Source of the DNA: Sphaerolaimus hirsutus
Taxonomy: Eukaryota; Nematoda; Chromadorea; Monhysterida; Sphaerolaimidae
DNA length: 64,000 bases
Direction: 5' to 3'
Assembly: GCA_964036195.1 (NCBI GenBank)
Contig: OZ038450.1
Coordinates: forward strand, 20,799,208 to 20,863,207
Part shown: in pieces, positions 1 to 64,000 of the stretch
How positions within the stretch are numbered: position 1 is the first letter of the stretch
Layout: each line of letters begins with the position of its first letter
Made by a program: the position numbers and the translations under genes
The notes under the pieces: generated by a model
Database searches by the model: none
Told to the model about the DNA's origin: nothing
What the model saw: the letters and a program-made list of their open reading frames with translations, nothing else

Positions 1-680
1 CGGGGGCTGGATAGATAGCAAATCGCTCCTCCGGAGGGATAGATAGCTGAAAAAATTTTCTGGGGGCGGGCTGGCGGGGGCACAATATATATGCCTTTTC
101 AAGGTTAAGAAGGCAGAAAGGGGAAAAAATCGCTAAGAATCAGTTAAAAGTAGCCAAACGTAGGTATAAAATGGCTAAAAATAGGTATATAACCATGTAT
201 ATAGCCGGAAAGCACGATTTTGAAGGTGAAAAACTATAAAAAGGTGCGAAAATTGGTGATTTTGAGCGAAAATTGGGGCAAAATTTCTCAAAAACCACTC
301 CAGATAGATAGATAGCTGAGCGATTTGGGGGGGGGGGGGGTCTTTGGGTGTAGTAGCCAAAACTTTTGCCTCGGGATAGATAGATAGCTGAGCGGCCTCC
401 GGGATAGATAGATAGCTGGCCGATTTGGGGGGGGGCAGCCCCCCCCCCCAGCCCCCCCCTAGGAGACCCCTGTGTATACCCATTTTGAGCCATTTTACAC
501 CTACTTTGAGCGATTTTTCTCCCTTTTCTTCCTTCTATGCCCCGAAAAAGCCTATATATCGAACCACCACAACCCCCCAAACCGCCCCAACCCCCAGAAA
601 TTTTTTTAGCTATCTCTCCCTCCAGAGGAGCGATTCGCTATCTATCCAACCACTCGGAGGGTCAAAATTCAAGATACCCC
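1..680. mobile_element. GATAGATAG foldback element, cut by the window start
   Basis: The two ends are inverted: GATAGATAGCAAATCGCTCC near 9 and its complement near 628-650. The inside has repeated GATAGATAGATAGCTG, G runs and C runs. It lies upstream of RNF10 exon 1. Other copies are at 28764-29238, 39565-39826 and 46849-47105. Any open frames in it are accidental. Confidence 0.7.
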
Positions 681-735
681 TGTTGCAGGGTGCCTGTGTA
701 CACTCTAAATTCCATCCGCAGGTCGGGTGTCGTTT

Positions 736-3700
736 ATGAGCGCAGTGCGTCAAGGCAGCGGCAGTTGCAGTCGCGACGACAGCAGCCAAACGTCTCAACT
801 GCATACTGCAGCGGCGACTATGAGCGACAAGAAGCATCTGTTGTGTGCGCAAGCGGGCGCCGGGGTCCCGGGGCAGGGGGCGCAAGGTTCTTTTGCTAAG
901 GGCACCCCTGGCCAGAGGGGTGCGCAGGGAGTGCAGGGTGAGTCCTTATCGTGTTTGCTTCTTGGGGTATACAATAGTGTTTCTCAGTGACCCCCGTGTA
1001 AATATACTCCGTGGACTAAAAGGTATGCGTAAAAAATGTCTTAATCGATAAACCGTGAGCAGGATACTTACGCATCCACTTTCACAAAAAGCAAACTATT
1101 CCAAAAAGAAAAGGGCGGAGTCGCGAACAAGCAGCGAATTTTCTTATTTTCCAGTAAGGTTTTTCTTTTTGGCAACAATTTTGAATTTATTTACGATGAG
1201 TATAGCAAACTAGGCTACTTAAGGTTCGACTGGTTTCCTCAACGATGCAGGTGGGCAGTATCGCAATGTGCCGCGTAACCAGGGCGGGCGAAATTCGGGT
1301 AATTACTTTGGCGGCGGCGGCAGAGGCGCCGCCCGTCAGCGCCAGCCCAAACAGGTGCGTATAAAGGTGCCGTTGCTTAACCGGAGAGAATTCACTGTGT
1401 TGGATATTTTTGGGTGTAGGGTTGGAAAACTAATGTCGCGCGTGTTCGCGGCCCACACACTAGTTGACACAGGTGTGTCAACTGGTCTGTGTCAACTCAG
1501 ATTTCAGCTGCTTGTGTCGCAGAGCGATCTTCCAATGCACTTGCCGTAATGTTTATTTTACAACATTGCCGCGTGTGCATTTTCGACACAGGTACACTAA
1601 ATCTGAGTTGACACAGACAAGTTGACACACCAGTGCCAACTAGTGTGCTGGCGCCATTGAGGTCTGCTTTATCCAGACGGCAATTCAATTGATACATTTA
1701 AACTGGGGTCCACCCAGGTTCGACAGCCCCTATGTTGGGGGTATAAGTCCCAAATTGGGGGTATAAGTCCCAAATTTTGGGAGAATATACACAACACCCC
1801 CCGCTACTATACACCGGCGGCAGAGGCCCGGCAACCCACCTGAGTGTGGGCCGCCGTATATGCAACTGTTTTTTTAATTTTTTTTGGCCATTCCACCCAG
1901 GTTCGGCACCCACCATAATGCACTAGGATATACTGACGCAGTCAGGTCTGGCACCTGACTGCGTTTCAAAAACATGCATGGTAACGTTTCCTGTGCGATT
2001 CATGCATGTTTTTTCTGAAACGTTTTTTGGAACAATTTTGATTTTCTTACCAATGACATAGTTTTGTGTGTTTCCTTAAGAAAATGCTTCATAAATTTGT
2101 TTTTTCATACCACACTTTGAAAGTTGGTTTACGATGCCCTCTAGGGGGTAATTAAAGCTTTATTTTTGTGTAAAGAACATTACCCTCAAAATGCATCACT
2201 AAGTAGTTTCAATGGGGGTAAACACTATGACGTCACTGATGACATCATTGCAGGAACAAATCCACCCCCTCCTTAGCCGGTTCTGGCTCTTTTGCATTAA
2301 CCCCCATAAAAACTCCTTAACGATGCATTTTGGGGGTAATGTTCTTTACACAAAAATAAAGCTTTAATTGCCGCCTAAAGAGCATCCTAAACCAACTTTC
2401 AAAGTGTGGTATGAAAAAAATTTATGAAGCATTTTCTGAAGGAAACACACAAAATGACGTTATTAGTAAGAAAATCAAAATTGTTCCAAAAACGTTTCAG
2501 AAAAAAAACATGCATGAATCACACATGAAACGTTACCGTGCATGTTTTAAAAAAGCAGTCAGGTGCCAGACCTGACTGCGTCAGCCAGTGGCGTAGCCAG
2601 GGGGGGCGGGGGGGGGGCGGCCGCCCCCCCCCCCCCTTCCGGGGTGAGACATGGAAATGTAAGGAAATGTGTTCTCCTGCAACGATTTCGGGGTCAATTT
2701 TCAAAAATTTTGCGCGCAAGCGCGCATTTTTGCTTCACATTACAGGCATTTTTACTTCACAGGTTGCGATTGCCTCAAGCTGGGTTAAAATGGACGGTGC
2801 ACTATTCCGCACATCGGCCTATTCCGCATTTTGGCTCATCCCGCACATTTAGCTGCCCATTCCGCATTTTGGCCTATTCCGCATCTTGCCGGTGTAATGT
2901 GCGAGATAGGCAGTGTGCGTGATGGGTTTGTGTGCGGGATAGGCCGAAATGCGGGATAGGCCAAAATGCGGGATGGGCCAGTGATCACACATTGCGCGTT
3001 GACACCCCCCCCCCCCCCCCCCCGCAGCAGCCGCGTCCAGACATATGGGAGCCGCACATGCGGAATGAGCCACCGTATTTCATGAGCGGCAACTCAAAGG
3101 GCATACAACAATCGAGAACAATGGCAATGGAACAATGTCAAGACCCTGTAAAATGTCAAATCTCATGCAAAGTGTCCAAAGTCATGGATAGCATTCAAAA
3201 AAATCACCAATTGTTTGGAAAATATATATAAATATATCACCCCAAACTTGGAAAAAATATAAATATATATAAATCACTCAAGGCCTTCAGAAAATATAAT
3301 TAAATCACTGAAAAAATAACTCTAAGCTCAAAAAAAATCACAAAAAATCACTTGCGGTTTATTTCAATTACAAGCAAAATTGTGGGCTATTGCGGGCTTA
3401 ATTTACCATTTGCAAGCACAAAAATGTACTCTAACATCCCACAATCTATTTATTATTGTTTCACAAGCAGTATTCATTTCATACAATATTAACAAGTGAA
3501 AATATCACGCAAATATCACAACAGAAAAATGCAAACTACAACCTCAATGACAACTTCAAAACATTTTGCACTGCAAACATGTTGCACTTAACCTATAGTG
3601 CCTGGTTGTGGCAGTGATGTTTGACTAAATAGGTGCTCAGTACTTGCAGCAGTGCCAGGTATGCCGAGCAAGTTTAGTGCGAATTCACTTACCATATTTC

Positions 3701-6700
3701 CTCGAAATACCCCCAGGGGGTTTATTTTTTCAGAGTGAGAATTTTGAGGGGGGTTAAACCAGTTATAAATTCATGGTGTCCATTTTGAAGGGGGTGTTTA
3801 AGGGAAATCCTGTAGTTCATGCAATCATCTAGTGTTTTAAAAAGCTACTTTTTCAACAGTGGTGATCTGTGAAAACTCAGGGCACATGGCTACATCTTTG
3901 GCAAAATTTTGGTGACACCATGGTGACAGTTTTCCACAGTTGTCCCCCATATTTGATCACTGGCAACATCAGTGGATGTCACCAAGTGTTGCCAGCTTTC
4001 AAAAGTGGTGAAGTGAGTTTTCAATTATCGTAGATCATTTTTGATGACATCAAGCAGGTATTTTTGATTCAATGTTCTGTTTTATTTCAGAAAAGTATGT
4101 TATAAGATAGACAGATGCTTTATACACTAAAACGTGACAATACAATTCATAGCAGGATGACATAAAAAGTGACTAAAACAGTTTACATCTTTGTCACACA
4201 CATAATGAAGACTAAGTGATGGTGATATCACCATTTGTCATCATTTGAGTTTTCACATTAGGTAAACACAGTGGCAAACTAGTGACTTGCCAAAACAACT
4301 AGGGTGTCAAAAAAATTTTTTTACAGAAAACGGAAACGGAAAAAAAATTTCAGTGGCCGGAAAATGAAATGGAAAACGGAAAAATTTGCACTTGGTGGAA
4401 AACGGAAACGGAAATGGAAAAAAAATTCAGCGGCCGGAAAACGGAAAAAGGGGCCGGAAAAACGGTAACGGAACAATGAAATTTGCACGGAAACGGCAAA
4501 ATTTGCTGAAATTTTGCTGGAAAACAGATAAAATTTGCTGAAATTATGCTGGAAGTGGAAAAAATTTGCATAAATTATGCTGGAAACATAAATTTTTTTT
4601 TACATTTTTGACAATCTGCATGAATGTTTACCAGTCAGGCTGGAACAGAAAACAGAAAGTTGGGCCAGAAAAAAATAAAATGAGGCAGAAAAATGGAGAA
4701 TTGAGGCAGGTTGAGGTGAGATTGAGGATGGAGAAATCATGGTGAAAACTAGTGTGTGTAGGCACAATATTTACCTGCTTCAGACATTATTTTAACTCAA
4801 TAATGCTCTACATGAGCAGATGAAAGATTTTCAGGAGAAAATTCTCTTGCAAAATTCAAAATTCTCTTGCACAAATTACATGTTTTAGTCATGAAGCACA
4901 ATACTTGCACCACAATGTATCTAGTGTGAGTGATTTTCTCAGTGATTTTATTTCGACTTTGAAAAATATATATAAATATATCACTCAGAATTTGAAAAAA
5001 ATATAAATATATATAAATCACGGGTTATTTATATTTATTGTGATTTTCAAAAATATAAATCACGGGTTATTTTTCAAATGCTAGTCATGGAAAATGCCCT
5101 GGAAAGTGGCACGCATATGTTTGCTACTTTCCTGGGCATTTTACATGACTTTAGACACTTTGCATGACATTTGACCTTTTACAGGGCATTTTGCAGTGTC
5201 TGGGATTGGCACCTGGTTATCCAGGAATCCACCTGTCTACTGATTTGATCGCCACTGTCACGGGTGTTTTCGGTAATTGAAAGTAGGGTTAAGAGGGGCA
5301 ACGATTTTAAAATGTTGCAAAATTTCATGATGTTCGATTTTTGACGAATAATTTATGCTGAGGCTGCGAATTTTTTCGGATGTTGAATGATGATTCGGAA
5401 TGGAATGGAACTCCCCATGTGCGCCACACGTGCAAATCACACGCGGCGCATGTCAATTCCCCCCCCCCCCCCCCCCCCCCACAGTTGCCCCCCATACTTA
5501 ATTGCGTGTTGCGCAATTAAGTGATCATTGTGTGGGCAATTCACGGTTGGCGCTGATCAATTAAAATATTATCAGCCGTGATCTGCCCACACAATAATCA
5601 CTTAATTGCTCAGGTCCGGCCATTCGCCAGCCGTGAACTGCACACGTGATTAATTTAATTGATGAGATTGATTTCGTGACACTTTGCATAAGATTTGACA
5701 TTTTACAGGGTCTTGACATTTTTCCATTGCCATTGTTCTCGATTGTTGTGTGCCCTTTGAGTTGCCGCTCATGAAATACGGTGGCTCATTCCGCATGTGC
5801 GGCTCCCATATGTCTGGACGCGGCTGCTGCGGGGGGGGGGGGGGGTGTCAACGCGCAATGTGTGATCACTGGCCCATCCCGCATTTTGGCCTATCCCACA
5901 TTTCGGCCTATCCCGCACACAAACCCATCACGCACACTGCCTATCTCGCACATTATACCGGCAAGATGCGGGATAGGCCAAAATGCGGAATGGGCAGCTA
6001 AATGTGCGGGATGAGCCAAAATGCGGAATAGGCCGATGTGCGGAATAGGCATGCGCCGTTAAAATGCACTCAATTGTGTCCATGTCGCTGTATATGTATG
6101 TAAATTACATACATTTACAGCGGTATGTGACGCCAATGGCGCCATATCGCGGCGCCTACGAATGGCGCCAACACCATGGCGTGGCGCCTACGAATGGCGC
6201 CAGCGCCATGGCGCCAATTCCCTACTATAGGGGTCAAATTTTAGGGGGGGGGCGCCGCCCCCCCCGTTCGCCGGGCTCCGTAAACAATCCGCCCCCCCGC
6301 TCAAAAATCCTGGCTACGCCACTGGCGTCAGCGTATCCTAGTGTATGATGATGGGTGCCTAACCTGGGTAGAATGGCCAAATTTTTTTAAAAAATCTGTT
6401 GCATATACGGCGGCCAACACTCAGGTGGGTCGCCGGGCCTCTGCCGCCGGTGTATATTAGTGGCGTATAGTATTGGGTATTTTCTCCCAAAATTTGGAAC
6501 TTATACCCCCCTTTTAGCTGGAACTGCTGCTGTCAACGCAACACGACATAGGGGCTGCCGATCATGGGTTGACCCCAGTTTAGAAGCGTTTTCTAAGTGG
6601 TTGCCTCGTTCTCTTTTACTAAATAATCAAACAACGCAACCCAATAATCGCAGGTAGCCCAGGCGGGCGCGCCTCAAAACCGGCCTGAATTAGGCTCTGT

Positions 6701-9700
6701 GGCGCGCCCTGGCTCGAAAAAGTTCTCTAATTATGCTGATTTCGGACAAGGAAACATGGGCGGCGGCGGAAAATTCAACAAGAAATCTTTCGGTGGTGAT
6801 ACCGTGACATTTTCGAAGGAGCGCTACCTACAGGCGAAGTTCGTTCATTTGATGTTTGATTTTGCTAACCCGCTGCGTCACATCCTGTTTCAGTGGTTTG
6901 TATTTATTGCCGTGTTCGAAAACCTGTGAAATTTCGGCCTAGTTTTGATATGTCTCAAAAGGAATGGAAAGCGTGGACATCGATGAGGAAAATTGTCTGC
7001 AATTCTGACAACCACCGTGTTGATTAGCCAAGTCACTGAGATGTTCATTTTTCCAAATGTCGCCTTTTCTCTGCAGTCGTTTCGAATTTAGAATGCAAAA
7101 ATTTCCTTTTAGTCAACTCAAATCGAACACTCAGCTGTCAATTCGTCGTGTCGGAAGATTATGACGTCACAAAGCACATGACGGATCCAGATACATTAGT
7201 CGATTGGGAGAAGGTGGAAGAGCTGGTTCGTCTACGGTTGCCACTCCCATAATCAGTAAAATGTCATATGTCATTTGAAGTGTGAATTTGTGTAAACTGT
7301 CAAAGCTCATGTGAAATGTCAAGTTGCTTAAAATTTTTGTAACCGGCCAGCCATTACATGATTTTTGACAATTTGCATGCCTTTTGCAGTGGATTTTACA
7401 GGGTCTGAGACTGGCCTCTGATATACACTAGCTGCCGCGTCAATTGACTTTACCCCTCCCCCCCCATTGCAGCGTGTGACTCACGAGGACCCCCCGATGT
7501 GCCCCATCTGTTTAGGTCCCCCCGTTGCCGCCAAAATGACAAAATGCGGCCACACCTACTGCTGGCCGTGCGCGCTGCACTATTTCGCTCTGAGCGACAA
7601 AGATTACAGGCCCTGTCCCATTTGCTTCGAGAGCGTCGCTAAGGGACATTTAAAGGTGCGCTGGGGTTAGGGTTGGACATAAATAGGTTTTTACAGCTGC
7701 GATTTTAAGAAAAATGTATTTTGCTTTGCGATTTTTGCGATTTTTTTGTTGAAAAACGCAAGCCAAGTAAATATTTATGTGAAAACAGGCAAAGCAAGCT
7801 ATTTCTGCGATTTTGTCGATCTCAAAATGTGCGGATAGACTCCGAGTGGAAATTTCCCGATAAAATGCTGTGTCTGGCCCCTTACCCAGTACAATGGGTG
7901 TCGGTTTGATACTAAGGGACACATGTATACATTTTACCTTTTCCTGTAGACTGTGCGAACTGAGCTTGTTCCGAAAATTGGATCTGGCGTCAAACTGGAA
8001 ATGTATCTAATGCGACGTGACAAAAGTAATATTTTGGCAACTCCCTTGACTCTTGGAGCTACGCCAAATGATGGGGCACCCATTGTTTCGAATGCCTGTG
8101 GTTAGTTAGTAAACTAAAAATCCTCTCTAGAACAGTTTTTTTCCATTGTTTTTCCTCGTATGCAGACATTTATCCCTTTGCCAAGCTGCTCAAAGTGCGC
8201 AGCGGCAACATTTCCGCAATGATTATCGATCGCGAAAGGGCGGAGTTGAATGAAAAGTGGCTGCAGGATGAACGTGAGCCAGAAGCCGTGTTCATACAGA
8301 GCGCGCTCACTGGTTCGTTGCGTGTTGTTTAGTGCAGAGTTTAGTGTTTCTTGTTGGGTTCAATTTTCTGTAGTTTGGGGATGATGATGAAATACACCTT
8401 TGGCTGTGGTACTGAAATTGATGTGTTGATTTGGTACTCATGCATATCTGACCCAAACTCTTTTCTCACCCGTATTAATTGTGACGGAAAATTTTAAAAA
8501 CTGAGTAGATGTTTTATTTTTAGCCCTGAGCGAACGTGAGTCGATCGTCAACGTTGCAAAAATTGTTGGCGAGCCAGACTTCTCGCCAAATGCCGACAAC
8601 TATGTTTGCGAGGACAAAAGTGACCCTGTGCCATTGGGCAGCGCCGTGAAAGTTTCCCCGGTATGTTACCCGCGTGGTTCTCATTCACCTGGTCCCCCAC
8701 CCTGTATGTCAAATGTGCTACAACGTAAAAAGTCATGTAAAACCCCCCGAAAGATGGCAAACAAGTTTTACATTTTACATCACTTTTCACACTTTACATG
8801 ACATTGTAGTCTTGGATTGCCCCCTGGCGAATCCGACCTACTTTTATCATCACATTTCCAGACATGCCATTTTTATACGGACGCCTTCGATGGTGAATGT
8901 GAAGTGAAATGCGTTGATGCCGATCACGCTGAGAAGGGCGGCGGCAATTCACCAAATGATGATGAGAAATTTATTGCAAATATGGCAAATCAGACTGGAA
9001 AATTATCTGATGAGATGGGCAATTTGGCTGTGGAAACTGGAGATAACGCTTTTTTCTTCTACCAAGGTGGGTTATTGATGGCTGTTTTATTGGCCCACAC
9101 AAGCTAGTTGACATCGCAAATTCGTGTCAACTGAATGTTAACTAAATAACACAAAAATTTCTTGAAGGGCATCACACTCGACAGAAACAATGAAAATTTT
9201 AGTGTCACGATTAAGAACTAAGTATTCTCTATCACATAGGAAGGTTGAAATCGCGAAACCACAAAGTTGTTGAATTCAGTTTACACTAATTGTGATGTCA
9301 ACTAGTGTGTGTGGGCCTATTGTCGCTCTATTGCTAGTTCACGAGACTTAACCCGTCACGCTTGCAGCTTCCACTGGGCAGCACTACTACTTGCATCCAT
9401 TCAATGTCCGATGCATCCAACATACGTACCAGAATCTGGCAAGTGGTCCAGTAAAAATATCTGGTACCGTTTTGAATGTGGAGCACCATATAATGACTCC
9501 TATGCTGAGGGCTAGATACAGGTTTCTGAGACATTTGCCCCTGGCTACGAATTTTGCCATGGTTGAGTTGGATTTTGATGAAGGAATTTTGATGGACGAA
9601 ACGCTGAAACATTTTCAGGGTGAGTAGAATTTGCACATGCAGCAAGAGGTGTCAACTGTGCAAGTTGTCTAGAGAAGAAAGTATAAAACAAAAGAAATGA

Positions 9701-12700
9701 TAAGCAGTAAATATAGCTAGAAAGTGTTAAGTCAAGCGAGAGTATAACTTTCATTTTCAGTTTTTCGACGACTGGTTTAAAAATAACCACAGTTATAAAA
9801 AATGGTGTCAATGGAAGGCGAATAGTTTCATGAAACATTTTAAGTAACTGTTTACATAGTAAAATATTTATTTACATAGATACCGTATTTCCTCGAAATA
9901 CCCCCAGGGGGTTTATTTTTTCAGAGTGAGAATTTTGATAGAAAAACGTGAAAAATGCAACAATAACCACCATTTATACGTTTTTACAGCCTTATATAAG
10001 GATGTAGATGGTTGAAACGATGTTCTAACGTAACACAGTAAGTTTTTTGAACGTCTGTTATGCATTTCCCAGACCACAAATTCATAGTGGGGGGGGGTAT
10101 TTCGAGGAAATACGGTACATGATAAATTATATGCCGAAATTGTTGACACGATATTTAGTTTTCACAATTTAAGTCAAATTCGAGTCATGGCTGTATTTGT
10201 ATTTCTAACACAGATGAATCTGCAATGCGGCGTCGCGCTCGCCAACGCCGCCAGCGTGACGAAAACCGAATGAAAGCAAAGGGCGAAATGAGGGATTGGG
10301 CCATGCTTTTGGATCCTGGTTGGTATTAAATCAAGGACGTATCCAGGGGGGGGGGCGGGGGGGGCTGCAGCCCCCCCCCCCTTCCCGGGGTGAGACCCAA
10401 AAAGTCCCGGAAAATGCTACTTTTCCTACATATTTTCCGATGTTTCTTAAAAATTTTGCGCGCAAGCGCGCAATTTCGTCCCCATGCATTGTATTTTCAG
10501 CGGATCGGCCCCTGTAAACCAATATACTCGGAAATAAAACCCATTTTTGCGATTTTCGCTGTATATGTATGCATTTTACATACATATAAAGCGGTTCCTG
10601 GCGCTGGCGCCAACGCCAATAGCGCCATGGAATGGTGCCTTTGTATGGCGCTAGCGCCAAAACGCCTTTCCGTCCCTATATAGGGAAAAATTTTAGGGGG
10701 GGGGGGGCTGAGCCCCCCCGTTCGCTGGCCCCCGTAAACAAGCAGCCCCCCCCCGCTCAAAAATCCTGGATACGTCCCTGTATTAAATTTTTTATTAATC
10801 TTCCATTTCTACTTTCGTTGTGATTTCTTTGGTTCAGCGCGTGTTTGATTCATCCTGGTTTGATTTTGTGAAACTTCTAAATGTGGGAAATGATGACTTC
10901 GATAATCTGACTTATCTGAAGACTCTAAACGGATCGATAGGACTGATCCCACACCATCTTTTAAATCACCATTTGAGTGTTGAAATAAATCCCATCAAAA
11001 TCAGCAGTCAATCCTGACAACCCCCCAACTTAGCGGATAACCCCCATCAAAATCACCACCCAATCCTGCCAACCCCCCAACTTAGCGAATTACCCCCGTT
11101 ACGTCGCCGCGGCCGACATGCAAGGCGGGGTAGAGCCAGAAGTGCGAGTAACGCGTACAGTGCCCTCGGCGCAGAGCGAGTTGACAAATCTGTGGGCGGG
11201 GAGTTACGGTAGCGGGGGCGTGGCGGACGCACCCCCAGTGTTTCAGTTGGATGACATGCCTGGATTGGGGGAGGGGGTTGAGCAGGTGGGTTGTTGGTTT
11301 TGCTTTTTACTGGACTGCCATTGTCTGTGTGCGGGACTGCATGCGTCGGGAATTTGACCGGTTTTTTTATTGTGGTAATGGTATTGGAATTGAAAAATGT
11401 CTGGGAGATTTTATTTGATTTGAAATATTTTGAAAATATCGTAAAATCGCTCAAAATTTTCAAATTTTTCAATTTTCAGTTATTTTCATTTTTACAAGGT
11501 TTTTCAAAGGAGATATCTCAAAGCTCAAAGGAGATGTTTTCTCAAAGCCACTTTTCGATGCTGAATGGGATAGAAGTCACTCTAAGGTCCCACACACGCT
11601 AGTTGACGCCAAAATTAGCGTCAACTCAGAGTCAACTGGTCAAAAATTCAATTGACTCTGAGCCATTTACAATATGTATCCAAAAAATCTCCTTCTTTCA
11701 TTCTACATCAATCGACTTCTCAATATTTCTTAATCAACACAGGTAAAAAATTAAAAATAGTTATACTTAAAACAGTTGACTCTGAGTTGACTCAATCGAC
11801 ATCTAAAAAGTAGCGTCAACCACCGTGTGGAGCGCCTAAACTACAGACTACCATAATCTCTCAATTCACAGACGCCCAGCCAGAACAGCCCGCCAATGGG
11901 CGTGTGGGCGTCCAGAATGAGCAGCAGCGCGACCCCGCAGCAGAATTCTCCGCCCCAACCCCCGGCACAGAATCACAATGCGACTGTCAATTCACCGGCG
12001 GAGATTGACGAGGCTGGACGTGCTGAAGGTGTCACTATGACGTCACAGCCGAGTTTTGCGGAGGTCAGTGTGGGTGTTGAAAGGGAAGGCAGCTTTGTGG
12101 GGGGGGGGGGTTCTCTAGCTATTTATCTGTCTATGGATGGCAGAAATTTTTTGAATAAGCTCCCTTGGCCATGAACGCGCTCCACCTTCCAATCACGCAG
12201 CTATTTTTCATGTATGCGCATTAAATTCATGTGATATCATTCAATTTTACTCAAAATGTCTAATTTCTTACAAAATCTGTAAATCTTTTACGTTGTCGGC
12301 TATTGTCCAAAATACCTTTTTTTGCTTTTCTTCACATGATTTTTCAGATTTTTTGCCTCCTACAAAACTGATAATTGAGTGTCTCCTCTACAGATGTTAC
12401 GTCTCGGCAAACCAAAGGCCCACTCACCCCCTAAAAGGGGTGCAGCTAGTCCCGCTGATGCGCAACAGTGTAATGACAATGTGATCGATGCGGAAATCGC
12501 TGCTCCAAGTTTCGCCGAATCGTTTGGCTTGGCGCTGGAAAGTACGCTGGGTGCTTCTGAAAATGGTGAGTGTGACTCGAACGGGATTGTGGTCTAGATT
12601 AGTGATCGAAACGCCCCAAAGCAAAAAGCGCCGTGGCTCTTTTCGCGCCATTTTGCTCTGGAGCTTGGTGCCAAAGTCCTGGGACCAGTCCCGCAAGTGG

Positions 12701-13093
12701 AGAAGTAAAATGGCAAAAGCAAAGTGAAATGGCAAAGGCGAAGTGAATTGATAAGTAAAATGGCAAAAGCGAAGTGAAACTAATTATTTTTATCTTTATT
12801 TCGTTTTTGCCATTTTACTTGCAGTTTCACTTCGCTTTTGCCATCTCACTTTTCCACTTACGGAACTGACACCTGGTATTTATTACATCACTAGTCCAGA
12901 CATGTCCCGGTCTCCCTTAAAGTTGGTCAAGTTGCTAACCAGCACTTAAAAGTCTACATCAATCAATTCTATTACAGAGCCGGGCATTTCCGTCAGCGAG
13001 TACACCGGAACGAAAGGCAAAAAGGGCAAATCGAAGAAATCGAAACAAGTTTTACTATTCACTACTGGCGCCGCCGCCCCTTCATTTCAGTGA
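736..13093 (+). CDS. RNF10: RING finger protein 10 (RNF10)-type E3 ubiquitin ligase, 15 exons
   Basis: Exons: 736-937, 1251-1354, 6654-6838, 7135-7225, 7473-7655, 7950-8100, 8166-8312, 8524-8660, 8862-9066, 9368-9619, 10214-10318, 11086-11285, 11872-12063, 12394-12565, 12978-13093. Joined, they give 2442 nt (813 aa) in one frame, close to the roughly 811 aa of vertebrate RNF10. The C3HC4 RING uses C204, C207, C219, H221, C224, C227, C242 and C245. Family landmarks outside it are YLQANCQFVVSED, the FFFYQ..GQHYYLHPFNVRC block, MLRLGKPK near the C-terminus, and a basic KGKKGKSKKSK tail ending in LLFTT. The family acts as ubiquitin ligase, with reported roles in ribosomal-protein ubiquitylation and neuronal signalling. 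ATG 736 is the first in-frame ATG after an in-frame TAA near 709; an upstream non-coding exon is possible. Exon 3 has tandem acceptors 9 nt apart (6654 or 6663). An ATTAAA at 13277 is a possible poly(A) signal. The intron after exon 2 is 5.3 kb and packed with transposons. Confidence 0.95.
1450..1654. mobile_element. CACACACTAG-type MITE
   Basis: Inverted ends GGCCCACACACTAGTTGACA and the complement ending CTAGTGTGCTGGC, with a second inner inverted pair. It is in RNF10 intron 2. Confidence 0.75.
4306..4600. repeat. GGAAAACGGAAA simple-repeat element
   Basis: Degenerate repeats of ACGGAAA begin with AGGGTGTCAAAAAAATTTTT, the same end found at 30400 and 44515. Related copies are at 29826-30412 and 44234-44524. 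Confidence 0.65.
5497..5630. repeat. Small inverted repeat
   Basis: AATTAAGTGATCATTGTGTG and its near complement 60-80 bp later. Confidence 0.5.
7240..7427. mobile_element. Eroded introner-family MITE in RNF10 intron 4
   Basis: Inverted GTAAAATGTCA and TTTACAGGGTCTGAGACTGG ends, with diverged termini. It is in the antisense orientation relative to the gene. Confidence 0.55.
8692..8823. mobile_element. Introner-family MITE in RNF10 intron 8, antisense
   Basis: It is flanked by CTG at 8689-8691 and 8824-8826, with degenerate TIRs and the usual inner AAAGTCATGTAAAA and TTTTACA inverted pair. In this orientation the duplication reads CTG, not CAG, so it cannot form the splice junction. Confidence 0.65.
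9092..9317. mobile_element. CACACACTAG-type MITE in RNF10 intron 9
   Basis: Ends GGCCCACACAAGCTAGTTGA and the complement TCAACTAGTGTGTGTGGGCC. Confidence 0.78.
9891..10117. mobile_element. TA-flanked CCGTATTTCC element, RNF10 intron 10
   Basis: Ends CCGTATTTCCTCGAAATAC and its exact complement, each next to TA, with a G run at one end. Confidence 0.8.
10332..10780. mobile_element. hAT-like MITE with 8-bp duplication
   Basis: TIRs CAAGGACGTATCCAGG and CCTGGATACGTCCCTG are flanked by perfect TATTAAAT at 10324-10331 and 10781-10788. Inside are GCGCGCAAGCGCGC and a GGCGC palindrome cluster. It is in RNF10 intron 11. Confidence 0.9.
10994..11090 (+). repeat. 52-nt tandem duplication carrying two 3' splice sites
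   Basis: Two copies of CATCAAAATCA...CCCCCCAACTTAGCG end in acceptors at 11033 and 11085. Only the second keeps the RNF10 frame. Confidence 0.8.
11586..11832. mobile_element. CACACACTAG-type MITE in RNF10 intron 12
   Basis: Ends GGTCCCACACACGCTAGTTG and a diverged complement, with inner AGTTGACTCTGAGTTGACTC inverted pairs. Confidence 0.65.
12682..12872. mobile_element. CTG-flanked MITE, CAAGTGGAGAAG subfamily
   Basis: It is flanked by CTG at 12679-12681 and 12873-12875. The TIR is GGACCAGTCCCGCAAGTGGA against GTGTCAGTTCCGTAAGTGGA. The inside repeats AAAATGGCAAAAGC. It is in RNF10 intron 14; a second member is at 61618-61908. Confidence 0.75.
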
Positions 13094-13656
13094 TTTATTA
13101 TGTTACTTGAGAACTTCCAAGTTAGGTGTTTTGGGTTTTTCGATACGTGAATTGTGATCATGTGTTGTGGTGTCTTTTTCCCCCTGAAGTTTTATGTCTT
13201 TATTGGTTTGATTGTTTGCTAGTGATCTGTTCACGTATAGTGATTAGCATTGAAAAATTATCTCAAAGAAAATATAATTAAATCTGTGAAAATATGCAGA
13301 GGTTTTATCGTCATATGTTCAAATTGATGAACATAAATGTCCCGAGGTTTTTTCAATGCTAATAGTGATGAAATTTGTGCCCTAATGCGCCATGCGCCAT
13401 TAGGTACATCACTTTTTGGGCAAGTTCTTTTGCGCATACATAAGTTTTATTAGTTGTCCTACAGTTCTGCGTATGAACAGAAGTTATGATCCTTTTACCA
13501 GTGTTAATCAATGCGTAGACGGTGAATGGGTTTTTTGTCTTCGAAATTGCCGTCTGTCGGTTTGTAAATGAATAGCAATGGCTTTGAACGCGGAATGGGA
13601 GAAGGGATTGTTTTTCATTCATGCTCAATCAATGAAAAGTAACCGGTACTAGTAAC

Positions 13657-13662
13657 TTTATT
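13657..13662 (-). other. Poly(A) signal of the Tudor gene
   Basis: AATAAA on the minus strand, about 95 nt past the TGA stop at 13759-13757. The convergent RNF10 stop is at 13093, so the two 3' ends are tail to tail within about 600 bp. Confidence 0.6.
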
Positions 13663-13756
13663 AAGGCACAACTTTTTGAAGGAAAAACACGCAACAAAAC
13701 TCCTGCAAAACAAGTCTAAAACTATCGAACACGTATGGAAAGATAACAAACCAGCG

Positions 13757-16700
13757 TCAACTAAAACTCTTCCATCTGGTGTAACTGACGATGGCAAACG
13801 ATTTGAGAACATTTTAGAATTTTTACGTTACCATAGAAGAACGATACAAAAATAAAATACAAATATAATCCATAGTTGAAAACCATTTTCGAGTGAAGAT
13901 TTTTAAGATTTTTTAATTCGAAAATGTGTAATGCAAACAAAAATTACATCGGTCTATTTTGTGGCAACAGCGTTGAAGCCTACTGAAACATTGAGAATGT
14001 TGAGAGGTAGAAAGAAGCTCCAAGAAAGAATGTACTTGGTCCGGCTGAAAAGTCCACGGGCACTGCTCGCTATTCGCGCTAGGGGTAAGCTATGGTCATA
14101 AAATTTTGACAGGTTAAGATATCAGGTGCTTTGAGTTTTCGCCTAAAATTTTACCCCTCTAGCTCCACTCACTGCCATTTTATGACCATGGCTTACCCCC
14201 GAATGGCGAGCACTGCCCGGGGACTTTTCAGCCGGACCATGTACAAATAGTTGGAAAAAAATTGGTCATCGTAGAAACGCCCAAAAATTAAGGCACTTCT
14301 CTCAAAAGCTTTTGCCATCGTTAGGTATCATGAATTCACCGGAAACACGCACAAATTATTCCACACACGTACATTCCACATACCTCGCTTCAATCCTCGA
14401 ACCTATACCACATCGCTGAGATCAATCACTGCGCCGCGCCGTCAACTCACGTCCTATTGGGGCAGTTGTATACGAGGTGGCCGGCGCCGCCGCAGCCGTT
14501 GCACCGCTTGCCGACGCGGCAGTCCCTGGCGAAGTGGCCCGGCTGGTTGCAGTTGTAGCACAGGTTCGATGTGTTCGCCGCGCTAGCGCCCACTTCCGGT
14601 CTGATGAGTTGTTTTGTAGAGCTAGCGATGTCAACGGATCAAGCGGGTCATACTGGTGCCAGAACCAGTGAAATGTAAAATAGCATGCAATGTCAAGACG
14701 CATGTAAAATATTTTCTTATTTTACCGATAGACATTTGACATGACTTTTGACACTATGACATTTTACTTGACTTTTGACATTTTACAGTCTGGGAGTGAC
14801 CCCTGAGCAACTAGATTGGGTTAAGTAGTTCGGGACTTTTCAAAAATTCAACGTAAACATAAATCACTTCGTGAATGACATACCTATACTCCAGTGACTT
14901 TACACCTTGCACCCGTGGTCCACGCTGGAAGCGTGCCAATGGTATACTCCGGTTACTTTACACCTTGCACGCGTGGTTCCCGCTGGAAGTGTGCCAACGA
15001 TGGGTAACGCGTGCGAGTTTCATAAAAAGATCACATATGATTCTTGTTATAATGTTATTCATTAACATATTCCCATGGATGAATTTTTTCATCTTTTGTA
15101 CGGAAATCGCATGATTTAATAATCATTGGCACGCTTCCAACACGAGACATAAATCAGTGCGAGGGCAGAGTATCATGTACGCCGAGTATATAAAACATGC
15201 GATTTGCATGAAAAGATGAAAAACTTCATTTGCTGTTATAATGTTTTATGTTACCTGTTCACAACAATGAATTTTCAAATCTCTTCATAACACTCGCATG
15301 GTTTTATTATCATTGGCACGCTTCCAACACGAGACATGCATCGACGCGAGTGCAGAGTATCAAGTCCGCATAGTATACTTGCCTCAGCGTGGAGGGACGG
15401 CGTAATCTGTTCCCGGCGCTCTACCACCACAACAAACTCAAACATAGCGTTTCAAATTCCAAAGCTCACATACCTGCCTCCTCTAAGACCTCCACCCGAC
15501 ACATTCAAATCACCCATTCCCCCTTCCAGTTCCCCTTCACTCTCGTCACTCTCAACGCTGGCATCGTCCAGCAGACAACTGCCGGAGAGCACCGCCTCCA
15601 CGGATCTGACCACGGGGGATTTGTCCACTGTGTCGATGGCTTGTACGTGCAGCTCGCCGGACACGGCGCAGGGGTCGAGCATGGCCGCCGCGCTGGGCAG
15701 GCTCGCTGCGTGGGTGGCGCACTGGTTTGTATGCGTGTGAGATGAGAGAGGGGGGGGGGCTATAAAATGTTATTGTGATAATGATATGAACTGTGTGAAG
15801 TGTTAGTGAAGTTTTAGTGTGAAGTGAAATGTCAAATGTCAACGTTCAACTAAAATGAAAAAAGTGATTACTGAACTTTTGACATTTAGCATGACATTTT
15901 ACATGACATTTAACAAATTTGTATGACATGTGACATTTTACGTTACAGGGTGCGGGACAGTTACCAGGTATCATAGGTTGTTACTTTTAGACAGCTTTTG
16001 AGGGGTAGAACCAATCCAAAAAAAGGAAATCAAATAAAAAACAGCCCAAAACTTGCCGACTTTCAATGAAGCGCTCACACCGTACAACTTGTTCGGAGTG
16101 ATAGACGGTGGTTTCGACACCGGAATAGTAACCCTCAGCGCCAGCGGCGGCAAGCGTCGATAAGTAGAGTCTAGAATAACGCGCAGAAAATTGTTTTTGC
16201 TCACGCGAACTGAATTCCCATAGTCGACGAGGTAAACCTGCAAAGTGGAGAGTTAACTGAAACATTTCACTGGTTCGTAAAATTTAATGTCTGATCAAAC
16301 CTGGAAATTATCGGCGTGTGAGTCCAATCTCACAGCCCTGACAAATTTGTCGTGTAGGTGGATTGCGCCCAAGGTTCCTATGTTGAATTTTGTTACAGTA
16401 AGAAGGATACCGTATATTCCAATGACATACACAGCATTTGTGAACAGGGGGGGGGGGCAGATAGCATTACGGAGCAGGTGAACGAGGCAATTTTGTGAAT
16501 TGTGAATTTTATCTGTCCCTCATGGGTCTGTGCCATCCCACATAGGGTTGGAAAAAATATATTTTTTAACGACCCCGATTTTTAAAAATAAAAATCGCTG
16601 GAGTTGAAATTTGCCCCAATTCTCTCTAAAATCGTCTCTAAAGGTAACAAAAGCCATATAAATTGATATGCAGCGCAGTCTTATGCTTTCTGTGGTAATA

Positions 16701-19700
16701 CAAGTACTGTAGAGTTTTAAAAAAGCTTGAAAATCAGTTATTTTAAAGTTTAAAAGTAATTGACTGGTTATATTTGCAGCGTAAATTCCATCTCATCGAT
16801 CATTTGCAATTTTGTTTGCAGAAATTGCACGTTCTTGCTGAGAACAAAATATAAATTATCTTGGGAGTGAACATGGATGCATTTGCAAAAATGTTTTATG
16901 TTAAAACACATATAGCGTATTACCTCGAAATACCCCCAGGGGGTTTATTATTTCGCCAGCAAAATTTGAGGGGGGGGGGGTAATTCGAGGGGGGGTTTAT
17001 TCGAGGGGGGTCTATTATTTCGCCAGAAATTTTCGGAAATTCCCCATACACAGACGTAGAAAAATCGAACAATCACATAGATTCATATGTGTTTATAGGC
17101 ATATTTATATTACTGTATATACACAAAAACCCTTCCCTAACGTCACTTAATCATCAGTTTTAACATGTGTTCTGCATTGTACCGATCACAAACTGCGGTA
17201 TTTGTCATGTACATTCACGTTTCACTCAATTTTAGGGGGGTATTTCGAGGGGGGGTTTATCATTTCCTCAGCCGAAATTTAGGGGGGGGGGGTATTTCGA
17301 GGGGGGGGGTATTTCGAGCGGGGGGGGGGTTAATTCAAGGGGGGATAATTCGAGGTAATACGGTAATAACTAGGGTTCAAACGGGATTGACTTTTCGGGA
17401 TCGGGATCGGGATCGGGATTCACTTTTTGAGATTTCGGGATCGGGATCGGGATCGGGATTGGGGTTTCGGGATCGGGATCGGGATCGGGATTGGTTTTTT
17501 GAGATTTCGGGATCGGGATCGGGATCGGGATTGGCCGGGATTGGGGTCACGGGATCGGGATCGGGATTGGGATAGGCATTTTTCCGGGATCGGGATTGGG
17601 TTCTAGGGATAGAAATTTCGGCCATTTTTCTGGCATTCACAGTTGTTCATAAACGTCTCAAAACACTGTTGGATGCCAGAAAAGTGGCATAAAATTGACG
17701 CTGGGGGTTTGCATCCACTTTTTTGCATGCAAAAACGTCATTATTTCACTTTTTATAATTTCCACTAATTTTTCCGGGATCGGGATCCCGGACTTGGGAG
17801 TTTCTCGGGATCGGGATCGGGATTTGTAAATTTTCGGGATCGGGATCGGGATCGGGATTGGTATTTTTGAGATTTCGGGATCGGGATCGGGATCGGGATT
17901 GGGGTTTCGGGATCGGGATCGGGATCGGGACCGGTAAATCCCGGAATTTCACGGGATCCGGGATCGGGATCGGGATCCCGTTTGAACCCTAGTAATAACT
18001 ATGAATACTTTCTAAAATCATTCAAAGTCTACCTTACATGCTTAAAAGCACGCAGAAATGGGTGCTACACCACCAAATTAGTTGTAAAAGTAATGAAAAA
18101 AGCAAATGATGGATTGCTTGCAAAAATTTTGCATTTTACCTAGTGCATGCGTACCAAAATTTTTCGCCAGCGATTTTTAATAAAAAAATTGGTACGGGTG
18201 CTGCGTTTTTTTTTATTAAAAAAAATAGCTTGCCAACCCTAATCCCACATCTAAACCCATCCCACATCCTGGCCCAGAAATTGTATGCCTGTCATATTTG
18301 ATGCGTATTCCTTGCATTTTTGGTGGATAATGGATGCAAAAAATGTTGATGATGAAAAAGTGCTAATTTAGAGCCACTTTCGATGACTCGGTGATTTAGC
18401 AGGTCAAAGCTGTACTCAATAACACTGACTGCACTCAATAGTCGTCAACTGTCATGTTTAAACAGACGGGGGCCTCGCCGTAATGAAAACCCGGCTGTAA
18501 TGAAAGCCTGGCTGTAATGTATGCCTACCCGGCCGTAATGAAAGCCTGGTCGTAATGTAGGGGATGCTACATTACGGCCAGGCTTTCATTACGGCCGGGT
18601 AGGCATACATTACAGCCAGGCTTTCATTACGGCCGGGTTTTCATTACGGCCGCTACACCCTCGTTTAAACACATGTGGTGTCAAATTGCCTTCAAACACT
18701 CTAACATGTTTTATTAGATAGATTACCTTGTGTCATCATGACTTTTTTGAAATTCCTTAAATTAAATACAGTCTTTTTGAGACAAAGTAGATTTAGATGT
18801 GGGATAGGTATAGATGTGGGATGAGCCTATAAGGAGCGATTTGCTTTCTATCCAACCCCCGAAGGGGAAAATCTAGAATACCCTGATAAAAAGTAGTGAT
18901 AAAAAATTTAACTGACCCGTCTCGAGCGCCGCCTCTGCACCCACGCAGTCATTTCTCAAATCTAAGTCCATACAGCGCAGACTTTTCCAATACTTTTCCA
19001 GAACAACCGTCCACACTCCGTTCACTGTATTTTAGCAAAACATGGTTGGCAGCATAGTTTTAAAAACGTATTTACGTTTACTCGATAAATACGTATACTT
19101 GAGTACCGCGTGAATACGTTTACGTTTTCTCCCGAAAAATATATCGGTACTCTCTTCCTCACGTACTTTTTGAAAGCGAGTACAGAAAAGGTATTTCAGA
19201 TAGGCTTTCATATTGGCTTTCCAGGGCTAAATGGAAGAAAGGGTTAAAAAGCTAACAATGGGTAAAAATATCGTAAATAGATTTTGAAATGGGAAAAACA
19301 CATTAACTAGTGAGTTTGAGGGTGAAAAGTTTCGGAATTCGTGATTTTAAGCGCAAATTGGGGCAAAATGTCGAAAAAACTGAGTAAAAAAATAATATAA
19401 AAAAGGAAGGGGCTACAAACCAAAGAACACAATCCTAACGCTGGTCCACTTTTGTCCCTTCAAACACATCAGATCGGGCATCAAGTTGGGCATATTGCCA
19501 AGAACATTCGGCTGATTTTCCGCCGGCCGAATGATTTGAGCCGGCGCAACGTTGTTTTGTGGTGCCTTCAACGCACTTGAGTGGTGTTGTCTGCGTAGAA
19601 AAATATTTCGGTTTGCGTATTGAAAACACGATGCGATGTCGCAAGTGGTATACCATAAAGTCACATCAGTGCCTAGAATTATGACTTGTGGTTTGTAGAT

Positions 19701-22700
19701 GCTCTTATTAGGGAAGTATTTGCGAAAAAATTCGCGTGCAATTAGGGTCCAAACGGGATCCCGATCCCGAATCTCGAGAAATTTCGGGATTTTGTGGTCC
19801 CGATCCCGAAACCTCAATCCCGATCCCGGAATTTGAAAAAGCCAATGGCGATCCCGAGATTTTAAAAATCCCAATACCGATCCCAGAAAAATTCACAGAC
19901 ACAACAGGTGCCAGAAATGGCACTTTTAAAGGACTATTTTGTATGCAGTTTGCAAAAATTTTGCGCGTATGCGCTCATTTTCCCACCTCCATCTATTTAT
20001 ATCTCTGTTGCGTGGGCATGGACACCACTACAAATGGACTCGATACAGTGACCATTAAAATAGTTAAAGGTTAATACACATGCATATATGGTAGATAGTG
20101 GTGTGAATGACAATGCCAGGCAGCCCATTGCGCAGTGCCTAAATGAATCTAATGCATTGTTTTGGATGCCAATTTTATCCAACGTTTCTGGCATCCATTG
20201 TTTTTGGTGTTTTGGCTCCTTTTGTGAAATATCAGGAACCCCCCCTGAAAACGCAATTTTTTAGACCTAAATCCCGATCCCAAAAAAAACGTCAATTCCG
20301 ATCCCGATCCCGAAGGGTCAATCCCCCGATCCCGATCCCGAAAAGTCAATCCCGTTTGAATCCCTACGTGCAATCGTCCATTTTTATGTCGACTAGTTAC
20401 GTATACCGTCTTTTGTCGAACGTTTATGACTTTAAGTTATGTTGGGCCATCCCAGGGGAGTGAAAAATTTTTTTGAGAAAAACCCGGCCATCCCGTTATG
20501 TATACTTGCCCACCCTGGCAAAACAGACGCCCAGTGCAATCTCCCAACAGAGGCCATCCCCAGTGCAATCTATAAAATTTTACCGCCTGTTATCTAGTAA
20601 TTCTACTGGGGGGAACAATGTTCCGTCAGACTATTTTGAAGAGGAACTATTCAAGGGGGAGTAATTGTTACGCCAGAATTTTCAACCACATTTCATCAAA
20701 TTCACCAAAAAACTTCTTTTCCATCTCTACTTAGAACCCTCTAAAATATGCACGTTTCGGGGAGGTCGATTAGGGGCCTCATTATAATACCACAGCAACA
20801 ACTGTAGTAAAAGCAAGTGAATGTTACAAGCTAATGTAATGCCCCCGTTGACGTATATAGGGTTGGAAAAAAAATCAATTTTTTTTAAACGCCTTGATTT
20901 TTTATATTAAAAAATCAATTTTTTTAAATTGATTTTTAAAAATTAAAATCATATTTTTTTTTAAATCGCCAAAAATGGGGGTATGGAGAAAAAATATATG
21001 TGTATGTCAAGTGTCAGACAATGTATTTTTACGTCTATTGTGGTGATATTATGACTGTGCAGTCATGGGATAGCATTATAAGCAGTGATTTCTGTCAAAA
21101 ATATCCATTTTACGTCAACTTATTACATATATCGCCTTTTGTTGAACGTTCATGACTTCAAGTGAAGTTCAGCATGGAATAGTGCTTAAATAAGGTTGTA
21201 AGAGAAGGCTAATACATTGACAGTGATGTTTCACACTGTAGAAGTATGTTGGAGCACATTGGTTAGATATTATATACTACACTAGCATATCACGGCTTAT
21301 TATTGCATGGTAACATGAATAAATGGAAGATTTTACACTAAAAATGCCCCAAAACCCATGAAAACACCACAAATGGTAACATGTATGAGAAATTGTGCGC
21401 TTGCGCGCAAAAAAAATGCAAAATACCTAGTGCAAGTCTACCAGAAATTTTGACTTTTGATTTTTTTAAATTAAAATCAGTTTCCACCCTTGAGTTTTTT
21501 TAAATAAATCAGATTTTTTAAATCAAGTGCCAACCCTACCACACACAGTTCACAAAACCCCCTCCAAAAAGTACCAACCCCCCAACCCCACTCACGGGGG
21601 TACCACGCCGGTGGCACTCCCCATCGGCGTGTTGGTGTGCAGCGGGTCGGCCACGAGCGGCATAGACGCGACATTCGTGCCGGAGACGTTGCGCACGGAT
21701 GAGGACACTGACAGCGTGTGTTGCGATTGTGACGTTGAGACTGGGGGGCGATTGTAGGGTATACAGTAGGTTCGGTGAAGGTTCGTCCAGTCATCGTTGT
21801 ACATAGCACAGGGGTAGCTAGATTTTGACCCTCCAGGGGTTGCCCCACCCCCCATTTTCCTACACCCGATGTAGCATGTTATGGCATGTAGTCATTAGCA
21901 TTGGAAATTTTTCCCGAGCATTTTCCACAGACACTTTATAATATTTTCTTTTTCAGAAATTTTCTTTGATTTCTTAAACTATCAGACAACATAAAAATTC
22001 CCATTTTCATTTATTATTTTATCTGGCTTTCCAAGGGGAAATTTACCTAATTGTATTTTACTCTGAAAAATTTTCTTGGAGTACCGTATTACCTCTAAAT
22101 ACGTGGTATATTATTTCGCCGGCAAATTTTGAGGGGGGGTTATTCGAGGAGGGGTTCATAAGATTATTTCATCAGAAAATTTCGTGAGGGATTGTAGTAA
22201 ACAATAGGCCAAAAATACCCAAAACTGGTAATAAATGAGAACAAACAGGATATATAGGGATATATTTATCTGCAGACTAAAGTGTGGCTGCGATGTAATT
22301 TGGCAATCATCCACATTGCATACACGATGTACATCACTCGAGTCGGGGCGTATTTCGAGGGGGAGTTAATTCGCGGTAATTCGGCATATACTTTCACATA
22401 AACTCACCGCGCGAGGGCACTGCCACATCAACCATTTTCGTTTTTCTCAAAACCGCACTGAGCCAAGTTTCCGTATAGGTATCGTAAAAGTCAACTGCGT
22501 ATTTTGCACCGCCGTCAAGTACGTCCACTATGGACATTTGGTTTGATGGGTTTTCGGCACAGTTCTGCAATAGTGTAGAGGGACGTATCCAGGATTTCTG
22601 AGCGGGCGGCTGCTTGTTTACGGGCTCAGCCCCCCAAAAAACTTTAGCTACATAGTGGCGGAATGGCGCCATGGCGCTGGCGTAATTAGTAGGCGCGACG

Positions 22701-25700
22701 CCATGGCGCCATTGGCGTTGGCGTCAGCGCCATGGAACGCAAATATACATAGGTACAAAACAGCAAAAAGCACAACATTTTTAATGATTTGCGGCCACAT
22801 GGAGCAAATCTGATGATAATACCTTATATCTGGTGAAGAATGCGCGCTTGCGCGCAAAATTTTTTACGCTGACGTTTAAAAAGTCGCATTTTCTGGTCAC
22901 TTTCTGGTCTCACCCCGGGAGGGGGGGGGGGCTGCAGCCCCCCCCCTGGATACGGCCCTGATAGCGTATATCAGGGGTATTGTAAATAGATTTGCACCCC
23001 CGCGGGGGTTCACACAGATAGTAAATCGCTCCCCCGGGGAAATAGATAGCTGAAATTTTTTATTCGAGGGAGGGGGGGTTCAGGCTTTTCCCAAATTACA
23101 AAACCACATTCAGTGCAGTCCCTATAAACTCCCGTGTTGGTACAAATACAAACACATGTTTATACTCGGATGACATCACACTTAGTATGGAAACCTACCA
23201 TAACCGATCTGAATAATGAACCAATAATATAGTTTTTAATGATAATTTTTCGTTTTTACTTTGGAATAATTTATTACGAAATTTATCACAAGATTTTATT
23301 CATAAAATTATGGTAGGATTCTGCGCATACTTTGCGGTCCGCCGAGTATACCAAAAATAAAAATAAAACAAAACAATGTACAAATACGTATTTATCCAAA
23401 AATTTGCTATTTCCCTATTTATTTTTAGTGCATTTCTTAAGCCATAATGCAAAAGCCGGAAAAAACACACATGCAATCTCTGTGTGACTTCTTCAACGGG
23501 CTGGATTTCAACCAGGTTCTTATTCAGTTGACACCTGGGGGCAGTCCCAGACCCTGTAAAATGCCCTGTAAAATGTCAATGTCATGCAGTGTCAAAAGTC
23601 ATGTAAAATGACCGGTAAAATGGCAAACGTACATTTGCCATTTTTCCGGTCATTTTACATGACTTTTGACACTTTGCATGACATTTGACATTTTACAGGG
23701 TCTGGGACTGGCACCTGATAGCCGCCCTCGCAAGGGACCACAGATCGTGGTTGGGCGGCGGCGGCGGCAATATATTATCGTCCACATTGGATTCAGGGAA
23801 CGTTTCGATGTTTCCGTAATCGATGAAGTGAACCTGAATTTTAGAATTGGCAATTAATACAAGGGTAATGTTACGTCTAGGGTCCACACGGATAGGCGAT
23901 CCCGAATCTCGAAACATTTCAGGGATTTTGCGGTGCCGATTAGGGTTCAAACGGGACCGCGGTCCCGGTACATGGTTCGGCAAAAAGTCGGGACTGGGGC
24001 GGTCCCGGTCCCGGTCCCGACACCCCAGTCCCGGTCCCGGTCCCGACAATTAAAAAAAGCCAATCCCGGTCCCGGTCCCGACCACCCAGTCCCGGTCCCG
24101 GTCCCGGTCCCGGTCCGGGAATTTTATAGCGGTCCCGACAAGGGATGCAAAAAAACGTATTTTTCAAAAAAATTTTGCCAGAAATGGCACTTTTCTAATG
24201 CGATTTTGTAGAAACATCTAAAAAAAATTTGCGCGCCAGCGCGCAAATACCCAGCCAATGATTACTATGGATTTTTCCATAAAGTGACAGCGTTAGAAAG
24301 GTCCCCAACATGATTCTAGTACGAAATATAGGTATATAAAGATACTTATATTGTAGACGTTGGCGCCAACGCCAGCGCCAATACTTGCATGGCGTTGGCA
24401 CCTACAACTGGCGCCGCCCCCCCCTCCCAAAAAAATCCTGCGTACATCGCGTTTCATCAAATATTCACAACTTCAAGTGAAGATGGCAATGGAATACTGC
24501 TTGAATAATGTTATAAGAAAAGGCTTATACATTGAGAGTGGTCCTACACACAGTGGAGGTGTGTGGAACAACATTGGCTGAATATTACATACCAATAAGG
24601 TTCAAACAATACCGCGGTTCCGGTACCTGGTTCGGCAAATCCCAGTCCCGGTCCGGACCCCCCAGTCCCGGTCCCGGTCCCGACAATTGAAAAAAGCCAG
24701 TCCCGGTCCCGGTCCCGACCCCCCAGTCCCGGTCCCGGTCCCGGTCCGACATTAGAAAATTTCTGGTCCCGGTCCCGGTTCGAAAAACTGGTCCCGTTTG
24801 AACCCAAGTGCCGATCCCGATCCCGAAACCCCAATCCTGGTCCCGATCCAGATCTCGAAATCTCAAAAAACGAAACCCGATGCCGGTCCCGAGAACTTCC
24901 AAACCCAATTCAAATCCCGAAAAAAAAGCATAATCCCAATCCCGAACCCGGAAAAATTTGCCAACTTAATAAAATGCCATTTTTACACTAATAAACATGT
25001 GAACGGAAACCTCAAGATTCCACTTCATGTCACTTTTCTGGCATCCAGCTGTGTTTTAGACCATTTTATGTACAAATTAAAGGAATACTCTTTAAAATCA
25101 GAACATTTTACAATATCCTAATCCGGAAAAATGCCGTCTAGAGTAGGGTTGGCCGATGTTTTTTTAAACGTTTGCCAAAATTTTTAGTACTAAGCACTAG
25201 GTATTTTGCAAAATTTTAGCGCGCAAGCGCGCAATTTCACACACAAATTGACGTTGGTGATTGTTTGTCATTGGTTTTGTGGCATTTTTAGTATCAAAGC
25301 ATCCATTTCTATGTGCTGACATGGGTAAATAAGCCGTCATATGTTGCTTTAGTATATAATATTCAGGTAATGTGCTTCCATGTACCTCCACAGTGTGTAA
25401 CATGATTCCCAAAGAAACAACCTCTTGTTATAACCTTGATTGATCACTATTCCGTGCCAAACTTCACTTGAAGTCACGAACATTCGACTATAAGGCGATA
25501 TATGAACATGTCGATAAAAAATGGACATTTTTGACACAAATCACCACTTATAACGCTATCCCATGGCTCCACAGCCATTATATGGTCATGTATAACATCA
25601 CAGAGTATTGTCACTTGTCTGATAAACCTAATGTTGACCCAGGAACATATATGGGAGCTTTTTAAAAAAAAACGTTAAAAAACATGGCGTTAAAAAACGT

Positions 25701-28700
25701 TTTTTTCCAACCCTGGTCTAGAGACACCAATCCCGATATCTCAAAAAACCATCCCGATCCCAATCCCGGTACAAAACTCCAAAAACAAACCGCGACCCCA
25801 ATCCCGTAAAGTCGATCCTGTTTGAACCCTAGTATGTATGTCAAATTCCCGGTAAATTGATTACTGGGGGTTCTTAATTCTACTTGCCGTTTGACAGAGC
25901 ACCACACTGTAGGCTGGAAATTTGTCACTCGATACATGTTTGCACGACTGGTCCCAGCACAAATCTAAACACAAAAATGCCACGGTCACACAAAAATACC
26001 TAGAAAACTGTGCATTCACAAAACAATTACCCGAACAGATCCAGTATCGGCGAGCACATTGGCCCGGTACCAATTATTGTCACTGGAGTATCTGGCCACA
26101 ACGGCGCTTCCCACTGCCAAGGGGCGGGGCAACCTTCGCTGCACCACCAGCATGCCATTGCCGTACTGCTGGCACAGCAGCCGCAGCTGACAAATGACAA
26201 AATATAAAATAATGTCATAAGCGCTACATGTCAGTCATAAGTTATAGGTCATAAGCGCTTGATCATAAGTCATGATTTTTAATTGTTATGACGTAATAAA
26301 TGAGACTTTATAAAAAAGGAGGATGCAGAAATATTGTGAGAACCGTTAGTAAAAATGTTGGCGCGAAGCCAATTAGTGACGTATAGATCATCACAGTTAC
26401 GGGAATTTCAATTGAGAAATTTTACCTGTTTCGAGACGGAAAATAACCGATATATCTCCAACCCTTCCCAGAAACGCGACAAAATGATATTTATGAAAGC
26501 GTGAGTAAATAAGCGGATACAATTTTTTGTGTGCAATTTTACTAGGAGTGAGTCTAATGAGACCTTAAAGGAGTATTTTTATGAATGCGTATGAATATTA
26601 CGTATGAAATAATGAATATTACGTATCCTTTGGAAAAATAATGTCCTATTGAGAGATGATGGATTCGTCGGTATCAATTTCACAGAAAAACAGCCTTCTT
26701 AAGTAATAATCGAATATCAAAAATTCGACCGTTTTTCGGCCGGAACAAAAATACAAAATATAGACCAATTGACCGACTTAATTGGATGGATTAAAATCGA
26801 CAACTTTTATTTAATTACCGTATTACCTCGAAATACCCCCATGGGGGTTTATTATTTCGCCAGCAAAATTTGAGGGGGGTTAATTCGAGGGGGGGGGGGG
26901 GTTTATTCGAGGGGGGGTCTTATTATTTCGTCAGAAATTTTCGTAAGGATCGTAGTAAATAGTAGGCATTTGCATGCCCAAAACAGGTAATAAATGTGTC
27001 CAAACAAGATATATTTGGACATAAAAACGTAGATTAGCTACACAAACATGTCCATGTGTAGCTGCAATACAGATAAACAGTATTATACATCATGTACATT
27101 GCATACATGATGTATTTATTATGTACATGACGTACATCATTCCGAAGGGGGGGGGGTATTTCGAGGGGGGGGTTTATTATTTCCCCAGCCGATTTTGAGG
27201 GGGGGTTAATTCGAGGGGGGGTTAATTCAAGGGGGGGGATAATTCGAGGTAATACGGTAAATTGTTCACCAATGAAAACAATACACTTATTTACCAATAT
27301 GGTTTATATTGAGATGTTTTTTTGGAAATTCTTATTACAGTTAACTGCAGACAAATATTATTACGACGAAAATCCACAAAAAAATCCTATCGCTTGAATC
27401 GGGCTTGATTCCCCGAGCCACCAAACCTTAGAATTTTTCTTGTCGGAAAAGGTAAATAATAAACGATACGAAGAAAAAAAATGGGAGGTCTAGGAATTCA
27501 TACATCACATTTTTAGTTTGCGCGGTGACATCGTGGTACGTGAATCGTGATGTAAATAGAAGCGCCATGGCGCACACCTACCGTATTTCTCCGTTTATAG
27601 CACCCCCGTGCATAACACCCGGGGTGTTATATAGTTTTATAGCACCCCAGGGGTGCTATACAAATTTTCAAAAATGGCTCAAATTGAATGGTTTGAATAC
27701 TGTATCTGGCGCCACTCATTGTAATTCCGCGGCACATCACGTGCACCACGCATATTTTTTCCATTGAATTAGCTGCGCGGCGCGAACCAAAACAATAGGG
27801 GTGTTTGCATTAAGAAAATGAAAGAATACGGTAATTTTTATGCTCTTTTTGCTGTTTTGTTCGGTTGAATGTAAATTCCATGTATTCCATAGCACCCCAA
27901 TGGCGCTACGCACACTGAAGCCGAAATATTCGGCATACACACGGTTTTTGACAAATGCCGAATTAAATGCTGAATAGAAAAAAACTTGCTGAACTCAAAT
28001 CGTCCGTACTCTTGAAAATTAGGCGGTTTGTCAATTCAGCATGTATTTCAGCATTCAAAAGATGCGTACACTTTTTCATGCGGAAACATTCAGCAATAGG
28101 ATAAAATCTCAAATGCTGAAATGCAAAGATAAACGAGGATTGGTTTTTGAGATCTCGGGATTGGATCGGGATTGACCTTTTGGTATCGGGATCGGGATTG
28201 GTTTTTGAGATTTCGGGATTGGGATTGACCTTTCGGGATCGGGATTGGCATTTTTCGGGATTGGTAATGGCATTTTTGAAAACATTCTAATATACACGTT
28301 TTTTGCCAATGTTTTCACAAAACAGGCTCAAAAACACGTCTGGATGCCAGAAAAGAGGCATAAAGTGGACATTGGTTAAAATTTATTAATGCAAAAAGGG
28401 CATTTAAATAGGTTGACCAAATTTTCTGGGATCGGGATCGGGATTGTATAAAATTTTTCGGGATCGGGATTGTGATTTTGAAAGTTTCTGGATCGGGATC
28501 GGGATTGGCTTTTGAGATTTCGGGATTGGGATCAGGATTGAGGTTTCAGGATCGGGATCGGGACCACCAAATCCCGAAATGTTTTAGGATCGGGATCGGG
28601 ATTCCGATTCAACCCTAGTGCCAACCCTATCCAATATACATAATCACTATTGTCTATTGACCGAAGTTGATGCTGTACAGAGAATGTAACTAATTATATC

Positions 28701-31700
28701 TTGTCATAAAGTTGACATCAAAAATTGTCATCAATTATATCTTGTCACACACACTAGTCAGGGGTAGGAAAGGGGGGGTTCCCCCCCCCCCAAATCGCCC
28801 AGCTATCTATCTATTCCAGAGGCCGCTGAGCTATCTATCTATCCCGGAGGCAAAATTTTGGGCTACTATCCCCTAAACCCCTCCCCCCAATCGGCCAGCT
28901 ATCTACCTATCTGGAGCGATTTTTGGGAAACTATACCCTAATTTTCGCTCAAAATCGCTATTTTCATACCTATATATAGATTTTCACCTCCAAAATCACT
29001 AGTTCGTGCATCTAACTGCCTATTTTGAGCTATTTTTAGTACTATATGTCCTTATATACCCATTTTTAGCCATTTTTCACCTACTTTCAGCAATTTTTCT
29101 CCTTTTCCTCCCTTCTATGCCTATATATTGAGCCCCCGCGAACCCCCCCCCCCAGAAAAATTTTCAGCTATCTATCCCTCCGGAGGAGTGATTTGCTATC
29201 TATCCAACACCCAGGAGGGCCGAAAACTAGAATACCCCTGACACTAGTTGACATCAAAAATTGTGTCAACTAAATTTTGGATAATTATTGGTTTTACTTG
29301 GCAGCAGGGTTGGCAAAATCTCAGAGAAAAAAAATCAAATACAATTTTTATACAATTTTACTACAATTTTAGTAAAAAGAATTTCACAAAAACTAATCCT
29401 GGTCACAAAGAATAAAAAATAAAAATAAAATAATAATAAAATAATAATAAAATGGAAAATTGAAGAATTAAAAATAAAAATAAAATGGAAAATTGACGAA
29501 AAAATAAAAATAAAATATAATTTATTTACAATTTTACTGCAGTTTCAGTAAAAATAATTTTACTAAAACCAACCCTGCTTGGCAGACGCTACAGTGTATG
29601 CACAACTTCATGTGTGCAGTGGCAAAAAGGATGAAAATTGGGGTTAAGGGTGACTTCTAGTGAAAATTATGGTCATCGTTTTCAAAAATACTTACTTTTA
29701 CATTTTCCCATGGAAATAAAAGTAAAAAATTCTACTATACGTTTTCTGCACTCAGGAGTGACTAAAAATGAATATTTTACATTAACTTTGAAAACATTGA
29801 TTACTTTCAACAATCTGGTTTGCAGGCATGCTTAGGGTGACAAATTTCCGTTTCCGTTTTCTGCAGGCAAATTTTTTCCATTTTCCATTCCGTTTTCCGG
29901 TAATTGAATTATTTTTTCCATTTTCCGTTCCGTTTTCCGACTACAAAATTTTTTTCCATTTCCGTTCCTGTTTTTCTGGCTAATTATCCCTTTTCTGGCT
30001 AAATTTTCAGTTTTTCTGCCTTTTTCCGGCTGAATTTTCAGTTTTTCCGGCTGAATTTTCAGTTTTTCCGCCTTTTTCCCGTTTTCAGGCTCAATTTTCA
30101 GTTTTTCAGCCTCATATTCCCCTTTTCTGGCTCAATTGTCTGTTTTCTGTTTCAGCCAAACTGGTAAACATGCATGCAGGTTTTCAATTATGTGACTTTT
30201 TCCATTTTCCATCAAAATTTCAGCAATTTTTAGCATTTCCAGGAAATTTCCACAATTTTTTTTGTTTTCTGGCAAAATTTCATTTTTCCATTTCCAGTTT
30301 TCCGGCCTTGTTTTCCTTGTTGCTGAAATTTTATTTCCGTTTTCTGGCAAGTGCAAAAAAATTTCCGTTTCCATTTTCCATAACAAAATTTTTTTGACAC
30401 CCTAGGCACGCGCTGTTCCAATGTTTATCATTACTATTCGCTCATGTATAGGGTTCAAACAGGATCCCGATCCCGGATCCCGTGAAATTCCGGGATTTAC
30501 CAGTCCCGATCCCGATCCTGAAACCCCAATCCTGATCCCGATCCCGAAATCTCAAAAATACCAATCCCGATCCCGAAAGTTTTCAAATCCCGATCCCGAT
30601 CCCGAGAAACTCCCAAGTCCGGGATCCCGATCCCGGAAAAATTAGTGGAAATTATAAAAAGTGAAATAATGACGTTTTTGCATGCAAAAAAGTGGATGCA
30701 AACCCCCAGCGTCAATTTTATGCCACTTTTCTGGCATCCAACAGTGTTTTGAGACCTTTATGAACAACTGTGAATGCCAGAAAAATGGCCAAAATTTCTA
30801 TCCCTAGAACCCAATCCCGATCCCGGAAAAATGCCTATCCCAATCCCGATCCCGTGACCCCAATCCCGGCCAATCCCGATCCCGAAATCTCAAATTACCA
30901 ATCCCGATCCCGATCCCGAAATCTCAAAAAGTGAATCCCGATCCCGATCCTGATCCCGAAAAGTCAATCCCGTTTTAACCCTACTCATGTACACACATTG
31001 CCCAAATTCCCAAAATGGTTCGTACGTTTTTTCTGTTTACACACTGTTGAACTGTGCTGAACTACAGTATCTCAAGAATGAGCAGTTTTTAAAAAAAATT
31101 TATGGTCTTCATTTTTGAAGATCATGTTCATACATGTTCATAAAAAATGTTTCATGAAGATGTATGATAAACTAGATGAGATCTGGATCATTTCACAGCA
31201 GTAGATTTTCTGCCAATTGCTGAACTGGTTTGCTGAAATGAAAGTGTCCGGATACAATTTTTTCACAAGATGCTGAAATGTTAAATTCAGCATATGACCA
31301 AAAATGCTGGAAAATCATCTAAATCCGTCCGAATTTGTCCGAATTCGTACGGTTGCTGAATGTCTGGACCCAAAAATGCTGGGCTAAAACCGTCCGAACA
31401 GCATTTTTTTAGTTCGGATTCGGCAGATGAAAACGTGCGTATGCCGAATATTTCGGCTTCAGTGTGCGTAGCGCCATTGACCCAACACCCGGGTGTTATA
31501 CAAGTTTTTAAAAAGTTAGCTGAAAATTGCTCCGATTTTGTATAACGACCGGGTGTTATAAACGGAGAAATACGGTACCACACCACTAATATTGGGCACT
31601 CTCAGACGATGTATCAGGCAAAGTTTCAAAAGTAATGAAAATGCCCTAGAAATTTCGTGAAGTAGAAACTTCGCATGAAATTTGAACATTTTACAGCGTC

Positions 31701-32344
31701 TGGGAGTAATGGGTAGCACAGGTAAAAAACCAACCCGCTCCACGCTACTTTCCGGCTCATCCAACAGCGCCGTGAACTCGTTGATATCCTCGACATTCGG
31801 GAATCCTACCAGTTGATCCTTCGACCCAAACCAATCCCCTTTCTTCAGTTGACGATTTCCCGGCCATGTCAACTCTTTCGGCGACGTGGGAGCACCGTAA
31901 CTGGTCAAATTTGGGGCCAGATTTTGCGCCGGTGCGATGGGACGAAACGCGTGATTGCCGGAGAATGTCTGATTTTGGGCTGGTGGGTATTGTGCTGGTG
32001 GGTACTGCACGGGCGGCGGATACTGGAAAAGGGGCGGGGCGAGATGAAATGGGACGAAACGAGAACGAGCGAACGTGAAAGGGACCCACTGTCAACGAGT
32101 AAATCGCCAACTCAATCTACTAATGACTAATATACAGTGCAGCGGTGGCATACTTCGCATGGGGTTCAGTTGATACCCCGTTTGTACACGAGTTGACCGC
32201 TGCCTGACTAAAACTTTCGCTGGTCTGCTGAGTTGATTACCCGACTCACTTGACCACACTACTCAGTTGGTATTTCCCCTCGAAAGGAGGGTACAAAGAA
32301 ACACGTACCGGATATGAAGGTGGACAGGCCTGTTGATGCATCAT
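13757..32344 (-). CDS. Two-Tudor protein with C-terminal CCHC zinc knuckles, 13 exons
   Basis: Exons on the minus strand: 32344-32309, 32022-31735, 26186-26031, 23833-23715, 23534-23471, 22564-22408, 21740-21596, 19590-19421, 16377-16301, 16237-16079, 15721-15474, 14600-14451, 13784-13757. The sum is 1797 nt, 598 aa, with matching phase at every junction. The N-terminus is rich in Y, P and Q (repeated QYPPA). Extended Tudor 1 covers about residues 109-274, with NNWYRANV then VHFIDYGN. Extended Tudor 2 covers about 340-460, with FVRAVRL then VYLVDYGN. Two CX2CX4HX4C zinc knuckles use C554, C557, H562, C567 and C573, C576, H581, C586. Extended Tudor domains bind methylated arginines, typically of Piwi proteins in germ granules, so a piRNA or germline RNA role is inferred. 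I know no close match for this exact architecture. The exon 4/5 intron is a transposon. The 5' end of exon 12 could also lie about 20 nt upstream, in the same frame. Confidence 0.88.
14037..14239. mobile_element. MITE in the last intron of the Tudor gene
   Basis: Ends TGGTCCGGCTGAAAAGTCC and its complement, with a second inner pair TAAGC(T/C)ATGGTCATAAAA. Confidence 0.75.
14656..14802. mobile_element. Introner-family MITE next to the zinc-knuckle exon
   Basis: It is flanked by CTG at 14653-14655 and 14803-14805, with ends GTGCCAGAACCAGTG and GTCTGGGAGTGACCC. It starts about 50 bp from exon 12 of the Tudor gene, inside the intron. Confidence 0.72.
14889..15370. repeat. Local duplications in Tudor intron 11
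   Basis: TACTTTACACCTTGCAC...GCTGGAAG(C/T)GTGCCAA occurs twice near 14890-15000. ATCATTGGCACGCTTCCAAC...GAGACAT occurs at 15121 and 15312 in the opposite sense, so the region is a diverged inverted/direct repeat. Confidence 0.6.
15824..15975. mobile_element. Eroded introner-family MITE in Tudor intron 10
   Basis: AATGTCAAATGTCAA on the left and TTACAGGGTGCGGGACAG on the right. The right end is followed by CAGGTATC, as at 51619; the left end is decayed. Confidence 0.5.
16913..17365. mobile_element. TA-flanked CCGTATTACC element
   Basis: CGTATTACCTCGAAATAC and the complement AATTCGAGGTAATACGG, with long G runs repeated inside. It was broken at its right end by the next insertion. Confidence 0.8.
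17371..17991. mobile_element. TAGGGTTCAAACGGG hAT-like element with internal GGGATC array
   Basis: It is flanked by perfect GTAATAAC at 17363-17370 and 17992-17999. Both ends are runs of CGGGAT hexamers, inverted to each other, around a unique core with GGATGCCAGAAAAGTGGCA. Open frames here (RDRDRD, PDPDPD) are repeat artefacts. Confidence 0.9.
18478..18649. repeat. 83-bp-arm hairpin of CCGTAATGAAAGCC units
   Basis: Left arm 18478-18560, loop GGGATG, right arm 18567-18649. The arms differ at two places only (18496 and 18550), both T against G, which would be G-U pairs in RNA. Confidence 0.92.
19743..20365. mobile_element. TAGGG(T/G)TCAAACGGG hAT-like element
   Basis: Perfect CGTGCAAT duplication at 19735-19742 and 20366-20373, with GATCCC arrays at both ends. 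Tudor intron 7. Confidence 0.88.
20858..21538. mobile_element. TAGGGTTGG element
   Basis: Ends TAGGGTTGGAAAA and GTGCCAACCCTA, with T/A-rich inner arms and a core shared with 25144-25715 and 59623-60296. The duplication is not clear. Tudor intron 7. Confidence 0.75.
22084..22386. mobile_element. TA-flanked CCGTATTACC element, diverged
   Basis: ACCGTATTACCTCTAAATAC at left and GCGGTAATTCGG at right, with G runs. Tudor intron 6. Confidence 0.65.
22578..22960. mobile_element. CAGGGACGTATCCAG hAT-like MITE
   Basis: Duplication ATAGTGTA (22570-22577) and ATAGCGTA (22961-22968), one mismatch. It is the same family as 10332-10780, and lies in Tudor intron 5 close to exon 6. Confidence 0.82.
22968..23085. 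repeat. GATAGATAG-family fragment
   Basis: Holds AGATAGTAAATCGCTCC and AATAGATAGCTGAAA, the ends of the family at 1-680. The rest of this intron up to 23470 shows no feature. Confidence 0.5.
23538..23714 (-). mobile_element. Introner-like MITE forming Tudor intron 4
   Basis: Flanked by CTG (CAG on the coding strand) at 23535-23537 and 23715-23717. On the coding strand it opens GTGCCAGTCCCAGACCCTG and closes CAGGGTCTGGGACTGCCCC. The intron 23714-23535 equals element plus one CAG copy, 180 nt. The whole element folds into a hairpin. Confidence 0.9.
23941..24807. mobile_element. GGGACC-type variant of the TAGGGTTCAAACGGG family
   Basis: Perfect GTGCCGAT duplication at 23933-23940 and 24808-24815. 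The internal arrays are CGGTCC hexamers, where other copies have CGGATC-type hexamers. Confidence 0.82.
25144..25715. mobile_element. TAGGGTTGG hAT-like element
   Basis: Perfect GTCTAGAG duplication at 25136-25143 and 25716-25723. The core holds GCGCGCAAGCGCGC and a stretch shared (inverted) with 59623-60296. Confidence 0.9.
26220..26815. other. Intron stretch with no recognised feature
   Basis: AT-rich DNA in Tudor intron 2. No open frame, known repeat end or RNA signal was seen. Confidence 0.5.
26816..27259. mobile_element. TA-flanked CCGTATTACC element, copy A
   Basis: Perfect inverted ends CCGTATTACCTCGAAATAC. Near-identical to 33205-33643, including the inner CATGTACATTGCATACATGA. Confidence 0.88.
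28139..28616. mobile_element. GGGATC-array element, left end missing
   Basis: CGGGAT arrays around a core with GGATGCCAGAAAAGAGGCA, right end TTCAACCCTA. Confidence 0.65.
28764..29238. mobile_element. GATAGATAG foldback element
   Basis: Full-length relative of 1-680, with AGCTATCTATCTATCCCGGA units, ending in AATACCCCTGACAC. Confidence 0.65.
29826..30412. repeat. TTTTCCG simple-repeat element
   Basis: Degenerate TTTTCCGTTTTC repeats between AGGGTGACAAATTTCCG and AATTTTTTTGACACCCTAGG. Confidence 0.65.
30449..30983. mobile_element. TAGGGTTCAAACAGG hAT-like element
   Basis: Perfect CTCATGTA duplication at 30441-30448 and 30984-30991. Inverted relative to 17371-17991 and very similar in the core. 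Confidence 0.9.
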
Positions 32345-33204
32345 TTTAAATCAATTTTCACCCGAATTTTCTGCAAATAAATGATAAACGATAAATAATA
32401 ATTACTCGAATGAAATGAAGAATAATTCTAGAGATTTTCTGAGCAATTGCGAAGGATCTACAGAAGACAGCCAATCGATAGCAAACAAAACAAGATAAAA
32501 ACTAATGCTAAACTGCGCAGACTATTTATAACAAGTCGCGGGTCGTGTGTTTTCAGTTAGTTAATCCTACTCGATTATCCCGCGCATATTTTATAAAGTG
32601 CTGTGTTTTAAGTATACCTACCTACCTACCGTATTGGCTTGTTTTGAACCCCGGGGGTTGTATTTTTTCACAACGCTCTTACAGTGGGGCTCTATTCGAG
32701 CATGGTATTCAATTCGAGCATGGTATTGTATTATTACATAAGACATTTAGTACATATTTCCATTCCATTATAGATAAATGTTATGTTTTTACCAGCATGA
32801 ATTGAAGACAATGTAGATATGTATGTACGCATTTAAAAAATTTCTAGCGGTGCACATGCAGTGCACTTTGCCGTCGATGTCGGCCCATTAGCGAATTTGC
32901 GGGCAGCAGGGCGGCCTGCGCCTTTGAATTCGTGTGCCTTTGTTTTCCCATGGCCCAATTGGGTGGCCAGATTAGGCCAAGTTTGCGGCTGAGCCGATCA
33001 GCTCAGCGCGTGTGACCGATTAGACCGATCGGTCACTTTGATCTGTTGTGATGCAACAGGCACATTTTTCTAAGTGTCCGTTTACCTTTTGCATCCCATC
33101 AAAGTGATCGATTAGTTGGGAAATTGAACAGCAATTAAATTAATGGCATGTAACACAACAGGAGCGATTCGTAATATGTGCATACCGTCACATTAAACAA
33201 ACAT
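32345..33204. other. Intergenic region upstream of the Tudor gene
   Basis: Holds the possible TATA box. No gene or clear repeat was seen; a G/C-richer block lies at 32870-33010. Confidence 0.5.
32523..32530 (-). promoter_or_regulatory. Possible TATA box for the Tudor gene
   Basis: TATAAATA on the minus strand, about 180 nt upstream of the proposed ATG at 32344. Only the position and motif support it; the region is AT-rich, so chance occurrence is possible. Confidence 0.3.
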
Positions 33205-33643
33205 GTACCGTATTACCTCGAAATACCCCCATGGGGGTTTATTATTTCGCCAGCAAAATTTGAGGGGGGTTAATTCGAGGGGGGGTTTATTCGAGGGGGG
33301 TCTTATTATTTCGTCAGAAATTTTCGTAAGGATCGTAGTAAATAGTAGGTATTTGCATGCCCAAAACAGGTAATAAATGTGTCCAAACAAAATATCTTTG
33401 GACATAAAAACGTAGATTAGCTACACAAACATGTCCACGTGTAGCTGCAATACAGATAAACAGTAATATACATCATGTACATTGCATACATGACGTATTT
33501 ATTATGTACATGACGTACATCATTCCGAAGGGGGGGGGGTATATCGAGGGGGGGTTTATTATTTCCCCAGCCGATTTTGAGGGGGGGTTAATTCGAGGGG
33601 GGTTAATTCGAGGGGGGGGGGGGAAATTCGAGGTAATACGGTA
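33205..33643. mobile_element. TA-flanked CCGTATTACC element, copy B
   Basis: Twin of 26816-27259 in the same orientation, with TA next to each inverted end. Confidence 0.88.
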
Positions 33644-34780
33644 TATTGCGTTTTGCACATCACCCTTCTATTTAGTTGTTGGGGGGGCACTCAATTCAAG
33701 CATGGTACTGTATTGTTTCATAACGTGGTTACCCTGGCACTCTATTCGAGCATGGCACTCAATTCAAGCAGGGTATTCAAAACAAGCCAATACGGTATGT
33801 TACATGGGAGCAATAGATACGAAAATCGGATTAATTCAGTAGAACACAGGTGCTAATAAGGTGTCAAACAAATGCGGTAGTGTATTGCAACGCTAGCTCG
33901 TTTGGTAGTGAAGTGAATTTTGAGCATTTTCCCACTTTTTAGTTAGTGAAGTTCGGTCCGTTTCAGCATCGTCCCGGACGATCAGTGGGGTTTCAGCCGA
34001 GGTATATAAAGTGGAATGTATTCAAACATAATTTTACCGCAAAAAAGTAAAAGTCGATCCAGTTCTAATATATCTCTCAATGATGTCCGAAACTCAACAT
34101 GAACCTTTCCCTGGAGTTTTGGATGAAATTTCAACGTAAAATCAGTTGGAAACATTTAATTGGAGACATGTAAATATTATCATCCACTTTTACGTAATCA
34201 ATCCAGGACGTTTTATTATTGGCTTTTACGTCCTTTTATATACACCGACCAAAAACCTCACAACCCAGGACGATCCCAGGGGAGACAATCCTGAAACGGA
34301 ACCTACTTTCCCGACAGCCCAATAGTGCTATTGCATTTAAAATAAAACCATGCGTCAAGCAGAGTCGAAATGAGGGTGTGAAATGAGGAAAAACCTCCAA
34401 ACAAAAGACCTCACCACCATCCGGGTCAGCGTACATTGAAATCAAACATAAAATTTCCACAGATGATTACTGATGGTTCATCTCAACAAATTCATTCAGA
34501 AAAATTCATTCGCACATCTAAATAAATAAATATATAAAATACAAATCACGTTGAAATTTTTACCACCAAATAGAAATGCAAGAAGTTTCAAAATGCACAT
34601 AAACACATTTTAATATAAGATTACCTACATCTAAATATTTGGTCTATAACTACCCAATCACAGTGTGTCGATGACGAATGTACGTAAATTAATGGAAAAC
34701 ACAGTTTTTCGCGTTTAATACAATACAATGAAAGATAGATAAGCCACTGTCAAAACAAAAGAATGGGAAATTTTCAATGT
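33644..34780. other. Intergenic stretch, no gene supported
   Basis: Only short unsupported frames. A few CATGGTA(T/C)TCAATTCAAGC-type repeats link 32700-32730 and 33690-33780. Confidence 0.45.
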
Positions 34781-35024
34781 GCCTACACACACTAGATTTC
34801 CCCGTGACTTGGTGGGAAAACGGAATTTTTTTCAAATGCAGATTAATCAACACGGTTGAATAATTTTATAAAAATTTTTATGTGAATTTCAATCACTGAA
34901 AGTATAAATTTGAAAATTTGAGAACTAAAACACAGATAGCATACAATAAGAGTAGGCTGTATGTCGCCATGTCGCCATTTCAGTTTTCACACAAGTCACG
35001 GTGAAAACTAGTGTGTGTAGGGCC
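34781..35024. mobile_element. CACACACTAG-type MITE
   Basis: Ends GCCTACACACACTAG and CTAGTGTGTGTAGGGC, with an inner GTCACGGTGAAAAC arm. Confidence 0.75.
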
Positions 35025-35261
35025 AATAGGTGAGCCGACGCAGAAATGATAAATTACTGAAATTAAAATTCGCATTGCTGCATCGTTTGAACATTTTTTT
35101 CTTATTATTTAAGCGTTTCCACAAAAAGGATAAAGAACTTTTTTCGACCGGAAATTTGACTTCGGATTGCTGTCAAACGAGCAGCAATGCACCCAGAAAG
35201 CTAAAAATCGACATGTGGCATAAAGGCACCTTAATCTACGAGATATCCCATGTAGATCCCG

Positions 35262-35545
35262 ACTAGCGTTCCAAAAATTGTGAGAGATTTATATCCTAAA
35301 AATATCAGAAAATATAAAAAATCTTATATTGATTTATATTTTCTGGTGGTTTTTCCAGAGATTTAATTACCTATATTTAATTTACGATAAGGAGGTATAG
35401 AAATCTCTCATTTATATATTTTTATTTCCTCGGCGTTTTTTCAGAGATTTTATCTTATTTATATTTTTAGAGATTTCTTGAGGTTATATTTAATTATATT
35501 TTCTAAAAAACACCCATTTTTTGGAATACTATTCCCGACACAGGT
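35262..35545. repeat. AT-rich inverted repeat element
   Basis: CGTTCCAAAAA at left and TTTTTGGAATA at right around ATATAAA-rich DNA. A similar element is at 58782-58998. Confidence 0.5.
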
Positions 35546-35611
35546 CGCACGTTTGCAGAAGCAACATTGTTTTTTGTTCCCGATCAGGAGGCTAAAGACT
35601 CTTTCCTGGAG

Positions 35612-35745
35612 TGTAGCCAGATAGCTGGGTGATTGGGGGGGGGGGGGTTCAGGGAAAAGTAGCCAAAACTATTGCCTCTGGGATAGATAAAAAGATAGCT
35701 GACGGGCATCCGACATAGATACATAGCTGGGCGATTTGGGGGGGG
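35612..35745. repeat. GATAGATAG-family fragment
   Basis: AGATAGCTGG, G runs and ATACATAGCTGGGCGATT, as in 1-680. Confidence 0.5.
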
Positions 35746-35876
35746 GCGCGGTCACCCCATCCGAACCCCCTGCACCGAATGACCTCCACTATATGAAATC
35801 ACAGCCCGACCCGCCCCAAATCAAGCACCTCCCAAAAAACCACAATGATGATCAAAATATCTCAATGACACCTGGC

Positions 35877-38800
35877 TCATTTATCCGGCCCCAGGCACTG
35901 CTCGCACTGCGACATGACCACCGGGTCGTAGGGCTCCACTTGGACGGTGGTGAAGGACAGGTTGTACTTGCACAACATCAGACCCCTGGCCTTCCGCATT
36001 ACGGCTATGGGATCGGCTAAGGGTTCTGAAGGGTTTTTGGGAGCGACTTTAGAAATAGAAAGCGATTTTTTTTTGAGACGATATCATTTGATATTATTCC
36101 AGCAAAGATAAAAAATGATCGGATGTTAGTTTGATGTCGAATTATGACAATCCAAATTTAATACGCAATCCAGTCAAACTTGCATCAACTGAAACTTGAC
36201 ATGAATTTTTTAAAATTTTACATACAATTTTACAATGTGACAATTTTCTACACCCGTAATATCATAAATACTAGCAGGACTTTCCTACAGACCTCGGTAA
36301 GGTTTCGGACAGTTCCCGCTAAAACTTTCCCAAAACCCACTTTACTTCCCATAAAACGTCAGAAAATAAAACAAGATAAAATTGGCTCTAAAACGAACCG
36401 ATGGCCAAATGCACAGCCAAGGCAGCCTGATTTGTTGTCAGCGACCACAGATGTAAACTGTGAGCGTGCACCACCCCAGGCACAGATTCCAAATCTTTTT
36501 GCACCTCTGCATAACTCACATCGGATGGAGTCGCTGAAATTTTTAAAAATGAGTTTAGTAAGAAATATGTAAATATGTCAGTCTCAACGCATTGTAAAAA
36601 GATTAGGAACGAACCCTCCATTAGGACTAGAATAGAATCCTTGAAAATATTTTTCGTAGTAACAAGCACCAAAAGTGAGAATATAAACGTGCATATCGGG
36701 TCGGCCAGCTGATACTGGGGCTGCGGTGGAAAAACAATAGTGTTGTGAATTTCAAAATTTTCTGGTTTGGGTACAAAAAAAATTCGGGTATCGGGGGCAC
36801 AGTTGTTAAAATGTATTTACATTTACACGAAAAAACTATACTCGAGTACTTTGTAAATACATATATTTACATATACTTGAAAAAGTACCCGTACTCACCT
36901 GTACGCGTACTTTTGAAAATTACAAGTGTACAGAAAATGTTTTTTGTTGCAAAAATCATAATTTTTTTGTCGCTAAAGTGAGAAGATCTTGAAGAAATCA
37001 TACCTTTTTAAAAAAAATACTAAATAATCACTTAAAACAACATATACGTCTAACTCACAAAAAAATCACTCTCACATGTGAAGAAGACGTATTTTTTACA
37101 TTTCCGAAGAAAAAAGTGCCCACTGTTACACATTCTATAAAAAAAATTACGCGCTTTTACACTTTCCTAGGACAAAAGTACTCGATTTTAAATTTTCCCG
37201 GAAAAAAGTAATTTACTCACATGTACTGAGTATGGGTAGGAAAAAGTATTTTACATTTTCTGTATTCAGGTGTGAGTAAAAAAGTATTTTACATACACAA
37301 ATACTTTGAAAAAAGTTCAGTATTTATAACATCTCTGGTATCGAGAAGCTCGAACCGGTTTCCAAACCCTAACAATCGGTTACATGGGTAGAAGAACATA
37401 CACAAACAAACATTATCAATCACGTATTATCAATTATATTATTAGGGATGGTATATTTGTTGGTATCAAAAATTCAAAATTAGGTTCCTATTTTATAATA
37501 AATCAATATCAAAATTAGGTGTAAAGAAAATGTGTTGAACAGCAATTTAGGGAAATAAATAAATAGAGAACAGACCCAAAAATAAATGACAAGCGCGGCA
37601 ACGACCACACCAGCACTCTGGACGGCGTCGCTAATAGCGTGCACATAGGCTGCACGCACGTTGATGTTATCCCTGGCGGAATTTTTGGCCCTTGCATCAG
37701 TGCGCTTTGTGCGCAACACGGGCTCGCCCGGGTACGTACTGGGGCAGTCCCAAACCCTGTAAAACTGCCGTGTAAAATGTCAAATGTCATGCAAAATGTC
37801 AAAAGTCGGGTAAAATGCCCTGGAAAATGGCAAACGCGTTTGCCATTTTCCAGGGCATTTTACACGACTTTTGACACTTTGCATGACATTTGACATTTGA
37901 CATGGCATTTTACAGGGTGCGGAACTGGCACCTGATGTTGACCGCCAGGGCAGAGTGCAGCGAGCGCATGGACGACCGGTTGGAGGGGGATGACGATGAT
38001 GATGATTGGTTGGGATCGGAGCCTGCATTGGGTTGGGAGTTGGGTGCAATTTACTGTTGTATTTACTGGAGTGGAGTGGAAGGGGAGTGAAGCTGGCGCT
38101 GGACATGAAAATTGTTAAGGTTGTGAACTCGACCCGAATCCCGTTTCCAAGTATATTTTGGTACCGAGAGTCGGAACCGAAGCTCAAACCCGAACAGGAA
38201 CCGATACCCGAACCGAAATTTCTTGAAAGCGAGAACCGAGAAGTGGAAGCGAAAATTTTGAAATTCCCAAACACTACATGACAGGACAATTCGGGAATTT
38301 TTACGGAAATTTGTGAAGTGCACCAAAAGATCTAAAAAAACGTTGTACAATCAAAGATCAAACACCCAACACAATAGAAACCACGTCAACAAACGAAAAC
38401 CAAACGCCCATCCCAACAGACCACCTTCACCCTCCTCAACACGGACACAATTGTGCTGCTCATGAACATCATGTCCACCATCAGCCACATCGGCATGCAC
38501 ATGGTCGACATTGTGCTCGTGCGCGTGCCCGTCTCTGTTGTGAGCGTGATGCGAGTGCCCGTGGCCGCACATGTGTAGGGTGACCATCATGCTGAGAGAA
38601 TGGATGGGATTTATGTGGCGATTGGGCAGTATTGCGATGGTTGTGATTTATTGATCGGCGTTGCAAATGGTTTCGATGAATTATCGTGTGAAAAATCGAC
38701 CAGGGTGTCAACTTTCTTTTTGCGGTTTCCTGAGTAAAAGTTTTACTTTTCCATTATAAACTTATATTGACACTGAAAGCAAACGCACTTTGTGAAAACA

Positions 38801-40777
38801 CGAGCATAGCATCGCAAAAACCCTCAAAAACATTTTAAATCGCCCAACTCAACCACAAATTGAAGAAAAGTCCCAGGACAGCAGTGATGAGCATATAAAA
38901 CCCGTCGACTTCAAACTGCTGATGTATGCAGCGCTGCACAGCCAAGTAGACCAATATACCCGTGAGCACCCAGATTATTAGCACACTGCAAAGGGCACCG
39001 AGCACTTCTGCAGATTGAAACAGAAATGTTATTGCAATAAAATATGACTAGACATGGTCGGGTTTTAAAATACAATTTTTTAAAGAAGCTTCGAAAACGC
39101 TTTTTTAAATTTAATTTTGTTGTTTTGAAAAAATAAAAAAAATGTGTTTTTAGAACACTCCTTAAAAGACGTTTCTTCAATCCCTTGATACAAGTGTATA
39201 CAATACATACCATATATCAACCACACTAGAATACACACTGCACATACACTGACCGGCTCTATAGAATCCAAATGAAAAGCGCTTGGTGGGCGACCTTCGA
39301 GCGATGCCGATGGCGCTGAGGGAAATGACGAAACTGAGCAGGTCGGTGAGCATGTGGAACGCGTCCGTCATTATCGCGAGGCTGTCGGCTAGGTAACCGC
39401 CTGTGGGAAATGTGTGCTGGTATTGTGCTGTGATAAGGAATATGCACGAGTGCTGAATGGCGATAGTGATGGTGCGAACCCCGATAGAAAAAGTGTTGGC
39501 AAAGTTTTTCAGAGGAAAAAAACGAAAATGTGAAACCATTGTAGAAAAGAGCCCAAATAATGTCTAAAAATAGCTAAATGATTTCTAGATTTACTCGCAT
39601 CTATCTATCTAGATTTCTAGAATTCTTCTAGATTTTGACCCCAGGGGGTTGGACATATAGCTGAGCGGCCTCCGGGATAGATAGACAGCAGGAAAAAATG
39701 GAAGGGGGGTTAGGGCGTAGTAGCCCAAAATTTTGCCACCCGGATAGACAGATAGCTGAGCAACCTATGGGAAAGATAGATAGCTGGGCGGTTTGGAGGG
39801 GTAACCCCCCCCCTCGTGAACCCTGGCTAAATGTGTATAACCACGATCAAAATGGCGGAAAATTTGGCTCTTGAAAATTTCCACATAGCTGACTGGTAAA
39901 GATTAAGGACATCGCGACTACCTAACCGGCTATACCTAGTAGCCAATTTTCGACCGCGGTAGACAGATAATGCACGTATGCACTCACCAGTGACTTGCAC
40001 ACCGATAAACACGACCGTAATCGCACTGACAGCCGTGAGCGCTCGTATCGCCGCGTTATCGTGTTTGCGTTTTCGGCGCGGATGGCAGTGCGATGCGAAC
40101 TCACAGCCCGCATCGTTGTCGGGCTGCGATTTTGAAGGTTGAATGAATTTCTTTTTTTAGATTTAAAAAAGGCAGTGTGTTTAAAAATATCCAACCTGGG
40201 AATTGTCATCATCGGCGGATACGTTATTGAATATGGTGCCGATTGCCGCCGCGTTCTCGTGGCTGAAACAGAATAGACCTACGTACTTTTCGTAAACCGT
40301 CAAACCTTGAAAAATCACTGGATGCTAATGGTGCCTGGCAAGGACATAGCCGGGGGGGGGGGGGCGGCCGCCCAAAAATGTGCCAGAAGTGGCACTTCCA
40401 GATTTTGTCGACAGTTGACAAAATTTTGCGCGTAAGCGCGCATTTTCCCTTACCGCAACATATATTTTCGACTGTAAAATACAGAGTGACGTGTCGCCTA
40501 CGTATTGATATCGGTACCGGACACCCGTTTCTTCAACTCAATGACAGAATGCCCGACAGCGTTAAAAGAAACGCGAAAGTTGACTTTCGGCGCATTCTCC
40601 CAGCACCCCCCATTGGGAACCCCCGTGCCCCTACAGCACTATCTTCTACAAAAACGCAACACTCAACAACTTTTAAACAATGACAATCTCGCCTAACCGA
40701 ACAGGCGTCGACGTGTGGGCCACATTCGCATCGATTACGGTAACATTGTCCACGCCCTCCACAGACATGTTGTTCAT
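35877..40777 (-). CDS. SLC30/ZnT zinc transporter (ZnT2/3/4/8-like), 12 exons
   Basis: Exons: 40777-40698, 40630-40502, 40262-40196, 40123-39988, 39400-39254, 39007-38857, 38591-38425, 38022-37932, 37738-37576, 36720-36615, 36533-36399, 36016-35877. They sum to 1512 nt, about 503 aa. This is a cation diffusion facilitator that moves zinc out of the cytosol, usually into vesicles, in exchange for protons. Zinc-site residues are visible in TM2 (H153 and D157 of HMLTD) and TM5 (H356 and D360 of HAISD). A histidine-rich cytosolic loop follows TM4 (GHGHSHH and further His pairs, about 238-280), then a serine run. The C-terminal domain has HSLHLWSLT and ends QCEQCLGPDK. ADPICTFIFSLLVL and ILVLMEG are family blocks. 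From about residue 93 on the match is firm. The first three exons (92 residues) are supported by phase only and are longer than usual; the start at 40777 is inferred because the frame is closed just upstream. The intron 37739-37931 is exactly one MITE. Confidence 0.92.
36795..37345. repeat. Degenerate ATTTACAT repeat element in zinc-transporter intron
   Basis: Inverted AAAATGTATTTACATTTACA-like units. Similar degenerate TACGTATTTA sequence is at 19045-19200 and 54440-54545. Confidence 0.5.
37742..37931 (-). mobile_element. Introner-like MITE forming a zinc-transporter intron
   Basis: Flanked by CTG (CAG on the coding strand) at 37739-37741 and 37932-37934. Coding-strand ends GTGCCAGTTCCGCACCCTG and CAGGGTTTGGGACTGCCCC. 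The intron 37931-37739 equals element plus one CAG, 193 nt, joining AAC ATC AG to T ACG TAC in frame. Confidence 0.93.
39565..39826. repeat. GATAGATAG-family element in zinc-transporter intron
   Basis: GGATAGATAGACAGC and GAAAGATAGATAGCTGGGC units with G and C runs. Confidence 0.6.
40340..40500. repeat. Fragment of the CAGGGACGTATCC hAT family
   Basis: GGACATAGCCGG, a G run, GCGGCCGCCC, then TTTGCGCGTAAGCGCGC, the family's conserved inside. The right end is missing. Confidence 0.5.
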
Positions 40778-41582
40778 TTCGCGGTCCGAGGGTGAAGTGA
40801 AGTCATTTTCCGAATCACTGTCTACTAGCTGCACTCGGTCGCTGACACCGACCTGTGAGGGTGGTAAAATTATTATTAAACTCGGCAGACATGAAAGGAA
40901 TCAGTGATTCGGCCCTTACGTACCAATTTTTAATTTCGTTAAAATTGTTAAGTTAATTTTGAATTTTAATGAATGCATTCCAATCGATTCATGGTAAATC
41001 TTATTCAATCCGACGTTTTATGCGAGAACAGGATAAACTGGACACGCATATTGTCATATGAACGCAGATAACAAGGTATTTTATTGTAACAGTCCGGACA
41101 AATTCCAACAAAAAAGTACGTATGTGTGCGTGCGATGGAACAAGGGAAGAACGACCCTGTACACTGTACACCACTAGCGAAATCTGGATCGTTTTGAAAA
41201 TCTAAAAATTGCTCTGAATAACATAAAATGCTCACTATGTTCGTAATAATAAGAAATTATCGTATATATATATCAAGTGTAGATCTTAAATTCAAATTTC
41301 GACGGTGACGTTCACTTATCTAATTGAAAAATTTGTTGATGGTCATCCCTACGCGTGAAATACGAGTGTCAATAACAATGAAATTGGGTTAGAATGGCAC
41401 TTGTACAAAAATTCGTTAGACCATTGACTCGCATAATGTCTGCCGAGTTTACTTTTATTTACTACAGACGTTCTTTAGGGAGAAATAAAATAGTAAAGGC
41501 GTATCCAATTAGTTATCCAAAGTTCAGTTGACCAACGTTTTACAAAGATTTTCAAATCAATTCGAGAATGAGAGCGGGCCCG

Positions 41583-41771
41583 CCCTAAAGGCGCCGTGCA
41601 CACTACTACACCACAGAAAATTGGGAAACTAAAAAACCTGTTTTAAACACATTGGAGTTTACGACAATGGGCAGTCTGTCAACTACCGGATGACAGCGAT
41701 CAAAAATAGATCATCCTGGTGAAATGTTAAAATTCAGGTTCCCTAATTTCGGTTGTGCACTAGCGTGCATG
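41583..41771. mobile_element. MITE with CACTAG(T/C)ACAC ends
   Basis: Left GTGCACACTACTACACCAC and GAAA...GGGAAAC; right GTTCCCTAATTTCGG...GTGCAC, inverted. A relative is at 53265-53560. Confidence 0.5.
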
Positions 41772-41809
41772 GCCCCAAAGAAACCACAAAACACCCGAAA
41801 AATTGTCAG

Positions 41810-42017
41810 ACCGTACCGAAAGAAAAACACCCCATCCACAAACGAACCTCCCTCGAAGCGGTCGCCATCAGAAAAGACTCCGCCTCCCCACCCGACTCCG
41901 CCCCCGAATCTTCACCAAGTACCGGCCTATAAACGATTCGTTGCCGGCTACATCCGGTAGCCAACCGGTGCCGGTTTCGGTACGAAGCTATGACTGGATA
42001 CGCGAGTTACATGAATG
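41810..42017 (+). CDS. Possible coding exon, unrecognised
   Basis: This is an open frame ending RSYDWIRELHE, followed directly by a good donor, GTGAGG at 42018. A second frame through the same stretch is also open and basic/proline-rich. No family was recognised, the left boundary is a guess, and no partner exon was found. The flank at 41583-41771 is a MITE. Confidence 0.22.
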
Positions 42018-42413
42018 GTGAGGAAATGGGGTTAAATTGACTGGGGAATTGAGGTATCACTGAAGCTGGCGTATGCAGCTAGTGGCGGGTGACACAAACT
42101 CATTTGGTGTGGATTTAGCATGGAAATCATTTTGACGGGCTGCATTGTGAAGATTATGGTTAAGTAGTGTTTATTCCATCTATTTATGTACCCTAAATAC
42201 ATAAACAAGCGATAATGAGCGATAACAGGGATAAGACTGCGAGAATGGGTTGATAAGAGTTTCGCCCTGATAAATACCACAAAATCACCGGCCATTTCAA
42301 AAAGGAAATAAATAACAGCCGATTCATAGCAATGGAAAAACACACACGGAATGGGAATCAATGCGTGGTGTCATTCCATCAAACACACCTTATCATGGAA
42401 TGCGTTAATCATT

Positions 42414-42577
42414 TAGCTGCGTTTACACTGTCACCTGTGCCGACAATTTTTTTTTGCTTTTGTCATGAAAATTGAATATTTGTTGTGTCGGAAGTCTACA
42501 TTTTGATCAACCTTTTTGATAAGAACATGAAAGCCAAAAAATTTTTGTCAACACGTGACAGCGTAAACGCAGCTTTA
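42414..42577. mobile_element. GCGTTTACAC MITE
   Basis: TTAGCTGCGTTTACACTGTC and GACAGCGTAAACGCAGCTTT are inverted. It covers the start of the open frame that follows. Confidence 0.7.
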
Positions 42578-44233
42578 AAAAGTTTACATAAAATCACTAG
42601 GAATGCGTTGAAAAGCGTAGCGATAGAAGGACATTTCTATATTCATGTCGTTACTGATCGATCGCATGCTTTACGGGCAAGACTACCATATCTTGATGAA
42701 TATCCCGACGGAAACAAACTATGCACCAAATTCACCGTTAGTGAAAGGAATGTGACAGAAGAAGTATTTATGTTTTGGTGCTTAAAGTAGATAAATATGG
42801 TAGATTTAATTGTAAAGTTTGCCGTCGATAAATAATCCTTGCACCAATTCTTTTATTTTGGCACCTGGTGGCCGTAACCAAGGCCGTCCATCAACAAAAG
42901 TTTACGTAAAAAACGTAGCGCAACGTAAATGTGTAAACAAGCATGCGCAGTGATTGGTTGGCTGATTTACCAGCAGTTGGAAAAAATACCTAATAATCGT
43001 TAAAGCACAACTTTACGTTAGCTTGGCGTTTCACTTTCGCAATTCACACGCGGTGATAAAATTCAAAAACACATTTTATTAACACAATAAAAATTGAAAT
43101 ACCATACGTACATATATAAATATGAATTACTGATTCACGGAATAAAAACCTGAAAAAATAATTTAAAATGCAAAATAAACAGTGCAAAGAAACGTAGAAA
43201 TTCAAGTGAAAGTGTGTGTATGCTATTAGGAAGAAACAGTATGATTGCAAGAATAATAAAAGTGCACAATGCCGTGTCTCTTCATGTAAGAAAATTCACG
43301 AATAATCTACCTAAATTACGTTTACGTTAAATAAACTTCCTTGACACGGAAAAACTAAACCAAAAATGCGGCACCCTCTTATGAAAAAAAGCCGTCAATA
43401 GAGGGACACGCGAGCGAAAACACCTTTATTTCAGAAGAAATACGGAGGGTGCACGAAAATTCAAAATGATTTACAAGTAAATTGTAGCCAATTATTTCAA
43501 GCATTGAAATCTAAACACAGTTATCCAATATTCCATGTCATTGTATCGACAAATGCACCACCATGGACACAATCCGAAGACAATATGAACATTTGTCTAC
43601 AATCCAGGTGCACACTGCACAGATCACATGCGCACAAAATAAATAAATAAATGTACCTATTCAGATTTTTATGATGCATATGCATGAATTATCTACACGT
43701 TGGAATACAGGAATTGAATTTAATACACACGTAAGTAATTTAATACACACATACATTAATGTTGCGTTTACCTGGAATATGTGAAAAGCGTCTGTTCAAT
43801 CGCGACTTTTTCCCGCTTAAATTATTTACAGCGATTTGCCGGAACGCAATTCACAATAGTGGGAATAGGCTTCAATTCTAAATATTTATGACCCACAATT
43901 ATTATTAGGCAGGTAGGTTGATCGAAAATAACGCACGGTGCAATAAGCAAAGATTTTGTGTGTATTTTAAATCAACGATCTGTATTTGTATGTAATTTGT
44001 ATGTAAATAAATTGTATTTTAGGAATTATAGTATTTATAAACGTAATTTTTTAGGAAATAAAAACCCTCTAAAATCGTACAAGGTACAATTGCATATTTA
44101 TTTTGATCAAACATGTGGGCCATTTCTTGATGAACGTGCGTTATTTTCGAAACAGCCCCAGTGTAATGATACTTGCAGCCACGAAGTTACCCATGTTAAG
44201 TAGTGGCAAATGGTTCTATAGAAACATAGTAAG
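42578..44233. other. Intergenic DNA with one unexplained open frame
   Basis: 42578-42790 on + stays open (HKITRNALKSV...VFMFWCLK) but has no recognised homology and starts inside a MITE. The rest is AT-rich with no gene seen. Confidence 0.35.
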
Positions 44234-44524
44234 AACAAGGGTGTCAAATTTCCGTTTTCCGTTTTTGCAGGCACTTTTTCCGTTTTCCACCCCGTTTTCC
44301 GGCAAGTGCAAATTTCTTTCCGTTTCCGTTTTCTGGCAAGTACAAATTTTTTTCCGTTTCCGCTTTTCCGTTGGCAAAATTCTTTCCGTTTTCCGCAGGC
44401 AAATTTTTTTCCGTTTTCCGTTCTGTTTTCCGGCAAGTGCAAATATTTTTCCGTTACCGTTTTCCGGCAAGTGCAAAAAAATTTCCGTTTCCGTTTTCCG
44501 TAAAAAAATTTGTTGACACCCTAG
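44234..44524. repeat. TTTTCCG simple-repeat element
   Basis: GGGTGTCAAATTTCCG at left and TTTGTTGACACCCTAG at right around TTTTCCGTTTTC repeats. Confidence 0.7.
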
Positions 44525-44567
44525 TAAGAATGCATAAAAAAATAAAAATAGAAATCTATCACAACTA

Positions 44568-45733
44568 GTGATGGAAAAGCGCCATGGCGCTGGCGCCTGG
44601 CGCTAGCGCCACAGCAAAAAGCGCCATGGCGCTTTTGGCGCTTGGCGCTAAAACGCTCTGGCGCCATTGGCGCTTGGCGCCGGGATCTGGGAAAGCGCCA
44701 TGGCGCTTTTGGCGCCATTTTCTGGTGGCGCTATTGGCGCCTGGCGCTGGCATTTTAAATGGCGCCAAAAAAGCGCCAACCATGATGATAAAATTGTTAA
44801 AATACAGTGAAAATCCACAATCCAGTTGATCGATTTTGAGAACAACTGAATAAATATTGATAAATATAGGTAAGTGTGTTAGGGGACATTGATATTTATT
44901 AAATATTGATTAGGTAAAATTTGGTGACAAATGTGCATACCGTATTTCCTTGAATTATCCCCCCCTTGAATTAACCCCCCTCGAAATACATCCCGTCTTT
45001 AATAATGTACACCATGACTGCAATGTACATGATGTATTATTTGCTGCCCATTTCCCTAGCAAATACATACAAAGTAGTTTGTTTATGTATATATGCATAT
45101 ACCGTATTTCCTCGAAATATCCCCCCTTGAATTTATTAATAAAAAACCCACATGGGGGTAATTCGAGGTAATACAGTAAATACATTTTAACTATAAATTG
45201 CTCTGTGTAGCACAGTAAAAATACCATAAATTACCTAAATAAGTCATCTCCCTAGAATAACTCCAATTGTTAGCCAAATGAGAATAAAATAAACATCCCT
45301 TTAATAACTTCGCTTTTTAGCTGTGTGGGGAACAAAGAAGTCCCCATTGAAAGCTCCCCAGTCACATTGCTTGGCTGAAAAATATATCCCTGGGCATTTT
45401 AAAAATGTAAACATTGTAGTGGTTGATTGAACTTCAATGGCAGAAGTTAAATTGACCACTACGACATCAGCGGTGCGTCGCAGTTATGAATCCATTATTC
45501 TACAAACCAGAATTGCAGAAAACAATTTTGGCGCTGGCGCTATTGGCGCTTGGCGCCATTACCCTCTGGCGCCATTGGCGCTTGGCGCTAAGGTTCAGAA
45601 AAGCGCCATGGCGCTTTTGGCGCTTGGCGCTATTTTGCTCTGGCGCCATTGGCGCTTGGCGCTGGGGGTTCGAAAAGCGCCATGGCGCTTTTGGCGCTTG
45701 GCGCCAAAAGTCTGGCGCTTTTTCCATCACTAA
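44568..45733. mobile_element. Paired GGCGC-palindrome blocks with inverted outer ends
   Basis: 44568-44790 and 45525-45733 are arrays of GGCGC(C/T)..GGCGC palindromes. Outer ends TAGTGATGGAAAAGCGCC and GGCGCTTTTTCCATCACTA are inverted. The spacer includes the element at 44939-45176. Confidence 0.65.
44939..45176. mobile_element. TA-flanked CCGTATTTCC element, decayed
   Basis: ACCGTATTTCCTTGAATTA at left, GGTAATTCGAGGTAATACAG at right, with a second CCGTATTTCCTCG start inside. Confidence 0.6.
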
Positions 45734-45747
45734 TCACAACTAAATAA

Positions 45748-45753
45748 TTTATT
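45748..45753 (-). other. Candidate poly(A) signal of the GOLGA7 gene
   Basis: AATAAA on the minus strand, about 265 nt past the stop and just before the GGCGC-rich element begins. Confidence 0.35.
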
Positions 45754-46017
45754 GGCAAAACGGATATGCTTGTAACGGTATCTGGGAAAAATTACCATGT
45801 AATTTTTTTACACAAAAGTTATCTCATTTGAGCTCATTTGATAATTACGCACCCGTTGTCAACAAGACAAAACAGGAAATGTCGTTTCAAGCAAATCTCA
45901 AATTCGAGTGACAAAAAAATGACAATTTAATCATCGCTTTTTCCACAGCATTACACACATTTTACATGTTAATATCTGCGCAGTACTAAATAATGGAACA
46001 TTACAGCTTTGGCACAT

Positions 46018-47377
46018 TTATCCCCGGTTCTGCGAATAATTCTGGCTTCTTACCAAAATGGAAACTTCAAGTACCCTCAAACCCCTCTGAACGGGATCGG
46101 TCAGGTGCAAACCGAGCGGGATGTATACTCGACTGTTTTCGTCCTGCAATGCATGTAAAATGGAGTGTTTACACAATGCAAGTTCACATCAAACGAATAC
46201 TCGTCAGCAAGCTAACATAAATATCATCACGCAAAAAATATTAATGTGTTTATTTTGACTACAAATGGCTTAAAGCCAACAAAAGTAAGCCGCTCTAGCC
46301 AATCATCGCTGGCATTTGAATGCCCTTGAATTGAATGTACATCAAAAATAATCATTTACTGCGCCACATTCAGATTGAGCTCTGAATGCAAATAAATCAA
46401 AGCTTCCCTTCTTACAGTGGAGTCAATGGAGCATAAAAAAGTGTAATGTTTACAAATCTTAATGTGCCGCAGTATTTAAATCACATTTATGTCTTGTGGT
46501 CCGGTCCCGACATTCAAAAATTCCTGTGCCAAACCACCCAGTGCAGGTCCCAGTTCCGACATTGTTCCGCCCGAAAATTTTTTGAGTACCGGTCCGAAAA
46601 ACTGGTCCCGTTTTAACCCTACGCTGAACGAAACCAACCAATTAAAATTTCACCTGAATGAATCTCTCAATAGTGTCCAACCGCCGCCTATACTGGTTGC
46701 GCACGCAGAATGCGCTCAAATAACACGAAGCGCAACCCAAAATCGACTCTGCAGCGGACAACGGCCCAACTTTTTCCGCCTCGGCGTATAGTGTGTTAAG
46801 ACGACTGGTTGTATTCTGCCTGTGAGCGTACGGGAAATATGTGGGGTGCTGCCAGGGGGGTTTGCTATTGGGGACAGCCCCCTACCCCAAGTGTTTCCAA
46901 TGGGGCGCGGACAACCCCCCCCCCCCCCAAATCAGTTATCTGTCTATTCCGGAAGCAAAAGCTGTTACCTCCAAATAGCAATTTTTGCTAAATTTTGCTA
47001 AAAGCTAAATTTGTGCTTACCCAAACTTTCTCCATTTCTTCCTTCTATGCCTTAAAAGCCTCTATGCCTATCTAACTAGCTGACGTGTCACAAACTAGGA
47101 TACCCTACAACCCCAAAACGGCCAGCTATCCAAAGGCTAAATTAAACCTTCCATCCCCTGAGAAGCCTTCAACTCACCAAATTCTCGGCTCCACATACCC
47201 AGCCAGTTCAGGGGGCAAATGCTCTGAAAATCGCACCGCCAACCCCCGGGTGTAATCCCGCTGGACATATACCTTCGCACACGAATCCAGGGGTATCACT
47301 GTGGATATTTGAGTGTTGGAAGCGCTGGGTAAATCATTGCTTGAACCCTCTTCTGAGACTGCATTGGATTGGGCCAT
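46018..47377 (-). CDS. GOLGA7: GOLGA7/ERF4-like palmitoyltransferase accessory protein, 3 exons
   Basis: Exons 47377-47178, 46819-46654 and 46143-46018 give 492 nt, 163 aa. The conserved domain begins at residue 34 with AKVYVQRDYTRGL and continues through RLNTLYAEAEKVGPLSAAES. The third exon carries YIPLGLHLTDPVQRGLRVLE. All of this aligns with vertebrate GOLGA7 (about 137 aa), which pairs with the DHHC9 palmitoyltransferase at the Golgi to acylate Ras (Erf4 in yeast). A 30-residue N-terminal extension rich in S, T and N is specific to this copy. The second intron begins after CAG at 46654. I let exon 3 run through a GTAAGA (46053) to the TAA at 46020-46018, because the resulting tail length matches the family; splicing there to an unseen last exon is the alternative. 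Both introns contain transposon fragments. Confidence 0.93.
46490..46622. repeat. GGTCCC-type hAT fragment in GOLGA7 intron 2
   Basis: Right end GGTCCCGTTTTAACCCTA; the left end is missing. Confidence 0.6.
46849..47105. repeat. GATAGATAG-family fragment in GOLGA7 intron 1
   Basis: C run then AAATCAGTTATCTGTCTATT and AACTAGGATACCC. Confidence 0.5.
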
Positions 47378-47399
47378 TTCTGGGAATGGGGGGGGGGGG

Positions 47400-48287
47400 G
47401 CTTTTTTGGGGTGGAAAAGGTTTCTGATTTCAGAGATGGAGAATGTTTAATGGTGTGATTGAAATGGCGGGATTTGATAAACTTAAGTGGAAGAGATTGC
47501 ATGCGTCAAATTTGTGCTATCGCACGGTAAAGTAAACACAATCAAACATAAAAGATCTACTAAATTTGAACATATCAAATCCACAGTGAATCAAAATGGC
47601 GAAATTAAGGCGCAGCGCCGCGGTTGTAATAAACCAAATGAACTTCTGTCCAATATTACACTGTTCACATGCAGACCAGCTTTACTTGTTGCAGAAATGG
47701 TAAATAATAACTTTTTTCAAAAATAAATATTACGCATTGCTCGTGAGCAAACTTCTTTGAACGACTGAATGACATAGAAGCTTAGGAATGCTATGACATT
47801 AACAAAAATATCAGAGCGAATGAAATATGTATCACGTGAATATATCTGTGAAAATTTATTAAAATGGGTTTAAACGAGGACTAGATACAAATAGTAAATA
47901 CAAACGTATTTATGTTGTTCTTTCTGTACCGTTTACAACAAAATATTTCAATACAGCTGCACTAGATACATGCTCAAAATATTTACAACACCACCACCCT
48001 AACCACCATTATCTAGTAAGTTTGTATACTCAGCGAACCGCACGCTACAGATTTTTCTGAGTATTTCTATGTTTCCAACACTCTCTCATGAGGTCGTTCT
48101 AACTAAAATCAAAATTGTCCCAAAAATGTTTCAGTATAAAAAGATTGACCGCTTGTGCTCCGACTTTTTCATGTTTAAATATTATAAGCTTTTGCGAAAA
48201 CGCATGCATAAGTAAATTATTCGGCTCGCGCGTTATCGATAAAAGTAATTTTCTGGTGAATACTTTGCGGTCCTCCGAGTATCTACA
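47400..48287. other. Upstream region of GOLGA7, no further gene seen
   Basis: No supported coding sequence and no clear TATA box. Open frames on both strands are short and low in complexity. Confidence 0.45.
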
Positions 48288-48744
48288 CTAAGGCGCCGTT
48301 TACACGGTTATTTTGTGACGACAAAAATTTCGATTTTGTCAACCATATTTTGGGATGAAAATCAATGAGTAGATAGATGGGACGTCTCAATTGATCATGA
48401 TTTAATCAACCTCACTGCATGGAACAATAATTAACTTTTCTACATTATGTAATCACGCACACCAGATAACGTATTTTTATTGTTGTCGGAGGGTTTGTTC
48501 TACACGGCCTCGCTAGCGAGGCCGTGTAGAACAACTCCGACAACCAGAGAACATGAAAAAGTGTGATTTAGTGTGCGTGACAACAGAATCTTTGGGATCT
48601 GATGTTTGCCTCAGGCAGTGAAGCTGGCACAATCATGATCGATCGAGGTATCTCATATGTAAAATAATTTACGTCCATTCCACAAGAACGATTGAAAAAT
48701 CACATTTTTGTCACCAAAGAAAAACCGTGTAAACGCCGCCTAAG
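48288..48744. mobile_element. GCCGTTTACACGG MITE with inner palindrome
   Basis: Ends CTAAGGCGCCGTTTACACGG and CCGTGTAAACGCCGCCTAAG. Near the middle is a strong palindrome, CTACACGGCCTCGCTAGCGA and on to GTAG. Confidence 0.85.
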
Positions 48745-48773
48745 TTCAATCAACTACTACAACTAGTTTCACT

Positions 48774-48889
48774 CATTCAGTCCATCTATGCACACCCGCT
48801 TGTAGTTGACAAAAAGGCACTGGAATGGCGATCCGCCGCACGATTGCTCCTCGGCGTTTGTCGCATCGGAACCGAGATAGCCGTATCTG
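48774..48889 (-). CDS. Possible small terminal exon, unassigned
   Basis: A good acceptor (TTGCAG) is followed by an open frame YGYLGSDATNAEEQSCGG and so on, ending NYKRVCIDGLNE and a TGA. A short upstream exon ending about 49168 before GTGAGT could join it in phase (starting MLTICSIGS). It lies beyond the likely TTPAL poly(A) signal (48987), so it is probably not part of that gene. No homology was recognised, and a second frame is also open. Confidence 0.25.
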
Positions 48890-48986
48890 CAAGCGAATTC
48901 GGATATAAATAAAAGATTTTGGCATGGATTAGCGAGAAAATTAAGTATGGTGAGCATGGTCGGCTGTCCGGTCAATGACTTTCGAT

Positions 48987-48992
48987 TTTATT
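48987..48992 (-). other. Candidate poly(A) signal of the CRAL-TRIO gene
   Basis: AATAAA on the minus strand about 230 nt past the TAA at 49221-49219. Confidence 0.35.
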
Positions 48993-49218
48993 AAATGGAA
49001 GGTTTGTTGAAAAGCTATTTTAAAGGTTTGTTTATATGAAAAAACGTGTGTTTTTTAACTCGACCATCGAAACCATTTTTAATATAAAAATACTACATCG
49101 TTGATAAAAAACGTTTTTTTTCCATCCCTCATTTCGACATTTATACATCGACACATAAAAAGTACTCACGATCCAATAGAACATATCGTCAGCATCCGAC
49201 CAGTATCAGTGTGCTTAT

Positions 49219-50976
49219 TTAACTTAATAAGTTTCCAATAATCAAATGAAAAGCAACCCACGTGGCCATCCGTTCGAAATATGATTGGTCGCTTTCAATA
49301 TCTCTGGCAAGTTTTGGGCCCCTTTCCGAACTTCTGGGGCATTTTAAATCATGTTGAGAGGAAATTGTGGCGGCCGGTAGCGAATCCAGATCCATGTAGT
49401 CACTTAGTGCAGACACGTCTGCACCGTGCACGTGCACCTGGATCAGAAATCTAACATTTCTCTCTAGAATTCCCTCAAAATGCATTGATTTTAGATCACA
49501 GACCTTTTTGAGCACCGGCTCACTGATTGTGCCCCTCAGAGCGGCGTGCAGCCACAAACTGGCCAGGAAATGCCCGTGTAGCACGTGCACGCCGCGCAGA
49601 CGCATCGGCACGCAGTTCTGCGTTGCGAAATGGGAGCTGACAATGGCATTTATCCTATAAGGGAAAACTTAAATCTAAATAAATACATGCGAATTGGTTA
49701 AACGGCTAGAAACTTTTTTGGTGGCCCTGTTGTTCACTCAATGATTTATATTTTTGAAGATAAAGAGTTCCGCTAGCACAACCAGAAAACGTGCACAAAA
49801 CGACGAATTAGGGTTCAAATGGGATTGACTTTTCGGGATCGGGATTGTTTTTTATAATTTCTGGATCGGGATCGGGTCCAAAAATCACGAGATACTTCGG
49901 GATCGAGATCCCGTTTGGACCCTACTACGAATATCACTTTCTGGTGCGATCCTCAACAAACCTGCGTACACTGTATAAGAGTTTTCAATGCATTCGATCT
50001 AACAGCACCGATTATATCACTCAGGGTGCAAGCTCGCACATCCATCACTACAGTAATGCCACAAATTTGGGCCCTTGCGTTGCGCCACAAAAGCCATTCG
50101 AGCACCAGGAGTAGCGATTTTGTTATAGTGTCTATGGATGCTAATTGGTCCACCGATAAAAGGCCTGGAATTTTGGGATGGGTTTAAGGAATTTTTGGGT
50201 TTGAGCCGGTACATTAACCACTGACCTTCATCTCAATAGCGTGAAGGATTACGTAGATTGTGCTATTGTATTTAGTGGAATGAACGCAGAGGTGCATTTT
50301 TCTATCAAGATCGTTTAGTGTGGTGATAAGCATACCTCGATTTTTTTACCATCGACAAAAATTGCGTTCTGTGGGACATTACGTTACATCCCAAAAATGC
50401 TAAAAAAATGTACAAGGGTGCTTAAATGCAAGAAATGTAAAATGCTAAAAAATGTAAAACCACAAGACTTTACACAAACCAAAGTCGATCAGCAAAATGA
50501 CAGCGCCGGAGAAATCGCACCCATCCCGAACATCAATGAATCCGGTTTCTAAAAAATCTCTCACGGAAGCCGGCGTAAAGTCCATGAAAATACTGAACTT
50601 TCTCGGCCTGCGGACCGTGTAATATCGGATTACCATCCGTTTCGCGCTGTCGTAATCGAATTTACGCGCGCGCAGAAATCTGAAATCGACAAAATTTTAG
50701 TCACAGAAAAATTGGAGCAGTGCCAACACCCACAAAATTAACAACCTAGAACCAACCTCAACAGAAATTGTTCATCTGGGCAAGGTCTCAGGTCGCGCTC
50801 GCACGAAAGCGAATTTCGCAGCGCGTCCACATCTCGCGAACGCCACTCGGCCTTCTCATGTAGTTCCTGGCAGAGTGCCAAATTAATGTCATTTGTAAAA
50901 AGTAGAACAGCAAAAATGCGAGACAAACCTTCGTTGCTCTGGCAGCTAACTCAGGTGACAATGGGGGTGCGCTCAT
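49219..50976 (-). CDS. CRAL-TRIO lipid-binding protein, TTPAL/clavesin-like, 6 exons
   Basis: Exons: 50976-50929, 50866-50757, 50679-50474, 50164-49962, 49617-49504, 49437-49219, together 900 nt, 299 aa. The family binds hydrophobic ligands (tocopherol, retinoids, phosphoinositides) and shuttles them between membranes. The N-terminal CRAL-TRIO_N helix bundle shows LSPELAARATKELHEKAEW and QFLLRFLRARKFDYDSAKRM. The lipid-binding core shows ICGITVVMDVRACTLSDI, then MRLRGVHVLHGHFLASLWL and VHVHGADVSALSDY. The alignment to vertebrate TTPAL is ungapped across the exon 4/5 and exon 5/6 joins, which fixed those sites. The usual LPKEYGG motif is replaced by LPAATIS, and the C-terminal tail is unlike the family, so the last 45 residues are less certain. 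The fifth intron (49503-49438) is only 66 nt and in frame. A hAT-like MITE sits in intron 4, close to the exon 4 donor. Confidence 0.92.
49809..49924. mobile_element. Short TAGGGTTCAAACGGG hAT-like element in CRAL-TRIO intron 4
   Basis: Duplication CGACGAAT and CTACGAAT (one mismatch) around TAGGGTTC and GGACCCTA ends. Confidence 0.75.
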
Positions 50977-51395
50977 AGCGCTGGGGGCATTTGATGTCAC
51001 CAAAATGCGCCAACCGATCAGCTGTCTGCATTTGTTCTTTTGTTTTGAGGAGTTTCTCACGTCATAGTTATGCTATGTGAACCAACATCGAAACCAGTGT
51101 TTCAGTCGAAAATCAATGACAAAAAACATGCAGATATACGTTTTGTCACGATAAACACGTTAGCATGAAATTAGAAGCTATAAATTCACCTAGCTCATGC
51201 GTATATTAAAAGGTTGTAACTTTTCCGGAAGTTAAGGTTTGATCCTGAAAGTCAAGGCCATTTCGACAAACATTGCGAAACAAAAGCAGCTGACCTTCGC
51301 TTCCGAAAAACGGCCATTCATGTCCAAAGAGATCAGCGCAACTGCTTAAAAATAAAGAAAACGCACTCCACACGTCACAAATGCCGATCCACCAG

Positions 51396-51618
51396 GTGGC
51401 AATCCCAAGCCCTGTAAAGTGTAAAGTAAAGTGTCAAATGTAAAGTCAAATGCAAAGTAAAGTGTCAAATGTAAAGTCAAATGCAAAGTAAACTGTCAAT
51501 TGTCATGTAAATTTCAGTAATAAAATCTTTTCTTTTTTGTTTTGATTGACACTTTACTTTGCATTTGACTTTACATTTGACACTTTACTTTGCACTTTAC
51601 AGGGCTTGGGACTGCCCC
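51396..51618 (+). mobile_element. Introner-family MITE, sense on +, inserted in the end of another copy
   Basis: CAG duplication at 51393-51395 and 51619-51621. Ends GTGGCAATCCCAAGCCCTG and CAGGGCTTGGGACTGCCCC, with the inner GTGTCAAATGTAAAGTC repeated. It sits directly at the start of a second, older copy (51622-51772). Confidence 0.82.
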
Positions 51619-51621
51619 CAG

Positions 51622-51772
51622 GTATCACTCCCAACCCTTGGAAAATGCACTGTAAATGTCATGCAGTGTCAAAAGTAATGTAAAATGCCCTGCTAACGAG
51701 TTTGCATTTTACATGACTTTGACACTTGGCATGACATTTTACATTTGATTTTACACGGTTTTCCGGTACAAC
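51622..51772. mobile_element. Older introner-family MITE
   Basis: GTATCACTCCCAACCCTTGG at left; inner CAGTGTCAAAAGTAATG and CATGACTTTGACACTTGGCA inverted; decayed right end. Confidence 0.65.
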
Positions 51773-52009
51773 TCATTCCAGCGCTGAAATTTATCCCCAT
51801 CCATGTGCAGCCACGGTTAATATTCCTTGTTACTGGATGTGCTTTTTTCTGCAAAATCGCTGACAATAAAACCAGTAAATTCGCAGAGTGATCAGAAAAA
51901 AATGACCACAAAAAATGTTCGGGAGAAGAGAGGTTCTGGTTCCAAAAAAAGCCATGAAGGCGGCGGGTAAAATAAATTTATCAGTTTTCCAAATATATTT
52001 TATATACTT

Positions 52010-53039
52010 ACCGTAAATGCTCGAATAAGTGGGGACTTCCGTTCCAAAAGTTCACAAGCGCCAAATCCAGAAAAATCGAGTTAGCTGTGGATTCGACATC
52101 CACGTATAATTCTGCCCATTTTGGTAAAAAAATCAGTGTTATAGCCCATTTCGTTCCCGAGATACAGTGGTACCGTTTTTCAGAAAAATCACAATTTTCA
52201 TATCGAAAGTGCACATATCCATCTCAGATCCCCTATGAAAAACAGGACTTTCATTTCGTAAGTGCATATATCAATGTCGGACCACCGGAGTTTCATTTCA
52301 TAAGTGCACATATCCAAAAAATAGTTTCATTTCCAAAAGTGCACGCGTGCTCCGGATCTCTCGCGAAGAGCCGGCCGGATTTCCCATACAAAATAAAGTT
52401 TCATTTCCAAATGTGCATACGTGAATTTCCAAATTTATTTTGCTCTATAAATCGAGTACGGGCATAAATATAGATCTGAAAATTTAGGTTTGTGTACTTC
52501 TCGAAAAGGGCTTCTCGGTGGTGTAATTGGTTTGGCCCTGCGATGCACCGTTAGGAAGTTATTTACATTTCAAGTTCAAATTTTCAAATTTACTCCTTAT
52601 TTTGGGTTGTTTACAAAATATGACATAACTCCCAAAAGATTTACCAGCCGACAAAATTTAGGGACACAAAAATTGTAGACAAATGTCCGAGATATCTGAA
52701 AAGTGCAGGGCAAGATTTGTCGCCCAAACATGGCGCTGCCGGGCCTGCGCCAAACTTTAAAGTGCGATTTTGAAAAATCGAAAAATCTGGATATGTTAAC
52801 TTTTGGAATGAAAGTCCCCAAGTCCCCCTCGAATACCCCCCCCCTGCTAGCTGATTGAGGAAAATTAGTTGATGCACACTAGCGTGCAAACGATTTAACC
52901 CTATTAAGACAATACCTATATTGATCATGCATCTTCCTGTATATTCCGACGAAATAATAACTCCCCCCTCGAATAAGTCCCCCTCAAAAATTTCTGAGGT
53001 AAAATAACTGCCCGGGGACTTATTCGAGGATTTACCGTA
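52010..53039. mobile_element. 1-kb TA-flanked element, CCGTAAATGCTCGAATAAG ends
   Basis: TACCGTAAATGCTCGAATAA at left and TTATTCGAGGATTTACCGTA at right are inverted. 52245-52430 inside has four degenerate copies of TTTCATTTC.(A)AAGTGCA. Confidence 0.75.
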
Positions 53040-53264
53040 CACAAAGTAATGTTAAATTTCCGCTATTAATATTTTCTGATTTCACCACGCAGTGGGAGGT
53101 CCCTCGCAAGGGCTAAAGCTAGATCCGTAGCTTTGTGGGACAAAAAGTCGGGACCGGACCACCTCAGACCGGTGAAGGTCAGTCGGCGACCGGGAATAGT
53201 TTGCTTTTGTTTGGGTGAAGGGTAACGCCAGAAAAACGCTAAAAAATTTATTGCATCGGGTGCA

Positions 53265-53560
53265 TGTTGTCATTGAGTTGATAGACAGAAAGCTGCTGCG
53301 CACACTAGTACACTGCCGAAATCTGGGAAACTCATAAATCTGTTTTCTGTTTTGAACACATTTGAGTATAATGAATTGATTTTTCGCCGTGACACATTGA
53401 TTTGAGTTAGCAGACTGCTTATCCTGGTAAAATACCAGTGAACTACTGTCGACGGTGATCTTAAACAATCCACTGCGTAAACTCAAATGTGTTCAAAAAA
53501 TATTTGAGTTTCCGAAATTCCAGTGGTGTACTAGTGTCCATGGTCCAATGTCACGTGCGA
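53265..53560. mobile_element. MITE with CACTAGTACAC ends
   Basis: CACACTAGTACACTGCCGAA and TTCCAGTGGTGTACTAGTGT are inverted, as are AACACATTTGAGT arms inside. Confidence 0.7.
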
Positions 53561-53636
53561 TGATCAACGGCGCCATAACGGCCTTATCTTTCCCACCATT
53601 TCCCGATCATTAAACAACCAACCCATTGACGCCTAG

Positions 53637-55134
53637 GTCAACCCAAAATCCACACCCAAGCCGGCACAGAAGCAGTCGCAGAAGGAGTCGAGCAGCATGG
53701 CGGACGCGAACACGCAGGTGAGCACGTCGGAGCCGGACACGCAGCCGGACTCGCAAGTGCCCGAGGACATGCCGGAAGCCGTATCTCCAACGGTTGGTGT
53801 GCGGGCAACGCGGACATGTGTCCAGTTTCCATCTGTCAATTGGGGTTCTGTTCGTAGCCGTATGAAAGGTGCAGACTTTTCAGTGTCCTACCATAATTTT
53901 ACGAATAAAATCTTATGATAAATTTCGTAATTTGTTATTCCATGGTAAAAAGGAAAGATTATGATGAAAAACTGTATAGTATACCGTATTTCCTCGAAAT
54001 ACCCCCCCGGGGGGTGATTGTTTCATAGTGGTCTCGAGAGGGGGGGGGGTAGAACGAGGGGGGGGGGGGGGGTTATTATTTCACAAGAAATTTATTTAAA
54101 TCCCAGTATGAAATTGTCGTCTGAAACGTACGCAGACGTCGAACCGCCATTTATAAGGTTATGTAGCCTAATATTAGTATGTAGACGGTATAAACACTGT
54201 TCTAACGTGACACCAACATTGTTTTAACGTGTGTTCTGCATTACACAGAACACAAACTACAGTTATTGTGATGTACGTTCCCTTAACACTCAATTTGGGG
54301 GGGGGTATTTCGAGGGGGGTGATTGTTTCATAGTGGTCCCGAGAGGGGGGGGGGTATTTCGAGGGGGGGTGATTGTTTCATAGTGGTCCCGAGAGGGGGG
54401 GTATTTCGAGGAAATACGGTAATTTTTGGAAAAACTGTATAAAACCGAATACAGGTACTTTTTGTTCAGAAGAAACGTAAACGTATTTATCTATCCAGTA
54501 CCCTAAATGTACGTATTTATCGAGTAAAAGTAGGTAAAATCTTAACTATGCATCACGCGGGCCATTTGTTGCCAGTTACACAAAGGAAAATTTCGAGCTA
54601 GGTAAATATTTCAGCAGTTTACACTCGAACCGCAACAATTTTCTTTCATACAAACTTTCAGAGCGCAACAGAGGAAACTGCAGCAGAGTCGCCCAGTGCC
54701 GGTTTCCTAGAGTACGACTACACCAGCGACACCGAGTTCCACAAGAAGCTCGAGGGGTGGACGAAAAGTGCGCAAAAGAAAAAAGTGATGTTCAATTGTC
54801 AGTTTGGGGGCAATTTGTAGACAGCTAAATATTGTGTAATCGGGACGTAAAAAGTTGAAAATGTGCTGGGGGAGGGGCAATGCCTAAATGACGGCACGTG
54901 CGCTCGGAATACAAGGATTTTTGTTAGAATTTATTTTTTTCTGAAGCGCCACGGTCACAAAAAGACAAAAATGGCAATGGTTTCATGCTTTTCCAAGCAC
55001 AGAACTTCGAAAACTGTTTGGATTCTAGGGGTCATTTAATCGGTGGACAGATGGCCATCAACTTAATAATTTTCATTACAGCCTCAAGTGAAAATCCGAA
55101 CTTTGACGACGCCAGCGGATCGACATCAGACTAA
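53637..55134 (+). CDS. 3' end of an unrecognised acidic protein, 3 exons seen
   Basis: Exons 53637-53792, 54662-54797 and 55082-55134 join in phase into 114 codons plus TAA. The acceptor CCTAG at 53636 and an open frame before the ATG at 53697 suggest upstream exons I could not find; starting at that ATG would give about 94 aa. The protein is hydrophilic, rich in E, S, T, D and P, with FLEYDYTSDTEFHKKLEGW as its only distinctive stretch and a Ser/Asp-rich end (DDASGSTSD). I do not recognise the family. The first intron holds a full TA-flanked CCGTATTTCC element (53981-54421). The gene converges on Slingshot. Confidence 0.62.
53981..54421. mobile_element. TA-flanked CCGTATTTCC element
   Basis: Perfect inverted CCGTATTTCCTCGAAATAC ends. 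The right part repeats GGGGTGATTGTTTCATAGTG about three times. Confidence 0.85.
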
Positions 55135-55320
55135 TTAAACAAGACAAGGGAACTAATTAACATAGAATTCACAATCGATGATTGCGTGCGAGCAAAACAT
55201 TCCATTCTGGTGATTAAAACTACTGATTAAATAACTGTACTGCGAAAGTTGAATGATTATGTTTCCTCTAGTACGAGTGATCTCAAGAAGTATGTGGGTC
55301 AAATAAGCTGATAAATGAAA

Positions 55321-55326
55321 AATAAA
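55321..55326 (+). other. Candidate poly(A) signal
   Basis: AATAAA, 187 nt past the stop of the unrecognised plus-strand gene. Confidence 0.4.
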
Positions 55327-56065
55327 TTTCTAACGTGTAGTATATTCATTTAGCATAAATCATCGAGTATAAACAAAAAGTTTAAGGTGCTATCTGAGGT
55401 AACAGATGTGCAAAAAACGACGTCAATTTATCTCCAGAATTTTTCACCAAAAATGGCAGCCGAAAAACAAAAGGCTGGTCCCACGTAACTCAAATTAAAA
55501 AATATTTTTATGGTGTTCATGCAGTGAAACAGATAACCATAGCGGAATACGGTAGCACAAGGGGTTGTATCCAATTATTTTCACATCCAGAAAAATGTGG
55601 GCAACTGTCAAGGTTAAGAAAGAACTCATTTTAGGGCGTAAACAGAAATAAATGAGACATCAAGCCATGTAGCGGTGCCGCATGTAATTCCTGAAATAGC
55701 TATCTGATTCCAGCTGCATGGCTCAACTAAAGTAATCCTTATATACACGAATAAACGTGCTCTCCACTCAAATACGTAAAATTATGCAATCCAATGTGAA
55801 AAACTCCTAGAAAGGAACTGTTTAAAATGAGGACAGAATTTAGACAGAAAATCGTATAAAACTTTCCGACGCATACATACTGACCCGATAAGTGTTGAGT
55901 GCGGTACACAAAAAACACGTTTCGATAAGCTGATATCACTGGCGTGGTATTCACGACTTATTAGAAAATTACCATGTGAAATAACAGTTAAGGATTTGTT
56001 ACGATCTACGAAAATAATACAAATTAGTACATATAAGTATCAATAAAGCACATTCAACCATATCA

Positions 56066-59000
56066 TCACTCAAACGTCAGCGCCCGATTAGCCCTGACTA
56101 TCGATTCACCTTCACCAGTGGCGTTACATTTTACCGGCGTATTATTTTGACTGCTATCGCCCAGCGTGAATCGCACGGTGGTATCTATGCTGGCGGCGGC
56201 GCTGCGCGACGTTTCCGCCATTTGTTGCATCGCCAACGAAGGCTCCAGAGACTCGTGCGTCGCGTCTGGAGATTTTGATAATGATTTTTAATGTATTTAG
56301 TTACCGTATCAACTCAAAATACCACCATGGAGATTTATTATTTCGCCAGCAAAATTTGAGGGGGTTATTCGAAGGGAGAAGGGGTTATTATTTCGCCAGC
56401 CCATTTTGAGGGGGGGGGGGGGTAATTCGAGAGGTTAATTCAAGGGGGGGGGTAATTCGAGTCAAATGTCAAGCAAAGTGTTAAAAGTCATGTAAAACGA
56501 CCGGTTTGCCATTTTACATTAGTTTTCACACTTCGCATGACATTTTACATTTTACAGTGCCTTTTGAATGCCCCCACAAAACGCACCATAACTCCTCTCG
56601 AACACGCCGACCAAACTGCGCACTAAATTCTCCTCCGATCTGCAGCAACCCAAAGTGGTGACGTCATCCGGATTTTCGTCAGTGGACGCATCGAAATTCG
56701 ACGCAGAAGCACCGGCAAATGTGCGCCGCTCGCCCGGATTTGTGAGCAGTTGAAAATCGACTGTGCGTGCGTTGGCTGGTTGCCGTTGGGAAATTGAACC
56801 GGTGGCTTTTTGCACTGCCGCTAACAGTGGAGTGGGCTGAAATGTTTATAATATGGCAGTGTAAGATATTTTTTTATTGGAAAAATGTTTTGGAATGATA
56901 AATCAACTTGGCATTGTAAGTTCTTCGCTTTTCCATTGACTATTTTCTAGTTCTATTTTCATAAATTTAATCATTTATGATATTCATGCCAATATACATT
57001 ACACGCAAGGTAAAGTTTCTTCATTTGCTTAGTTGTTATTGTAAAAAATACAGCACCTTCTAGAAATGTAAATCGAAACTGTTTTAAAAAGACATAAGGA
57101 TAAGGTAAAAACACATAGAAGTTGGTGCAAACCTGATAGTGGTGGTAGAAAATCGAATGCGATGCAGCAGCAGAGGGTTGGGTGCACTTTTCGTTGGTCC
57201 CGTCAACTGGCTTGCGCTTGCGCACGTCGTGGTACCTTTAAAATTAATTTTATCAAAATAGAAATAATTCATAATAATTCCCAATTTAGAATTTATGAGC
57301 AATCGTCAACTATTTTTTATGAAAGCATGGCTGGGGTATTCTACCACATATTTATTGACAGTTCAAAGCCTAAAAATCTAACCATGAAAAACGAACCATT
57401 TACTTCCAGTAGTGGGCTGCTTTTCACCACCATCTGCCTGCTTCTTCGGTGGGAAAAACCGGTCGAAAAATTTCCGGCCAGCATTCACTTTTTTAGTCAC
57501 ACCTCTACTAGGTTTTGCACCAGAGCCAGAACTGTCACTGTCCGAGGATTTTTGGGGCGCCCCCGATTTGTCGCTTCTGCTGTGCCGCATTTCGTAAGTC
57601 ACAGCGGTGCGCTTCACCTGAAAATATGTCCACGGAATGGTAATGTTTTGGGCTTAACTTCGTTTCGCTTTTCGCTTATGTTTTGGAATTTTCGAATCTT
57701 TTTGATCTACTTTTGATTACTTTTAGAATTTTTCTGCTGTATTTTGAACATGGTTGTTGTTTTGCCGGCTTCCAAGCTGTTGTTACACAGACACATTTTA
57801 ACAACTTTTGTTCTGCCGCTATGCAAAAACGGTGTGAAATTGATGTCTGGAAATGCGTGTCTGAATTTTGTAAGCATTTCCGGCCCAAAAATGTAAAAGT
57901 TCGAAAATAATAATTTCTCTGAGCAAAAAAAAATCGATTTCTAAATATTTTTAGGGGTGAAATAAAAATTCTAAAACGTCAAAAATATTTTGAATTTTCG
58001 TTTGCCATCGTTAGTCATCGGAGGGCAAGGAATATGGTCCTCAGTCCAACATTACACAACACAATCTCAAACTGTCGAACCTGTCCAGGCACGGGCGTAA
58101 AATCCGTAAATCTATTGTTATCCACAATAACGCCAGCCCTGCCCTCCTCAGCCAATCTGGTCATGCTGCTGGGGCGGCGGCGGCAGCAGCCACAGCAGAC
58201 CTCCTTTGATGTTGCCGCCGCGCGGATATTGGGCGCACCCTTGGCGGCGTGTTTGCACGCGGAAGGTTTGTGCATGTGACACGGCTGGCAATAGTGGAAC
58301 GAGCCTCGTTGGTGCATGGAATTCGATGATTGGGTGCGACTGTGGATTGGGGTGTGGGGGGGTGGGTGGGTGGGGTGGGTGAGTCTATGAAAAGTATGAA
58401 AAAATCATCATCACAACTCACATCAACGACTCATGTTCAGCATTGGCGCCCAAATCTGCAACAGCCGAATCAGCGGCGGCGCTTTTCACCGAATTCTTGC
58501 TGCCATGTTTGCCCGCGGCGTGTTTGCCGTCGCTCTTCTGATGACTTCTGTGTCGCTGGCGATTTTGCGTCCCTGACATATTTTGCTGCGGCCGCGGATT
58601 GTGATGGGCGAAGTGGGCGGAAAAAGAGACGCTGTGGCCGCGCTGTTGGCTGCGACAACGAACGTTTGCGCCTGCGGTTGGCAAAATGCCAATTATATTA
58701 GCCGCTAGGTTTTCTCGGGCGGCCATATTCGTAATTTCGGAGATTATGTGCGGCTAGATTATGCGCAAGCACTTCCGATAACTACGATTAGCGTTACAAA
58801 AATATCGGAAAATGTATATTTTTCAAATATAATATATTTATATTTTCTCCAGTGAGATTTAATTGCGTATATATTTAATATATATTTTTTTCAGATTTTC
58901 TCTGCGTTTTTTTAGAGATATTTATTTATATTATATGTTTTGAGATAATATTTCATCATATTTTCTGAAAGACACCATTTTTTTGTAACGTTAACTACGG

Positions 59001-62000
59001 TACGACTAGTTAAATACGACACTGAGTAAATTCCCGACCGCTCCAAAATGTGACACAGAAACCCCACGAACCGAAAGTGTTGCTAGGTTTGTTGTGTTCG
59101 TCATCGCTGGCGGACATGTCCAGGCTGGAGTCTGATTCCAACAGGGAACTGGCGCCAGAAGTTGATGAGCCCGCACCGGCTGAGCCTGCGATGGAAACGA
59201 ACTGGTTGGAATTAAATATGGAGAAGCGCCATTTGAGACTTTTAATGGACAGCGCTTTTTTACAAGCATTTCAGATAAGACACTAAATGATCGAACAAAC
59301 TTTCACGGACGTTTGTTGGATCGCTGGTCGACTCTTACCCCATAGTCCCATTGGCCCCACACACTCTAGTTGACATCGACACCAAATGTCAACTGGTTCC
59401 GTCCCAATTCAAAGCTTGCGTTTGAACGTCGTTCGTCGGCTCGTCAGCAAGCTTTGAATCGGGATCGGTACCAGTTGACATTTGGTGTCGATGTCAACTA
59501 GCGTGTGCGGGGCCATTAAATAGGAAACTTGGCAAAAGCCCAAAAATTCTGACGAAATAGACGACGGAAAAAGGTTGAACATGGCACGACGAGTTGCAAA
59601 AAATGTAATCAGACGTCAACGCTAGGGTTGGAAAAAAACGTTTTTTTTTACTCGATGTTTTTTAAAAAAAACCAACGTTTTTTTAATTAAAAAACGTTTT
59701 TTTTTAAAAGCTCCCAGATATGACCTTGTGTCAACATATATAGGTATATCAGACAGTGGCAATACTCTGTGATGTTATATATGACCATATAATGTCTGTG
59801 GAGCCATGGGATAGCATTATAAGTGGTGATTTGTGTCAAAAATATCCATTTTTCATCGACATATCGTTCATATATCGCCTTATAGTCGAATGTTCGTGAC
59901 TTCAGGTAAAGTTTGGCACGGAATAGTGATCAAACAAGGTTATAAAAGCAGGTTGTTACTTTGGGAGTGAAGTTACACACTGTGGAGGTACATGGAAGCA
60001 CATTACCTCAATATCATATACTACAGCAACATATGACGGCTTATTAACCCATGGTAGCACATAGAAATGGATATTTTGATACTAAAAATGCCACAAAACC
60101 AATGAAAACAACCACCAATGTCAATTTGGTGTGAAATTGCGCGCTTACGCGCAAAATTTTTGCAAAATACCTAGTGCTTAGTACTAAAAATTTCGGCCGA
60201 TGTTTTTAAAAAAAACATTTCGGACGTCATGTTTTTTTAAAAAAACACAAAGTTTTAAAAAAAAAAACGTTTAAAAAAAAACATCGGCCAACCCTAGTCA
60301 ACGCCGTTGACCACCTTAGTGAACGCATAAAACAACGATTTCACTCCACCCACCAGCCGAATGTCTCTTCGTTCTGACCAGCATATTCTGCATACTCTTC
60401 AGCGTGTCATCAGCAGCGTCATATTTGCCGCTTTCCCGCCGCTGCAAAGCCTTGTTGACAGCCGGGAGGCGAACGCTTATCGAGGGTAAATCGCGAGTGT
60501 CGCTCGGAGATGGGCTGGATTCTCGGCGGCTGTGAGATTGTAAATTGTGTGAGACGCTAAAAATGAGATTTGACAAAATGTATAAGAACTCGCGAGGTGG
60601 AAAAACAGCGACGCAATTTCTTGCCGCGCCAACTTTACTTAGAAAACTTCACGCCGCAGTGAAGGCCGTATTTTCACAGAAGAAGAAAATACAAAATCCA
60701 TGTAAAAACCTAAGCTATTTATTTGAACAAACAGCTTAAAAGCCATCGCGCGCTGCATAAACAAACCGCTCCCGCAAAAAAATTGACAGAACAATGCCAC
60801 TTGTGTTTTTCACAAAACAAACTAAAAATACCCAGCAAGTCTCACCTTGAACGCGTGTTTTGCACAGGCGCACTGTCATCCCAGCCGGGAAGCTCTAATG
60901 ACGTCATATGTTCACCACCATTGGGCGCCTGAAAATGAGCTCTCAAAGTTGGTAAGTTCGAATTTCAAAGAAAATGAAAGGGTGAAAATGAAAAGAAATG
61001 AAACTGACATCAGACTGGGGCGGCAACGACTTGAGTATGTTCTCACTGGCAACCAATAATCTCCCCGGAAAATTGTGAGATATTCCTCGACTCTCTGCAG
61101 AATAATTAGACATACTTTCAATAGATTTCTCGACAAAATTACCCGTTTCACCAGGCGGGTTGCCCCGTTTCGTCACTGTTACTCGTTTGCAATGAATTTG
61201 GGACGTGGACAGCACCGGGGTAATTCCGTTCGAGTGAACCTGCAAAAATTGAGAGACACTATGAAAAGCTGTTTCATAAACATTGCACAGTCTCTGAAAA
61301 CAGACCCTTTGCATGGGACCGGCCACGCTGGCGCTGTGCACCAAACTGTCCCGATCTGGCACGAGGCCAATTTTGATGGGATTGTTGAAAAGAGCACTGT
61401 TTCTGTTTCGGGAGGCTTCCAAAATACCGTTGTAGGTGCGCAACTGTCTCACAAATCCTTTATTTGGAGTGATGATGTTCCTTTTCGACTTTACGTAGGC
61501 TAAGGCGTCGTCTACGGACCAGCCAAATTCCTTCATGGCGTAGGCGATTACCTGAATAAAACATTGAATGCATTGGAGGTTAAAAGTTAGATCGGCTGGA
61601 TTTTAATGGTAGGCCTGGCGCCAATTCCGCAAGTGGAGACGTAAAAACAATTTTAGATACGTAACGTATTTATACATTCATATTGATAATATCATATGCA
61701 AAATCCTCACCATGATCCACGACAACACGCAATCGAGTAAGCAATTTTGCAAACATTTTGCAATTTTTAAGAAGTAAAACGGCAAAAGCAAAAGTAAAAT
61801 GAGCAGTGAGAGATGAAAAGTTACTTTACTTTTCGTTACTCAAGCACTTTACTTCACCCACACTTCTAAAATGTATTCTTTTAAATTCTCCACTTGCGGA
61901 ATTTACCCCTGATGTTCAAATGTAGTTCTCAGAATCCGAAATTAAAAAATTCAAATTTAACGAGATTCAAAAAATAAACCACGATAATCTCTAACCCAAA

Positions 62001-63279
62001 CCCGTCAACTCACAGTGGAACTACTCCTACTAATACCCTTTTTGCAGTGAACCAACACAGCACCGCCACTGTCCCTGGCTTGATTCACAAACTTGTAAGT
62101 GAGATCCCAATGTTTCAAAAGTTCGGCACTCTCCTCGTCGCTAACTCTGATTTTCATGTAATTGAACAAGCCGGGGAAAAAGTTGTCAACTTCTTTGGTT
62201 ACGTTCAGGATGTAGCGCACGCTGAAATGTGTCGGTTTGTTGTTTGTATTGTTGAAGGGTGAAAACGAAGGAAGAGCCGGTCACTCCAGACAATGTAAAA
62301 TTCCCTGTAAAATGTCAAATGTAAAGCAAAGTGTCAAAAGTCATGCAAAAGCCGTAACGGCAACCTCGTTTGGCATTTTACATGACGTTTGACACGTTGC
62401 ATGACATTTTACAGGGTCTGGAAATTTCCCCCGATAAAAAAACGACCAAACTCACCCATTCGCATTGAGTTCATCCCAATTGCTCGCATTCCATTCGGTG
62501 CCCAGATAAAGGTAATCGAATATTCTGGACGGCCTGTCCATTTGGCCCAGGATAACCAGCATTTCGCGGTCGATAAAAGGCTTGTAATCACGCAGAGAGC
62601 GATCCATGCGAGATTCCAAACGTCCACGGATCTGCATTGAAATGTCCAATGTTTCTAAAAGCAAATGCTCACAGATACGGTATTTACTCGAATTATGTTT
62701 TCGTCAGAATTTTTAGAGGGTGGTGAGAATTATTCAAGGGTGTTATCATTTCATCAAAATTGTCAGGCATGTTTCTATAAACTTATTTGAGGAAATATGC
62801 TAACAAAGAACAGCTAAATAACAAAATAGCATGCCATTTTTGTTCAAATTGATTATATGCCCAAAGGCGGAATTATTCGAGCAAGGGGAAATTATTTTTT
62901 CCTCACTCGTCTGACAGGGGGTTCTTATTCAAGGGAATGGACTATCCAACGGTACCAATTATTCAAACAAATACGCTGGCAACTTGCATGACATGAAATT
63001 GGTTGAATTGGAAAAGTTGAATACAGTTGAAAGTTGAATCACTCAAATCCACTCACATCTTTACTAGTGACCTCATCCAAATCCACAGTCTGCATAATCT
63101 CCTTTAATCTGCCTCGAATCGCCCGTTCAACTTTGGCGCGCTCAGGTGAAACCACCTTGAATCTGCCAATGCCATCGGCAGCGAAATCACCAATTTCGCA
63201 GTTTGCATTTGTGTTCAATCCGGATTGCAAACTGAGCGGCAGCGTGTCGCAGTGCCACTCTGAGCGGAATGACTCAGGG
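56066..63279 (-). CDS. SSH: Slingshot-type cofilin phosphatase (SSH), 14 exons, 5' end off the window
   Basis: Exons: 63279-63057, 62631-62456, 62221-62014, 61551-61306, 61239-61009, 60928-60846, 60529-60354, 59185-59072, 58671-58422, 58339-58081, 57617-57397, 57235-57133, 56836-56587, 56265-56066. In-frame total is 912 residues plus an unseen N-terminus. Slingshot dephosphorylates ADF/cofilin and so promotes actin turnover. Visible are the end of the SSH N-domain, a DEK_C segment (TVDLDEVTSKD then IRGRLESR), FIDREMLVILGQMD, LYLGTEWNASN, and the dual-specificity core YILNVTKEVDNFFPGLF. The catalytic loop is HCKKGISRS (Cys codon 62046-62044), followed by VIAYAMKEFGW. The tail is long and Ser-rich, with a Cys/His cluster (YCQPCHMHKPSACKH) of unknown role. 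Intron 61305-61240 is 66 nt and lacks stops, so a raw ORF reads through it. Several introns carry MITEs. Confidence 0.95.
56303..56575. mobile_element. CCGTAT-type element joined to an introner-family fragment
   Basis: ACCGTATCAACTCAAAATAC with G runs to 56461, then GTCAAATGTCAAGCAAAGTG to TTTTACAGTGCC, the introner inside. The fragment ends 12 bp from the exon 13 donor (GTGCGT) of Slingshot. Confidence 0.6.
58782..58998. repeat. AT-rich inverted element in Slingshot intron
   Basis: AGCGTTACAAAAATATC at left, TTTTTTTGTAACGTTAACT at right. Confidence 0.55.
59350..59517. mobile_element. CACACACTAG-type MITE, near-perfect palindrome
   Basis: GGCCCCACACACTCTAGTTG and CAACTAGCGTGTGCGGGGCC, with a long inner stem (CATCGACACCAAATGTCAAC). 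Confidence 0.85.
59623..60296. mobile_element. TAGGGTTGG hAT-like element
   Basis: Perfect GTCAACGC duplication at 59615-59622 and 60297-60304. The core contains GCGCGCTTACGCGC. Confidence 0.92.
61618..61908. mobile_element. CTG-flanked MITE, CAAGTGGAGA subfamily
   Basis: CTG at 61615-61617 and 61909-61911; GCGCCAATTCCGCAAGTGGA against GGGTAAATTCCGCAAGTGGA. Slingshot intron. Confidence 0.75.
62284..62422. mobile_element. Introner-family MITE inside a Slingshot intron
   Basis: AATGTCAAATGTAAAGCAAA and TTTACAGGGTCTGG inverted, with an inner CAAAAGTCATGCAAAA pair. The termini are diverged and the intron is larger than the element. Confidence 0.6.
62677..62975. mobile_element. Decayed CCGTAT-type element
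   Basis: ACGGTATTTACTCGAATTAT at left, then ATTATTCAAG, ATTATTCGAGC and TTATTCAAGGG units. Confidence 0.45.
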
Positions 63280-63463
63280 CTGCGAGGGTTGGAATGTGAT
63301 TTTTTTAGGGTTTTTCGAGGTTCATGTAAAAAGTCTATCAAAAACGACTATTTTTTTATTTACATAAGAAAAGAAAATGGAGCTTTTGTTGATGGCAGCT
63401 AGTGGGTTGACGGCTTTGCGGTAAACAGTACGGTAATTTTCAGAAAATGCGGTAATGGCCGTA

Positions 63464-63700
63464 CACACACTAGTTTTCACCGTGACCTATGTGAAAACTG
63501 AAATGGCGACATGGCGACATTCAGCCGACCCTTTTTGTATGCTATATGTGTTTTTATTTTAAAAATTTTTAAATTTTAACTTTTGTCAATTCAAATTCCA
63601 ATTAAAATAAAATAAAATTTTTCAACAGTGTTCATTAATTTGCATTTGAAAAAATTTCAGTTTTCACACGAAGTCACGGTGAAAACTAGTGTGTGTAGGC
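63464..63700. mobile_element. CACACACTAG-type MITE
   Basis: GTACACACACTAGTTTTCAC and GTGAAAACTAGTGTGTGTAG are inverted, with TCACGGTG arms as in 34781-35024. Confidence 0.82.
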
Positions 63701-63701
63701 T

Positions 63702-64000
63702 AGGGTTGAAAAAAAAACGTTTTTTTTAACTCGATGTTTTTTTATTAAAAAAAACCGTTTTTTTATAAAAAAAACGTTTTTTTTTAAAAGCTCCCAGATA
63801 TGACCTTGTGTCAACATATATAGGTATATCAGACAGTGGCAATACTCTGTGATGTTATATATGACCATATAATGTCTGTGGAGCCATGGGATAGCATTAT
63901 AAGTGGTGATTTGTGTCAAAAATATCCATTTTTCGTCAACATATCGTTCGTATATCACCTTATAGTCGAATGTTCGTGACTTCAGGTAAAGTTTGGCACG
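63702..64000. mobile_element. TAGGGTTG hAT-like element, cut by the window end
   Basis: From about 63780 on it is almost identical to 59700-59920, including TCCCAGATATGACCTTGTG. Confidence 0.85.

Follow-up and report, generated by a model that had tools for sequence, protein, structure and literature searches.

The window, by which we mean the whole 64-kb stretch that was analysed, is animal DNA as judged by its genes. On its minus strand, from about 32 to 14 kb, runs a gene that encodes two Tudor domains and includes an exon for a CCHC zinc knuckle (Pfam TUDOR 49.6 bits and 24.0, cut-off 23; zf-CCHC 45.2 bits). We infer that the Tudor and CCHC exons belong to one gene from their matching phases, which agree for most of the exons called outside the stretch around 16.8 kb and the gene's 5' portion. 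The window also holds an SLC30A2-like zinc-transporter (ZnT) gene (Pfam Cation_efflux 126.4 bits) and an exon at 50448-50696 (minus strand) that is likely to belong to a CRAL-TRIO gene (Pfam 23.6 bits against a cut-off of 23). The following features of the Tudor and ZnT genes are referred to below:

23715-23833, minus strand: upstream Tudor exon (VHFIDYGN...LARAAI-AG)
23535-23714, minus strand: putative exact MITE-intron of the Tudor gene, made up of the element (23538-23714) and the right CAG (23535-23537, acceptor), with the left CAG at 23715-23717
23471-23534, minus strand: downstream Tudor exon (G-TGT CQLNKNLVEIQPVEEVTQRLH; begins CQLNKNLVE)
21741-22407: called Tudor intron ending in CGCCCCCCAG, a C-run acceptor outside the element
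37739-37931, minus strand: second putative exact MITE-intron, in the SLC30A2-like gene, made up of the element (37742-37931) and the right CAG (37739-37741)

The 180-nt insert of the Tudor gene consists of a 177-nt palindromic element followed by CAG, with a further CAG on its left, and it interrupts the frame in phase 2; on the minus strand it reads GGCGGCTATCAG|GTGCCAGTCCCAGACC...GGTCTGGGACTGCCCC-CAG|GTGTCAACTGAA. Left in place, the frame meets a stop inside the element, whereas removal of the element together with the right CAG gives ATCAG|GTGTCAACTGAA, restores the frame and predicts the product A-A-I-R-C-Q-L-N-K-N-L-V-E. The sequence-only reading had described 23535-23714 as an exact MITE-intron whose splicing joins AIR to CQLNKNLVE, and the sequence bears out the first statement and agrees with the second: nothing but the element and one CAG lies between the two exons, and the predicted junction AIRCQL is identical in 6/6 residues to the third Tudor domain of Macrostomum P0121. 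This protein is the one homologue that speaks for the junction, aligning at 51.0 bits with the exact join and at 48.6 bits with a 6-residue insertion, a gap of 2.4 bits that must be regarded as small. It was also the sole match of a 517-aa partial Tudor model at E 0.01, with 8000 candidates scored; a 166-aa query found no Tudor orthologue at E 0.001 among 126 candidates. Pfam and PDB were both discarded as tests of the Tudor junction, since their matches stop before it (in the PDB 36 sequences matched, the best stretches ending at residue 78 or earlier). The donor that closes the downstream exon, CAT|GTGTGT, is weak.

The ZnT intron of 193 nt is preceded by ATCAG as well, lies in phase 2 and has the orientation of the Tudor copy, just as had been claimed for the two insertions. 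Taking out the element and the right CAG leaves ATCAG|TACGTACCCGGG and restores the frame. Two Plectus proteins top the matches of this gene among the 120 listed, a weak hint at a nematode-like host, the best listed homologue being Plectus sambesii P0001 with 52% identity, and the predicted product HSALAVNI|STYPGEPV aligns with the P0001 stretch QSVLSVPVSAYPTEEV without gaps and with 8/16 residues identical. The alignment scores 71.2 bits with the exact join and 67.0 with the insertion, again a small gap (4.2 bits), and support for the ZnT junction comes from this one homologue, the ZnT loop being poorly conserved; the junction stretch is absent from the second Plectus protein, P0002, and was seen in none of the other listed homologues. 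The Tudor and ZnT copies share 87% identity across 166 aligned columns, which bears out their assignment to one family. They are similar putative introns in different genes, alike up to both splice boundaries, which is one criterion for introners.

That the insert stays in the message, as the mark of a gene-breaking allele or a dying gene, would agree with the stop inside the element, and no transcript was seen. Against this, two unrelated genes carry the element in the same splice-ready orientation, and the other exons are open, with 0 stops in 628 codons where neutral change of 2-5% should have produced 1.3-3.1 (P(0) 0.25-0.055, which is weak); this count took exon 21739-21597 in the wrong frame, the correct frame being open too. 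The argument from intact exons was set aside as a main support because it is too weak to lean on, and the explanation as a whole appears most improbable to us.

In the window, 15 complete or fragmentary members of the family were recovered by similarity and profile searches. The profile was built from seven copies including the Tudor copy, so that the E-value of 9.9e-56 obtained by the latter is that of a sequence used in building the model. Two of the 15 are the exact introns, three (c7, c8, c62) are housed in introns with about 65-80 nt besides the element, c14 and c15 fall within called Tudor-gene introns of larger size, c31 stands beside a putative upstream Tudor exon, and the remaining seven, c51 and c12 among them, were assigned to no gene model. 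Seven copies are complete at both ends (c23, c37, c51, c12, c14, c62 and c8), among them the following:

51396-51618, plus strand: complete copy c51, CAG flanks
12682-12872, minus strand: complete copy c12, CAG flanks, diverged interior
14656-14802, plus strand: complete copy c14, CTG flanks, within the large Tudor intron 15473-14622

In all seven the 3 nt on either side are the same, namely CAG for four copies, CTG for two and CCG for one, and each copy starts with GT at exactly one end and with GG at the other (GGG for six copies, GGA for the seventh), the ends having been placed by eye and "GT end first" being a naming choice. Among the incomplete copies, c5a, c15 and c51b show CAG or CTG and then GT at the surviving end, and c7, with worn ends, reads CAG|AGG. 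The sequence-only reading had also proposed a CAG duplication at the Tudor insert. The CAG is indeed present on both sides, and because this is also the ordinary splice-site consensus, the case for a duplication rests mainly on the five complete copies other than the two exact introns, all of which have matching CNG flanks. Matching flanks in 7/7 complete copies and the hairpin are the signs of transposition. A search of the window for CAG|GT...CAG pairs with inverted ends returned 10 matches, compared with 0-5 in 20 shuffled controls; four of the 10 are the family's complete CAG copies, and most of the others are near threshold.

Identity between the hairpin arms, with gap columns left out, is 0.94 for the Tudor copy, 0.90 for the ZnT copy and 0.93 for c51, and ranges from 0.76 to 0.89 for c7, c8, c12, c14 and c62. 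The values of the exact introns would fit a later arrival, though the two exact copies differ from each other by 13%. The recent burst that copy divergence had been expected to date was not borne out: two exact copies are too few for dating, and arm divergence presumes arms that were identical at birth.

Some further repeats were seen in the window. The fragment c51b, at about 51622-51761, follows c51 head to tail and starts at the CAG that ends it (51396-51761 together), and c12 combines the family ends and CAG flanks with another interior and is perhaps of a related subfamily. At 1473-1633 there is a 161-nt palindrome of another family, of the form CAG|GT...CAG and with inverted ends matching at 17/18 positions, which looks like a second CAG-flanked MITE. 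An inverted pair of 297 nt, 98% complementary and with CCCGAT-type repeats, occupies 17556-17852 and 30558-30854. A 17-base TIR pattern matched one viral contig; 20 TIR bases were identical and elsewhere there were short matches only, and the match was judged to be chance.

The copies within other introns serve as controls for the two exact cases:

7226-7472, plus strand: RNF10-like gene intron containing c7 (about 7236-7420), about 65 nt of other sequence remaining
8661-8861, plus strand: second RNF10-like gene intron containing c8 (8692-8823), 66 nt remaining
62222-62455, minus strand: Slingshot-like phosphatase gene intron with its own GTGAGT donor, containing c62 (62280-62430), 80 nt remaining

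The Slingshot-like gene matches 2nt2 (E 3.7e-54); the gene that holds c7 and c8 we take to be RNF10-like from general similarity together with a RING match. The leftover of about 65, 66 and 80 nt is near the 63 nt of an element-free intron of the Tudor gene, and c7, c8 and c62 look like jumps into old short introns. It could be argued that the exact introns arose likewise, by entry of the MITE into an old intron whose remaining sequence was later lost up to the element ends, the more so as the three copies did enter introns and introns near 63 nt are present in the Tudor gene. About 65-80 nt around the element is, however, what secondary insertion would leave and what the three controls retain, whereas in the Tudor and ZnT genes the element end meets the CAG and no other intron sequence is left. 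Base-exact loss on both sides would have been needed, twice over, with the donor at the first base of the element and the acceptor at the right CAG, so that we consider this course of events very improbable.

The predicted RNA fold of the Tudor insert has an energy of -118.9 kcal/mol, compared with a shuffle mean of -41.3 (sd 3.5; z -21.9), and 0/200 shuffles were as good. Folding leaves the T of the terminal GT free and buries nearly all of the internal GTs. The terminal donor CAG|GTGCCA pairs best with U1 among the 13 GTs of the element (-6.8 kcal/mol, the next reaching -4.2) and lies within the range of the seven other called donors of the Tudor gene (-0.6 to -8.9). At the other end, the right CAG follows a C run (CCCCCAG), an arrangement that recurs in the called Tudor-gene intron ending in CGCCCCCCAG. 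The 3' side is less straightforward. The motif TTTTACAG occurs twice upstream of the Tudor acceptor, at distances of 19 and 31 nt, and once upstream of the ZnT acceptor, at 18 nt, and under the first-AG rule it would be favoured over the end acceptor. In the Tudor fold one TTTTACAG is open (probability of being unpaired 0.90/0.84) and the second is not, while the terminal AG is itself paired to bases of the exon; in the ZnT fold, with its single TTTTACAG paired, most of the terminal AG is accessible and GGCAG is partly open. The internal TTTTACAG acceptors cast some doubt on exact 3' splicing.

Splicing might be inexact, if a donor within the element, CCT|GTAAAA, or an acceptor within it, TTTTACAG, were used, with residues encoded by the element kept or the frame shifted. 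The internal donor combined with the end acceptor would leave 18 nt of the element in the message of either gene without loss of frame, and TTTTACAG, one copy of which is unpaired in the Tudor fold, looks a better acceptor than the end CAG and would in the ZnT gene retain 18 nt in frame, adding six residues. GTAAAA, on the other hand, pairs poorly with U1 (-1.6 compared with -6.8) and in both copies lies hidden within the stem, the Tudor message would, with TTTTACAG as acceptor, retain 19 or 31 nt, lose its frame and run into a stop, and no such insertion is found in the homologues compared (Macrostomum P0121 and Plectus P0001). Inexact splicing therefore seems unlikely to us, and exact removal of the element remains the preferred reading.

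How such an intron could come about can be pictured as follows. On landing, a small transposon would duplicate a 3-bp C-N-G target. If it landed in sense on a CAG with its GT end upstream, the left CAG would become the exonic end and, with the GT of the element, form the usable donor CAG|GTGCCA, and the right copy of CAG, placed behind the C run, would serve as acceptor. Excision of the element and the right CAG would restore the old mRNA exactly and leave the protein unchanged; the predicted empty sites before the gain are ATCAGGTGTCAA and ATCAGTACGTAC. The near-perfect hairpin may bury most internal GT sites and bring the two ends together, although so stable a structure might equally impede splicing. 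The DNA itself shows the ends, the flanks, the frame, the family and the hairpin; that splicing takes place, in which order things happened, which transposase group was at work and whether the hairpin plays any part are our inferences. It is probable that the Tudor insert became a spliceosomal intron in a single step, when a non-autonomous DNA transposon landed in a coding exon, and the proposal that MITE insertion made both the Tudor and the ZnT intron is well supported.

Transposons that make introns are established, with few animal groups reported. The algal introners of Huff et al. (2016) are reportedly MITEs, DNA transposons with TSD and TIR that make introns; TSD and TIR would be shared with the present family, whereas hosts and families differ. 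A larger survey of introners is said to have appeared in 2025. Introners of Chrysochromulina carry their own 5' splice site and take the 3' site from the target duplication (PMC9860276). The present introns are like them in being similar across genes and up to the splice boundaries, in an acceptor that would come from the duplication and in the predicted restoration of the mRNA, and differ in that the Chrysochromulina elements have 4-bp duplications and no TIRs, whereas here we find 3-bp CNG duplications, long TIRs, a full-length hairpin and an animal host. Introners of Symbiodinium share TSD and TIR and the derivation of one splice site from the TSD, yet their 3' site lies in the element and their 5' site comes from the TSD, the opposite of the choice made here (PMC9860276). 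An introner family is defined there by at least five intron copies genome-wide, to be compared with two exact cases in 64 kb here. TSD and/or TIR are common, not universal, among introners. For the transposon itself, the closest description is that of the NuwaI group of the PHIS (PIF/Harbinger-related) superfamily, which is characterized by a CWG target duplication, TIRs of 12-61 bp usually starting with GGG and occurrence in animals only, its autonomous members encoding a DDE transposase and a Myb/SANT protein (PMC4482050). The family agrees with it in the CWG duplication (CAG in four and CTG in two of seven), in GGG at one end (6/7) and in its animal host, and departs from it in GT at one end (7/7), in one CCG copy and in palindromes that exceed 61 bp per arm in several copies. 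The reading we favour is that a MITE whose target sites resemble those of NuwaI (PHIS/Harbinger-related, CWG) gave rise to two introns in the manner of introners. In Caenorhabditis, the 168 gained introns are enriched in direct repeats of 3-5 bp and their source sequence was not found (PMC9169325); short direct-repeat flanks are common to both cases, but here the source family is visible. No report of this MITE family was found in the literature searched, which is no proof of absence.

More tentatively, and with the odds rather against so broad a proposal, a CAG-targeting group of animal transposons might be preadapted to form perfect introns: with one TIR end reading GTG and not GGG, any copy that entered an exonic CAG in sense, that end leading, would give an immediate correct GT-AG intron, the hairpin would hide most rival sites, the family would be an ongoing source of introns in this possibly nematode-like genome, and animal introns with 3-bp repeat flanks, whose source is missing, could have come from related CNG-targeting MITEs. 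Taken together, the locus presents a probable further case of an intron-making transposon, its interest lying in the host group, the CAG rule and the built-in controls. An animal MITE that would be the exact intron of two genes, with intron insertions nearby as controls, offers a concrete and testable source of introns, and it suggests a simple rule by which target site and TIR may supply both splice sites, the CAG giving the exon end and the acceptor.
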